Shown here: positions 1-64,000 of the stretch, piece by piece | Numbering within the stretch: position 1 is the stretch's first letter | How the letters are laid out: each line of letters starts with the position of its first letter | Assembly (NCBI RefSeq): GCF_029227915.1 | Contig: NC_079875.1 | Location: forward strand, 12,399,001 to 12,463,000 | Source of the DNA: Hydractinia symbiolongicarpus | Lineage: Eukaryota; Cnidaria; Hydrozoa; Anthoathecata; Hydractiniidae | Length of the DNA stretch: 64,000 nt | Reading direction: 5' to 3' | The notes under the pieces: generated by a model | The model's database searches: none | Seen by the model: the letters and a program-made list of their open reading frames with translations, nothing else | What the model was told of the DNA's origin: nothing | Program-made: the position numbers and the translations under genes

Positions 1-242
1 GATTTGCAAGGATAAATAATAATGCAATAAAACATTATTTGACATATTGCATACGGTCCTTCCTGACCAAACTTTAGACAAAATGCCAACAAAATAACGG
101 TGTTTAAATCTAAAATTAATAAAGTCCTTTTAGCAACTTGCATGCTGTTTTACCATCAATAAAGTAAACAAAATTTCAAATCTCACATAGTATTCTGTCA
201 CAAATTTTCATAAAATATATATATAAGTCATAATGAGTCATG
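1..242. repeat. Left part of duplicated block, copy A
   Basis: This stretch matches 5411-5614 closely, from the tattgcataYggtccttcc motif to the tcataatgagtcatg end, except for a roughly 40-base segment around 90-130 that is absent from the second copy. It belongs to a larger direct duplication whose right part is 3000-4945. The block probably begins left of the window. It contains no reading frame of note and consists of degenerate monomers of about 95 bp. Confidence 0.85.
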
Positions 243-376
243 TTAATTGGTATGGTTCGGAAGTGAAAACGACACAAAGTAGTGGTAGAAAATGTATTCT
301 TAAATAGTTTGCAGTTATATTTTTGGGGTATGGGTTGAGGTGCTAGGGCTTCGTTAAAAATTAAGTACTGAAATAA

Positions 377-830
377 ATTACTGACATTGTAACAGACTAG
401 ACAATTGACAAATTACTGACATTGTAACAGACAAGACAATTCGCACTACATGCTTTAGACAACGGACTCTTGAATCTTGACACTACATGTCTATTATGGT
501 GAGTGTTTATCGTAACAGTTGGCACACGGGCTTCTTTTTACTGCACCATATGGCCACTGGCTTCTTTTAGACATTTTGACAACGGACTCATGACACTTGA
601 CACAATGTCTTACTATGGTGAGTGTTTATCGTAACAGTTGGCACAAGGGCTTCTTTTTACTGCACCATATGGCCACTGGCTTCTTTTAGACATTTTGACA
701 ACGAACTCGTGACACTACATGTCTCTTATGGTGAGGTTTTTATCGTAACGATTGGCCCACGGGCTTCTTTTTCCTGCACCATATGGCCACTGGCTTCTTT
801 TGACATTTTGACAACCGACTTTTGACAGTA
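377..830. repeat. Two tandem repeat clusters inside the DIRS-type element
   Basis: A 35-bp unit containing ctgacattgtaacagac occurs twice (starts near 381 and 416). It is followed by about three copies of a unit of roughly 115 bp (about 487-815), recognisable by atggtgagtgtttatcgtaac and by ccatatggccactggcttc. An open frame through 622-825 merely reads this repeat and is not a gene. The repeats lie downstream of the recombinase frame, where DIRS-like elements carry non-coding terminal or internal repeat sequence; that equivalence is not demonstrated here. Confidence 0.75.
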
Positions 831-1252
831 CATGACAATTAATGACAATTAAACGTTTGTCTCATTATGACAGACTGACATGAACTGACACGCTCTATAC
901 TTACAAAATACTTAATTAACTCTATCACTGTCGACAAAATAGACATCTGCACCTAAGCCGGCTGACGAAGGAAGCCCAGCACCCCCAAATTTCCCCAAAT
1001 TGAAAACTAAGAGTTGACTAATATGTAGTCTTCTATAAGTACGACATTAGCTACATACTATGATTTAACACAACACGTAATCGTAAATAAATATCTGCAA
1101 CTAATAAACTGCTGTCATATTGGAAAATATACAAAGAATAGTGCAACATTTACAGTATCCTTACAGACGTTTGAAACTCAAAATTGTATATGTTAGGGGA
1201 TTGTAATAACCTACATACTATATATACTCAGTTAAGTTAAGTTAAACTCAGC

Positions 1253-2278
1253 TTAAAGCACAGACTTAATGTCCCAGATTTTTGTCAGTCCATTTAACTC
1301 TGCTATGCGAGTAGACCATTCTTTCAAAGCGTTGTCTGACAGGTGAATATACCTTCTGTAGCAATCACTACTCCAGCGTCCAATAATCTTAATAGCAGAA
1401 TCGGGTATCCCGCAGGAAGCTGCAGCCAAAGCACCACCAATGCGAAAACTATGCGTGTTAATGTTAATATTGTTAGGCAAGCTTATTGTAAGAAATGAAG
1501 AAACAAACTTCCGGGTAACAAACTTTCCGTCACTAAACGTGAACCAGGGCCCTAGTTTGGTTCCTCTGAATGCTAGGTAATTTTGAATGGCTTTGTAAGG
1601 ACAAAGAGAGCCTCCAATTTTTGCTAAGCGAATCTTGCACCCTAGCCTAAACGGATCTGTTTTAGAGCACTTAAGGTTAATTACAGCATTTGAACCACAC
1701 GTGGAAAAGGATATGTCAGCAGGTGTGAGGTGAGTTTCTGTATCAAAAGTGGACGTGGTGGGGCAAACATACTCTGACACCCTTAACAGGCCAAAAAATG
1801 CCACTAAGATAAGACAAGTCCACATTGCTTTGTCGTGGTTGGAAAACATAGAGTTTTTTATAAACATTATCATTTTACGCAGATCAGCTGGTGCAATTGG
1901 TAGTCTCTGAGAAGCAGAATTTGGATGACATCTTCTAATGCCACGCAAAACATAGTACAGGCGACCCATGTGGGCTATCTTCGTGTGAAAGCCACGTATT
2001 ACACTCTCGTACTGAACCCCACAAAGATAGACTTTAATAGTGGCAAATTTGACGCGTCTTGCCAAATATGTCACAAACAGTTGAAGTGTTGATTCTGTCA
2101 GAGGAAAGGTAGGTACAGATGTAGCTTCACAAAAAATTTTAAAGGAGAGATATCCTGACCGATATGTTGCCCTGGTGTTTGTTGAAATGGACGAGTTTAA
2201 ATAATGACTTAAATCTCTTTGAAGAGTTGTAGTATCGATGAAGGAATTGGTGTTGGATCTGCTTCGGCTTCTGGGCAT
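1253..2278 (-). CDS. Tyrosine recombinase of a DIRS-type retroelement
   Basis: This 341-residue frame encodes a phage-integrase/XerD-type tyrosine recombinase, the enzyme that integrates circular DIRS cDNA by strand exchange. The N-terminal 110 residues look like the SAM-like core-binding domain (LTESTLQLFVTYLARR). The catalytic domain shows the expected set: Arg in GLLRVSEY, a beta-hairpin Lys in KCSKTDPF, His and Arg in THSFRIGGA, Trp in IGRWSSD, and the nucleophile Tyr in CYRRYIH. There are no internal stops, so the enzyme could still be active. The ATG at 2278 lies five bases beyond the stop of the RNase H frame, matching the RH-then-YR order of DIRS/Ngaro-like elements. The N-terminus is rich in Ser, Arg and Asn, as is usual for these proteins. 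Confidence 0.88.
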   Translation of the reverse strand: MPRSRSRSNTNSFIDTTTLQRDLSHYLNSSISTNTRATYRSGYLSFKIFCEATSVPTFPLTESTLQLFVTYLARRVKFATIKVYLCGVQYESVIRGFHTKIAHMGRLYYVLRGIRRCHPNSASQRLPIAPADLRKMIMFIKNSMFSNHDKAMWTCLILVAFFGLLRVSEYVCPTTSTFDTETHLTPADISFSTCGSNAVINLKCSKTDPFRLGCKIRLAKIGGSLCPYKAIQNYLAFRGTKLGPWFTFSDGKFVTRKFVSSFLTISLPNNININTHSFRIGGALAAASCGIPDSAIKIIGRWSSDCYRRYIHLSDNALKEWSTRIAELNGLTKIWDIKSVL

Positions 2279-2283
2279 AGACG

Positions 2284-2727
2284 TTAGAAGTGTTGTACCT
2301 GCAATCGAGACAAAAGATCTGCATAAGTATTGTGCTGGCCTTTAATGTGGTGTACCAGGAGGTTTATATTGTGTTCTGCTGTGTAGAAAAATAAAAAACG
2401 TACAAGATGCATGATGTTTAGACAACGACACGACCCAGAGGACCACACATGAACAATAGCCAAATTATCTGTGTATAACACTAATTGCTTGTTTTTCCAT
2501 GCCTCGCCCCAAGAAAAAACTGCCACAACTATGGCCAATAACTCAATGAAGGTGATACTATACTTATGAATAAGGTTTAAGGCAATTGAAAACCATGCAC
2601 CAGAAAAAAATCCTCCTATGCCTACTCCAGAAGCATCAGTAAAAAGATTTATGGAAGAGGAGTCTAATGTTTCAGTGTGGATAATAGCGATGCCATTCCA
2701 AGTGGGGAGAAACTCACACCAAGAGGC
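2284..2727 (-). pseudogene. RNase H domain remnant of a DIRS-type pol
   Basis: The frame is open on the minus strand from just after a TAA at 2728-2730 to the stop at 2284. It starts with the WCEFLPTWNG linker found between reverse transcriptase and RNase H in DIRS elements. All four RNase H acidic positions can be read: Asp in TDASGVGIGG, Glu in IELLAIV, Asp in YTDNLA, and Asp in NTYADLLSR. The reverse transcriptase that should precede it is missing, because the sequence beyond 2728 has stops and no recognisable motif. The fragment is therefore a 5'-truncated pol, although the RNase H part itself is undamaged. Confidence 0.85.
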
Positions 2728-2969
2728 TTACTGTGTTCTACTCCATATTTATACCCCCCTGCTTGTGGTATGGATCTATGACCTTAAGTAACAAGCTTAA
2801 GGCAGTTTAATGTTTTGGTTAAATTAATATAGTGTTGACTATTAGTCATAGGTCACCAACACATTTGTAAAATTAATAATGCAGAATGACAAAACACTAG
2901 TGAACCAGGTTAGCCTTATACTAGGAGTCAATGGAGACACACCTTTCCTTCTGTAACCCCAATTAACAT

Positions 2970-2992
2970 GTGCTAAACTTTTAGTTTAGCAC
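2970..2992. other. Perfect hairpin at the element's right end
   Basis: A ten-base arm, gtgctaaact, and its exact complement flank a three-base loop, ending three bases before the terminal TTAA. Subterminal hairpins are typical of Helitron 3' ends, but the CTRR ending and the AT target of Helitrons are absent here, so its role for this element is unknown. Confidence 0.8.
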
Positions 2993-2999
2993 CATTTAA

Positions 3000-4945
3000 A
3001 CAACAGCAATCAATCTGAATATAAGTTCATTTTATGTCAATTTTTGCACCAATTTTGCAACACAAAATACAAATTCTAAATAATACTAAAATCTCTTATT
3101 TTGGTCCTTCGCATACCGACGGTCTCCCACAAAAGTTTAATCAAAATGTAAAAAATGAGAGGTAACGACAAAATCAAAGTTTGCAAAATTTAATTATTTC
3201 GGTACATATATCTACTGCATATGCCCTCTAAAACAATATTTTAATCCAAAATGCCTAAGAAAGACAGTTTGCAACAAAAATCAGTTATTTCGATAATATT
3301 GCATACACTCTTTACTCACAAAAGCTTCACAAACTGTAAAAAAAAAGAATGGTTGTAGGGAGTGCTTGTGATTCAACAAAAAAAGTTTTTTTGACATATT
3401 GCATCTAGCCCTTACCCATTAAATCTTACACAAAACTAAATACGATTTATAACACATCAAATTTAAATGGAGAAGGATTAGTCATTTCGATATATTGCAC
3501 GGAGTCCTCCGCAGTAAGAATTTATACAAAATATAGAAAAACAAAGCTTGCAAGGTGTAAAATTGAATTCTTCTTCTGTGTATATATATATATAGTCCTT
3601 TCTCGCAAAATTAACATAAAATGTCAAAAAGGTTCAGATATAACATCTAACACAACAAAAATCAGTCCTATCAGTATATGTCATGCCATTGTCTTCCACC
3701 AAATGTTCCCCTTAAAGTTTCACAGACACAGCCTGTAAATTAAAAACAACTAAGATCAGGTATTTTGGTCTATTTCATACCATTCTGTTCCAAATAACTT
3801 ATAAAATGTAAAAATTGAGTGGTAAAACAGAAATTTGCAAAATTCCATTTTTTTATATGCATGTATATTATATGCCTTCTACAACAATAAGTTAATTCAA
3901 AATGTCAAAAAGAAGAAAAAAATAGCTTACAAAGAGTATAAAATTGAAATCAACAAAGTAGCTCTTTTGGTGTATTAAATATAAGTCATACGCACAAAAG
4001 TTTACACTAAATGTAAGAAAATGGTTGTGTTTAGTAATTCTAAATTAAGAAAAGTCAGTTCTTTTAGCATGCTGATTAAGGTTTTTGCCCACAAATTCTT
4101 ACATGAAAATGTCAAAACCACAATTTGAAACAAATTAAATTTACATTTTAAAAATAAGTAATTTCTGAACTTTATTTTCAGAATATTTGGAGGAAAAGAA
4201 CTTCGCAAACCAAAAAAACCCAGGAAAATGTTTAAAATCTTCAGGGTTAATAACGTTTGATGGGTTTTGTGGGAATATATATACTGGGAATCTTTAGTTT
4301 AAAGCTAGCATTAGCTAGCTACAGCAGCTATTAGCTAGTCACTTAAATATAAACTGGAGACTTAGCTAGGTATAAAGAACATGGCTACATATATATATAT
4401 ATATATATTCCTAGCTAGCTAGCTAGTTGTTGGTGGTGGTTGGCTTTTTATGATGCTAGCTATAAAACATGTCTGGCAACAATAATATAATCAAAACTGA
4501 AAATAAAACATGAAAAAACCTTACAGAACCTTGCTATGATTAATTTATAAAACCATGCTCTTCTTCAAATGTTTTTTTAAAGATTTATTTTGAATGAAAG
4601 AGTAGAGAATACTCAAAAAGAACAGCCATCTTTTTCGTAAACACAATATCCGTTCTATGCTAGGAACTTCATTTAACAGTCCGTATGCTTTGTGAATATC
4701 TAATACCGTTTCATATGTAGCGATACCTATATATATATACTAACATAGAGTTTTTTGGCATAAGGGTATATATATTTATATCGTTATTAGCAGCGGGTTA
4801 TATATTTACACCTTATGTGCGATTTCTATGAAGTATATCCCTAATCTTTTTAGTTAAATTTTAGCGTACAGCCACGTCATAAGAAAGTGACCCGTGATTT
4901 CCGTGTCGTGGACTCACAGTTTTACTCACGCAAGGGAATTAACAT
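3000..4945. repeat. Right part of duplicated block, copy A
   Basis: This segment is nearly identical to 5619-7634, with scattered substitutions and a shorter (AT)n tract (about 4389-4409). Its first 1.2 kb consists of degenerate monomers of about 95 bp sharing the pattern ttgcata-gtccttcctcacaaaa-ttacacaaaatgtaaaaa-gcttgcaa. The last 700 bp is non-repetitive, with several agctagct runs, and ends at acgcaagggaatta. The two copies carry the same spurious minus-strand frame (4002-4208 and 6628-6834), which is not evidence of coding. Confidence 0.9.
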
Positions 4946-5410
4946 ATAAGACTAGCTGTTTCCCGTGAAAGAATCCACTGTATTCCATTTAATTTATGTA
5001 GCAGATATATGTCCATCAAAAAACAAACAATACAGCAGTGCGCATCTTACATCTGCATTATTATATAAATGACCAAAAAAATTAAAGATTTTCAACCACT
5101 GCAGTATATATGTGACATTTAAAATCTAAATCTACTAAAATTACTTGCTCTGACCATCTGACAAATGCGAAAATTATTCGGAAAAAAGTTTTTAAAAGCA
5201 TTTCAACATACATCTCACCCATAAAATTTAAACCACTCAAAACGCCACATATATACAAAAAAGCTGATCAATGTCAAACACAAATCTCTCTCATTGTATA
5301 TGTTAAAATCAGTTAGTTTATTGCAAACCCTGCCAAAGGTTGACACAAAATGCGAAAAATAAACAATAAATTTTGCCTAAGTAGAAATTTTTATCTAAGG
5401 TGTTACAAAG
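4946..5410. other. Spacer between duplicated blocks
   Basis: Sequence after the copy A end (actagctgtttcccgtg) has no counterpart after copy B. From about 5200 it again shows the 95-bp-monomer style (aaaatttaaaccactcaaaa, cacaaaatgcgaaaaa). It probably includes the beginning of block B, whose partner lies left of the window. No gene is seen. Confidence 0.5.
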
Positions 5411-7011
5411 GGATTGCAAGGTTAAATTATATTGCAATAAAACGTTCTTTGATATAATGCATATGGTCCTTCCTCACCAAACTTTAGACAAAATGTCCTT
5501 TTAGCAATTTGCATGCTGTTTTACCATCAATAAAGCAAACAAAATTTCAAATCTCACATAGTATTCTGTCACAAATTTTCATAAAATATATATATAAAGT
5601 CATAATGAGTCATGTTAAACAACAGCAATCAATCTGTATATAAGTTCATTTTATGTCAATTTTTGCACCAATTTTGCAACACAAAATACAAATTCTAAAT
5701 AATACTAAAATCTCTTATTTTGGTCCTTCGCATACCGACGGTCTCCCACAAAAGTTTAATCAAAATGTAAAAAAATGAGAGGTAACGACAAAATCAAAGT
5801 TTGCAAAATTCAATTATTTCGGTACATATATCTACTGCATATGCCCTCTAAAACAATATTTTAAGCTAAAATGCCTAAGAAAGACAGTTTGCAACAAAAA
5901 TCAGTTATTTCGATAATATTGCATACACTCTTTCCTCACAAAAGCTTCACAAACTGTAAAAAAAAGAATGGTTGTAGGGAGTGCTTCTGATTCAACAAAA
6001 AAAGTTTTTTTGACATATTGCATCTAGCCCTTACCCATTAAATCTTACACAAAATTTCCAAAACTATATACGATTTAGAACACATCAAATTTAAATCGAG
6101 AAGGATCAGTCATTTCGATATATTGCACGGAGTCCTCCCCAGTAAGAATTTATACAAAATATAGAAAAACAAAGCTTGCAAGGTGTAAAATTGAATTCTT
6201 CTTCTGTGTATATATATATAGTCCTTTCTCGCAAAATTAACATAAAATGTCAAAAAGGTTCAGATATAACATCTAACACAACAAAAATCAGTTCTATCAG
6301 TATATGTCATGCCATTGTCTTCCACCAAATGTTCCCCTTAAAGTTTCACAGACACAGCCTGTAAATTAAAAACAACTAAGATCAGGTATTTTGGTCTATT
6401 TCATACCATTCTGTTCCAAATAACTTATAAAATGTAAAAATTGAGTGGTAAAACAGAAATTTGCAAAATTCCATTTTTTTATATGCATGTATATTATATG
6501 CCTTCTACAGCAATAAGTTAATTCAAAATGTCAAAAAGAAGAAAAAAATAGCTTACAAAGAGTATAAAATTGAAATCAACAAAGTAGCTCTTTTGGTGTA
6601 TTAAATATAAGCCATACGCACAAAAGTTTACACTAAATGTAAGAAAATGGTTGTGTTTAGTAATTCTAAATTAAGAAAAATCAGTTCTTTTAGCATGCTG
6701 ATTAAGGTTTTTGCCCACAAATTCTTACATGAAAATGTCAAAACCACAATTTGAAACAAATTAAATTTACATTTTAAAAATAAGTAATTTCTGAACTTTA
6801 TTTTCAGAATATTTGGAGGAAAAGAACTTCGCAAACCAAAAAAAAACAGGAAAATGTTTAAAATCTTCAGGGTTAATAACGTTTGATGGGTTTTGTGGGA
6901 ATATATATACTGGGAATCTTTAGTTTAAAGCTAGCATTAGCTAGCTACAGCAGCTAATAGCTAGTCACTTAAATATAAACTGGAGACTTAGCTAGGTATA
7001 AAGAACATGGC

Positions 7012-7092
<81 letters not shown>

Positions 7093-7634
7093 CTAGCTAG
7101 CTAGCTAGTTGTTGGTGGTGATTGGCTTTTTATGATGCTAGCTATAAAACATGTCTGGCAACAATAATATAATCAAAACTGAAAATAAAACATGAAAAAA
7201 CCTTACAGAACATTGCTATGATTAATTTATAAAACCATGCTCTTCTTCAAATGTTTTTTTAAAGATTTATTTTGAATGAAAGAGTAGAGAATACTCAAAG
7301 AGAACAGCCATCTTTTTCGTAAACACAACTTCCGTTTTATGCTGGGAACTTCATTTAACAGTCCGTATGCTTTGTAAATATCTAATACCGTTTCATATGT
7401 AGCGATACCTATATATATATGCTAACATAGAGTTTTTTGGCATAAGGGTATATATATTTATATCGTTATTAGCAGCGGGTTATATATTTACAGCTTATGT
7501 GCGATTTCTATGAAGTACATCCCTAATCTTTTTAGTTAAATTTTAGCGTACAACCACGTCATAAGAAAGTGACCCGTGATTTCCGTGTCGTGGACTCACA
7601 GTTTTACTCACGCAAGGGAATTAATATATAAGAT
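5411..7634. repeat. Duplicated block, copy B (uninterrupted)
   Basis: This is the second direct copy of the block at 1-242 plus 3000-4945. The empty insertion site is at 5615-5618, inside tcatgTTAAacaacag. An (AT)n microsatellite at about 7015-7091 is some 55 bases longer than in copy A. Divergence elsewhere is low, suggesting a recent tandem duplication. No genes are seen. Confidence 0.9.
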
Positions 7635-7818
7635 AGCAATAAAATCGTGACATGTGTATGAATTTTTAATCAGCAGCCGTGCTCGTCCTGTTCGCCCCTC
7701 CTTTAAGGTTACGCATCATTTTCTGAACAGTTGGTCTCGATCGTCAAGGATACTTTTAAAAGAAGGTAAAATAAATAATATATACATCACTAGGGCTGGA
7801 CTTAAGCATCCTCCTACC

Positions 7819-7890
7819 CTCGTCCTCAGGGTTTTTTGCCTTTTTGATATGAGAGATGAATCTCATATCAATCGAAAAATACCCTGGTAT
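7819..7890 (+). repeat. Short palindromic dispersed repeat
   Basis: Contains ctcgtcctcagggttttttg, then a ten-base stem tgatatgaga (7845-7854) paired with tctcatatca (7861-7870), then gaaaaataccctgg, which mirrors the left flank. The left half matches the reverse complement of 8961-9020. This fits a small MITE-like or foldback repeat. Confidence 0.5.
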
Positions 7891-8960
7891 CGTTTACCGG
7901 ATATTGAAATATTATTGGCTGTCACATTTTCGCATAATTATTACGACTTTTTTCCTTAGTCAGCACTTTTCAGGTCCAGATTAAAACAGCGCATTGAGCC
8001 ATTGTTGATTATATTTGTAAACAAAAAAAACTTTGTTATAAAGCTAGTTAAATTTATAAAAAACATTTGGTTTTATTTTTTTAGATTTATTAAGATATCA
8101 CTGACTAGTTCATGGTGTCGCGTTGTACATTAAGAAAAAAGATAGCTGCATGAAAAGAAGGCTACTGATATAGGAAAAACAAGTGTCTAGTGTCTCTGTA
8201 AAATTCCTAAATTTTATAACTCCTAGTGTCTCTGAGAAATCCCGAGTTTTATAACTACCTTTACCGTATTCATGCAGGGGCAGATAGAATCAACCTACCC
8301 GCAGCTGACATTTGGTGACTTTTCTTTTATGAGCATCCTGCAACAGAATTTAACAAAACGAATATAGAAGATTTTTTCAATATGAAGCTGGGTCGCAACA
8401 ATCAAGAATGGCAAAAAAATTTATTTAGACCCAAACATAACACTTAGGCTCTGACATATTTCAATCATGAAAATTGATCTTAATGTTTTTTGCACATGTA
8501 ACTTTATCAAAAATGGCATAACTGTCAAAAATGGCTTAATGGTGTCCCTGAAAATGGTTAAAATCTCAAAAAAAATTTTCAAAACAGCCCAAAAACATGT
8601 CATACCAAGCTCCAAGCCTTTATTTCAAATTCATTTTTAGCAAAAAGTATAGTAATGAAAAGTAAGCATTTTTTTATAGCCCACTTTTAGCTTTATCCCT
8701 TTCAGTACATAGACTCATACTTGGTAATATATCCACATTAAGAAGGTATTTATAACAAGACACTATGCTTTTTACACAACTCTATGTTTTTTAGTCAATA
8801 TTTTTGAACATCTCTCATAGTCAAAAATCCTGTTATTTTTTAACATTTTTGTAACAAAATCTGCCATCTTTATAGTAAATAGTTGCATATATTATGTAGC
8901 GCGAATAAATTATCTATGTTGGGATGTAAACCAATCACCATACAGATCTAACCAGCCTGT

Positions 8961-9020
8961 ACCAGGGTTTTTTTCGCCGCCAGCCTTGATGTCAAAAAGG
9001 CAAAAGCCCCTTGGGACGAG
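8961..9020 (-). repeat. Dispersed repeat related to 7819-7850
   Basis: Read on the minus strand it gives ctcgtcccaaggggcttttg, then cctttttgacat, and ends in aaaaaaaccctgg. This is the same order of blocks as at 7819-7850 plus a short GC-rich insertion. The GC-rich composition stands out from the AT-rich surroundings. Confidence 0.45.
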
Positions 9021-9864
9021 ATTGATCGAATTATATTAAGATAAAAATATTGTCACGTTTTTTAGCCATGTATAAATCTTAAACAAAACAATTTAAGATT
9101 TTTATAGTTTTATTTTTTTTAGTCAATATTTTTAAACGTTTTTCAGTGAGCCAAACAGTAAATATGAAAGATGTTATTTTGGCAGATTTCAATTGTTGAC
9201 ATTTTGAATGAAAATAAAGTTTCTTTTTAAAGCTTTGTAAAAACACATGACTTTTAGTATTTTTTAGCCGGTTGAGAAAAGACATCTGGCTAGCGAACTA
9301 GCTAGCAATCTTGCTTACATACACATAGGCAGTCGTAATAAGCCTTTACTAAATGAAAAAATCTTATTTTTATTCATTTTTGTACTTAAAAAACAAGTGC
9401 TCTTTCAAAAGTGTAGTTCAGTCAGACCAGTGATTCTTCACCAAGAATATTTAGCTTCAACAATTCTTCTTTAAGTCAAAGTGTCGTGAATTTAATCAAT
9501 TCTGCCGACAGTGCCACTCGCCTGTGAAATTATACAGAAAGAAATAACATAATTATTGCGCATAAAGCAAAATTATACTCCGATCTCCATAGCGTCTCAC
9601 CCTCTAACTTGGTGTAGCATTTTCTTTTTTCTTTAAAATTTTAACACAAAATTTTGTTTTTCGATTTTAAATATTTTTCTTTTGACAGCGGCTAGATGCA
9701 GCCTAAAATGCTAATGAGACTTCTTTTAAAACAAACAAAAGGCTAGGTCGTTGCTTCAGCCCGCACACTTCGCATACTTGTTGACTTCACATACACTTTG
9801 CTTATAAACCTGCCTTTACCCTGGTACAAGCAAGTATTCTTAGCGACACAAACTTCAAATCTAA

Positions 9865-10131
9865 TGCATTTACATCATCAGAGAAAAAAAAAACAACTTA
9901 ATTAAATGTTGTCATTTTCAAATTGATCACCTTTCATCGACCCAAATTTCAAATCTGCATATCAAGAACAAGAAGATACAAGAATTACTGATAAAAAGAA
10001 ATATTGGCGTAAATAAATTAGGGAAAATTGTTGAACAATTTGATTTGATAAAAAACGACGAACAACATCTGCTGTGGAACATTTTAAGGAAAACTAATCG
10101 TGAAAAAGATCAAACAAAGAACAAAGAAAAG
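9865..10131 (+). CDS. Possible orphan exon, Lys/Asn-rich
   Basis: A frame without an ATG is open for 89 codons and ends exactly at a consensus donor (GAAAAG then gtaagt at 10132). The peptide has an ordinary, helix-like composition (IQELLIKRNIGVNKLGKIVE, then HLLWNILRKTN) rather than low-complexity sequence. A possible acceptor is catcatcag, ending at 9881. I do not recognise the product. It directly precedes the tandem array at 10132-12490 and may belong to the same broken or cryptic gene. It could equally be chance. Confidence 0.25.
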
Positions 10132-12490
10132 GTAAGTCTTTTTTCCTTGTTTTAACACTCATTTTCAGCCACCACACGAAATCTATGGAGTGAAAACTGT
10201 TTCGTCCGACCCTTTTTTATTAGTCTTTCTTGTCACCATCCGAAAAGCGACTGTTCATGCAAGCTTGATTGGGTAATTAGCTTGTCGCGAAATTCAATTT
10301 CAGTTGAAATTTAGCGAAGCCGCAAGTAGTACGAAACCGTAGATTTAGTGTTCCTTTTGTCGGAAAGACCAAGGACAAAATAAGAAATTACTCAATCTAA
10401 ATTTTTGTCCCTGAGTATAAGGTATGTATCACACTATAGATTGCCTTATTCTTTTCGTTAATTAGCGGTGGTTGGGGGCAGTGTCCATTACGCAACAGAA
10501 TAATATATACTGGCCTTCATTCGGTGTTTACCTTAGTTGTCAGCCACTACACGAATTCTATGAAGTGAAAACTTTTTCTTTCGATCCCTTTTTATTTCTC
10601 CTTCTTGTCATCATTTCCAAGTTTCGAAAAATGGCCGTTCATGTAAGCCTGATTAGATAATAAGCTTGCCGTGACATTCTATTTCAGCGGAAATTTAGCG
10701 AAGCCACAAATAGTACGAAACCGCGCAGATAATGGCCCTTTCGTCAAGCAGATTAAAGACATAAAAGAAACTTACTTAAAATACCTTTTTGTCCCTGAAT
10801 ATAAGGTATGTATCACATTATATACTGCCTTTTCGTTTTCGTTATTTCGCGGTGTATTTGGTTGGGGGAAGTATCCAGTACGCAAATGAATAATGCAAAT
10901 CACCTTCTAAATTGGTCAAGGTCGGGGTAAATTGAAGGAAGTCTACCCTCATTTTCCGCCACCTTATGAATTCTATGATGTGGAAACTATTCCGTCCATC
11001 TCTTTTGTATTTCTCCTTCTTATCATTTTTCTCCAGTTTCTAGAAACGGCTGTTTATTAAAGCTTGATAAAGTAACTAGTTAGTCGTGAAATTGATTTTT
11101 CGCGGAACTTTGGTGAAACCACAAGTAGTACGAAACCGTAGAGTTAGTGGTCCTTTCCTCAGACAGATCAATGACACAAGAAAAAATTACTTAAACTATT
11201 ATTCCGACCTTAAGTAAAAGGTATGTACAAAACTATAGACTACCTGTTCGTTTTTTTTTCCGCTGTCCTTGGTACAGGCCAGTATATCCATAAGGTAATA
11301 GAGTATTGTATATCGGCTTCCACTCGGTGCTTACCTGAGTAGGTCAACGTCAAGTTATACTCAAGAAAGTCTGCGCTTATTTTCAGCCTCCACACGAATT
11401 CAATTAAGCGAAAATATTCCGTCTATCACTTTTTTATTTCTTTTTCTTGCCATCATTCTTCAGTTCCAAGAAACGATTCTTTATTAAAGCTTGGTTAGGT
11501 AATTAGTTTCTCGTGAAGTTGAATTTCCAAGGAAATTTAGCGAAGCCACAAGTGCTACGAAATCGTAAGGATTGCTCAAACTACTATTCAGTCCTGAGTA
11601 TAAGCTATGTATCAAAATATAGATTGCCTTATCGTTTTCTTTATTTTTCGGTGTATTTGGCTGAGGCAATATCCATTACACCACAGAATTATGCAAATCG
11701 CTTTGCATTCGACGTTTACCTAACTTGGTCAACATGAGGGTACATTCAAGGAAGTCTACGCTCATTTTCCGCCACCTAACGAATTCTATGATGTGAAAAT
11801 TATTTAATCCAACCCGTTTTTTTCTCTTTGTCTTCATCATTTCACAATTCCAAAACACGGCTGTTCATTCAAGCTTGAGTAAGTAATTAGCTAGTCGTAA
11901 AATTTTATTTCAGCAGCAATTTAGCGAAACCACAAGAAGAACAAAACACTAGTGATAGTGGCCCTATCGTCGACCATATGAAGAAAAAAATAAAAAATTA
12001 CTCAAACTACTCTTTAATCCTTGAGTATAAGTTATGTATGAAGTTATAGATTGGCTCGTCCGTTTCGCTATTTTTCGGCGTGTGTGATTAGCGGCAGTAT
12101 CCATCACGCAACAGAATAAAGCAAATAGTATTCTTTTCGACGTTTACATGAGTTGGTACTTCAGGGTACATTCAAGGAAATCTGCGCTCATTCTTAGTCA
12201 CCACACTAATTCTATGAAGTGAAAACTGTTCCGCCAACGCTTTTTTATTTTTCTTTGTCGTCATCATTTCCCAGTTTCAAACAACGGCTGTTCATTCAAG
12301 CTTGAGTAAGTAATTAGCTAGTCGTTAAATTCAATTTCCGCGGAAATTTAGCGAAACCACAAGCATAACGAAACCGTAGAGAACGGTAGCCTCTCGTGAC
12401 AGAGATCAAGGACACAACAAAAAGTTACTCAAGTTACTTTTCAGTCCCTTAGTATTAATTACGTATCAAGTTATAGATTGGGTTATCCTT
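10132..12490 (+). repeat. Six-copy tandem array, 383-427 bp period
   Basis: Six diverged copies are anchored by ttagcgaagccacaag-type sequence at 10311, 10694, 11110 (as ttggtgaaacc), 11537, 11921 and 12348, giving periods of 383, 416, 427, 384 and 427. Each unit also carries a ccaccacacgaattctatg block, a cttttttatttctccttctt pyrimidine run, and a ctgagtataag-gtatgta block resembling a splice donor. In copy 2 a 118-base segment between ttctatttcag and gtatgt is fully open and includes GNLAKPQIVRNR. Copy 5 is also open (SNLAKPQEEQNT), and the others have stops or indels. This looks like a decaying duplicated exon with its introns, or a satellite with an accidental frame. The 118-base length is not a multiple of three, which argues against simple exon repetition. 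Confidence 0.8.
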
Positions 12491-13070
12491 TTCGTTGTTA
12501 TATAGTTTAATCTTCGTACAGTATTCTAACTTGGGACGAACGTTTTTAGAATCCAAAAGTGCAACTATTTCGTTTATTCTATTCTTAATTATTCTTGTTC
12601 TTTCTACTCTTGATTCTTTTCACAAGTGCTATCGCGTAGTACTTTAAAAAGAAGCTTATTTCTTTCATGTATGCCAAGACAAAGGTGCAAGTAAAAGCAA
12701 AGAATATATAAACAAACCAAAACATGCCTTGATTTGTACAATTTCTGTTTTTAACACATTTGTCATCAAAGTAGTTGACTCGATAGCCTGATAATTACAA
12801 GCAGAAATTAATTTACAAGGTTAGTCGGAATAGCAATAATCTTCAGGGCGGAGGATGTACGAAACAATATTTTTTTGTTTAAATCCCCCAAAATTATCTT
12901 TACTTTTAATTTGGCCTTGGCATTCGGCTCCTGGCGGGAAAAGTAAACACTGACCACGCTGGTTGCTTTGATGTTATCAATTGGATGAGCATAAAACGTT
13001 TGAAATTCTTTTTTAGGTTGTACATTCCTCTGTCACATTCTTTGAAATATTACTGTGCCAGAACAATTCT
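12491..13070. other. Intergenic stretch, nothing recognised
   Basis: Between the tandem array and the pseudogene fragment there is no frame or repeat that I can assign. Confidence 0.4.
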
Positions 13071-13851
13071 TTAATACAAAAGTGTTTTTACTCTGGTTTT
13101 TCCGATACTCATCCTTCTAAAAAAGATATTGCTTTCCTTAACGTGTAACGTGTTTATAATATCCATATCTTCTACTGCAGCTAAAAATTTAATTGAAGTT
13201 ATCTTCAATTTACAACTAATAGCGGAGACATTCTTCAAAATTATTCTTGCCATGCCACCAATCCATAAAGAGATTGTAGTTCGCATAGCGGCGGTGTTCG
13301 TGATAACCATCAATAATTTCTGCGGCGACGTGCTATTTTACAAATAATTCCGCCCGGTAAACTGGGCGTTAATAAGAACACACGATGTTATATTATGGCA
13401 CACAATGGCCCTATAAGGACACACCTGTTAAGGAATTTTTTCCGATTGAAATTTTTTACTTGATTGGCGGTAGGAACAGACTGATCGAAATAGTTTGAAA
13501 ACTGCCACGATAACTTAGAAGACTTGATGCACTAATGTTCAGTGACTGTAAGTGAACAGAAATACTTTTTAAATGTCCGTTAAACAGAATCGTTGAAAGG
13601 TTTTAAGACACTTGTGGCTGGAAAATACTTTGGGGAGATTTGATAATCCGCAACTCTTTGGAAACTTTCAAAGGTTTGTGCAACATGTATCTTTCACTTC
13701 GCGAGGTGCCTCCGTCTAACATGATAGTATCTCCAACTTCTTGTTTATCAATAGCATACTGTATACTTTGACACTTTAATAATAATGTTCCACTATTATG
13801 GATATCTTTTTCAAATGTTAGTAAATATAAAAAGTACAGATCCTTTATCAA
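13071..13851 (-). pseudogene. Broken paralogue of the PMP-repeat membrane protein gene
   Basis: On the minus strand, 13603-13851 encodes a segment aligning with the start of exon 2 of the gene at 18930-23733: TFEKDI, then GDTIMLDGGTSRSERYMLHK and IKSPQSIFQP, against GDTIVLDGGTTRSKIYTLVQ and VKSPQSVFQP. After a stop, colinear nucleotide similarity continues (ctatttcgatcagtctgttc, like the intact gene's aatatttcgatccatatggtc). The frame at 13071-13313 then resumes with IILKNVSAISC against IIMKNVSAYQC. The acceptor AG used in the intact gene has become AC here. Frameshifts, stops and loss of everything after about residue 360 mark a truncated pseudogene in opposite orientation, 5-7 kb from its intact relative. 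Confidence 0.8.
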
Positions 13852-15296
13852 CGTTATCCTGCCTATTATGCGTTCTGGGGTGCAACCTTTTGACTCAGAT
13901 ACAGAGCTCTCTGGGACCGTCTAAAAATTTGATCGAAGCTTTGCTAAAAGCATATCTTCCCATAAATTATTTAAAGGGAAGAAATTGGAAAGTACATTTG
14001 GCGGAACATATTTTCGCGAAAAATAACAAAATATTAAATTTAGCAGAGAGAAACAATAAAAATCTTTTGGTGATTTAGCCGGTGACGAAAGATTGTTGCG
14101 AAAAAAACGTGAAAGTTGATTTTGTCTTTAGCATAAACGCAACAACATTATTCTTTTTTAAAGGAGAGGCGAACTGCGCACTGCACGGCTGCTGAATAAA
14201 AGTTCATGATGAAAGCGTGGATTTGTTAAAGACCAGATCGAATGGCTTGGTCTGCTCCATAATAAATCAATTTACATGTTACAGCCAAAAAAGTCTTGTA
14301 CAAAGACTAGGAGTGGTTTGACATTAAAAATATTCGTGGAGGTTTTTTGAGGTTTTTTTACATAAAAACAAAAACTTTACAGAACGACAACACACTAGAG
14401 ACCCAAAATATAAAACAGTCTGTTAGAAATACCAGTTTTTGCTTACAATTTTGTGATTGCAAATTATCTATAACTCAGCAACATTTGTCAAACGAGTGGC
14501 CCAATTAAAAAACCATGAAATAGATTTCCCCTTATTGTGATGATCACAGTTCAATACGCACAAAATAACGAGATAAGATCAAAATAGCAACAAATGTTGA
14601 CCAACGTGTGACGAACATATTTTTATTATTATATACTAATAAGCTTACTGAACAAATTGATATTTACTTGAGTAAAGATAAAGAAAGAAAAGATTCGTGA
14701 ATGAAGCCACCATATTGTGCGTTCGATTTGTTGTTGTTGAATGTTTCCGCCTGTATATTTATTTAAATTTGGCACCATCTCATCATAACAAACTTTATCG
14801 TTCGAAGCTCGTAGTATGTTGTGGAAAAGGCATTCAAACCATGAAAAAATAGTTATTTGTCATGACAGATATTTCTTAAGTTAAAAGAAGTTTAAACAAA
14901 GGTTAAAAAATGCTGTTACTAATATAGTACGCTAAAGATAAATGGTTATCTCAAGTCAAAGATTTTACTTTGAATGTTGATGTCCATCCAAATCCTACTT
15001 ATGGTGCCATGAAAATATTTATTTGTTATTAATCTAGCTTTCAGCATTAAGAAATCTATAATTTTCTCACTCGCTTAAAATTTATTTCCTGGCTCCCACA
15101 AAATAATTTTTTGTTTGCCTCTCCTGTAACTTTGGCGGCAAGGGCAATTTTGGCTTTTTACGAGATAAGGTAAGAAAGAAGGTCAGCGATCTAATTAGAT
15201 TTTCTAAATTTGTCAGAGGGCAAAAAAATAATCTTGACAGGAATTTAACTTGCTAAAGCTTTGGGTCCACGATGCAGTTTTTTGATGCGCATGCAT

Positions 15297-15322
15297 TGCA
15301 GCATGATGCATTGCATGCTGCA
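15297..15322. other. Inverted repeat in a tgca-rich patch
   Basis: tgcagcatg (15297-15305) and catgctgca (15314-15322) are exact complements around an eight-base loop. The patch at 15290-15330 is dominated by gcat/tgca words and drives the spurious His/Ala-rich frame at 15272-15523. Confidence 0.6.
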
Positions 15323-16379
15323 TCAAAACATTGCAACGTAGATTTTTTTTCATGCGCAATGAAGCATAAATCGCCGAAAAATGTCAACTCAACTCAGTTT
15401 GATTTTGTTGCAGTGTTGCAGCAATTATTTTTATGCTGCATAGCGAAAATTTCGAAATTTGCATCGTGTAGCCAACATTTTCAAAGGGTCGCCGAAAGAC
15501 ATGCCATCTGTTTGCCAGTATAGCAAACCCAATTTTCGAAATTCTTCTCATTCGTTAAAGTCGAAGTTGAACACTAGTTTTTTCTTGTGTAAGACTTTTT
15601 TGTGGGTACGGTTGTATCATATACATTGATAGAGGGAGTGTATCACCTGTACAAACATTGGTGTTTTATTCACTCGGAAAGCATGGGCCATTAAGAGGCA
15701 GGAACGTTTAGACATTGGAAAGGATATATGTAATTTCCTATTGTCCAAGTAATTCACAGTCGTCATATTAAATGTGACGACGGGAAGTTGAAACACCAAG
15801 TCCTTATCAAGCTGATAAAATAAAGAAAGTATCAGATTTGGATCTATTTTTGTCTGATCTAACATTTACAAAAACCTCATTTCCAGGGCGACAGGCGCAT
15901 GCAGTTTATGGTCAGATCTGTATTCTTATACTTTTCTCCCGTTTTGTCTGATTTACAGGACAAAATAACCTTGGCATGATAAACTCAGAAAACTTTTACT
16001 GTTTTTTTAGAATTATTGCAGGCTATTAAGTCACGGCTTATGAAGTTCTGACATGAAGCTATTGCAACAGAGTAGAAATGTAATTTGCTGGAATTTATTT
16101 AACTAGTCGTTAGCTCGAAAAAAATACCACGGTGGATCGCCAGTCGTACATATGTCTCACATGTCTTTTTCGTGCATTTTTGCCGCCTGTTTACATGAAG
16201 TAAGGTTATTACTATAATTATATGGGTGATTACAATTTCGATTTCAAACCCCCTTGTTTTATAAATAAGCTCACAGACACGCAGATAGCGAGTATTATAA
16301 TTCATATTTTTGCGCGTTGTACAATTTCTATCAGTATTTCGTGACTTTTGTCCCCCTGTTAACACGAAGTAATTAAATT

Positions 16380-16440
16380 ACGCAGACGGGGGTTAGAAAA
16401 AAGCTGTGGGGCAGCCATTTTGAATAGAAAGACAAAATAT
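16380..16440. repeat. Dispersed repeat, pair of 59780-59840
   Basis: The block gaaaaaagctgtggggcagccattttgaa-agacaaaata recurs at about 59780-59840 as gaaaaactgctgtgggatgccattttgaa-agacaaaata, with weaker similarity continuing on the left (acttttgt, aagtaat-aaatta). The two copies lie 43 kb apart in the same orientation, one intergenic and one in an intron of the channel gene. The family is unidentified. Confidence 0.5.
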
Positions 16441-18929
16441 TATTATGGAGATTATTATAGAGATACTTTGTTTCGTATGAGAATTTCATTTGTAGTACAA
16501 GTTATCTAATAACTTTCATAAAAACGATTTATAGTAGTTGTTTATATTTCCTCATGCAAATATAAACGCATAAAAAGCGGAGTACTTTACCACTTGACCT
16601 CTGACTTTCAATATTTTTTCCCCAAAATTACCCAAAAATATACTCTCGGCAAACGTAACTTCAAACTACAGCTATGCTTATTGACCTAGTTATTTCAATT
16701 CATATCTGATCGCTTACAGACAATATATTTAAAATTCAATGAGAAACAAACCTTTTAAAGTGAGAAAGCACAATCGTCTACGTGCCATCCAATGCCAATG
16801 CCAATCCGTACCAAGGATTTTTGCTTCCTTGTTGCTATTTGGATTTAGACTTTAGATGCTTTTATTTAGATCATAATATGCTTTTACTTAGATCAATTTA
16901 GCAATCCTGATATGCCATCTTTAGGAAGGTTCCTTATGTTTTATGTTAAAGTCAAGTCGTTTTGGTATAATTTACCACCACTAATAATTAAAGTTAAGGA
17001 GGCAATTAAAATATATGTGAATCTATTTTCCGTACGTACATCAGTCTAAAATCAGAAATGCATTGGAAAAATTATGCGTCGGTTAGATTGGTTTGCACGT
17101 GAGTTAGCTAAATAGTTTGTATGTTTTTACCCTTTATGACGTTACCAACCCACATGGTGATTAAAAACAATGCCGCATAATTAAATTTACTATGTTGAAC
17201 CACATAAAGTAACCACGATTTCCATGTCAACTCCCGAAATAAGATTTTGAAAATTTTCTACAAAAACTTTCTGCCTAGATAAATGCTAAAATAGAACAAG
17301 TTTTAGCTCTTTTTAAACAGTACTTTAGGGGTTGATAAAAAAAGTGGAGTTAGTGGTTGAACCTACCTACCATTAAAAATAATCCTCTTGCATGTTATGA
17401 AGGGTTAAATGTTTGCTATGTTTCTTTTCTGAAACTGCGGGCCTTATTTTGCTTGTTTTAAAAGAAGCTAGCTACCAAAATACCAAATTAAAGGATAATG
17501 TCAGCTATTGTGAGCGTTTATGTAAGCAGATAAGCGGTATAAACCGAAACAATGATAATAAGATTGTTTCACGTACTAATATTACAAAACAATGCAAGTA
17601 AACTAAACATTATCGCTGCAAGCTTAAGATTTCCTAACAAATTTTCTAGTTTTAGTTCGCATCGTTCTCCTTTTTGCATATCTACCAAAAAGGAAACTGA
17701 TATGAATGAAGATTTGTGCTTTCAGTTAAAATACATTGCAGCAAACATTAAAAAGGATGTATGCCGTTTACGAATATGATAATTAAAATGAGATTTTGGA
17801 AAATTGAAAGTGAAATATGCTACATAACGTAACATAAAGCATAAAGTAATTTTTCTTTTCGGGAAATTAGCCGACACTAACTTCTTACGTCATTAAAGCA
17901 ATCTTAATGGATTTTTTCCAGAAAATTCATAAAAGAATTGTTCATTGCATGTACTTCCAAATCAATTTGGAAAGGAAGTAGAAGTAACTAGCTCACTACC
18001 CAATGCTTGGGTAAATGTAAAATGCTCGCCGTTTTTGTCGTTATCAGAGCAGCCTTAATTTTATTAACGGAAAAAAAAATTAATTTGTATTTCCTGTTAA
18101 AAATTTTGCGGAAGCTGAAATTGAATGTGCACAATGACTTGTTATTAAACTTTTCGTATATTTCTGCATACTTATAATAAAAAGCTTAGGTGAAATTATT
18201 GATCAGATTACTTTTATCTCTTTCTCTTCAACACCATCACACGTGTCAAAAATATATAAATAAAAACAAAGTAAATGGCATTAATATCATTAAACGAACC
18301 GTGTATTATTATCAAAGAGAGGAAAAACACTAAAAAGAAGCGATTTAAAACACACATAGGACATGCTGATGAAAGTCTAATAAAAGTATTGCTTATATTG
18401 CCACATATTTTGCTTCTGGTAAGATAATCTTTTGAACTATATTATGTTTTTGCACTGGCTATCCATTTTGCAAATAAAATATGTTCCTTTTGATTTTCGA
18501 ACGTCTGGACATTCTCAACTTCGACCAACTGTTTTTTCGCTTGAAAAGCTCTGAGTACTTCTTTGGTTAAACGAAATGTCTTAGCCCTCCATTCATCTTT
18601 TTAGTTTCCCTTGGCATTCAATTACAAGGTGAGTTTTATCATATGCTTTATAAATAACAAGTGCTGTACTTACATTTTTGTCAATTAATTACCCTCTTAA
18701 TTTGTATTTTTGCTTAATAACCTATTTGTTTCTAATAATTGCGTTGAATAGTAACTACAGAAACCAATTAGAGTTATATATATGTAGCATGGTTTTCTTC
18801 TAATCCGTTGTAGCACTGATAACAAACGTAAACGTTTGACAAGCTTTTTTAAATACTTATAAAAATTTTATAGAAGATAAAAATTTAAATTGGTGTAAGG
18901 ATTGACATGAAATGAATAACAGATAAAAA

Positions 18930-21900
18930 ATGATTGGAATCATTGGATTGGTCGTACTTGCTTTTAAAGGTTTGTTTCTTATGCAGTGTTAAGTACGCTT
19001 TTTTGTTAAGGCATAACTTCCACTTAAAACACGTTCATTTTATATGAGAAAAGAGCTTGAAAAGTTGTTTATGAGTCCTTTTTTTTTTTCTTTCTATTTA
19101 TTGAATTTCGAGATAAAAGTTTCGCCAATTGTGCAGAATTATGACATCAATACGTATCTTTTAACAAACAAGAAACCTAGACGGTTTGGAGAATCACACT
19201 CTCTTCGCCTTTCTGTAAATGTTCTATTGTAAGGGTTAGCAGCAGTACTTGCATTTAAAGATAGAACATTGGCTAAGCGAAAAGATCGATTGCAGCAAAA
19301 ACATAGATAGCCAATTCATATTTGTACCACCAGCGCGAACTAATTTGTAATATGTTATAACTCGAACTTAATTCCGCCTCTTCATATACATGTGTTTATT
19401 ACTGCGATTTGAATAACTGGGGACAACCTGGAACTAAATTGGGTAAGTTTTTTAAACCTTCGTCGTCAAATCTGTTTCAGAATGAACGGGTTAATGACGT
19501 CACCAAACAACATTTAAACCTCAATATCTTTGCAACCGTTTGTCACAAGTTACAAATTTCTAAAAAAAACTTTTTAAACCCTTTATCTTCTTAGGTGTTA
19601 GTAAAAAGCACATGATTCTATACATTTCCAGGATCAGCGTTTCAATCTCTCCACATTATAGGCAACAAATAAACAAATTTCGCAAATTGCTTTTGTATAT
19701 GCATTGCTGACGTCAGCAAAACACCTAAAACAAACCTATGTTCCTCTGCCAAGTGAAGTTTTCCACGGGCCTTATCGACTAGTTAAATGGTATTTCGTAT
19801 TTCGTTTCATTGGAATCATTTGAGATATTAGTTATTGCACTGAAGTTTCGTGTAGAAGGATCGAAAAATGGCCAGACAAAATATCAGAACCCGAAAAATA
19901 TATACCATATTGTACTCCGTACCAGGCGATAACTATTGTCTTGTAATTTGAGTTGCAGCAAAACGATAAATTTAGTTGCAAAATAACCAACTTGACTTTA
20001 GCACTGCTAAAAATTGTTTTATTCAATATGGTCCTTTCTGATAGAATCCAAAGGATTGAGATCAAGTTGCCTCTTTTATACTAAAAACCAAGAAATGTCA
20101 CCAAATCAACAACCAGGATTATTTTACTAAGTGCCTAAAACATTCACCTTCGAAGAAGTCGTTTCCTTTTTTGTAAATTAGAAGTTATAATGTAAAGAAT
20201 ATTTTTTTTTAAACCTAGTAACATTTGGAAAAGATATCTATGTATCAAGCGACGGAGATGGTCTACCAAATTGTGGAAAACCAACAGCACCATGTCAAAC
20301 TCTACAGGAGGCTGCCATGAAACAAGCAAATGGAGATACTATTGTTTTGGATGGAGGTACCACACGAAGTAAGATATACACTCTAGTTCAACCTTTGGTT
20401 ATTCTCAAAGACTTGAGGCTTGTCAAGTCTCCACAAAGTGTTTTTCAGCCGACTATAGTCGGATATAGTTTCTTATTGATTAACAAATTAAAACATGACT
20501 TTTCTATCCGCTTACATTCCCTGGACATCAGAACAAGACACTTGATCAGTGGTCTTGGCAGTTTTCGAAATATTTCGATCCATATGGTCAATTGCACCCT
20601 CTCTCCGCAACCAAAGGCGATTCAACCCGCCAGATTTGCTTCAACAGGCAATTTCTTATTCAAAAATTTATTTATAAGTATAATATCTTGTGTTATTAAA
20701 AACACGGATTTTATCATTAATGACATGTTTGTAGAGAGAATACGCGAGATAAAAAGAACAATAATGATTATCACTGACACTGACATGAAAATGACTAAAA
20801 TAATCGCATCGCATTATGTGCCGGGAATAATAATTATGAAAAATGTTTCTGCTTATCAATGTACCTGGAAAGTACACTCAAATGAAAACGATCCGCTCAT
20901 TAAAAGTTCAAGACCCTCGATTATCGATAGTAAATTTCAAATCACAAATTGCACGTTTCGCAGCACGCATACTGTATTTCAATCGCTTGATGGACACCTC
21001 TTGATTACAGATAGTAAAATAACAGACGAGAATTCACTACTCATTAGAAAAAGCAATTTTTTGCTAAGAAATGTAAATATCAAAGGAAATAGAGCCGCAA
21101 TGTCTATGAAATTCGAAGAAAGCACTGGCATAATAGCATTTAGCAATTTTACTAATAACAAAGTCACTGACAATGGCGGTGGCGTAGCTCTTATTAACAG
21201 TGAAATAAAAATTACCTCATCTGTTCTTGCCAATAATGCGGGTGTTAATGGTGGAGCCATATACATATCCAATTCTGTGGTGAATATAAGTGATAGTTTA
21301 TTCAAAAATAATCGTGCGGATATATCTGGTTCTGGAATTTTTATTGCTAAAGGTAGCGATGTTGAGTTTCAAAATTGTGAGATGAAGAACAACAATGCAG
21401 GCGACAATGGAGGAGCCATTTTCGCAGAAGACAGCAACTTGGAGGTAAAAAAATCCGTTTTTAGATACAACACAGCCACTGCGGCGGGAGGGATTATAAC
21501 AAAAAATTGCAATTTAAGTATTACAGAGAGCTCATTGATTGATAACAAGTCCTTTCTTCGTTCTCCTAGTGCCGTTAGCTACAACGTAGATAACCAAGTT
21601 AATGCAAGCTGTGAAATGAGAAATGTTGTGGTTAATGCAAGTGGAATGTCACCCTCGATTCATGCTATTTGGATAACAACCTCAGTTGAAAATGTAAGAA
21701 TTAAATTAGTTGACATCAATATTACGTTGAATCAACCACTTCAAAGAGCTACTGCCCTATTTGCTTCATTACACACTACTTCGAATGTAAATATAGATGT
21801 TTCTTATAATTGCCCAACAAATTTCAATGCGACTTTTTCAGAGTCCAAACAAATGATATCAAATGCTTACACCTACACATACACCTTGTATTGTAGAAAA

Positions 21901-23733
21901 TGTGACAGAGGAATGTACAACTTGAAAAAAGGGTTTCAAAAGACTCATATTCATCCAATTGACAACATCAAAGCACTCCACCAGCGCGTTCAATGTTTAC
22001 TTTGTCCGCCAGGAGCCGATTGTCAGGGCCAGATTAGAGCTAAAGATAATTTTTGGGGATTTGAACAAAATAATTCTGTTTCGTGCATCCCCTGTCCTGA
22101 AGATTATTGCTGTTCCAACAAAGGTAAACCTTGTAAATCAATTTCTGCTTGTAATTATCATCGCACAGGGAAATTATGTGGTTCGTGTGAAAAGGGCTAT
22201 CGAGTCAACTACTTTGATGACAAATGTGTTAAAAACAGAAATTGTACAAATCAAGGCATGTTTTGGTTTGTTTATATATTCTTTGCTTTTACTTACACCT
22301 TTGTCTTGGCATACATGAAAGAAATAAGCTTCTTTTTAAAGTACTACGCGATAACAATTATGAAAAGAATCAAGAGTAGAAAGAAGAAGAATTCAGAGGA
22401 AGTAGTTGTATTGGTGGATACTAAAAATGTCCGTTCGAAATTAGAATATTGTATGGAAAAGGATGACTACATAGTTGTGCATGGGTCACCACCAGTTAAA
22501 GAAGTGGAAGATTCTTATGCATATTTTATTAAGCACAATAACAGAGTATCAGGAACATTTAAAGTGCTAATTAGTTTCTATCAAATCAAATCGTTGGTTT
22601 ATGTCAAAATGACAGAAGAATCGTCTGGATTGCCAAATGTACTAGAGTCAGCCATGTTATCAATTTTTACCTTAGATATTCCGAAAACGTTACAAGAAAT
22701 CTGTCCATTTGTAGGACTTGGAGCAATTTCTAAGATGGTCATAAAAGAACTCTTATTTATAGGCCTGATGCTTTTAACAAGTTCAACTTTCATTATTGTG
22801 GCAGGGCTGTGTTTTTGCTACGGAAAGAAAAATATTTACTGGCAGATGCGTCGTTTCATACTCAGAGGAACTCTGTGTTATATTCAAGTGATCATGATTG
22901 GTTATACAATTTTGACTAGATTCTCTCTCCAACTCATAAATTGTCAAAGGATAGGCAAAAATGATGTTTTATACATAAACGGAGATGTGGTGTGTTACAC
23001 GTGGTGGCAACGAGTTGACATAGTATTCTTTTTTTGCTGGATATTGCCCTTACCAGTGTCATTGTTTGCTTCTGTTCGAATGCTGGAATATAATCAAATC
23101 AACATCAAACAATTTTCCTTTTCGTTATTTTGCCCACCCATGGCTTTTTCTTATTTTGTAATGTCGTGTTGTAAATGCAAGCCAAAAGTAAAAACACGGT
23201 CTTTAATAACAGAATATATATGTCGTATGTTTGAAGAACCATTCAGGGCTTATAAAAATGATAAAACCTGCTTTCTCTTTTGGGATGCATGGAAACTTTA
23301 CCAAAGATTGATAATTGCTGTACTGGCTACGTTTTTAATCAATCCAATTCAACGTCTTTGCTTTATCCTGCCAATCATGTTATTGTTACTAGTTGTTCAC
23401 TTACGAGTAAAGCCATATAAAGACAACCTAGTGAACTGGATGGAGACTGCTTCACTTGTCAGTTTGTGTTTTTTGGTGGGTGTAAATATATTTAGGGCGT
23501 TCCTATATATATACGGTTTTCAACATCAACCAACGATCGTCTTAATTTCAAAGGCTTTTTCTTTTATGGAATATTTCAGCACACCAGTTTTTGGATTTTT
23601 TATGTTTGTGTTCATCAAAGCATTTTTCAAAGTAGTTGAACTGCTTTTGTGTTTTTTTAAGTCACTTCAAAAACATATTTTGGTATGTAGGATTTTTTTA
23701 ACAAGTCCACGTAATGCTCCATTTTTTGTTTAG
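18930..23733 (+). CDS. PMP-repeat beta-helix, Cys-rich multi-pass membrane protein
   Basis: Two exons: 18930-18969 (start plus a hydrophobic MIGIIGLVVLAFK signal peptide, donor aaag/gtttgt) and 20219-23733 (acceptor cctag). They are joined in phase 1 to give about 1,184 residues. Exon 2 opens with TFGKDIYVSSDGDG, typical of parallel beta-helix proteins. GGAI/FxxN-type repeats of the Chlamydia PMP family run at roughly residues 332-440 (NGGAIYIS, FKNNRA, NGGAIFAE, FRYNTA). A Cys-rich stalk follows (about 570-675: CLLCPPGADCQG, GKLCGSCEKGY). From about residue 694 there are several membrane segments, with a cytosolic insert after the first and a late LRVKPYKDNLVNWMETASL segment. The protein should sit in the plasma membrane with the beta-helix outside; partners are unknown. 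A good donor (ttttg/gtatgt after 23682) suggests that the last 16 codons may be intronic and the true C-terminus lies in a further exon. Confidence 0.88.
20219..22257 (+). other. Ectodomain of the PMP-repeat protein
   Basis: This is the part of exon 2 that encodes the extracellular region. The first 300 residues are degenerate beta-helix coils. Five regular coils of 23-27 residues follow, each with a small-residue turn (NGGGVALI, NGGAIYIS, SGSGIFIA, NGGAIFAE, AGGIITKN), seen in the DNA at about 21172, 21247, 21328, 21406 and 21483. Asn-x-Ser/Thr sites are frequent. A CxxC-rich segment (21892-22250) precedes the first membrane span and resembles the Cys-rich stalks that link such helices to membrane regions in protist PMP-like proteins. 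Confidence 0.75.
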
Positions 23734-26700
23734 CCAGCTAACCTTTAGAGAAGAACCAAATCAGTGTGTGTGTTGCTTTTGTTTCTTTTATCACATACAA
23801 CAAGCAGAAAGAAAAAAAGAAAACATTGTCAATAAGAAATTCATAAAACAGTTACTATTGCGTTCAAAACAAGACAGCTGTTCATAAAGTACGTCAACGA
23901 TATTGTTGTTCAACTCTATGTATACAATAAGCATACGATGCATGCTTTGACATATGGCAATCGTTGAATACTAAGATTTATTCAGTCAAAAATGAAAAGT
24001 AATATCTTAAGAGATGCAACCGAATGGAATAGTATCTTATTGAGGGTGGATTACTCTGATATTCGAAAAAAATGGACATGCAATATCCGTTATATTGTAT
24101 ATCATTTGATCTTTAATTGTCTCCTTTTTGACGTAAATCTCTCTTTTTCCAAAATTTAACAGTTTAAAGTTTTGTTAAGAAATATCATTAGTTTTCATAT
24201 TTTTGTATGGTTCATTTTCGCGCCTTTAGGGAAATTAATACAAATATCAGAACGAGAAAAATATTTGTCGCATTGTACCAGGCTTAAGTGCTATAACTAG
24301 TTTATCATTTGTTCCTAAAATCTCAAAATGTAATAGAAAAATCTGATCAGTGCAGTGCTTATAAAACGTGTATTTACGTCCTCTTCTCAACCAACCACGT
24401 TGGTGATGTCTTTTGTGCTAATGATAACATTATTTATATAAATATAAAGTGTCATAATCGTAGAATGAAAACGCCATTATCTAACTTCACGTAATTCTAA
24501 TCAAATGTAAATGATGCATTTACTTTTTACGTCAAAGTTTTGGCGAGCAAAAAAAATTGAGAAATTACAAATGACTTCATCTGTTCATATGGTGAGAGCG
24601 ACGCGCATTTATTAAAAGATGAATAAAAATTAAATGGCCATGTTTGGATTTGGATATAAATTTGCATTTCGACTTTTTTTAAAACCTAATATATTATACC
24701 ATGCGTCATGATATTATTGACAAGTGTTTTTTTGTTTTTTGCTTATTCATCCTCATATTTGATTATTGTTTATTAGTTTAGCTTTTTGATTATAATATTA
24801 TATATATTTATATATTTATACATTTTACCTTATTCATATTTTATCTTTTGTTTATAAATTTATTATGATTATTATTTACACTTTTTACTTCTTTTGTTTT
24901 AGTTTTCTTTATACATGTTTGTTTGTAACTTTTTGCACAATACAATGTATTATATAACGAATACGGAGATATTCCGGATTTTTCGAGCTTTGATTTTTTC
25001 ATTTTCTCCATTCCCAACAAAATTTTCGGCAAAACGATATCAGGGAATAATGCGGTTAAAATTGCACTGTCCAGTTTTCTGCTTAAAATATTGTTTTTTC
25101 GTCGAAGATTAACAAAAAAGGTTTAAAAGCAGACGTTCAAACAACGGAATAAAGGATATGAAAAACACTAAACCTGCCTATTCCACAAAAGTTTCATCCC
25201 AGAGCTCTTTGAGATACATCTTGAAGGTATCTTGAACCTGTCTGGTCAAGTTATGGATTCTGATTGGTGTTAAACAAACATGGCGGTGGAGAGACGAAGA
25301 ATCGAAGTATGCTCGCGTTTGATTATGTCGTAACTAAGCTTGATATAGGCTATATATATTTATCAAGAACATAATTCCATTCTTCCTTTTAAAACATTCA
25401 CTACCAATATTTGATCTTTTTTTACATTAGCTAGCTTAAAGTCCCTCATATGGCCTACCATCCAGGCTAAAGCGAGCTGATCTACTAACTAACGTGATAA
25501 AGGACCTGACTTTCTTTTTCATTCTGTCATTAGCTAGCTAAAAGTGTTACTGCCTGCAAATGACGTGACAATTTTACAATTAGTTGTTAATTAACCAACT
25601 ATCAACTTAAAACGGTCCTCCACGTTTAGCAAACTAAGCTAATCAACTGGTTTATAATTGAACTGTGTTTTATTATTTCTTTAGTGTGCGTCTTTGTACT
25701 CGAACTTTGTTCGAAAATTTTAATCTTCAAATTTAAATTAAAATTAAATGGTCTTAGGGTTGCATGCTTTACCAATCATTGTTAAGTGCACACCAAGCAG
25801 AAATTTTTTAAACATTAACCCGGTAGCTTCGCTTGGCTTGGCTAAAATGCATTACAATGTTTTAATTGCAAAGTGAAATTGCTTTGGAAAATATGAAGAT
25901 TCCCGAAATGTGGAATATGCGTAAGAAGAGTAAAAATGCAACAACAGGATTTTTTCTCTTTTTTTACGAAGAAATTAATAAAAAACTTGTTCCTTGGGTT
26001 TAAATTATCAAAATTAATACCATTAAGAAAGTAACGTACTCTTAATTAACAGTTAAATGACCTTATCTCAACTGGGTGCGGTAAAGAAGTGTTTACATAA
26101 AATCAATTCAGCAAACAAAATTAACCATTAAAACAATCCAATGGAGACATAATGGCGACGACAAAACAAATTTTTATCTACCAGGCGCCCCTCACTAATT
26201 AGTTTTTTCGTGCTATACTATATTCCTACTGAATATATGATACAACAAAAAACAAACAAACAAACAAAAAAGCAATCAAAAAAACAATATAAATAAAAAT
26301 CAGCAACATAAAGCTCTTGCCATTGTTGTTTACCAAAAATAAGTGTCACATCATATTTATTTACTTTTGCTAATACAAATATTAATGTACATCAATTAAC
26401 AAAGCTAATGGATAGCAAAAAAGACAGCCAATAAAGCAGATTTGCACAGAAAATAGGGTTTGGTCAAGTAACATTAATTTTTACTGTCAACTAAAACTCA
26501 ATCACAACAATGTCGTTATTTTGAAGATTTATATATTTATATACCCAACCCCCCTCTAATAACTAATGGAAAAATAAAATATTTACAATTTTTTTGGAAA
26601 AATATTGTAAAAATCTTTGCGAGAAAATATAGTAACTTTACCTCCATGATCTATTAAGTGAAAAGATAAAGTTGTTACAAGAAGGAGTTTAACTTCACGC

Positions 26701-27352
26701 TCTGTTTGTTAGTATGTTATTTTAGCCTGTTTTGCCATCGGCAATAACAACAAAAAAGAACAGGTGATTTCGAACTCAATTCCTTGTCTTCATCGGTCAG
26801 TGAACAGGGCCGGCAAGTCGTTTGTCAAATGAGAAGGGGGGAAGGGGGCAAGAATCAAAATAAAGATTGTCTAACGCTATCATTGTTTTCGTTGCATCAA
26901 AGTTCTTTTTTAGAAAAAAATGTGTGACATCATATCTCCCCCCACATTATCTTTCCTCTGTCTCACCGGGTCTGGTGCAAATGTAAAGATAAAATTAAAT
27001 GTACAGCTGAGAAACATTAAACTCCTTCCAAAACTTATTAAAACGTTAACACAAAACACAATAAAAAGATCTTCGTTCCTACTGGATGTACGTGCGTATT
27101 ATAAAATAAAAGGAATTGAAAACACCAATATCTTTGTATACGTGTTTAAGTGCATAAAAAACCTTAGTCTGGTTAACAAAATGAGTTTGAGAAATTATTT
27201 CTTTCGAAAAACACATAATTCAGCGATACTTTAAAATTTGGAATTCTGATATGGAACTGCGTATAGAGTGGTCTTAAAAAAGAAATAAATTCAATACTGT
27301 TACACCATAATTTAAATTAACAAGTCTAATTAATAGTTTAGCTACAATACTT
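23734..27352. other. Intergenic region, nothing coding recognised
   Basis: Lies between the plus-strand membrane protein gene and the 3' end of the minus-strand convertase gene, so the two genes converge. A 104-codon frame at 26920-27234 has no recognisable motif. At 24243-24300, aatatcagaacgagaaaaatat followed by accaggc resembles 19875-19935 in the first intron of the neighbouring gene, a probable dispersed repeat. A further exon of that gene could lie here, but I could not place it. Confidence 0.45.
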
Positions 27353-28448
27353 TTACCTTCTTTGTCTTTTACTATGTAACCTAGCTAACAATTGTATCAA
27401 GGAGTTCATTTTTTTCTTCTTTTCAATTGCTTCTTCTTCAGCAGATCTTCTAGCATTTAGATGTCCAAAAAAATCCCATAAATTTGCATTAGGGTCTGTG
27501 TACACTTGCATACTATTTGGGTTAGGTCTAGTCCATGTTACAGAGCGACCAACTAAGGTTGTACGAGGATTAGTATTAGCTTGCTGATATAGCTGCGCGT
27601 TATTAACTTGGTTATAAGCTGGTTGACCAGTAAATAAACTGGCATAATTATGGTTATTGTCATAAGCAGGGTTATTAGTACCATAATTAGGAGCAGTGTA
27701 TGACGGTATATTATTTCTCTGATAGTTTCTGTAAGCATTTGTATTGTAGTTATATTCACCTCCCATCATCCCATTCGATGCCGTGTTTTGAAAGTTCTGC
27801 TGTAGACCAGCGTATGGATTTAATACTTGACTCGGCATTATCGATGGTTGGTTTTGCACAGCAACTTGTTGATTTTGCAAAATAGCTTGTGTTGGCGCCC
27901 CATGGCTATTATATAAATTTGGTACATTGTTTGGCGGCACTATTGTTCTTGATGGAGCGCCATTTTCACCAAAAGTATATGTAATTTGCGTGATTTGTAC
28001 AGATGATTTGGCGTTCGTTTTTGTGTCGTCGGCAACAGCCTTCTTGTGCAACGGGTTTTCTGGATGTGTTACGTTTTGATGATGAGGTTTCTCTTTGGTA
28101 CCGTGCAATATTAATTGCCAGTCTCTTAGAGTACCCGTGTTAGACCTTGACTCTCCGCCATCTTTAATCTCCAAAATCCATTTCCCGCGCGGATCTTCAC
28201 CCCACGCATGCGTCGTCATAAAAGCCCATTTCTTAAAACCTTCATCCGATGAATCTTCGCTTCTTACTGGAAGCAAACATGATCTGGTGCCCATAGGAGT
28301 TACTAAGTATATCGTTAGGTCACCACGTCGTGTGTATTCAATAGTTAAAATTATCTGCACATGTTCTAAGTACCTAATTTCATCCTTTGAACCCGCACAG
28401 CCATTTGTTTCTATCTCCACTGACAACGGTTGGTCCCAGCGTAGAGCC
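27353..28448 (-). CDS. Convertase exon 10: P domain and Asn/Tyr/Gln-rich tail
   Basis: Residues 507-622 form the P (homo-B) domain ([20 protein letters not shown], then [13 protein letters not shown], then DWQLILHGT). After it come 240 residues with no known fold. Roughly residues 700-810 are dominated by Asn, Tyr, Gln, Ala and Pro ([29 protein letters not shown]). The last 30 residues form a predicted charged helix with [17 protein letters not shown] and a terminal KRQRR. Vertebrate PC1/3 also ends in an amphipathic sorting helix, so the helix may target secretory granules. No transmembrane segment is present. The stop is at 27353. Confidence 0.9.
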
Positions 28449-31400
28449 CTAAATAGAATAAACAATGATAAAAAGAGGTTTTGTATGAAATGACATTGAC
28501 ATTACTTATGCCATTAAACAGGTAGAAAATGTTGTAAAAATTAAAAATTAACGTTTGGGAATTAGAATAATTGAAATGAAGAGGGTTTAAATTAAAAGTA
28601 GATATTTCAAAGAAAACATTTTACGGTTTTTCCATTCAGTTAAATTTTTTTTACCCCATGCAGGTGTCCTTAAGGGTGCCCGTAATATTCAATGGAAAAA
28701 CTTTGTGACTTTTCCGGGATAATCGATTGAATGAAGTATCATTTCTTGTAGTTAATTAAAAAACAACAGGGACTAACTCAGTAATGCCAGTTATTGCCAC
28801 TCATAGAGAATATAGTTGCGATGGAGTTAACTTTTAACTCACATAGGGGGGCAAACAAGCTGGAATCGTTCTAAAATGGCATTCAAAGCTAGCAGTAGGC
28901 TTTTTTAGAGAAAATAGATTAGTGCCAATGGAAATATTGGTAGTTTTCTGTGATGTTTTACCTGGAAAATGAAATGATAAAAAAAAAAATGAAATGCTAT
29001 ACTTTATTACATTTTGTTAAATTATAGCTTAGATATAAGTGGTTTTAAAAGAAACTATAATTCAGAAAATTTGCTATAACGTCTACCACCAAAACGATTT
29101 TTTATTTATATGATGCCAAATGACATCATTGGGAAAAACCAGTCATATTTTTTAGAAATGTATATTCTGTATATACGTAATTAGTTGATGATTTAAACTA
29201 ATTCATTTGATATTTTTATTTTTTTTATAGATGAATAACTTTAAGAACATAGAAGATATAATTGACTTGTTAACAATGCTGATGTTTTAGATATATTTGA
29301 CTTAATAGTTAGTACAATATTAATGAAAACGTTTATTTGCAACAAATCTTCATAGGTTTGGAATTAAAGGGTAAAAATCATTGGGGGAACAAAAAAAAGA
29401 GAGAGTGAAAAAATTATAAGGCAGGTGGGCAACTAAACAAATTTTGTATTGAACAACTCATTGAAAGAACTACACAACTCACTTTGCAGTGGTCATCACT
29501 TTCTCCTTACACTCCTTTTTCTCGGGTACATTTTGAAATATTTTTCTGTCAGCCATACGAACTAACCGGTCAGCATCTAACAAACCAAACCCGAATTTTT
29601 CATTCATATGCAAACCAATCCCATTCATTCTCCAATCAGGATCATGTCTTAAGGGAAACCAGTTGGCCGTGTGCACTACTAAATGCTGTACGTCACGCCA
29701 CGTCAGCTTTGGACTAGAAAAATATAAATTTAAACGCTAGATAATGAATAACAGTAAAAACATATTACGATATGGAACAAGCAAAAACGAAAGACGCTAT
29801 TTTTTGCAAAGAAGTATAGGCGATCAATTTATGGTTGCTACAATGTTAAAAGTTCTTTGACTGTTAACTCCAATGTTAAGGCTTTATAAATATTTTTTAT
29901 GCGCACCATTCCTGAACATACTGTGCATATTGTGAAAATTGATGAAAATGAGCATGAATTCAGCAACGGTTTATTCGTGTGTCCATGCTATTCTCCATTA
30001 ATAAAATATATTTTTATTTCCTCTCCGTGTAAGCAGATAATGAACGCTGAGCGCTGTGTACAAAACAGCCTTAATGTAGATCATTCTTAATACTTATTTC
30101 CTTTTATTTAATTTGATTCTGACTTAGATTGGTCTTGTATTATCAGAGTATCTATAGGTAACCTACTTCTTTTCAAGCGCCAGTGCGATTAGTCCTCCAG
30201 CTAAAGGTGCTGAAGCTGATGTACCAGTGTGACGTTCTGTACATTGATTGTGAAGATCAGTTGTCACCTAAAATGTCATTTTTTAAAAAAATATTTTGTT
30301 AAAACGATTCGAATCATTTTGCATAATATCTGGCATTGTATAAATATGTAGTTTTAAGTATGCATATGTATTGGGATCAATTTAAATCTTACTCCCAGAT
30401 CTTTTCTTATCTCTACCAAGTGTTTTACCTTTCCATCAGTTTATTTTTGAAAAGATATTTGTAAAAAACAGTAATTATTAAACTTACAAAGCTATACTGT
30501 ATGAACGTTCTTTAAATAAGTAAATAAAATAAACACGGATTGGTTAATTAATATATACTGTGCCTTGACGAGATGTTTTAGAGCAGATTTTATTCTCCAA
30601 TACCCAGGAAAAATTAAATAAATTTTTAACAAAACTTTGAAACAACATTTATTTAAAATTTGCAAGGTCTATATGTTTAAAACTTACAATTCTCTGTTCT
30701 CCATGTGCACCGCTACTGAGAGTAGTAGCAAGAGTAGATGAACATGCTTCACTATACCATGGACTTTCACCATGATCAGAACTTGAACTTATTGAGAGGG
30801 TGTATATACTGGCTGTGTAACCATCACAATTACAGCTGTCGTCATGACGGCCACCATTTCCTGAGGCCCACACATATATTGAACCGAGACCTCCCCGACC
30901 CTAAGATGAAAAACATAATAAATTGTTAAAACGTAGGATTTGCCTACAAATTTTCCGCTAAAATATTTTTCGATAATATATTATACCTTTGTGATGCCGT
31001 TAAGGAAGGCTGCTGATGCCAAGGTTCCTGGTCCTTCAACTGTCATACCATCATCACTAGGTCCCCAGCTAGCGCTATAGATGTCAATGTATTGCGGATT
31101 TAAACTTAATGATTCAGCTTCAACGCGATCTGTGACTCGCCCATCCAGCATTCTTACACCACCAACTTTTGCGTTGTATGCAACGCCGACTCCACATTTA
31201 GTATTATTAGCTTGCGCTGCAACTTCGCCAGCACATCGAGTTCCATGCCTACAAAATCACTCCAAATTGTTACGTGGAGTCCTTAACGTTCTTCTTATTC
31301 TGTTTACTTTCTACAGAATCGATATTTTAGCTTCATGATTATTTTCATATATTTCACTAGTGCACAAGTTCACGTAGATACAAATAACATTCGAAAAAGT

Positions 31401-34400
31401 CGTATAGCATTAAAATGGAATGCGTAATATCATTCTGTGGTGAAGTGAGAGAAACTGCAAACTAACAATTTATCCAACCAAGGTACTGCAGTAACTACTA
31501 AAATCTCACTATACTTAGTTCGTCAAAGTTTATTAGGATTTATTTGTGAGAATTGTAGTCTAGGGTACGTTTAGTTTAACCCTTTTTTGTTATTAGTTTC
31601 TGGATAAATAATCAATCTCCGGAAACTAGTTTATCAATTGTTTTATTTTCAGAATTTAATTGACTATTATGTGCAAATCTGGTAATATGAAGGCTATACC
31701 ATCATAACACTTTTTTAACTCTCCGTCTTTAAAACGAAAGTATTGTTACACTCTTCACACTCTTCTTTGTAAATAATTTTAGTCTAGAATATTGTTTAGC
31801 GCCATTCATTTATTTCTTCAAAGCCTTTTTTCTTGTCTGAGTAGCAGATTTGGAAGAAAACTGTCTTGAGTTTTTGTAATGATTTTTGTAATAAATATTA
31901 TTTACCAAAAAGCTTTTTCTTGACAAAACTTAAGACAAATTTAATGACCAATTTAGTTATTTGACCAAATGAAATTTTTTTCATTGCTGGACGTACCTTT
32001 ATTTTCTTAATTATGTTAAAAAACCACCGAAATGTTTTTACTAGATATTTAAGAAACTGGTTGTAGCATAAGGCAATACATCCGTCGACAAAATCTATGG
32101 TAATACGCCTGCACTACTCCTAGCTACTGCTAGTCATTAATCCGTGGAGATATTCACGGGGTCGCCCGTTCCTTATATATCACATTTTGTGTTTCCTTAG
32201 TACAACTTCCTTTCCGCACAAACCAACAGAATAAGAGCATTATAAATACAGAGATAAATAATGTCATTAAACAATAATTTGAAATAATATATAGACTGAA
32301 AAGAGAGCCAAGAAAGCAACAATCTCTTTTTTTTTGAAAAGTCAAAAAAGTACAGTCTAACATCTACATCGACGGTAGACTTACTTGTTTTCATTTGTTG
32401 GATCATATCTTGGGAATGGATCAGGATCATTGTCATTTACATCCCAACTTGCTGCAGGATCCTAGGATTTAGCAGTGAACACAAAAATAAAAAGGAAATG
32501 CCCACTAATTTTAAAACGAAAGAGCTTCGCAAGAATATTTAGAACAGGTTTTTGTTTACACTGTAATAGTTATTTTTATTTTCAGTCGTGAAATATTAAA
32601 ATATTAGTATTCTATATATCAAAATATATCAAAGTTTCCTGAGTTGTAGATTAGGTTATTTATATATTAGTTATCTTTCTTAGGGAAAATTAGTGGTGGA
32701 CGGAAAAATTCAATCTGGGAGTTAAATAATTCAGCTTGTTCTCTTCTTGTTACAACGTTGATTGTGATTATTTAATGGTCTTGTGAGTAACTAACACTTT
32801 ACGGGTCAAAAATTGTTACTCACATAATTTTTCTCTAAATCGGTATGATTGTGTTCAATTCCATCATCAAGAATTGTTACTACAACACCTTTGCCTGAAA
32901 TGCCAGCATTCCAGACAGGTATTACATTAACGTCTAAATCCATCGAAGAGCGTTTGTCGTCCTAAATATAGCATCGTTTATTTTAGTCTGCAGTCTCAAA
33001 CAAAATGTTATAGAAAAATGCATCTCTTTTGCTTCTCTACAATTATGGCCGAAAAACAGCCAATAGTCTGCAGTCACACATTACTACTTTTGAACATGTG
33101 CAGATCAGGTGAAGAGCATTAAAAATCTTTTAGTTGCATTTTCTAGCTTGGCTGTATTACAGCATAATCCATCTTTTTTGGCACAAAGTCCCCTAAATTT
33201 AAGAAAAATGACCATGCTGACGTCAGCAGTGATCACCACCAACCAAATAACCCAAGATCATAAGCTCGCTCTTAAAACTGACAAGTTAACGTTGATAAGT
33301 TCTTAGGGAGTAAACCCAACGTAGAAACAGCCAACATAATTACTTTTAGGATAGAACTTCGAAATTGATGATTTTGTCTGCACAATTTTGGCCGAGATTG
33401 TATACAGAAAGTAATCGCTGGAGATATAAAGAAAGTAATATTAAACAGGAAGAATAGTGTCCGTTTTGAACTGAAGATGAAATTAATAAATTTAGTAAAT
33501 TTTTGATTGCTTTAAAAATCCATACGTTGTCTCTATTTACAACCTAAAAGCTGTGTCTCATTTTTTGAAGATCTCTAAAGTTCCCTAAATTTTATCCGAC
33601 ATTTAGTAACTACAAAACACCAACAGGAAACATTAAATATCTGAAACGAAAAACTTCTTTCATACTAGGAACACTACGCTTAACCTTCAGTCCTTTCTTG
33701 TAACATTAAACGTTCAGTAATGAACACATAGACTTACAAGGTACCATTGTTCATCCCATAGTGGATCAGCAAATCTCGGTTGAATGCCTCTTGTCACTAC
33801 ATGTTCGTGATGAAGTCCGCGTTTTTCTCGCTTATATTCATGTTGTTGTTGCACCCATTTCACCTGAAATGTGATATGTTCATTTAGTTACTTTGTGGTT
33901 TCTGTTATCGAATGATATAGGCAGATCAGAATATAAGCGTGTCAGGAAATGCTTCAAAGTAGATTTTATAGCAGTTTATTAGTTCTGTAGTAGCTTCCAT
34001 ATAAGAAATAGCCATTGGTACAAAGTTATAGAAAAACAAATCAAAGGAATACTGAAATTTTAGCTAGAATAAAAAAAGCGTACATCATCTTCTTGTTTCA
34101 GGAGATCTGTTTTGCTGTCCGCAGTTCGTTTTGATCTTTCTGGATGATGTGGGTGTTCCAAATGGTAGTAACCTTCCAATGTACCAATCTGGAATAAAAA
34201 ATGATATTATGTAAGTTGCGTAATGAAGTAAAACCACTGGACATAAGTTTTCTCATTTTTGATAACCCCGTAATATGTTTTTAAGTCATATTAAAAGTAA
34301 CGCCAGTCGAATACAATCTTAACATGTAAATTTTCTTCAATGTTATATTTGCTTTATCAATAGTTTTGATACCACTGTTCAGACGAGCCTTAATTATTTA

Positions 34401-37050
34401 TTGAAACATCAGGATAAAGAAATTTTATCATTGTTAATCTGTACAGTCATTTTAAGCAATCGCCTTTTGCTGAAATTTATCAATCAATTTTTTTTGTGGC
34501 AGTTTGAAGAAAGATAATTAAAGGTGTGTTGATCAAAATTATGGAACGAATTAAACAAATTGCTGTCAGGTTGCCAGTGAGGCAAACAAAAAATGTGGGA
34601 TCTGTAAAGTCACATATTTTAATGTTGTTGACACTATAGAACGCTATAGAAAGTACATGGTTGTAGCACTTACAATCGATTTATATGTTCCAACTAAACG
34701 GATAATTTTAAACTTTTTGTGAAGTGACGTTTATAATGTTTTTAAATTTCAAGATATAATATTTTATAATAAAATTTTTTATAAGAATGGTAAGGACGGA
34801 ATTGGTTAAATATTAAAAACAAAGTAAAAACATCTAGAACCCTAGATTTTCTCTTTTTCTTGAAAAAAGTATAAAGAATAATGGAGAACATTGATAAAGG
34901 AAGAGATGTAACAATGTCTAACTGTTTGTCTTAGAAAAAAGAAAAAAAGCACATTTAGACCAAAACCAAATTTTCTGGTTCTTATATAAGTGCATAATAT
35001 TAACTTATATTTAATTATTAATTGTTTGTAACATTTAATATTTTATAGTTTCCTACAAGCCTTGTCCTGTCCTGTCCTGGCCTAAAAAATTTTCAAATCT
35101 GTAAGTTTTTCGAGCTCAAATTTCTATAGGTTGCATAGCTAAGCGTTCACAACTGCTGAAAAATCTACTCCAATTATGTTGCATTTTAAAGGTTGACTAT
35201 CACATTACTGGCACGTTATTTAACGCTACAATGATAAATCAAAAAAAATAGTTCCCGATCATAACCGTCTTAATTTAAAATCACGGGTGCGCAAAATGTT
35301 TGCGTTTTAAATGTTAAAGTTGCTGGGAGACAGTATATGTAAGATATAAACGATAAACATTATTTTTTCTAAACAAACAAAAACAACCTGATCAAAGTTT
35401 TTTTGTTGTAATTTCTCATTTTTTTTAATTAACAGTTTATTTTAATTTAATAAAGTAATTATGTAAGTTCATAAACTTTAGAGAAGTTTAGCTAATTTTT
35501 TATCTTTATTTTCATGATAATTGATATCCGTATAGAAATGAGCTTGTTGCTACTTTACCATTGGCGTGGTGGTCTTGAAGAATAAGGAGAATTAGAGCAC
35601 TGAGGTCCTTGCTAAACCATTGCGGGAGAAAATTTTGATATAAATGATCTTATATGCGTATTCAATTAAAAACACCAACGACATAAAAATAAATAAATAT
35701 AAAGTAAAATAAATATGAACAAACTATAATTAAAACGTGAAAAGATTTTAATCAGATTTTTTTATCCAAAAACCTGAAGTAATTTCACAATCTCAACATT
35801 AAGACTGATCAGAATTTCTCAACGAAAAGATAGAATATAAAGATCCAAAAAAGTTTTAAAAAAATATTAAACAACAACAAACAACAACAACAATATCAGT
35901 ACTTTTTAAAGTACTGATATTGTTTTATTATAAACCTATTTCTTATTTAAAAAAGTGCAATGTCTGCAATGCCTATACACAATAATTTTTTCATAAGAAA
36001 CTGTACTAAAACTCGTTATATTACCAAGCAAATTAAGCATATGTAAAACATTAAAGCGCGTGCGCGTGGCTTTGTGGTTATTTAATTCGCTTCGTAATCA
36101 CAAGATCCGTGGCTAGTCCACCACGCAAGCATGTTTAGCAAGTGTCTTCACCACAGCTACGGGTCAATCCATGCCATGTTAGGAAAGTTGGGTAAGCAAT
36201 ACCGGTGTATACCTAATTTTATACATTTAGAACACAGGGCTCGCATTGATAACAGTGTCTCCAGTCATGTGGCTATAGCCTGCATATATGTTCGGAATAA
36301 TAAAAATAGTTCAAGTATTTTTTTTGCGTCCACAACAGCACGTATAAGCATATTCGTTACCGAAGATGCACGTATAAGCATATTCGTTACCGAAGATGCA
36401 CGTATAAGCATATTCGTTACCGAAGATATAGATTAGTGAGAGAGTAATTATAGAAAAGGTTTATAACTGAATAATTTAATGGGCAAAATGACCAATGTTT
36501 TTGTAAGAGCAAAAAAGTTTTTAAACTGCTATATGACATCATTTGTTTCTCTAGGAACACGTATGCTGATGATATCTGAAGTGGTTGAAAAAGACATTGC
36601 TTTAGGACCTAGCTATAACCAAGGATGTATAATGGAACTATGGACGACGAAAGGTTTATTCTAAACTTTTCCAACACATTTAATGATAAAACAGCGAAAG
36701 AGCACTATCCTTGCTTTCATATAACTCATAGAGCTCACTCCTATACACTAACCATAAACGCTCAAAAAATTATACGGTTCGATTACCTTTGATACTTTTT
36801 CAAAACCATATTTTTCAGCTATTCTCTTAGCTCTTTTGTAACTATCAGAACCTTCAATATGTATAGCCCAGCCATTTGTGTAATATTTATCGGAACTGTC
36901 CGGTCCATTGTCACTAATTTCCTCCAAGAGAATATGATGAAAACTTGATAGAATTATAAAACAAGCGAATAGCCATGTTTTATCATGTTGAACAGAGTAA
37001 ACCATCGCATGCTCTTTTGACGTTTTCTTTCTTCGATTCGACTCAACCAA
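27353..37050 (-). CDS. Proprotein convertase, PC1/3-like, ten exons
   Basis: Exons from 5' to 3' on the minus strand: 37050-36787, 34188-34084, 33863-33738, 32961-32824, 32461-32385, 31248-30987, 30900-30688, 30267-30167, 29713-29483 and 28448-27353. All have GT-AG borders, frames match, and the total is 870 residues. The kexin-family subtilase cleaves precursors after paired basic residues in the secretory pathway. Catalytic residues are Asp197 (TILDDGIEH), His238 (KHGTRCAGE), oxyanion Asn339 (ASGNGG) and Ser412 (TGTSASAP). Their spacings of 41, 101 and 73 equal those of furin. The prodomain ends in REKR; a P domain with RRGDL follows. VPEKKEC after the catalytic domain, and a C-terminus without a Cys-rich region or membrane span, point to PC1/3 rather than furin or PC5; Asn at the oxyanion position excludes PC2. 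In cnidarians such an enzyme would process neuropeptide precursors (inference). Confidence 0.95.
29483..32961 (-). CDS. Convertase exons 4-9: subtilisin catalytic domain
   Basis: Six exons carry the peptidase S8 domain. Exon 4 (32961-32824) holds catalytic Asp in [12 protein letters not shown]. Exon 5 (32461-32385) holds PRYDPTNEN. Exon 6 (31248-30987) holds [15 protein letters not shown] with the catalytic His as its first full codon, and RMLDGRVTD. Exon 7 (30900-30688) holds the oxyanion Asn and Ca-site loops. Exon 8 (30267-30167) holds the catalytic Ser. Exon 9 (29713-29483) holds [11 protein letters not shown] and [12 protein letters not shown]. Codons split at the 5/6 and 8/9 borders rejoin to Lys and Asn, as expected (NENKHGT and LEKNPKLTW). 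Confidence 0.93.
33738..34188 (-). CDS. Convertase exons 2-3: propeptide and its cleavage sites
   Basis: Exon 2 (34188-34084) gives [12 protein letters not shown], the conserved propeptide core, and then PERSKR, the likely internal secondary cleavage site. Exon 3 (33863-33738) gives [18 protein letters not shown], where KREKR is the primary autocatalytic site that opens the mature enzyme, and ends in [10 protein letters not shown] at the start of the catalytic domain. Both exons are multiples of three in phase 0. Confidence 0.9.
35891..35922. other. Perfect 14-bp-stem hairpin in convertase intron 1
   Basis: caatatcagtactt and its exact complement aagtactgatattg flank a four-base loop (ttta), preceded by an (aac)n run. 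It could be a foldback element remnant. No expression evidence is visible. Confidence 0.75.
36061..36230 (+). repeat. Probable tRNA-derived SINE
   Basis: The first 65 bases resemble a tRNA gene body. An A-box-like tggctttgtggtta and an anticodon-arm-like cgcttcgtaatcacaagatcc are followed by gtggctagtccac where a T arm and B box should be, closing with ccacgc against gcgcgtgg. The arms do not pair well enough for a functional tRNA. An unrelated tail follows (tacgggtcaatccatgcc). This is the structure expected of a tRNA-headed SINE, lying antisense to the convertase in its first intron. Confidence 0.5.
36338..36427. repeat. Three exact copies of a 30-bp unit
   Basis: The unit begins gcacgtataagcatattcg and ends accgaagat, and is repeated three times without mismatch. 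It is a multiple of three, so the frame through it repeats [10 protein letters not shown], but the surrounding frame (36131-36436) overlaps a SINE-like sequence and is probably not a gene. Confidence 0.9.
36787..37050 (-). CDS. Convertase exon 1: signal peptide and prodomain start
   Basis: It encodes 88 residues from the first ATG. A second ATG, 15 codons in (37005), gives [20 protein letters not shown], a more ordinary signal peptide; the first ATG adds a Lys/Arg-rich leader, so the downstream start is plausible. The prodomain begins with [12 protein letters not shown] and [10 protein letters not shown], matching the conserved W-A-V-I-x-G start of convertase propeptides. The donor is tcaaag/gtaatc in phase 0. 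The first intron, 2.6 kb to 34188, is the longest of the gene and holds a SINE-like sequence, a 30-bp tandem repeat and a hairpin. Confidence 0.85.
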
Positions 37051-40000
37051 GTGTTAAGTAAATCTTTTTCATTTCATTATTTTATATATTTACTTTACAT
37101 CTTTTCTCTTCCCATCTAAACAATATAAAAATGATTTCGTAATAAGATTTTTATTTTGAAATATCTAATACAAACTTGCTATTTCTTTCTCTCTATTTAT
37201 ATATTTTTATTATTTCATCTGTAAATTTATTTTTTCAGCTATGCTAACAATGAGTTGGTTCTACCCATCATGCCGAAGCATTCTTCGTTGTTTTTGAATT
37301 ATATCATTCAACTGCACTAACACTTACGCATGATTGGTTGAATTTAAAAATACAGCTTTATGATTGGCTCAACAAAAACAATAGGTTTTGTATGCATTAA
37401 ACCAGCTATGTTTGAGGTCATTCAAAAAAAAAGTTTAACCAATAGCGTACACAACTGCGACAAACAATCTTAAAGGTAGGGGGAACGCTCAGTAAAGAAT
37501 AGAAACGAGATTCAGTAAGAAAGGTAGAGCTAAAACATAGCCAGCTTTTCACTGTCGGTTTAAAGCGGCTTTTAAAAAGTTTTTAATCAAATTACACAAT
37601 TTGAAGTTTAATTAAACTTTCTGATGAAAAGAACGTAAAGTTGATAAAAAATGAACATTTAAAATGCAAACAAATATCTATGGTTACAAATAAAGGATTT
37701 CAACAGTAAATTATTTAAACAGGAGTGGAGATATTGTGGCGCATTTAATTTGTAGTCGTCTATTTCAGGTTGGAGTACCCACCCCGAATCTCTTAAACTT
37801 AGTGTTAATACTGTTGTCACCCCATTTGGAGCCATCTACCAAGCGCAAACTGGCTTGTTTGGCAGGCAAAGAAGTTAAAGTAATGTTATAGGTACTCTTG
37901 GGTAACGTGATGTAGTTACGATTGGGACAATGGAGTTCCAAGAAATCTCAACTTTAGAGAGACGTTGCTTTATAAGAACAATCGGGCCAGCAATTTATTA
38001 AAATCTCAAACAAATTTTTATTACTCAGGGAAAAAAGAAGAAAATATTACAGATTTTCTACTTTCAAATGATATATCGTATGTTCGTGTATACAACAAGT
38101 CATACTGTATAATACTCAGACATTCTTAACTTACTAACCGTTAGCCCGTGTTTAAATCCGATAGTTCGTCCGTCGTACACAATTCGGGACTCAGACTTTC
38201 ACTCGTTGTGAATGGTTATTTAATGCAACCTTAGGACAAAGCTGCAAGTCGGCTACATTTTGAACAGAATACGGGTATTAATAAAAGAGACTAGCCTGCA
38301 ACCCGTAAAAACATCCGACGGGTTTGCCCGTTCTTTACACATCTTGTTTCCGGTAGACGGATTACGGATATTAATAAAGGAGATAAAAATATTCAAAATT
38401 ATAATACAAAAATATCCAGTTAAGTTACATTTCTTCGCAGGAAGGTATTAAGAAAATTTAAGGCAAATATTAGGCAAAAATATTCCGTCTAATCAAATTT
38501 GGATTATAATGTAAAAAATCATGTGCTTTGTATCGAGAATTGCTACTTTAACCCCCAAATTGTAAAATACAAAGATGCAAGACACTATCAGTTTAACAAG
38601 TAATCCTTTTGATTTAAAAACATACTTTTTTGTTTTCCAAAAACAACGTTCAAATTTATTATTCTAATTGGTTGCAATTTTGCTTGATACAATGTCGCAG
38701 AACTTGATTGGTCAACGATACATTTGGCAAATCGAAAAAGTTAAATTTTGCAAATTTTCTAAATGAAAAAGAAGGTTAAAACGCGATCGGATTAGTCCAA
38801 GTTGACGAATTGAGTTCGACAAAACGATTGGTATGTATTTTAAATTATTTAAAGCAGGCGTTACAACAAAAATTTAATTTTGATATTTGACAGAACAAAA
38901 GTGAACAACTTCACAACTTCATAACTCTAACAGTGAGAATTAATTAAATCAAGTTTCTCTTTAAAACTTTCGATGAAAAATTTAACTCCTTTGAAAGTAG
39001 CAATAAAACTGGATTTAGCGTGGTTTATAACGTAAATGTTGTCAATCTTTTGTTTCCTCATGTACCTAAAATAACATCGAACGGCCCATGCTCAAATATT
39101 TTGTTGTTCCCACGCCAGGTGTGCATTTCGAAAGTGAGCTTAATAGTACGCTGAACACAATACGAATATAAGTTTGTCTTGTTGTGTTATTAGCACGTGC
39201 TTGTTCTGAAAAGTTTTAATTTAGCAGTAAGCAAACTTAGAGTCAAGAAAAGCATAACTAGTTGCATGCTCACAAAAAGAAGATATTATGTTTTGGTTAA
39301 TTGACTTAATCTTCTTCGAATTGCTCGGAAACTTATCGTGTAAACTTATCGTGTTGTAGCCAGCAGACCCAGCATAATTTTTCTTACCACCGGAAAACCG
39401 GAATAGTTAAGGTGGAAATTATTAATAAGGATCGCAAACGAATTTCTTGAGTTCAGATTAATAACCGCGCTTTTTAATTGGCTACGTCGAGAAATCCATC
39501 GTTTTAAACACGAATAGCTGCACTCACCCGATCAAATATATTTAATTCTCCTATGATTTAAGAGGAAGAAATGCAACCACCCAGCTTTGTGCTCATTGAT
39601 TAACTTTAATTCAGAGTTTGCTCTCAGGTTGATTTGAATTTTTGGGATTTGCTCTGGCATTCGTTGGCGTCTAAGCTTTCGCATAAGAGAAACTCAATTT
39701 ATTAACCTCGAAGAAAGCTTAGTTAACTAGGCTAATCCTGTTGCTATTGTACTCATAATAACTAGGTTTGACATATAGCATTTTGAACTAGACATGTTGC
39801 TTTCAAGAAATAATATACATTATAGCTTATTCCAGTCTATGCTTTTCGACTATACCCAATCTTTAATTTTTTTGTTTTTGAACTTCTTTACGTCATTATT
39901 GTTGCTCCGCTCCAGATCATTGATATAAAACGCGTTCCGCGAAAAACGACAACAACAATTCTTCGAGGCAAAACAGAAGCTAGTTTTCGATGCAAACACA

Positions 40001-40154
40001 AAACTTATGGACTAGGTTGGATCAACTATCAAAAAATAATATTTTGGTTTGACTTTTCCTATATAATTAAAACGTGCTGTTTTTAAAAAAATCATTTTTG
40101 TCATGTAAGATGTGGTCAATGTCTTCGCTGCAGAATGAACTCAACTCAGCTCCC

Positions 40155-40325
40155 ATTTGAGCTACAGAAGTCTTGCAAGCACAGCATTTTCTCAACCAGA
40201 CAACAAGACAAGACATCTAAGCATAAGGAATTGATTCACTTTTATATTATCTGGAATGACTCAGTCGGTGTTTGAACCCAAGACCTCCCGTACTTAAAGC
40301 GCATCAGTCGGGTTGCCTACTTTGT
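40155..40325 (-). repeat. tRNA-derived SINE, copy 1
   Basis: Read on the minus strand, it starts with a tRNA-like head (ggcaacccgactgatgcgct, then gggaggtcttgggttcaaac, where gggttcaaac fits a B box). It ends with a tail complementary to cccatttgagctacagaagtc. The tail and head recur in the same order and orientation at 48180-48372, identifying a SINE family. The head is too diverged to be a working tRNA. Confidence 0.6.
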
Positions 40326-42659
40326 ACTATTCTTATGAGTATTACATATAACGGGGAAGAATGAATCTGCACAGACTGTGCATAAAAAACTACTTTCAAA
40401 AGTGGCAGTCTTGTAATAATGGTCGACATATGAATAATGTAAAATTGTGTCGTATCCGCATTTACTGTAGAGATTTCTGTAAACAAAAGCTCGCTAGCTA
40501 CAAAAAAGTATAGGTTTTAAAGTTTATAAGATTCCTGAAGTTAAAGTTATTATAAAAACATATATGCTTCAAAAGTACTGTCCTTAATGCTTTTAAAAAA
40601 GGGAAACTCTGCCTAAAATTCAAGCGCAGGCGTTTAATAAGACATTTGTTTTCGTGCATGCAAGCTATGCAAATATATACTTGTTCTGGGCGGTCGCAAG
40701 CTTTAACAATATCGGTTTTGTCATGTTAAATTGGTGTGGGGGCGATGCGTATGCCTCCCTTACATATACCGGCGAAAGGTTAGAAAAAAAATATGGTTTC
40801 CACTTCAAAATATTTTAAATTCCAGAAATTTTATTGTACTTAGTGGTTCAAAATGAGTTTAAAAGCATTTCGTGAAAAAATAGATATGCCATAATTAGCT
40901 GGAGACATGTTTTTGAAGCTTTTTTAATTTATAACTACAGCTGCAGGCAATGTTCACAACAAGGCGATGTTCTCGTATTTAAATTTGGACAACTTCATGG
41001 CCCGCATTCAAATTAAAGATTAATGTAAAAAATATGGTACATTTAGATTCTCTTTAAACTTTTCGTTTTTTCTTTGCTTTTTTTCGTTTTATTAAAGAAA
41101 AAAATGGATTCATCATAAAATTGAACTAGCTTACAATTAACAGTGAAACACCTGAAACTGAAAAAGAAAACAACTGCCTCTCTATCTGTTATGCGGTAAT
41201 TTTTTTTATAACTTACAATACCTACCTGCCTAATATGATTAAAATCCCCACTCAAAAAATATTTTCTAAGTTAAATTCCAAATTTAAGATTTTTTTGAGA
41301 GATGTTCGTTTAATTATGACTTATCTTTACTATATATAAATAAAGAAAAGAAATACTATGGTAGGGTTTGGTTTGGTGAAAATAATAATAATTAATAAAC
41401 GCATGATTTGAAAGAGAGTAACGTGTGTGTTAAGAGATCAAGTCAGTGGCATGTAAATATCACAGTTTTTGTTGTTTACCTGGTTCTATTAAATTGATTT
41501 TCTTGCAGATGTTTTTTCTGTCTCACATATTTTTGCATGCAATTATATATGTTAGCTATTTTTTTATTCATTCTATGTTCATATTACGTACTTTAATTAG
41601 CCTGGGAAGTTATAAAACTTAACTGTTCAAACTTTCACGTCTAATATACCTCTATTATTCTCGTTTTCCATTTCACACCAGAAGATTAAGGAGGATACTG
41701 GAAATTTTGAATGATCTAATGGAGTAAGAAAAAGAATTTATAAAAACCTGCTTGAAAGTAACTTTAACTTTATTATGAATTTTAAACGAAAAAGCTTGTA
41801 AAAAAGGTAAGCTAACATAGAGACTTGATTTTCTGTTTCCTTAAAATTTATTTTCAAAGAATGAATTTTTTTGGTCTAGTTTTATGTATTGCTATGTCAG
41901 TTTGGTAACAAAGAATGATAAATACTGCACAAAACTCAGTTTTATTGAGAAGATTCTCGAAAACAATTTATAATTTATAAAAGTCAGACCGTCAAAAATT
42001 ACACGGTGGCCGCAACTTACCTATTTCCAGCATCGGTGTTTACTTCACGGGGGTTAATACTATGATAATATGTGCGATTGTAACGCATTTTAAATTTACA
42101 ATACCCCCGGTGCTTTAGTTGGCTTAGAGACAGTTCAAGCATTTTTCGGAAGTTGATTGTGACTTATTGTAAATTATTTCATAATGTGTGAATATTAAAA
42201 AAAGAAAAGGTAATCAGAAAAATTTAAAATCTCCTAAAAAAATATTAGAGATGAAAATCTTAAATTATTCAGCACTTTTGCAGCTTTAAATGAGAAGGCT
42301 TCTTTTGCCAAAACTTTATGTTAAAAGGATTGCTGTTTTTAGAAGTTATTTTATTTTCGTGACTGTGAAAATTTTTTGCCAGAAGAAATTTTGAGCATAT
42401 GTCAACAGCAACAACATGAATCGTTGTTTCGAAAACAAAAGCTTCTTTTCAAAACAGCTAATTAATATAGCTAAAATAGCTAATTATCTTTCTTTTCCAA
42501 GATTTTCATAATAGTTAATAATGTTATAGTTTTAATAACAGCTTTTCCGATATGCTTATATTACAAACCCATGCCGAAGAGCGGTAGTTGGAATATGCTA
42601 AGTGCATTAATTAATAGATTTTTAGGTCATTAATGTGATTTTCCCGTTACATTTTTTGA

Positions 42660-42884
42660 TCATTTTCCAAGATATTTAAATTTTTCGCTCCTTTTCAAAG
42701 GAATACCCATGTAGTGTTTGTAACTGTTGCAGGTGCTAAAAAAGATGTATTTGTCCGTAAAAGTTTTTACTTTCCAGTCAGATATGTGAGGGTATCCAGA
42801 TTTTTTATGAGACAAAATGATTATAGTATTATCTTCATTGTCCTGTTTTATTTTTTTGAATTTTATAACTTCATAAATTAGCTC
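42660..42884 (-). CDS. Possible orphan exon, unknown product
   Basis: On the minus strand, an acceptor (tttactctag) is followed by a frame of about 74 codons to a TGA at 42660. The composition looks like a real beta-rich protein segment (NTIIILSHKKSGYPHISDWK, then FTDKYIFFSTCNSYKHYMG). I recognise no family and see no partner exon on this strand, so it may be a relic or chance. Confidence 0.25.
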   Translation of the reverse strand, partial: ELIYEVIKFKKIKQDNEDNTIIILSHKKSGYPHISDWKVKTFTDKYIFFSTCNSYKHYMGIPLKRSEKFKYLGK

Positions 42885-43934
42885 TAGAGTAAACAAGAAT
42901 CCTTCAAGAATAATTAAAATGTAAGAAAAATAGGAAAAATATAACCTACATAGTATAACTCCACTTTCGGTTAAGTTTAATTAAATAAATTAGAAAAAGT
43001 GAAGAAAATATAAAAATGCAAAGAAAATAGCGAAGGAACAAAAACATATAAATGAAATTAACGTGATTGCTTCGAAAAGCAAACAGAAGAATTAATTTGT
43101 GTGTTTTTATCTAAATTTTCACGACAAACATTTTAAAAATTAGTGTTTAACTTGTAGATTGGTGTTTTTCTTTTAGTTCTAAAATTATTGTCAAGATAAC
43201 ATTTTAAACATATATACGTAACTTCAAAATACAAGCTCCGTTGCTATGTTGAATTGTATGTTCCAAATTTTGTGGGAAAGGAAAACTGCAGAGACGGATT
43301 TTAAAAAAATATTAAAGGGAAAGGAAGAATATAACGTTCTGAGAATTGAAAAAATTTAAGTAGAGAAGTTTTTTTTTACAATGTACAAAACTTGCTTACA
43401 TTATGTTTGTATTTTTGGTTTATACTTGTGCTTTTACAACATAACACATGTCAACGTCTTTGGGATGTTTACATCTGCCACTATATAAGACAAAACTAAT
43501 AAGCTTCATTTTTGACATTTTCAAAAAAGGTAATATGCAATTAAAGTTAATGAGATTATTGTCACTAAAAAATGCTCCAGTGAAAGAAAAAGTTAAGTTA
43601 AGCAGGAATGATATGGAAAAATAAGGAAATACATTGACTTTTTTCTTCTAAGAAAGGGGTAGCATAGAAAAAAGACTGTACGCTGCTATTGAAGCAAATA
43701 AATTCTTTAGTTGGTTACCTTACAACTTACAATAAATGAATTTTGTTTGAATTAGTATCTTAGTAGTCTTCACCGGATCGCTTGAAATAAGAACGCCCTC
43801 TGCTGCTGAATAGAAATGTTATAAATTTCTGAAGCATATAAAGATTTAAGCTTAAAATAAAAATGTTGTCTCAACGAACATTTTGTAAAATTGCAACTCT
43901 CACATGAATGTACTAATAAATATTTCTTTAGGAA

Positions 43935-44620
43935 ATGACTGCCATCATTTGGTTGCTAATCATCATTCCATTCTGTGCTGCAGGTATGCGTTGTTACTGT
44001 AAAGTTTGCAGTTGTTTTCATCTATGAGAGAAGCAGGATTAACGGGACAGAAGCACCAGAGAAGGCTGAAGCACTAAAAAAGACGGGAGCACCATAGAGG
44101 GAGGAAGCACTAGAGAGGACAGGAGCACCAGAGAGGCGGGAATATAAGTGTTGGAATATTGCAATGTGGCTACTATTCTCATTCTAATGTTACAGTGTAC
44201 AGTCGTGGTGTATATTTAAGATCACTTACACTAATTTTACACAAGAGAATAATAATCACTCATTATTAGAAAAAAAATTATAAAAAATTACCTGGTCTAA
44301 TAAAAAATCAAATAGGAAATGAACAAATAAACGAACCATTGGTATGAACATAACCTGAATTCGAATTCGCCTGATTCAATCATTTTTACTGGCTGCAATA
44401 TTTTTGCTTAAATTCTTTAGAGTTAGAAAGTTCTTTTCTTTAGAACTTTGCGATTTGAAAGCAGATGGCATGTACCAAGATCCACACAATTGCAATGGAT
44501 TCATAGAATGTTTAAATTATGAAACTACAGAGTGGAATTGTCCTCGTCCTGATTTGTTTTTTGATCCAGTCTTACAAACATGCACCAATGTTAAATTTCC
44601 TGGTTGCGAAGAAGAGCAAG
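43935..44620 (+). CDS. Channel gene exons 1-2: signal peptide and CBM14
   Basis: Exon 1 (43935-43983) encodes MTAIIWLLIIIPFCAA, a clear signal peptide, with donor gcag/gtatgc in phase 1. Exon 2 (44444-44620, 59 codons) is a CBM14/peritrophin-A chitin-binding domain: six Cys in CDLKADGMYQDPHNC, FIECLN, WNCPRPDLFFD and CTNVKFPGCEE, with the aromatic positions of the family. It is a phase 1-1 exon, freely shuffled. An A/G-rich minisatellite (44045-44140) lies in intron 1. Confidence 0.88.
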
Positions 44621-47600
44621 GTTAGAGAAAAATATCAATTTAAGACGCAATAAATTGTCCTGCAGAAATAATTTCCCCAACGTTAAAAGTTACAAACCAA
44701 AATGAATATGTAAATGCAAATAAATTATAGATTCAAGCAATAAAGGGAATTGACTTGTCATATTCGTATATTCTCAACTTTGAGATATCAAAGGCTATCC
44801 ATGCAAAAAAGAATTGGATTTTCCATCCAGCAGTGCTCAGATTAGAAGGTGGTCAGGAATAGACTTCAATGGCGAAACCTTGCCGGCGAAAAAATAGTGA
44901 AAATTCGAGGTTCTTTAAAAATATCATCGTATTTTAACTTTTAACATCTATGTTGTGTTCATACAGCACGATGCTCTATTGCCTACTAGAATAGTGATTA
45001 TTAGAATGGGTTTGTTTACAATTTCAGTTACCATTGTGATTGAACACGAGAATGCAAAAAATAAAAAGATTAGAATTACATAGAATTTTGGTTCTACCAT
45101 TAACAGTTGATCCTACTTTTGGCTCCTTTAGTAACTAATAATTAGTCTTCTTCTTAACCAGATCCATTTAATCTTTCTTAGTCTGCCTGAAGCTTGGGCG
45201 TATCCCATTTCGCATGTCAATTCTTTCATTTGCACAGTTATAACTGCTAATAACTGCTTATACCTGCTTATACATGTCTATATCACCTCCATAGTCATTA
45301 TTGATCTTTTTAGAAGTTCGGCATGCTTTATATTACAAATCAGTGGATGGTAACATCAAATGTATTAAGAATGTCAGTTCAACTGTGGTAAAATCACATC
45401 CTTTGGGTTGTTGCTCTATTAATGAGAAAGTACGACACCACAAGGGAGATATTTTGTACTGGTACAAGGGAAAAGCAAGTGAAAACTGCTTTAAAATCCA
45501 AACTGGTTATTTTGCCTTTATCCCTACACTATTAGGTACGTTCTACTTTTAGAAGGTAGTGTAATTTTCACATATTTGATATATATGTATATATATGCAC
45601 AAATCGTATGACTTTATCAATATGTAATTATGAAATAATAAGCTATACACTTCGTCGAAACTTTAGAATGCACTGTTTTTTTCCAATTGAGGTTCATTTT
45701 TGCTATTTTCTTTCGTTAAGATAACCTTGGCTTACTATCTTTTAAATTACTTTTCAACTTATGTTACAGCATCTTTTTTACATTGGCTATAACATTCAAG
45801 CTTGAGGTTTAAATTGTGATGGACTTTAGGCGCACAGTGTCTAAATGGAGGCTTGTATAATAGGAATATGCAGGTATCTAGGTTATAAAATAAAGACTTT
45901 AAAGGAAGTAACCAGGACCTATTGTTATAAATAAAAACGCAATTCAATATCTTAGGTGACTGCACAAACATGCTTGCTGATGTTTGTGTCAACGATCAAG
46001 CAAATAAATTTGAAATTGTATCAAAATGCCGACAAGGTTTCTCAAGGTTAAATTCTGGTATGTGCGTAAGTTAGATCGAACGTTACTAAGCAATTTCGTA
46101 TGCTAGTGTTTTGTAAATAGTTACGATGAACAATTTTTTATATAAAAAATAAACATGTAACTGAATTTCAATTACTTTTAATTTTTTCTTAATTTTAGTT
46201 ACCTGCATGAGGCAAGGTGGGGTTTCTTTTTTAATATTACCACATACTTTATTATATATATATGTAGTAATTACTAAGGTTTGAAATGCGTAAATAGAAA
46301 AAAAGTTTATTTTGTTCTCCAGCCCGCTGTTACAGTCCTCCTCACAAAAAAACTTTGACATCTTTTTACCCTTCCAAATTGCATTGCATTTTTATGAAAA
46401 AAATATTTTACGAAATATCTACTATTAATTTCAAATTTTACTTTATTATAAAAACTTTATTTACTTTCAGTAAAAATAGTTTCATCTTAGCCTTTTATAT
46501 TACGTCATCCAATTCGTCACCTAACAATCAGAAATGTTTTAGAAATTTACTTCTGCTCTATTTTTACAGTCGATGTAATATAAAACTACAAACAACGGAG
46601 TTATTGAATACTTACACAATTTGTGTTCCAAAGCGCAGTAGTACAGTACAGTTAATCCCAATATATCTAGCTCGTGTGAAGTGCCTATTCTACAACCATA
46701 TATGTAATGTCTAGGCTAAAAAACAACTGCTTTCCAGAAGTCAAAACAAAATGCTGTTTTCCCAGCTATTATTTGTGCTGGAAAACACTTTCATCTTAAA
46801 TATACTGAGGATTTTTGTTAGGCAAATCTTTTGCGTCTTCGTTACCTGGTCTTCTTCCTCGTTTGGCATTATACCATGTACCAGCGATGTTAACATATAA
46901 CCATGTTAGCACCATTTTGCATCATAATTACATGAAATAAATTATACTTAATCGTTAGAAAAGTCAATTAGTTTTTTGGCCAAGATATAAGTTACTGCAC
47001 TGTTGTCATTTTGAGTAAAATCCAAAAAGAACACACAGTTAGTCTTTTGTTATATCTCGCTCTTATCCTAATACGCATGCTTACCATGCACACTCCTAAA
47101 CAAGAAATTGTATTTCCGATTATCTTGCGAACAACTTTAATGCCGCATTTTTAAGTATGGTACGACGGTAATGTCTCATGTAATTTATGTTTTAATTGTC
47201 TTTAATGTTGTGGTCTCTTAAGAGTCACATTTTTTTTGCTGGTGATAGTTTCCAAGTTTAAATTTTAGCGTTTATTTTTTATAGTTGCCCTATGGAACAA
47301 AGATCACTGCTTATTAAAACCTGTTGAGAAAAAAAGAGAAAATTGTTGCAACCTAAATTTGAAGTGGTATATGCGAATGAATAGAATATACAATCAAAAT
47401 GGATTATGCTGGTCAATTGCAGGCGACACGTCGCAAATACTTTTGCAGCGTGCAAAAGACGGTATCATATTTTAATATAATAAGTTCTTCTGTCAAATAT
47501 GTATAGTATCTACTGCTTATTTAACTTTCTGTGCATTCAAAAACGGGTGCATAATGTGTCCCTCCCCTTAACGCCTGCCCTGCAACCGCTTGAAACATTA

Positions 47601-50600
47601 AGCTACTCAAGGTTGCAATGCATCAGTATAACTTTAGGTATTTTAAGTTAACCATAGGAAATGCAGCACAAGAATTATGCGACGTCGAGGCTTTCAAAAG
47701 AAGAATTAACACATGATTAAGTTATAGATAACATAGAATATCTAGTTTTATAAGAATAGATGAAATCTTTTGTAAGCTAGAGTTTAGTGTTCACTCATCA
47801 TTCGTTTCTAAAATCAGCCTTCCCACATGTGTTAAAATTTGGCGATTATTAAAACTTTCCCACCATAATAATTCTTTTTCAAGTTTAGATAAGAAATGTC
47901 ATCGATTTACTGGAAACAGTGAACATTTTTTGACATCGTTTAACGATCCTTATAACAGATGCTTCACTAATGACAGCCAAACAACTCTAAAAAGTTGTGG
48001 ATCACAATCAGTAAAAGTGTGTACGTACTCTTAATTAATTTTGAATCCAGCGTATATTGGTTTCTCTATTCATTTTATGTATTTCTTACTTAAGAAATGC
48101 GAAAAACAAAGATGACATTTACAGTTCCTGTTCCTAATGTTGTCAATGTCCTTAAAAGGAGGTCTTGTTTCATGTAGAATTTCCATTTGAGCTTCAGACG
48201 TCGTGTAAAAACAGCAACCAATCATTAGGCAATCCTTTAGTTTATAAAGTTATATTCATGCTGAAAGCTAAGCAGATAAGGCTGGTTCAAACTTCTATAG
48301 CCTGCTGCTAGGTCTTGAACCAGCGAATATCCATAAAAAAACAAAAGCCTCAACGCAGGCCAATCAGTCAGTAAAGAATAGGAAATTAAATTAAATTATG
48401 GATTAATGTTATTTGTATATCACTTGTTTCTGTTATTTAGATGCATGTGAAGATGCATTCGACGTTCAGACAAAACCTACACTTAGAATTAAGCCACAAG
48501 GTATACGTCAATACAATATTGATATTAGTTTCTTACAATACAAATTCTTAACTGCTGTAATTACAACAGATGCAAAAAATGCTGCATAATACACAAATGG
48601 AATAAAGTGTCCTGAAATTTATTTTAGATACATTTAATTTAAATTACCAAAGATTTTAGAACAATTATTTTGTGGTTTCGATTATTTTAAATATTGTTTC
48701 CTTGATGTAATGTTCCATAATTTTATAATGTTATAGCGACACAATTTTAATGATTTTTTTGTTTTAAATTATTTTTATTGTCAACTGAAATAAGAATATA
48801 TTTAAGTACGTCGATTAAATACTTTATACACTGTCATTGAACATATTATTTCTGTTTGTCTCTTCAGTATTCGTATATTTTTGCTGAACGTTTATCATTT
48901 CTTGACCATAGTAGTTTAGTAGCGCTTTTTCAGGGTTGGAGATAATTTTGGTAAAAATTGGCCTTGAATTAGAACTAAAGTCCACAAATAATGTATTGGA
49001 AATATTACTGTTAAATTGTGCAACTCTTAGATTTTTGCACATAATTTTTAAAGACCAAATACATTTTTTCAATTGTTTAACTATTCTATGAGGTGTCTGA
49101 TTATTAAGTGTATTTTTGTGGAGGAGGTATTTAATTTGAAATTAACTTTTCGTAATATAACCTTTTATAACAGACAAAAATTAGAAATTGGGTTGTGATT
49201 ATGTTAGCACATAAACAGTTTTATTTCGACTCGAATTCTACATGGCCAATGTTGATCTAGCTACTAATTTGTTTCTGGCAAGGATATTTCTGGCAACTAT
49301 TGGTTTGATTTAAAGCCTATTTTAAAAGTGATGGTTATTAGAAAAAAGCGTTAAAAACATGTAGGAACTCATCGAATTTTTTTTTCAAAGGAGGCGTTTA
49401 AGAAAAAAGGCGTTTAGTGGAAACATTACGTATTATTCGTGGCGTTAGAAACATAAAATCACCTTGTCTTTAGAATTTGTCTTCCTTTATAAACAAGCTG
49501 ACAACACAAGTAATTGCGTGATCCGAAATTTACAAAGCTTTGAAATATCATCGCCCTTCTCATTGCAATGCTGCTATGGCAATTCAAAGATGAAAGTTTT
49601 CTCAAATGGAAACGTGATAAATAGACAAGAATATTTACACGTTACCCCAGAGAGCCTTTTAAAATTCACCCGTAAGTAACTAAATTTTAATCTGGTTTAT
49701 GATAAAAATCAACTTATCTTGATTGTTAAGTGGTATCAGTTGCTACTAACTGCTGTAAATTACAGACTGACTAGCAGAAAATATTTGCAAGAATATGACG
49801 TCATTTTTGTTCTAAATGACGTCATAATAATGCTTTTATACCTTGATCATCTTTACTTTCAATAATCAACATTCGTACCCTGTTTAATGACATTCGAATT
49901 AATACTGCCTTATGGCGTCATTGTATTAGTTGTGTTTTTTTTACCTAGAATGATTTTGTATGAAGTATTTATACTATTAATTAAAATCAGCTGTCTGGGA
50001 AAATTAAAAGACGTCTTTTAATTAACGTTATGTTTTATCATGCTATTTATCAGCAAATATATCCACAAGGTATGCATGCATTCATAACCTTAAGTGGATA
50101 TAAATGTAGGTCCATTTTTAAGCAGCGTTTAATGGATCGTAAATATGTTAAGATTTGAATTCTTTTTAGAGATACACCAAACTGCATTCAGAATCTTAGA
50201 TGATGGTATTCTTCGTGTTGTAAACTTTGCGAACTGGTATAACTTCAGATACAATAAATACAAGAAAACGATTCATGTCGAGTCATTCAATGCCAGTAGT
50301 CAGATTAACTTAATGACACTTCAATGCCCTCTTACAGTTAGTAAGTTCACAGCTACTCTTATATAACATCAGTTCTGTAATTTATGTTGACAATAAGAGA
50401 GATTATTCATTTGTAATTGCAAGGACAAATGCTTATTTCCATCAAATTAATCTTATAAAAGTTTGCTAAAATCTAATAATTTACTTCTCAGACTTAACTC
50501 AAACTGGATCATGGTATATTTTTGGATCAAGTTCGTATATTTATGTAAAAGAACCTATGACATTCGATCAAGCTGAAAAGTATTGTGCAATATTCAGTTC

Positions 50601-53600
50601 AACTCTCACTAGTATCACGAACTACTTAGAACACGTAGCAATCAATCAAATTGTAACGAGTCAAGAATTTTGGATTGGCTTAGTAAAGCGTAGTAAAGGT
50701 TGGGAATGGTTAAATAGTGAAAATGTTAGTAGTGAGTACATTCCCAAGTATGCATCTCACATATGTGGTGCTGGTAACTCATCAACATTGATGTTGCACA
50801 GCGATGACTGTATGAAAATGAAATCATTCATTTGCAAGCGTGCTATAAATGGTATGAGACTTTTTGCATGGAATTGGTAATATGCACGATAAATAATTTT
50901 ATATTTGTACTTGTTGAATAATGGAATGGTGTTTGATTTGCTAAGCAGAAACAACTGAATAGGTCCTAAGGCCTTACATTAATGTTTACGTTTGTACAAT
51001 TTTGAAATCTATGTAGGTAGTTATGGATAAACATTTTGTGTGCTGTCTTACAGCATAATAACAATATTTCAATGTATAAATCTCGACTACGGATGTTTTT
51101 AAACTCGATTTGACTAATCTAATCTAAGATGCAGTATATAGACCTAAAATAAATATGTACTTTACCTCTTATAGACTCACAAACAAACATATGTGGCCGC
51201 AGTTGGATTCCATACCTTTCTGGTTGTTTTGCCTTGTTTAAGCATAACAAATCGTGGGCAGAGGGTCGTAACTTTTGTCAACTGGCTGGTGGTCGTTTAG
51301 CGGTCCCCAACACTGAATGTGAGAAAAACTTTATAGACGCCATTGCGAAGAAATATAAAGGAAAATATTGGATTGGTTTATCTCGTAAAGCAAACAGTAG
51401 TGTTTTCACGTCTGAAGATTCATCCAAAGTATACCAACTAGATCCTTCCTTGGATCTAAATTTTACAACTTCAGAACAACAATATGTGTACATTGATTCG
51501 AGCAGGAATTATGAATGGAAAATCTCTGTATTTAGTTCGCCTGAAACATATTATTCATTATGTGAAAAACGTGAGTTTGTAGGGTTTCATTTTGCGTTTA
51601 TATATTTTGGTTCATGTAAAATGTGTTTTTCCTTTGTCCTTGTTTTAATACTATATTGGTGTTATTTTTGTATTTCTTTGTACTTCTAGATCTAAATGTG
51701 ACAAATTCGAAAAGAAATAACATCAGTGAAACACCGCAACCAGATACAGGTACAAAGCTAAGCTAAAGAAGATTGCCTTTATGTTTTCATTGAAAATACA
51801 TTATTTCAATGTTTACATTTAGAACATAAATATTGGATTGCTTACCAGAATAATTCTTACTTATTTGTCAATGAGAATGTCACTTGGTTTCAAGCGGAAA
51901 GAATATGCAGAGACTTGAGCAGTAACCTAACTAGCGTATTGACTGCAGATGAAGAAGACTTTCTGGTCAACGTTTTGTCGAAACATACTCCTTTTTGGCT
52001 TGGTTATGTTAAAGGAATGTCTAGCTGGACTGATGGTAAAATATATGAACAAAAATTTTGGGCAACCACAAATACATCTGATGCAGGGAAAATATTTTTG
52101 ATTAAAACGAAATGTGGTATGGTATATGAAAGGAATGAAAATAAGAATGCGTTTGTATGTAAAAGAATAAGAGGTAAGGTTGTCACTAAATTCATCCGAA
52201 TATTTAGAATATCCATATTTTTCACGTAAAAAAATTGAAATTTACACAAAGTTACGAAACAAAAAGCTGTGATTGATATTAGACTTAATAGTTTTAGTCA
52301 ATTTCTTACAGTATGGGCTATTTCTGTTCTTTTTTTGTCACAAGTACTTCCACACTGAACTAAGAATTAAATACTGTATCTGAATGAAAATTTCACAGAA
52401 AAGAGTTATTTCTAACTAAAATAAAAATGATTTGTAAAAAAACACTCTTAATGACATGTTGGTTTTCATCTAGAAAATTACCTGCTGGGCGACAAGAAAA
52501 CATGTTCGGCATGGTCACACAATCTTGGTTATTGCTACTACATGTCTGAAATTCATACAACAAAAACAATGGCAAAATATCTTTGCATAGCAGGTGGTGG
52601 CAGTCTTCTTGATGTAGAAAACGAATGTGAAAAGCAGTTTGTTTTGTCAAATACATTCTGGGTTAAAGCATCAGCAGACACTGTGGATTTAAAGAGGAAA
52701 TTTGTTTGTGGCAAACCTGCAGGTGTGTTTACTTTTATAATTTCGGATTGGCCATCTTAATCATTAGCAGGTATTAAATAAACAATCTGTTTTTCCTTTC
52801 TAGCTAAGACTGCAATTCTGGGGAGTGAAAATAGTACTGAAGAAACTGGTGGCTATTATAAGCTAGGTATATCTTATTTTTATAAAAACGTTGTGGCTAC
52901 CTGTGGATAATGTTGCTTACGTATTTAAGCTTTTGGTTTTTAAACAATCGCTATAAATTTTCCTCCAAACCTTTGCAAATAAAAAAAAGATTGATATCTT
53001 CAAGTTTTATAATTCTCTTTTTAGATAACGGCTGGTTTGTCTATCAAAACTCCCAATACTTTTTTGCGAGACTAGCTCTAAACAAAAGTGCATCGCAACA
53101 GCTGTGTGAAGCGTTAGGAGGCGCGTTACCCTCTATTACAACAATAAGTATGTTGAACTTTGTGCTTAACGCGAGTGGCAGCGAAAGTATATTTTGGACT
53201 GATTTAGCAAACTCGACAAAACATCAGCACTCATTATGGGTTCTTGGAATACCTGATTATGGGAATGATCAAGACATTATGGCGACAAGGTGTGGTTTAA
53301 CATCATCAACTAATATTATAATCAATGCACAGGTTTGCCAAAGAGGTGAGTATATTTTCGCAGTAAATACAGAACGCGAAAAGGACCGTCACCATGATAT
53401 ATAAAATAAAGGAATAAAAATATGGTATGAAAATATGGAGCAGCGTTGGCGAATAGCACCGGTTGAGAAAACTATAGACTTGTTTGTCTCATTTGCTCAG
53501 ATGAGACCACTTTAAATAAACGCAATTTAAATTTTATATTTTTTTCTCACAGAATACTAAATTCATAGTATTACTGAAAAACAGAAGTTGGAGAGTAAAA

Positions 53601-56600
53601 GAATATGAATCTCATTAACATTTATTTTATTTAATTTTTAGTAGTATCTATATGCATATTTTTACCATATTCATACCATATCTTGATAATTGTGTTTATT
53701 TTCAACAGGTAACAAACCTGAATATATAACTCACTGTGTACCGCCATCTTTGACATACAATTCCTCTTGTTATACTCTAATTCCACTGGATATGACATGG
53801 CAGCATGCTGAACTAGTTTGCAATAATATAAAGGCGAGTGTATTAACGTTACCGACGAGACACGAATGGCATTACCTTCTGGGGAATTTTAAGGAAACAA
53901 CAGTTGCTGGTTCTTGGTTGGGTATGTGTGACGCCATTATATTTTTGATGAAGACACGTATACACATTATGTTACTAAAATATATTATATTAGATCTGAA
54001 ACAAGAACTTTACTTGATTAAAATAAGATTTAGAAACAAGGAAGATATTTTTTCTTCGCAAAAAATTGCACGTTTGACTAGAACTATGTGAAAAGTAAGA
54101 CAAAAACAAAGATGTCCTTAGTTTTTAACTGAATCTAAGCCCAATCGTTTTTATAAACTACACTGCTAATGCAGAATTGTACGATATTTAAATCACCTTA
54201 ATCCCATTTTTTATCTTCTTCAAAGCATCTTCGTCAGAACAGCGCAACAAAAGTAATCTGTGTTTATATCTGGACGCTTTTGGAAAGACTGGTAACATAT
54301 CATGTCAACTCAATATGAAGTTTATTTGCAAGAAAAAGATGCACAGCATACTTGGTGCTACTTTAGGTAGTCTGATATTTTGCAAAATCATTGAAAAAAT
54401 CTAGGAAAAAAATTTATATGGAATAAACTAATACTTGCATACTTCACCAGCATTCATTTGCTTTTAAAGTGATTAGCTATTCAGTTCAGTGATATGATTG
54501 CTAGTCCAGGTAATACCTGGACTAGCAATCATATCACTGAATTTTTTCCTTTTTCTAAGCTAATTTTTTTTGTATTGACAAAGGTCGCAAAACTAGTTTG
54601 GTTTCTCCAAACATTTCGCAAATGGTCTAACAGAAAAAAGTTAAAAAAAGACTGCCAACGCTTTCTCCTACTACTACTGTTTACAAATATTATATTTAAG
54701 AGCCAACAACAACACGCTCAACAGGACCAGGGATATCAATTAAAACACAGCTTCCCTCTGATGTCGGTAAGTCTTTAAGGTAGAAGAATATTCACCAGAT
54801 CAGATGATCAGATTTATGAATAAGTTACATGTTCTTACAATGACCACCTTTTTTTAAAATTACACACATTTGCATCTGTGCCAAATGAATGAAGCTGTAA
54901 CAAAAATTATGGTGCGCAATGTTCCTTCTGATGCATAAACTTTCCAAGATGTATTTCGCAAAAAATAGCAGCCTTGAAGTTCGAGCTTTCGCAGAAAAAA
55001 GCGCGTGTGTTTTAATGTAAACAAAGACGTTTTAGGTATAATGCGAAGAAAGCAATTCCATTCTTAGACAAGTAAGACTTGTTCTTCTCCTCACTCATGC
55101 AAAACTAAAGCTAAAATAAATTGCATTAAATATACTTATACATAAGTCTCTAATTTAAAACAGTGGGCACGCGCAAACAAAATGCTCTTGAGCTGCGCTA
55201 TAGCAGAATATGCAGTCAAATGGAAACGAGCCTTTATACACTAGCACAAAAATCAAAACAAAAAATAATCTAAATTTAAAGAAATAAATTTAATTTATGG
55301 AAATATGTTTGGAAATATATTTTTGAACGTTATTTTTGAAAATCAGAAAGCATGCATGTCACAAAATAAACATTTTCACTGTTTCCCCACAACGTGAAAC
55401 AGCTTAGTTTAACATCTAATTCACGAAGATGACGGCACTTAAAATAGGTCTCCCCTACAATACACATGTGCTATAAGTAAAAACTGCTGTATTCTGTCGC
55501 TTTGTCTGCTTTGCGTAAGGTCTATTATGGAGAGGTGGTGGTTACTGAGGAGCTATAGTTTTTTGCAATAATTTTGTATTGCCTAATTTTATACCTATCT
55601 TTCTTTCTGTGTAACAAGAATATTCCGGAAATATACAAACTCTATGCTTAGGTCAGTGGTCAACTTGGTCGCCATGGTTACCTTGTGATGTTCTTTGTGG
55701 TTCGGGCAATCAAGTCCAAACACGTGAATGCCTGAATAATCGAGGCAGAAAGATTGACCCAGAGTTATGTACAGGAAAAGCAAGAAAAGAGAAAAATTGT
55801 TTGGGCTTTGGTGACTGTTCAAAATTTTATTCTGCTGGCGTTAGTCAAAGTTGTGCAGATGTTTGTGAAAGCTTAGGTAACAAGATACATCTAATGTAGC
55901 TACTAGAGTCAACCATAGTTTAATTCAGCTTTCCCGTATTTATTCATATTTTTTATTGCTTTTACTCACGTTTTTGTCCATAACGACTCTGCAAAAGGTT
56001 TGTGAAAATATTAGGTGTAAAAGTAGTTAGAAAAACCAACGCGTTTATAATAACATCAATGAGGTCATGTTTATTTTTAAAAAAATATTTATCTTATCAA
56101 GGAAATGTGCATTAGAAATTTCATGTTTGTAGCTTTTCCGGACCCCTATATCCTTCTTTTGGCGCAAGAAGCTCCGCTAGTTAAAACGAAACACTGATTT
56201 TTTAAAGATATTGGTTACTATAATAAATCTTTTACTATCATTAATTAATCACTTATTGTTTTGCAATTTTCATATTCTTCAGGAAAAATTTGTGACAAAC
56301 GAGTTCAAACCGGAGATACAAATGAGTTATTTCGCGCGACTGGTTACCAGTGCTCCAACAACATTTCAAGGGTTTTATGGACAGGTGGATTTCAACCTTA
56401 TATTGACATCAACACTTATTTGTGTGTTGGTTACATGAAACTGCCAAATGAAATCAACTGTGAAGTAAAACCAAGTAAACCGGATTTTAGAAGAATATGT
56501 AAATGTATTAACCAAGGTAGGTAAACTGTGTATTTAGCAATAAAAGTTTAAATTTTCACTTTATTCTACTTTTAGTTATAATGCAAGGACCTGGATAAGT

Positions 56601-59600
56601 TGTTCTTGGAATATATATTCAGACTTTTCATGGTTTAAGGATTTTTTTATGGATTTTGATAACCAGATAACAAAAAGGTATTAAATTTTGGCGGTAATGT
56701 AATTTGGCGAAAAGCAAAGATAAATAACCTTAGCTTTTTGGCGCGAATGCATTATAATCGTATTTTCTTATCAATCAGATTTTTTAATATCCACAGAGAG
56801 TGCAAAATAAGTTTTAAGGGGATTTTAATTTGGGGGATTTTTGAAAAAACCGCTAAATCCGCTAAAATTTCTTCCCTTACGCTAAATTATAGGTAGATCT
56901 AATTTTGTATCAAATATTTTGCTAGATGATGTAGGTATGACAACGTGGACACCATGGAGCAAATGTTCCTCAACGTGTGGTGGTACATGTTTTCGCAGGA
57001 GGACATGCGCACTAAGCTTTGATGGGCCTTGTTCCGCAAATAGAAAAGAAGTAAAGAAATGTGGTCATTCGGATTGTCCAGGTGAGACTTTTGTATCAAT
57101 GGTTATCAACGTAATGTCTCTGTGTCAAAATGCAGTAAGAAAAGTTTTCTCAAAACACTAAGTTTTGCATGTTTTCATGACCATTGGACCTAAAATTTTT
57201 GTTGACTTTTCCAAATTTACCTTAGTTCGATCACTTTTGACTTCTTTTGTTATTTTTTTGTGGTGACTATTAAACCTATGGACTTTTCCATGGGCAGACG
57301 GTTACTCTCCATCATAACAACTGTTGTTTCTCCTTGAGACAAAGATTGCAGCTGTGAATAGCGAGAGTACGAGTCCTGTAGATTTTTATTAGGCGAATTG
57401 ACAGGCCAACTAGTTTTTTATAGGTTTTGATATATTTATTGGCTTTCTAATGCTATTCGAATTAAATTAAACTATTTCCTCACTGTATGTTTTTAAGTTC
57501 ACGGTGAGTGGACAGCCTGGGCTGCTTGGACGCGCTGTAATCAAACTTGTGGTCACGGTGTACAAAGTAGAAATCGCAGCTGCTCAAATCCTTTCCCATC
57601 CCTTGGCGGTGAGAAATGTTTTGGCGAAGAGAAACAATACCAAGCCTGTTACGTTACCTGCACTGGTATGTATACTAAGTATTTTTGGTACGTGTCTGTT
57701 ATGATTTCCTGTTTTACTGACACAAGCATTACCCAGCCAGCAAGGGGAAAGAATGTCAGTTAGGCGGTAAAAGAAAAGGGAATGCGCAGTCCATGAACAA
57801 GTTTGTGTAACATTACTTTTTCGGAGTTTGCAATAAATTTAGTCCCTAAAGAATTTTAAAGAACTGAACCTGTTAAGAATTACTAAGCAAAAAATAATAA
57901 ATTTTTTAAGGAATAATTTGTGTGTATACAACCCGAGAATACATAATTTGAATAAAAATAACACAATGTGTTTTACCTAAATGATTTTGCGCTGCTGACC
58001 ATGTTACACATGCAAGTTATAATACAGTGGACTCTCCATTACTCGAACTCTCACGGCCAATCAGAAATCGTTCGAGTTATTGTGCGGATCGAGTTTAAAG
58101 GGTTTCGAGTTATGGAGGGCCAACTGTCCATTCTAACTCAACTTTTCACAAATACACCGTAACATGGCAGCATTTTCTTTTATTTTCTGAATCGACAGTT
58201 AATATTATTATTAATTTTTTTCCAAACGTGTAGTTAATGGAAGTTGGTCAACGTGGACAGCATGGTCTGCTTGCAACAAACCGTGTGGTCATGGCAATTA
58301 TGTTCGAACAAGAACTTGCACTAACCCATTGCCCTTATATGGTGGTTGCATTTGCAAAGGAGTGTCAAAAGAAGAAACACCATGTGGGACCGCTACCTGC
58401 CCAAGTACGTAAGCAATGTGATAGATGTTTGGAAGTTGTAAGTTTACTAAAAAAATTGACAAGGTTTATCAAATATTCCTATTAACGTTTTGGTAGCGTA
58501 TTTTTTTTACAAAGCTCCTTCAGACTTTGTTAGTGAATCGGCAATTAGACATATTGTTTTTTCCGAGAAAATAATTTTAAAAATCGTTAGTGTAGTTGTA
58601 AAGTAGTCGTGGCAAAATAGTGTTTTGCAAAAATAAAAAAATAATATTGAAGTTGACATTACCAAAATATTGCAAAATATAACATTTCGTTTGAAAATCT
58701 CGGGTATATTTTATTAAATTTTGTGGTATTTATTTTTCCCAACCCTTTAAGCAAATTAGGATTATTGATTTAAAAAGTTTATGTCTAATTCCCAGTGCAA
58801 TTTCTCATCATTGAATACTATTTTAGAAGTGACGGTGCAAGTTTCATGTAAGCTTGACAGAAAATATACATTCGATTTAACACACGGTAAAATTCCATTC
58901 GCAAAGTTGGAAGATGAAATACGTCACGAAGTAAGTTTTGTACGCACACCTATGTTTGTTAAAGGGACTACGGAACTGCTGTTGGTTTTCGACTTTAGTG
59001 ACTTACACGAAAGTCGAGCTGATGGCGCAGAAAAACAAAAATTGCTATTTTTTCGGCATGTATGTAATTTACAGACTCGAACATCTAGAATTTTTATCCT
59101 CTACAGCCTCGGTCATGTTTTCATCCAGAATGAGTCTTGCTGAAATATTTCTTTGTAATAACTTTTCAAAAAAAAATATTGAACCAGCAAGGAAAGTGCG
59201 CTGATCTGTTCATTGTGCAAAACGCGGTTGCCGGATTTTTAATATGTGCGCGGGGTATACGGAATGTGCGCATGTTAACCGGTTCGTAGCCCCTTTAATG
59301 TCGTTACTAGCTACCTCTTGAATAAACCTTTATAATTGAAGTTAAGCAATTTGAGTGACTGAACTGAAACTGGAAAACGTGAGCAACACAACTTATAGCT
59401 TTTCTTTTCCGTTGGTTCTTAATTCCTGTCACTTCTCTGTGATTACTAGATAATGAGCGACAACACTATTGGAAATGTGGAAAAGGTTACCTTGTTAAAA
59501 GCATCGTATGTTATTTCTTAAATTTTAAAATAGTGTTAGCATATAGCTAGGTTACATTCGTGTGATAGTTTATATTGTATGATTTATACTCGTTTAATAA

Positions 59601-62600
59601 CATATTTAACTAGTAATAAGCCTGTGAAAAAATCCACAGGAATTTGCCTGCAACTTTGTCTTACAGACGTATGGTCAGGTATTATGATATAAATAGTCAT
59701 CGCGTTTCGTATGTTTTTCCCGCATTAGTATTTTGTGCGTCTTTGCTTTCCTTTTGGCTTTAAGTAATAAAATTAGAACTGCAGGGTGTACGAAAAACTG
59801 CTGTGGGATGCCATTTTGAACATACAGACAAAATACAGATATAAGAGATAGTGATTTCTTTCATTCTATAAATAATTGGTTATTCTAGTATTGCTTTTGC
59901 AATGATTAAAGGCTTTTCAGGAAAAAGTAAAAATTCTATAAATGACTTACCTGAACTTGCGAAAATGTTATTTTTTATGAAACTGTTCCACGTGCGAAAA
60001 GATAACTTCCAGGGAGCTTTTACAGAGTTAAAGTTGTTTTATCAGTAGCGTATTATATTGTAGACCCGGAAGCATTGACGTGGTGTTCTCCATTGAATTC
60101 ACGAAACTGAATAATTTTGAACTCTTGTCGCTACAAGACAGCATAGATGTGAATCATGCAATCGGAAAAATACCCATCGTTCCAAATACCATAGCTTCAT
60201 TTAAAGCTGATAAAGGTAATTAAATTAAAATTCTAGAATGTTCCTAGCATCATGAAACGGAAATGGTTGTAATAATTCCATATGTTTTACAGAAAAAAAG
60301 TTTTTTGTGCGGAAGATATCAGATATTCTTGTAATAACATTTTACGAAAAATATTTTTGAAAAATATTTCAAATTAATTTTATATCGTTATGACTTTGCT
60401 CTCAATACAAGCTTAATACTTAATTATCTCAGTACTTGATAAAGAAAAAATGACGATTTTGAGCACTTTACCGTAAATCAATTAAATTCCACGCTTTATC
60501 AATTTTATAAACAAGAAAATTGCAAATGCCAAATCTTTTCACCATAGTTGCTGATATATAATCCTTCCCCCAAGATATCTTAAAAAATTAAAGAGTTAGC
60601 AGAGTATATTCAATTTTTAGTTCCTACCTCACCGCCAAGCAATATCACAATACGAACTTCATCGCCAAATTCGCTAACCATATTATGGAAAGACGTCAAC
60701 ATACGTGGTTTGGAGATAACATCTTATATCCTGTTCTATCGAGAAAAATCCAAGGTCTCAAGCATGTATGATACATTGAGTACGAACCAAACATCCGCGG
60801 TTCTTTCTGGTTTAAAGGCTGGAACAAGATATGTGGTGAGAATATTGGCCAGCACCAAATCAGGAAATGGTATCGCCTCCAAGGAAATGGTTGTTCAAAC
60901 AGAAGAAGATGGTAGGAATACTAGTAGCATGCTTGTGATTATTGACTGTTAACAAATTTTTGAAAATTTGGCTTTATTTATTTTAAAAATAATATTTCGT
61001 CGGAAAACATTATTATCGAACGAAATATTTCGTTCGTACATATGTTGTTGGAATAAATTTTTCCTAGCTTAGAGGATATTCGATACTGTTTTCTTTAAAA
61101 AAATAAACGTTTTTGCTTGAGCCTAAAATCATTTTCTATATTTCTTGTTTATAAAAATATAAAAATTATACCACAAATGTTAGACCTAAAACATTTTTGG
61201 CAATTGGTGCATTTATATGCGACAATTAAAAGAATTCTTCTTCACTTTTGGCGCAATTTATAAATATTTTAATGACGACTTTCAAATCATTGCTCTTATA
61301 TATAACACTGGTCATGGTTGATGTTCTCAAATATGTTTTAGTTCCAAGTCTTACGCCTGGTAATGTTACCGGTATCAGCATATCTTTTGACAAGATATTC
61401 ATCCAATGGAAAAGAGTGGACGAAGGTGCCATGAATGGAGTTTTAATTGGTTATGATATAATTCTTGATGAAAGTATGAACAGGAAGAAAATATTTTTCC
61501 CGCATGAAAATACGAGTGTTATATTAGACAAGTTAAAGGGTGATACTCAATATGTTATCTCGGTGTGTGCGGTCACGAAGGCTGGCTCCGGACCGTGTGG
61601 AGTTACACAAGTGCGAACAAAAACTTCAGGTTTGTCGTTGAAGGATATTTATCAATCTTTACTTGTTTACTGTTCATGTTGGTAACTCCTCACTTCAGAA
61701 ACTAAGTTCTAATTTTCGAGTTATTATATTGGCACATCTCGAATAAATTTTTACTGCAATTAAAATAATTTGAGTTTAGTAAAAATACCAGAAAAACAAG
61801 TCATCGTGTTTCTTGAGCTTTGTACTAAATCCTATCCTTATCATCCCTACATTACTAAATTAAAAAAAAAACAGCACATGAGGTTTTTGTCTTACACTAT
61901 GAATCTGGGTAACTTCACAAGTAAACACATGATTCGCTAGAAGTGTGTCGTAATAACAAGAGTAAAAACTACGATGTGCACCATAAAACAATGCACTAGT
62001 CCGTGCCTTAAAAAGGTTTCACAGATTGAAGAAATGAATAGTAATTGCATTCATTTTTATACCTTAGCACCAACTGAATCGCCGATGAATCTTACAGTAG
62101 TGAGGTACTTACACAATAGCCTTTCAATACAGTGGAGACCAATACCAGCATATGCATTGAACGGAGAACTCATCGGTTATAAGGTACTATATAAGCCGAT
62201 GGATACTCACGAAAAGGCCACAAGGTATTTAAGACTAGATGTTGCACCATGGCAGACATATGCGAAGTTAAATATTTTGTTACCTAATTCAAAGTACATG
62301 ATACATGTGCTAGGTATTAACGCATACGGGGATGGCATTGGAGCATCAGTTACTGCCAGTAAGTTTTCGTTTAAACTTTCCTATGGCAGACACTACGTAT
62401 TTTTTTCTCCTAATAAGATCGTGAAGGAATTATATTGACTAAATTTTTAAAACTGATTACTTTAGAAACTTGTAAATGTCCAGAAGTTATCTACAGTAAC
62501 TATTACATAACTAAGCCATATACAACTCGTCTAAGAATGTTTTTTGATGGAATATTTCCCACAGTTATAAGAGATATGTTCACATTTGCTTGTGGGTTTT

Positions 62601-63893
62601 GTCCTGATGCCAACCAGAACACAACTACTGTTGACTTGACGTCAAATGGTAAATATGAATATGCCAGTAAATCAACGCTAGAGAGAGTTGTGGAAGATAT
62701 TGATGATTTTACGCAATTAAGTTTCCCACTTTCAGCAAGTGTGAAAGCCAAAGATTCGATGGACATGGTTTACGTACCTATATTGAAATATCCGGGTTCT
62801 TTATTTATTATTCGCCAGTACGACATACATGAACACGTGATGCACGTTGTGGTACAAATTCTTCAACTATGGCCCCTGTTTGTGATAAATTTTATGTTGA
62901 TCGTGTTTGTGGGAGCTGCCATTTGGCTTTTGGTGAGTTTTCACAGTTATGTTGTTAATTTTCAGAATGTGATTAAAGTTGAGCAACAACATTAAAAAAG
63001 TCGTATTTATTTCATACTTTTCAGGATGTAACAGGTAGTGGAAAAAATCATTTTTCCTTAAACAAATGGGATGGTATAAGAGAGGGTTGGTACTATGCCT
63101 ATGTTACACAAACTACCATAGGGTATGTCTGCGTGAATCTTTTTTGTTTGCTACTTTATTTTTGACACCATTCTCGTTGCCGTGGCGTCGTGGTAGTATT
63201 AGGTACAAAATGCGACACTTGAATACTCGCTTTCTTAACAGTTATTTTTAAGAAAAGCTTTCTTTTCTAGAACGTTCTGAAAATGTTTGCAAGAGATGTT
63301 GTGCCAGTTGGTTGTTAATGTGTAGCGGAAGGGGTAAAATGGCGCATTATGAAGGCAACTCAATTAAGAAAAATAAAAATAGAAAAGCGAAGAGTGTTTT
63401 ATTGATCAGTGTATTGTGGTGCAAGATTATATTACCACCACAAGGAACAAAATAATATTTACGTTACCCTTTGCGGCCTTAACCAATGTTTTTCTGGTGA
63501 TATTGACACACAAGTGTGTGTTTTTGTTTAGATATGGTGACTTTACCCCCAAGAGGTTTCTTTCGAGGTGTTTTGCGATCGGGTGGATGTTTCTAAGCAT
63601 TATTATGTCATCAGTGTTGTTAGTAGGCGCACTTACCACAGCTTTTACCACTTCTGCGTTGGAGGAGGTACATACCATATATGGAAGGAAGGTAATTTTT
63701 TCTCTCAAAGCTTGTTAAAAATTTTAGGATATAAAAGTGGTAAACTGGGCGCTTATAAAAAACGAAAGACAATGGAAAATGGAGCACTAAGGTAGAGTGT
63801 CACTTTTTTTAAACTTTATTTTTTAGATTGCTGCGTTGTCTGGCTCTTTTGAAGAAAAGTTAGCTACGTTGAGAAATGGAAAGATTAACAAAA
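43935..63893 (+). CDS. Giant lectin/TSP1/SEA/FN3 receptor with potassium-channel-type pore
   Basis: About 34 exons read as one gene that continues past the window: about 2,200 codons here. In order: signal peptide, CBM14, small Cys modules, six C-type-lectin-like domains, TSP1, a Cys-rich module, three TSP1, SEA-like, three FN3, a 155-residue membrane-proximal region, TM1, a pore loop with TIGYGD, TM2, and the start of another soluble domain. Continuity rests on consensus splice sites whose phases agree at every join: nearly all introns are phase 1 and module exons are multiples of three. The product should be a plasma-membrane channel with a large adhesion-type ectodomain. I know of no described family with this full arrangement. 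A fusion of two adjacent genes is unlikely, because no stop, polyadenylation-like break or new signal peptide interrupts the phase-1 chain before FN3. Weakest part: 46324-46676. Confidence 0.8.
44045..44140. repeat. A/G-rich minisatellite, about 19-bp period
   Basis: About five diverged units built on gaagcaccagagaggaSRg are spaced near 19 bases (agcacc/agcact at 44052, 44071, 44089, 44108 and 44127). It lies in intron 1 of the channel gene and is strongly purine-biased on the plus strand. Confidence 0.7.
45314..46057 (+). CDS. Channel gene exons 3-4: first X and Y modules
   Basis: Exon 3 (45314-45535, 74 codons) is module X1: HALYYKSVDGNIKC, PLGCCSIN, ILYWYKGK, ENCFKIQTGYFAFIPTLL. Exon 4 (45956-46057, 34 codons) is module Y1: GDCTNMLADVC and IVSKCRQGFSRLNS. 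For exon 4 an alternative, stronger donor 9 bases downstream (tgtgc/gtaagt) would shift the phase. I recognise neither module as a named domain. The X pattern (Cys, Gly/Asn-Cys-Cys, aromatic strand, Cys near the end) returns at 47285-47461 and 49474-49671. Confidence 0.7.
46324..46676 (+). CDS. Channel gene, uncertain exon(s): Y2 and X2 modules
   Basis: After a good acceptor (ttgttctccag), a phase-1 frame opens with RCYSPPHKKTLTSFYPSKLHC, similar to the later Y3 module (KCHRFTGNSEHFLTSF then NRC). The same frame stays open for over 110 codons and reaches an X-like segment (NQKCFRN, SRCNIKLQ, ICVPKRSSTVQLIP), with a possible acceptor at tcttag (46491) and donor at gctc/gtgtga. Either one long exon or two exons with a very short intron is possible. 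The cysteine pair typical of X is reduced to one Cys. Low confidence. Confidence 0.35.
47285..48500 (+). CDS. Channel gene exons: X3, Y3 and a linker
   Basis: 47285-47461 (59 codons) is module X3: DHCLLKPVEKKRENCCN, LKWYMRMN, GLCWSIAGDTSQILL. 47889-48020 (44 codons) is module Y3: KKCHRFTGNSEHFLTSF, NRCFTND, LKSCGSQSVKV. 48441-48500 (20 codons) is a linker, ACEDAFDVQTKPTLRIKPQ. All three are phase 1-1 with consensus borders. A SINE (48180-48372) sits in the intron before the linker. Confidence 0.65.
48180..48372 (-). repeat. tRNA-derived SINE, copy 2
   Basis: Same family and orientation as 40155-40325. The tail complement ccatttgagcttcagacgtcg matches ccatttgagctacagaagtc there, and the head complement (aggtcttgaaccagcga) corresponds to the B-box side. 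It is inserted antisense in an intron of the channel gene. Confidence 0.55.
49474..50340 (+). CDS. Channel gene exons: X4 module and an unassigned exon
   Basis: 49474-49671 (66 codons) is module X4: EFVFLYKQADNTSNCVIRN, SLQCCYGNSKMKVF, EYLHVTPESLLKF, with the Cys and Cys-Cys positions of X1. 50170-50340 (57 codons, donor agtta/gtaagt) gives a beta-strand-like segment (FRILDDGILRVVNFANWYNF, then INLMTLQCPLTV) with a single Cys. It may be the tail of X4 or the start of the first lectin domain. Both are phase 1-1. Confidence 0.65.
50492..51570 (+). CDS. Channel gene: C-type lectin-like domains 1 and 2
   Basis: 50492-50851 (120 codons) is a complete CTLD in one exon: GSWYIFGSSSYIYV, MTFDQAEKYCAIFSSTLTSI, FWIGLVKRSKGWEWLN, HICGAG, DDCMKMKSFICKR. 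51175-51570 (132 codons) is a second: NKSWAEGRNFCQLAGGRLAV, YWIGLSRKAN, YSLCEK. The four core Cys and the WIGL motif are seen, but the EPN/QPD and WND calcium-and-sugar motifs are absent, so calcium-dependent mannose or galactose binding is unlikely. Protein or other glycan ligands are possible. Confidence 0.85.
51690..53345 (+). CDS. Channel gene: lectin-like domains 3-5 with linkers
   Basis: 51690-51749 is a 20-codon Ser/Thr/Pro linker. 51823-52173 (117 codons) is CTLD3 (VTWFQAERICRDLSSNLTSV, FWLGYVKGMSSWTDG, AFVCKRIR). 52474-52722 (83 codons) is CTLD4, clearly shortened: it has TMAKYLCIAGGGSLLDV and KRKFVCGKPA but lacks the long loop. 52804-52866 is a linker. 53025-53345 (107 codons) is CTLD5 (ASQQLCEALGGALPSI, SIFWTDLA, MATRCGL, NAQVCQR). 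All exons are phase 1-1. Retained fold residues with missing loops suggest structural spacers or protein-binding lectin folds. Confidence 0.82.
53709..54766 (+). CDS. Channel gene: lectin-like domain 6 and linker
   Basis: 53709-53921 (71 codons) holds the first half of CTLD6 (SSCYTLIPLDMTWQHAELVC, SVLTLPTRHEWHYL). 54226-54366 (47 codons) holds the second half (SNLCLYLDAFGKTGNISC, MKFICKKK), so this CTLD, unlike the others, is split by an intron. An alternative donor at 54354 keeps the same phase. 54701-54766 is a Thr/Pro-rich linker (EPTTTRSTGPGI). A 57-bp palindrome lies in the intron before the linker. Confidence 0.78.
54485..54541. other. Perfect 57-bp palindrome
   Basis: A 28-base arm, starting ttcagtgatatgattgc and ending ccaggta, and its exact reverse complement flank a single A. 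It lies within an intron of the channel gene. No flanking complementarity extends it. Confidence 0.95.
55652..56516 (+). CDS. Channel gene: TSP1 repeat 1 and Cys-rich module
   Basis: 55652-55876 (75 codons) begins with a TSP1 repeat (GQWSTWSPWLPCDVLCGSG, QVQTREC, LCTGKARKEKNC, FGDC), with the Trp ladder and CSxTCG-type turn. It continues into QSCADVCESL. 56283-56516 (78 codons) continues GKICDKRV, GYQCSNN, YLCVGYM, INCEVKPSK, RRICKC. Together CADVC, C, C, C, C and CKC form an eight-Cys module of about 95 residues that spans the intron and is appended to the TSP1 repeat. I do not have a name for this module. Confidence 0.8.
56926..58404 (+). CDS. Channel gene: TSP1 repeats 2-4
   Basis: Three one-exon TSP1 repeats: 56926-57081 (52 codons; TTWTPWSKCSSTCGG), 57498-57665 (56 codons; GEWTAWAAWTRCNQTCGHG) and 58234-58404 (57 codons; GSWSTWTAWSACNKPCGHG). 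Each has six Cys, the WxxWxxW motif that is the usual C-mannosylation site, and, except in the shortened second repeat, the basic ladder (QSRNRSC, YVRTRTC). TSP1 repeats bind matrix glycans and proteins and serve as stiff spacers. All are phase 1-1 exons. Confidence 0.9.
58827..60215 (+). CDS. Channel gene: SEA-like domain over three exons
   Basis: Exons 58827-58930, 59450-59505 and 60064-60215 rejoin in phases 0 and 2 to give about 105 residues. They start KVTVQVSCKLDRKYTFDL and continue with a helical stretch (FAKLEDEIRHE). GNVEKVTLLKAS follows, then SPGSIDVVFSIEFTK, the characteristic Gly-Ser-beta-strand segment of SEA domains, where many members self-cleave. The consensus GSVVV is altered to GSIDV, so autoproteolysis is uncertain. 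The domain sits between TSP1 and FN3 modules, a usual membrane-proximal place for SEA. It is the only ectodomain module besides CTLD6 that has internal introns. Confidence 0.65.
59780..59840. repeat. Dispersed repeat, pair of 16380-16440
   Basis: See the partner entry. Here it lies in the intron between the second and third exons of the SEA-like domain. Confidence 0.5.
60621..62358 (+). CDS. Channel gene: three fibronectin type III domains
   Basis: Each domain is one phase 1-1 exon: 60621-60911 (97 codons), 61342-61629 (96) and 62068-62358 (97). Core residues are present in each: PP/P near the start, the strand-B Trp (TILWKDV, IFIQWKR, LSIQWRPI), the Tyr of strand C (ITSYILFYRE, LIGYDIIL, LIGYKVLYKP), and the Leu-x-Pro/Gly-x-Thr-x-Tyr corner (LKAGTRYVVRI, LKGDTQYVISV, LPNSKYMIHV). 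No RGD loop is seen. The second and third resemble each other (GVLIGYD/GELIGYK), suggesting local duplication. Confidence 0.92.
61017..61036. other. Perfect 20-bp palindrome
   Basis: cgaacgaaatatttcgttcg is self-complementary with no loop. A related aatatttcgtcgg lies 25 bases upstream. It is in the intron between FN3 domains 1 and 2, and could be a foldback-element core. Confidence 0.8.
62466..62932 (+). CDS. Channel gene: membrane-proximal domain and TM1
   Basis: This 155-codon exon has a phase-0 end. It begins TCKCPEVIYSNYYITKPYTT, then FTFACGFCPDANQNTTTVDL, then VEDIDDFTQLSFPLSA, VPILKYPGSLFIIR, and then the first membrane span (LWPLFVINFMLIVFVGAAIW). The order small Cys turn, DFTQLSFP (compare the vDFSxPF of glutamate-receptor S1) and VPILKYPG, then TM1, suggests a reduced S1-like ligand-binding half. 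This is inference from weak pattern similarity; no ligand-contact Arg can be assigned with confidence. Confidence 0.75.
63025..63691 (+). CDS. Channel gene: potassium-type pore loop and TM2
   Basis: Exons 63025-63122 and 63532-63691 join in phase 2 inside the selectivity filter: YVTQTTIGYGDFTPK, with the split Gly codon GG/A. The pore helix is WDGIREGWYYAYVTQT. TIGYGD followed by an aromatic and Pro three to four residues later is the canonical potassium-channel signature. TM2 is CFAIGWMFLSIIMSSVLLVGAL followed by TTAFTTSALEEVHTIYGRK. Assembly as a tetramer of TM1-P-TM2 subunits is expected from the family. Confidence 0.93.
63827..63893 (+). CDS. Channel gene: post-TM2 exon at the window edge
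   Basis: 22 codons follow TM2: IAALSGSFEEKLATLRNGKIN, donor aaca-aaa/gtacgg in phase 1. After the TM2-proximal YGRK the segment reads as K-I-A-x-L-x-G-S-x-E-E, resembling the opening of an S2 half of a periplasmic-binding-type ligand domain (gkkVavlkGSxxE) rather than a cytosolic tail. The remainder lies beyond the window. Confidence 0.7.
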
Positions 63894-64000
63894 GTACGGT
63901 CAATTATTCTATTTATAAACTCATGCCTGCTAAAGTATTATGCCATATGCCTTATTATATATTAATAAATTATATATTTTTTGCATGGAGGAAATGCAGT

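Follow-up and report, generated by a model that had tools for sequence, protein, structure and literature searches.

Ionotropic glutamate receptors (iGluRs) have a common layout, with an N-terminal ectodomain and the two ligand-binding halves S1 and S2 outside the cell, a pore loop entering the membrane from the inside, and then the M4 helix and a tail. GluR0 of bacteria and AvGluR1 of a rotifer are given as K+-selective members of the group in the relevant passages of a review (PMC12332018) and a research paper (PMC12226733) on iGluR origin, the latter source terming the rotifer receptor highly atypical. Neither a cnidarian iGluR with a K+ filter nor its fusion with an adhesion ectodomain appears in the titles and abstract beginnings of the papers listed in searches of the open-licence literature. 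The word potassium is absent from the main text of PMC6307864, and the accessible part of PMC8260672, on cnidarian lectins, does not mention a channel fusion. The absence of such a channel from print is provisional. The gene described here, as judged from its sequence, likely encodes just such a receptor-channel subunit, in which an adhesion ectodomain would be fused to a ligand-gated S1-M1-P-M3-S2-M4 unit of iGluR type with a K+ filter.

The gene lies on the plus strand of the window, that is, the whole stretch of 64,000 nucleotides analysed (C1:12399001-12463000 of the 480.9 Mb assembly in 76 contigs that was also used for the genome searches). With the DNA past the window end included, the complete model has 2083 residues, 29 exons and a single terminal stop, and all 28 introns have GT-AG borders. 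Introns 1-16 are all in phase 1 and the remaining ones in phases 0, 2, 1, 1, 1, 1, 0, 2, 0, 1, 0 and 1. The N-terminal part consists of a signal peptide, CBM14, six C-type lectin-like domains (CTLDs), one TSP1 repeat, a Cys-rich domain and three further TSP1 repeats, and the C-terminal part of a SEA-like domain, three FN3 domains and S1-M1-pore(TTIGYGD)-M3-S2-M4-tail. Each of the modules named in the first-pass annotation was recovered in its place and on the plus strand when the gene was rebuilt exon by exon, and CBM14, the CTLDs, TSP1, FN3 and the pore were found also by Pfam. The unbroken series of compatible splice phases claimed there extends across the 29 exons, the SEA-like domain being phase-consistent only with a proposed exon at 59450-59505.

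The first coding exon (43935-43983) encodes the signal peptide MTAIIWLLIIIPFCAA and ends in a phase 1 donor. It is followed by the CBM14 (peritrophin-A type) exon at 44444-44620 (Pfam CBM_14, E 2.4e-9) and by a Cys-containing exon of unnamed type and without Pfam match at 45314-45535, after which comes the largest intron (4.96 kb). Across that intron, the link of these three exons to the rest relies on their phase, on where they lie and on the gene requiring a signal peptide, and the membership of CBM14 in the gene is less certain. CBM14 was found upstream of neither of the two paralogues examined, which is a weak negative, as the P3 stretch covers only some 4.4 kb upstream of its first CTLD, against a distance of 5.9 kb in the target. 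A homology of the 45314-45535 exon to an ORF upstream of P3 was considered and rejected, since 189 of 500 shuffles equalled its score. Additional CTLD exons were sought between 45536 and 50491, and none was significant.

All six CTLDs match Pfam Lectin_C. CTLDs 1 to 4 are at 50492-50851, 51175-51570, 51823-52173 and 52474-52722, the fourth being short, and after a linker exon (52804-52866) come CTLD 5 (53025-53345) and the two halves of CTLD 6 (53709-53921 and 54226-54366). The first three CTLD exons gave an E-value of 3.5e-37 in three stretches and the remainder 4.4e-11, also in three. Sugar-binding CTLDs usually carry EPN or QPD and WND motifs; motifs of the EPN/QPD type and WND are absent from all six CTLDs of the target. 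The exon at 55619-55876 encodes TSP1 repeat 1, matched by Pfam, and the start of the Cys-rich domain, and has a counterpart in P1, P2 and P3. The domain as a whole (about 55810-56516) continues in the exon at 56283-56516 and recurs in the same place, between TSP1 repeats 1 and 2, in P1, P2, P3 and P6. Pfam and PDB searches gave it no credible name, a zinc-ribbon match falling below the cut-off. TSP1 repeats 2, 3 and 4 follow at 56893-57081, 57498-57665 and 58234-58404 (Pfam TSP_1, E 2e-33 in four stretches over all the repeats).

Three exons form the putative SEA-like domain: the first at 58827-58930 (phase 1 in, 0 out), the proposed middle exon at 59450-59505 (phase 0 in, 2 out), fitted by phase and SEA pattern and the weakest exon of the model, and the third at 60064-60215, in which PGSIDVVF corresponds to PGSIEAGF in P3. 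Neither Pfam SEA nor a PDB search matched this domain, and the label rests on the PGSI motif, the position and the matching exon in paralogues. The FN3 domains are at 60621-60911, 61342-61629 and 62068-62358 (Pfam fn3, E 3.8e-38 in three stretches).

The channel part begins with the exon encoding the probable S1 and M1 (the first transmembrane segment, TM1) at 62466-62932. The pore helix and the first part of the filter (TTIG) are at 63025-63122, and the remaining filter (YGD), M3 (TM2) and the start of S2 at 63532-63691, so that an intron between 63122 and 63532 interrupts TTIGYGD. These two exons carry the Pfam Ion_trans_2 match (E 1.9e-9), and the filter agrees with the K+ filter pattern TxGYG. 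The first part of S2 (IAALSGSFEEK) is at 63827-63893. Coding continues past 63893 in three added exons in the next 10 kb (L248), here given in continued window coordinates: S2 at 64450-64721 (L248 450-721), hydrophobic M4 at 65306-65474 (L248 1306-1474) and the C-terminal tail with the stop at 66048-66322 (L248 2048-2322). Profile alignment gives the order S1-M1-P-M3-S2, in which M1 and M3 flank the pore loop, and the M4 exon, which represents a feature of eukaryotic iGluRs, has a counterpart in P1, P3 and P4. The K+-filter pore described in the first-pass annotation is thus present, but not as the plain two-transmembrane channel of TM1, TIGYGD and TM2 that was proposed, as S2, M4 and probably S1 are added to it. 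An iGluR topology with a K+ filter is the best reading of the channel, and what precedes TM1, from 62466 to about 62815, most likely represents the S1 half rather than a plain linker. In the paralogues at C1:4.80 Mb (L256) and C1:24.2 Mb (L255) the filter reads THGYGD, not TTxGYGD, and their selectivity may be altered.

The kinship of the channel part was assessed with a profile of bacterial GluR0-type sequences. Bacterial genomes scanned for pores of a GluR0-like pattern yielded at least 118 loci; the profile input had 119 sequences, including one from viral contigs (L119), and 104 of them were kept when five Kch-type sequences, four that were damaged, cut or unfit and six too short at one end had been left out. 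The part of the target within the window scored 91.7 bits with this profile, KcsA 66 and the five Kch-type channels 40-44; for the pore alone the scores were 78 for the target and 66 for KcsA. Among the 120 matches listed of filter-bearing ORFs in viral contigs, 117 scored at most 84.0 and started at profile position 118 or later (75 in the target), and the other three scored 162-282, their matches beginning within the S1 part, at position 30. The margin of the target over other K+ channels (91.7 against 84.0) is small. Adding the S2 exon raised the score to 101.0 bits and extended the match to profile position 301, while the aligned start shifted to where S1 ends (position 119). When flanks were shuffled, the real score was equalled 3 times in 500 with both flanks, 5 in 500 with the C flank and 25 in 500 with the N flank. 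GluR0-like channels were seen in viral contigs (L119, L133, L175 and L222) by profile match or pore pattern, and the peptide patterns of the channel module found no relative in such contigs.

A family profile built from the target together with 13 paralogues, and excluding P7, P13 and P16, matched GluR0 over 277 columns with a probability of 99.9% and E 3.7e-32, the pore alone giving E 1.2e-26; its alignment was assembled from tblastn pieces, some of which (M4 in P6, P11 and P15) are probably misplaced. A smaller profile of 23 bacterial rows and the target matched the solved structures of amino-acid-binding proteins, of GluR0 (1iit, 2pyy) and of GluA2. In a pore tree of 76 sampled sequences (10 of the family, 14 single-exon relatives from the same genome, 21 GluR0 and 31 other K+ channels), all 45 iGluR-like sequences were split from all 31 other K+ channels with a support of 0.74. 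Within the tree the family formed a clade (0.98), and so did the family together with the single-exon relatives (0.87).

The two ligand-binding halves were supported unequally. S2 of the family alone matched GluR0 with a probability of 95% and E 4e-8 (1.1e-8 in a second comparison), so the homology of this lobe to the binding-protein domain is found at the level of the family profile. Searches of the PDB with the single sequence gave no match for S1 or for S2, and S1 alone as a single sequence was not significant against GluR0. Cut apart, S1 of the family gave directly against GluR0 only E 0.019 (probability 2.4%) and, in another comparison, 0.0043 (8%), and its homology is therefore supported only by way of relatives: family S1 matched the S1 of the single-exon relatives (93%, E 2.8e-7), and the latter matched GluR0 S1 (71%, E 3.8e-5; 0.23-0.32 in three negative controls). 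The AlphaFold2 model of S1-M1 was poor (mean pLDDT 64). Foldseek returned nothing at E ≤0.001 for it, and of its 11 weak matches six were binding proteins or iGluRs, a result that is partly circular because the input alignment was GluR0-based.

In iGluRs the S1 arginine holds the alpha-carboxylate of the ligand, and an acidic residue of S2 holds its amino group. The arginine was not seen in the target, which has SFPLSASVKAKDSM at the site occupied by LTxTxxRE in most GluR0 rows. It was not seen in the nearest paralogues either, the S1 turn being variable; P9-P11 have arginines near the site, where the alignment is uncertain. The acidic residue of S2 is kept, as LLDAY in the target and as D in all 14 paralogues with an S2 match (VDAY, IDAI etc.). 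With an unseen S1 arginine and a conserved S2 aspartate, a non-standard ligand is to be expected, probably something other than a standard alpha-amino acid.

As the pore is of the iGluR/GluR0 type with S2, M4 and a probable S1, the most likely opener is a ligand of the S1-S2 clamshell rather than, as proposed earlier, contact with matrix, chitin or glycan that gates the pore directly. Four subunits would assemble a K+-selective pore, and the clamshell, on shutting upon its ligand, would pull M3 open; activation would then lead to K+ efflux and hyperpolarisation, silencing the cell. The ectodomain would anchor or cluster the channel at matrix, glycocalyx or an adjacent cell and may bias gating, and the SEA-like domain may be cut between G and S, its two parts then being held together non-covalently. 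The same protein could instead be opened by force or contact through the ectodomain, with the clamshell surviving as a vestigial strut. Such opening would suit the adhesion-type modules before S1, as well as the unseen arginine and the varying turn of S1, but the aspartate common to the S2 matches argues against a vestigial clamshell, and this alternative is considered rather unlikely.

The union of an adhesion ectodomain and a K+-filter pore in one gene, the central claim of the first-pass annotation, is well supported at the sequence level by the 29-exon model, by module order in paralogues and by the lack of a recurrent alternative signal-peptide exon. About 10 kb upstream was fetched in five of the 16 paralogues, and three of these were traced further. 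On the same strand as S1-M1 and upstream of it, FN3 was present in all five (as two FN3 exons at C1:6.53 Mb), TSP1 in four (not found at C1:4.80 Mb) and the SEA-like domain in four (not found at C9). CTLDs preceded TSP1 in all three paralogues traced further, and none was seen on the opposite strand. The order is conserved at roughly 30-50% identity, and because it repeats upstream in paralogues, two accidental neighbours are unlikely.

A CTLD/TSP1 ectodomain gene could still be followed by a separate, shorter channel gene beginning within or after the FN3 exons, as phase-1 modules always appear joinable and a tandem pair might duplicate as one unit. The single candidate start for such a gene is an in-frame ATG with a hydrophobic stretch at 61272-61359, which reads into FN3 2 and may be an internal start or a chance occurrence. 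Its cleavage site is poor by eye, it would split FN3 1 from FN3 2, and over the roughly 18 kb scanned its occurrence accords with a background of 0.03-0.05 per kb. No signal-peptide exon recurred in the module gaps of the three paralogues, which had 0, 0 and 1 candidates per 19-20 kb. Also the SEA-like exons, with their phases 0 and 2, bridge TSP1 to FN3, the middle one being a proposed exon. Against this evidence, and that of an order kept at such divergence, a pair of adjacent genes appears improbable.

In a genome-wide search with the channel module, the S1-M1 exon was located at 16 loci other than the target and its near-identical copy, with weaker partial matches uncounted. In the stretches fetched, the M3 exon opening with YGD was present in 15 of the 16 paralogues (P16 had only E 0.14) and S2 was seen in 14. 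The copy, at C1:16052786 (L251, L258) on the same contig 3.6 Mb away, is 98-99% identical in the channel part, introns included, the compared stretch being window positions 60965-64000 and onward. It may represent a recent duplication or an uncollapsed haplotype. Several of the Ion_trans_2 matches on C1 occur as equal-scoring pairs. An uncollapsed haplotype would fit a decayed or mis-assembled locus without a product, but 29 open exons, intact splice sites and an intact filter and S2 motif make that very improbable.

The genome also has single-exon relatives. Of 20 loci with an Ion_trans_2 or channel-module match in a long frame, 19 carry a filter-bearing ORF. With the GluR0 profile, 17 of these ORFs, at 15 distinct places, scored 106-152 bits, and the two remaining ones, Kv-like in appearance, 65 and 75. 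The 15 places with single-exon GluR0-like K+-filter ORFs are in part clustered on C13, C5, C4 and C7, and 14 of them were used for the profile of the single-exon relatives. Nine loci in the genome score above cut-off with two Pfam families at once, Lig_chan and Ion_trans_2, five of them among the single-exon relatives; a tenth does so too but has an internal stop. The target misses the Lig_chan cut-off of 30.8 bits with 8.8 (E 1.8), or 11.1 (E 0.35) with S2.

Ion_trans_2 is the sole Pfam name above cut-off for the channel part, and NCBIfam and PDB sequence searches return ordinary K+ channels only (K2P, Kv, NaK, KcsA and voltage-gated), but an ordinary two-transmembrane, K2P- or Kv-like K+ channel with unrelated extracellular and cytoplasmic flanks is the least probable reading in view of the pore tree, the GluR0 profile match with S2, the S2 match of the family, the Lig_chan matches of the relatives and M4 after S2.

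Several other features were seen in the window and beside a paralogue. Exons of a furin-type proprotein convertase at 27356-37050 on the minus strand (Pfam P-domain and Peptidase_S8, the pro-domain slightly under cut-off) form a divergent neighbour of the target. An ORF of 1179 residues on the plus strand (20194-23730) has a Chlam_PMP-type repeat match and, by eye, several hydrophobic stretches. An apparent retroelement remnant is at 1256-2724 on the minus strand, with RNase H above and a weak integrase-like match below cut-off. Near the CTLD exons of P1 (L301, about 2.3-6.3 kb, minus strand) there are long gag/pol-like ORFs, by eye of a Copia-like retroelement.

Tentatively, cnidarians may have kept and expanded an ancestral K+-selective iGluR, one branch becoming contact-placed inhibitory adhesion receptors whose lectin/TSP1/FN3 ectodomains would read the cell surface or matrix while the clamshell reads a chemical. 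The basis for this branch is the at least 17 loci sharing S1-M1 and the adhesion modules upstream in all five paralogues examined. If true, such receptors might serve in self/non-self, prey or perisarc contact, and the fusion of ectodomain and channel would physically link surface recognition with membrane potential.

Among known systems, polycystin-1 and PKD1L resemble the target in that lectin-type modules, as part of a large ectodomain, stand near a membrane part of channel type, and differ in pore and topology. Animal iGluRs (AKDF, epsilon and NMDA) share S1-M1-P-M3-S2-M4 and the extracellular N-terminus, but have a Q/R/N-site loop and a LIVBP-like N-terminal domain where the target has the K+ filter and adhesion modules. 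The single-exon K+-filter ORFs of the same genome share S1, M1, filter, M3 and S2, many of them with an M4-like end by profile; they measure 360-529 residues from stop to stop, without an adhesion ectodomain within the ORF. GluR0 (Synechocystis Slr1257) and the other bacterial GluR0-type channels are like the target in S1-M1-P-M3-S2, in their K+ filter (TxVGYG) and in the profile match, but lack an adhesion ectodomain, and the S1 arginine is mostly present in the bacterial rows, unlike in the target. Bacterial GluR0 is also, according to the passage concerned in PMC12332018, a two-transmembrane protein without M4, which the target has. AvGluR1 of the rotifer Adineta vaga can be likened to the target by description only: it shares the animal iGluR architecture and a K+ filter, and a lectin/TSP1/FN3 ectodomain is not mentioned in the corresponding passages (PMC12332018, PMC12226733). 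A multi-gene family of K+-filter iGluRs in a hydrozoan would alter the picture in which GluR0 and AvGluR1 are named as the K+-selective members, and would let the origin of the cation-conducting iGluRs of animals from K+-selective ones be tested.
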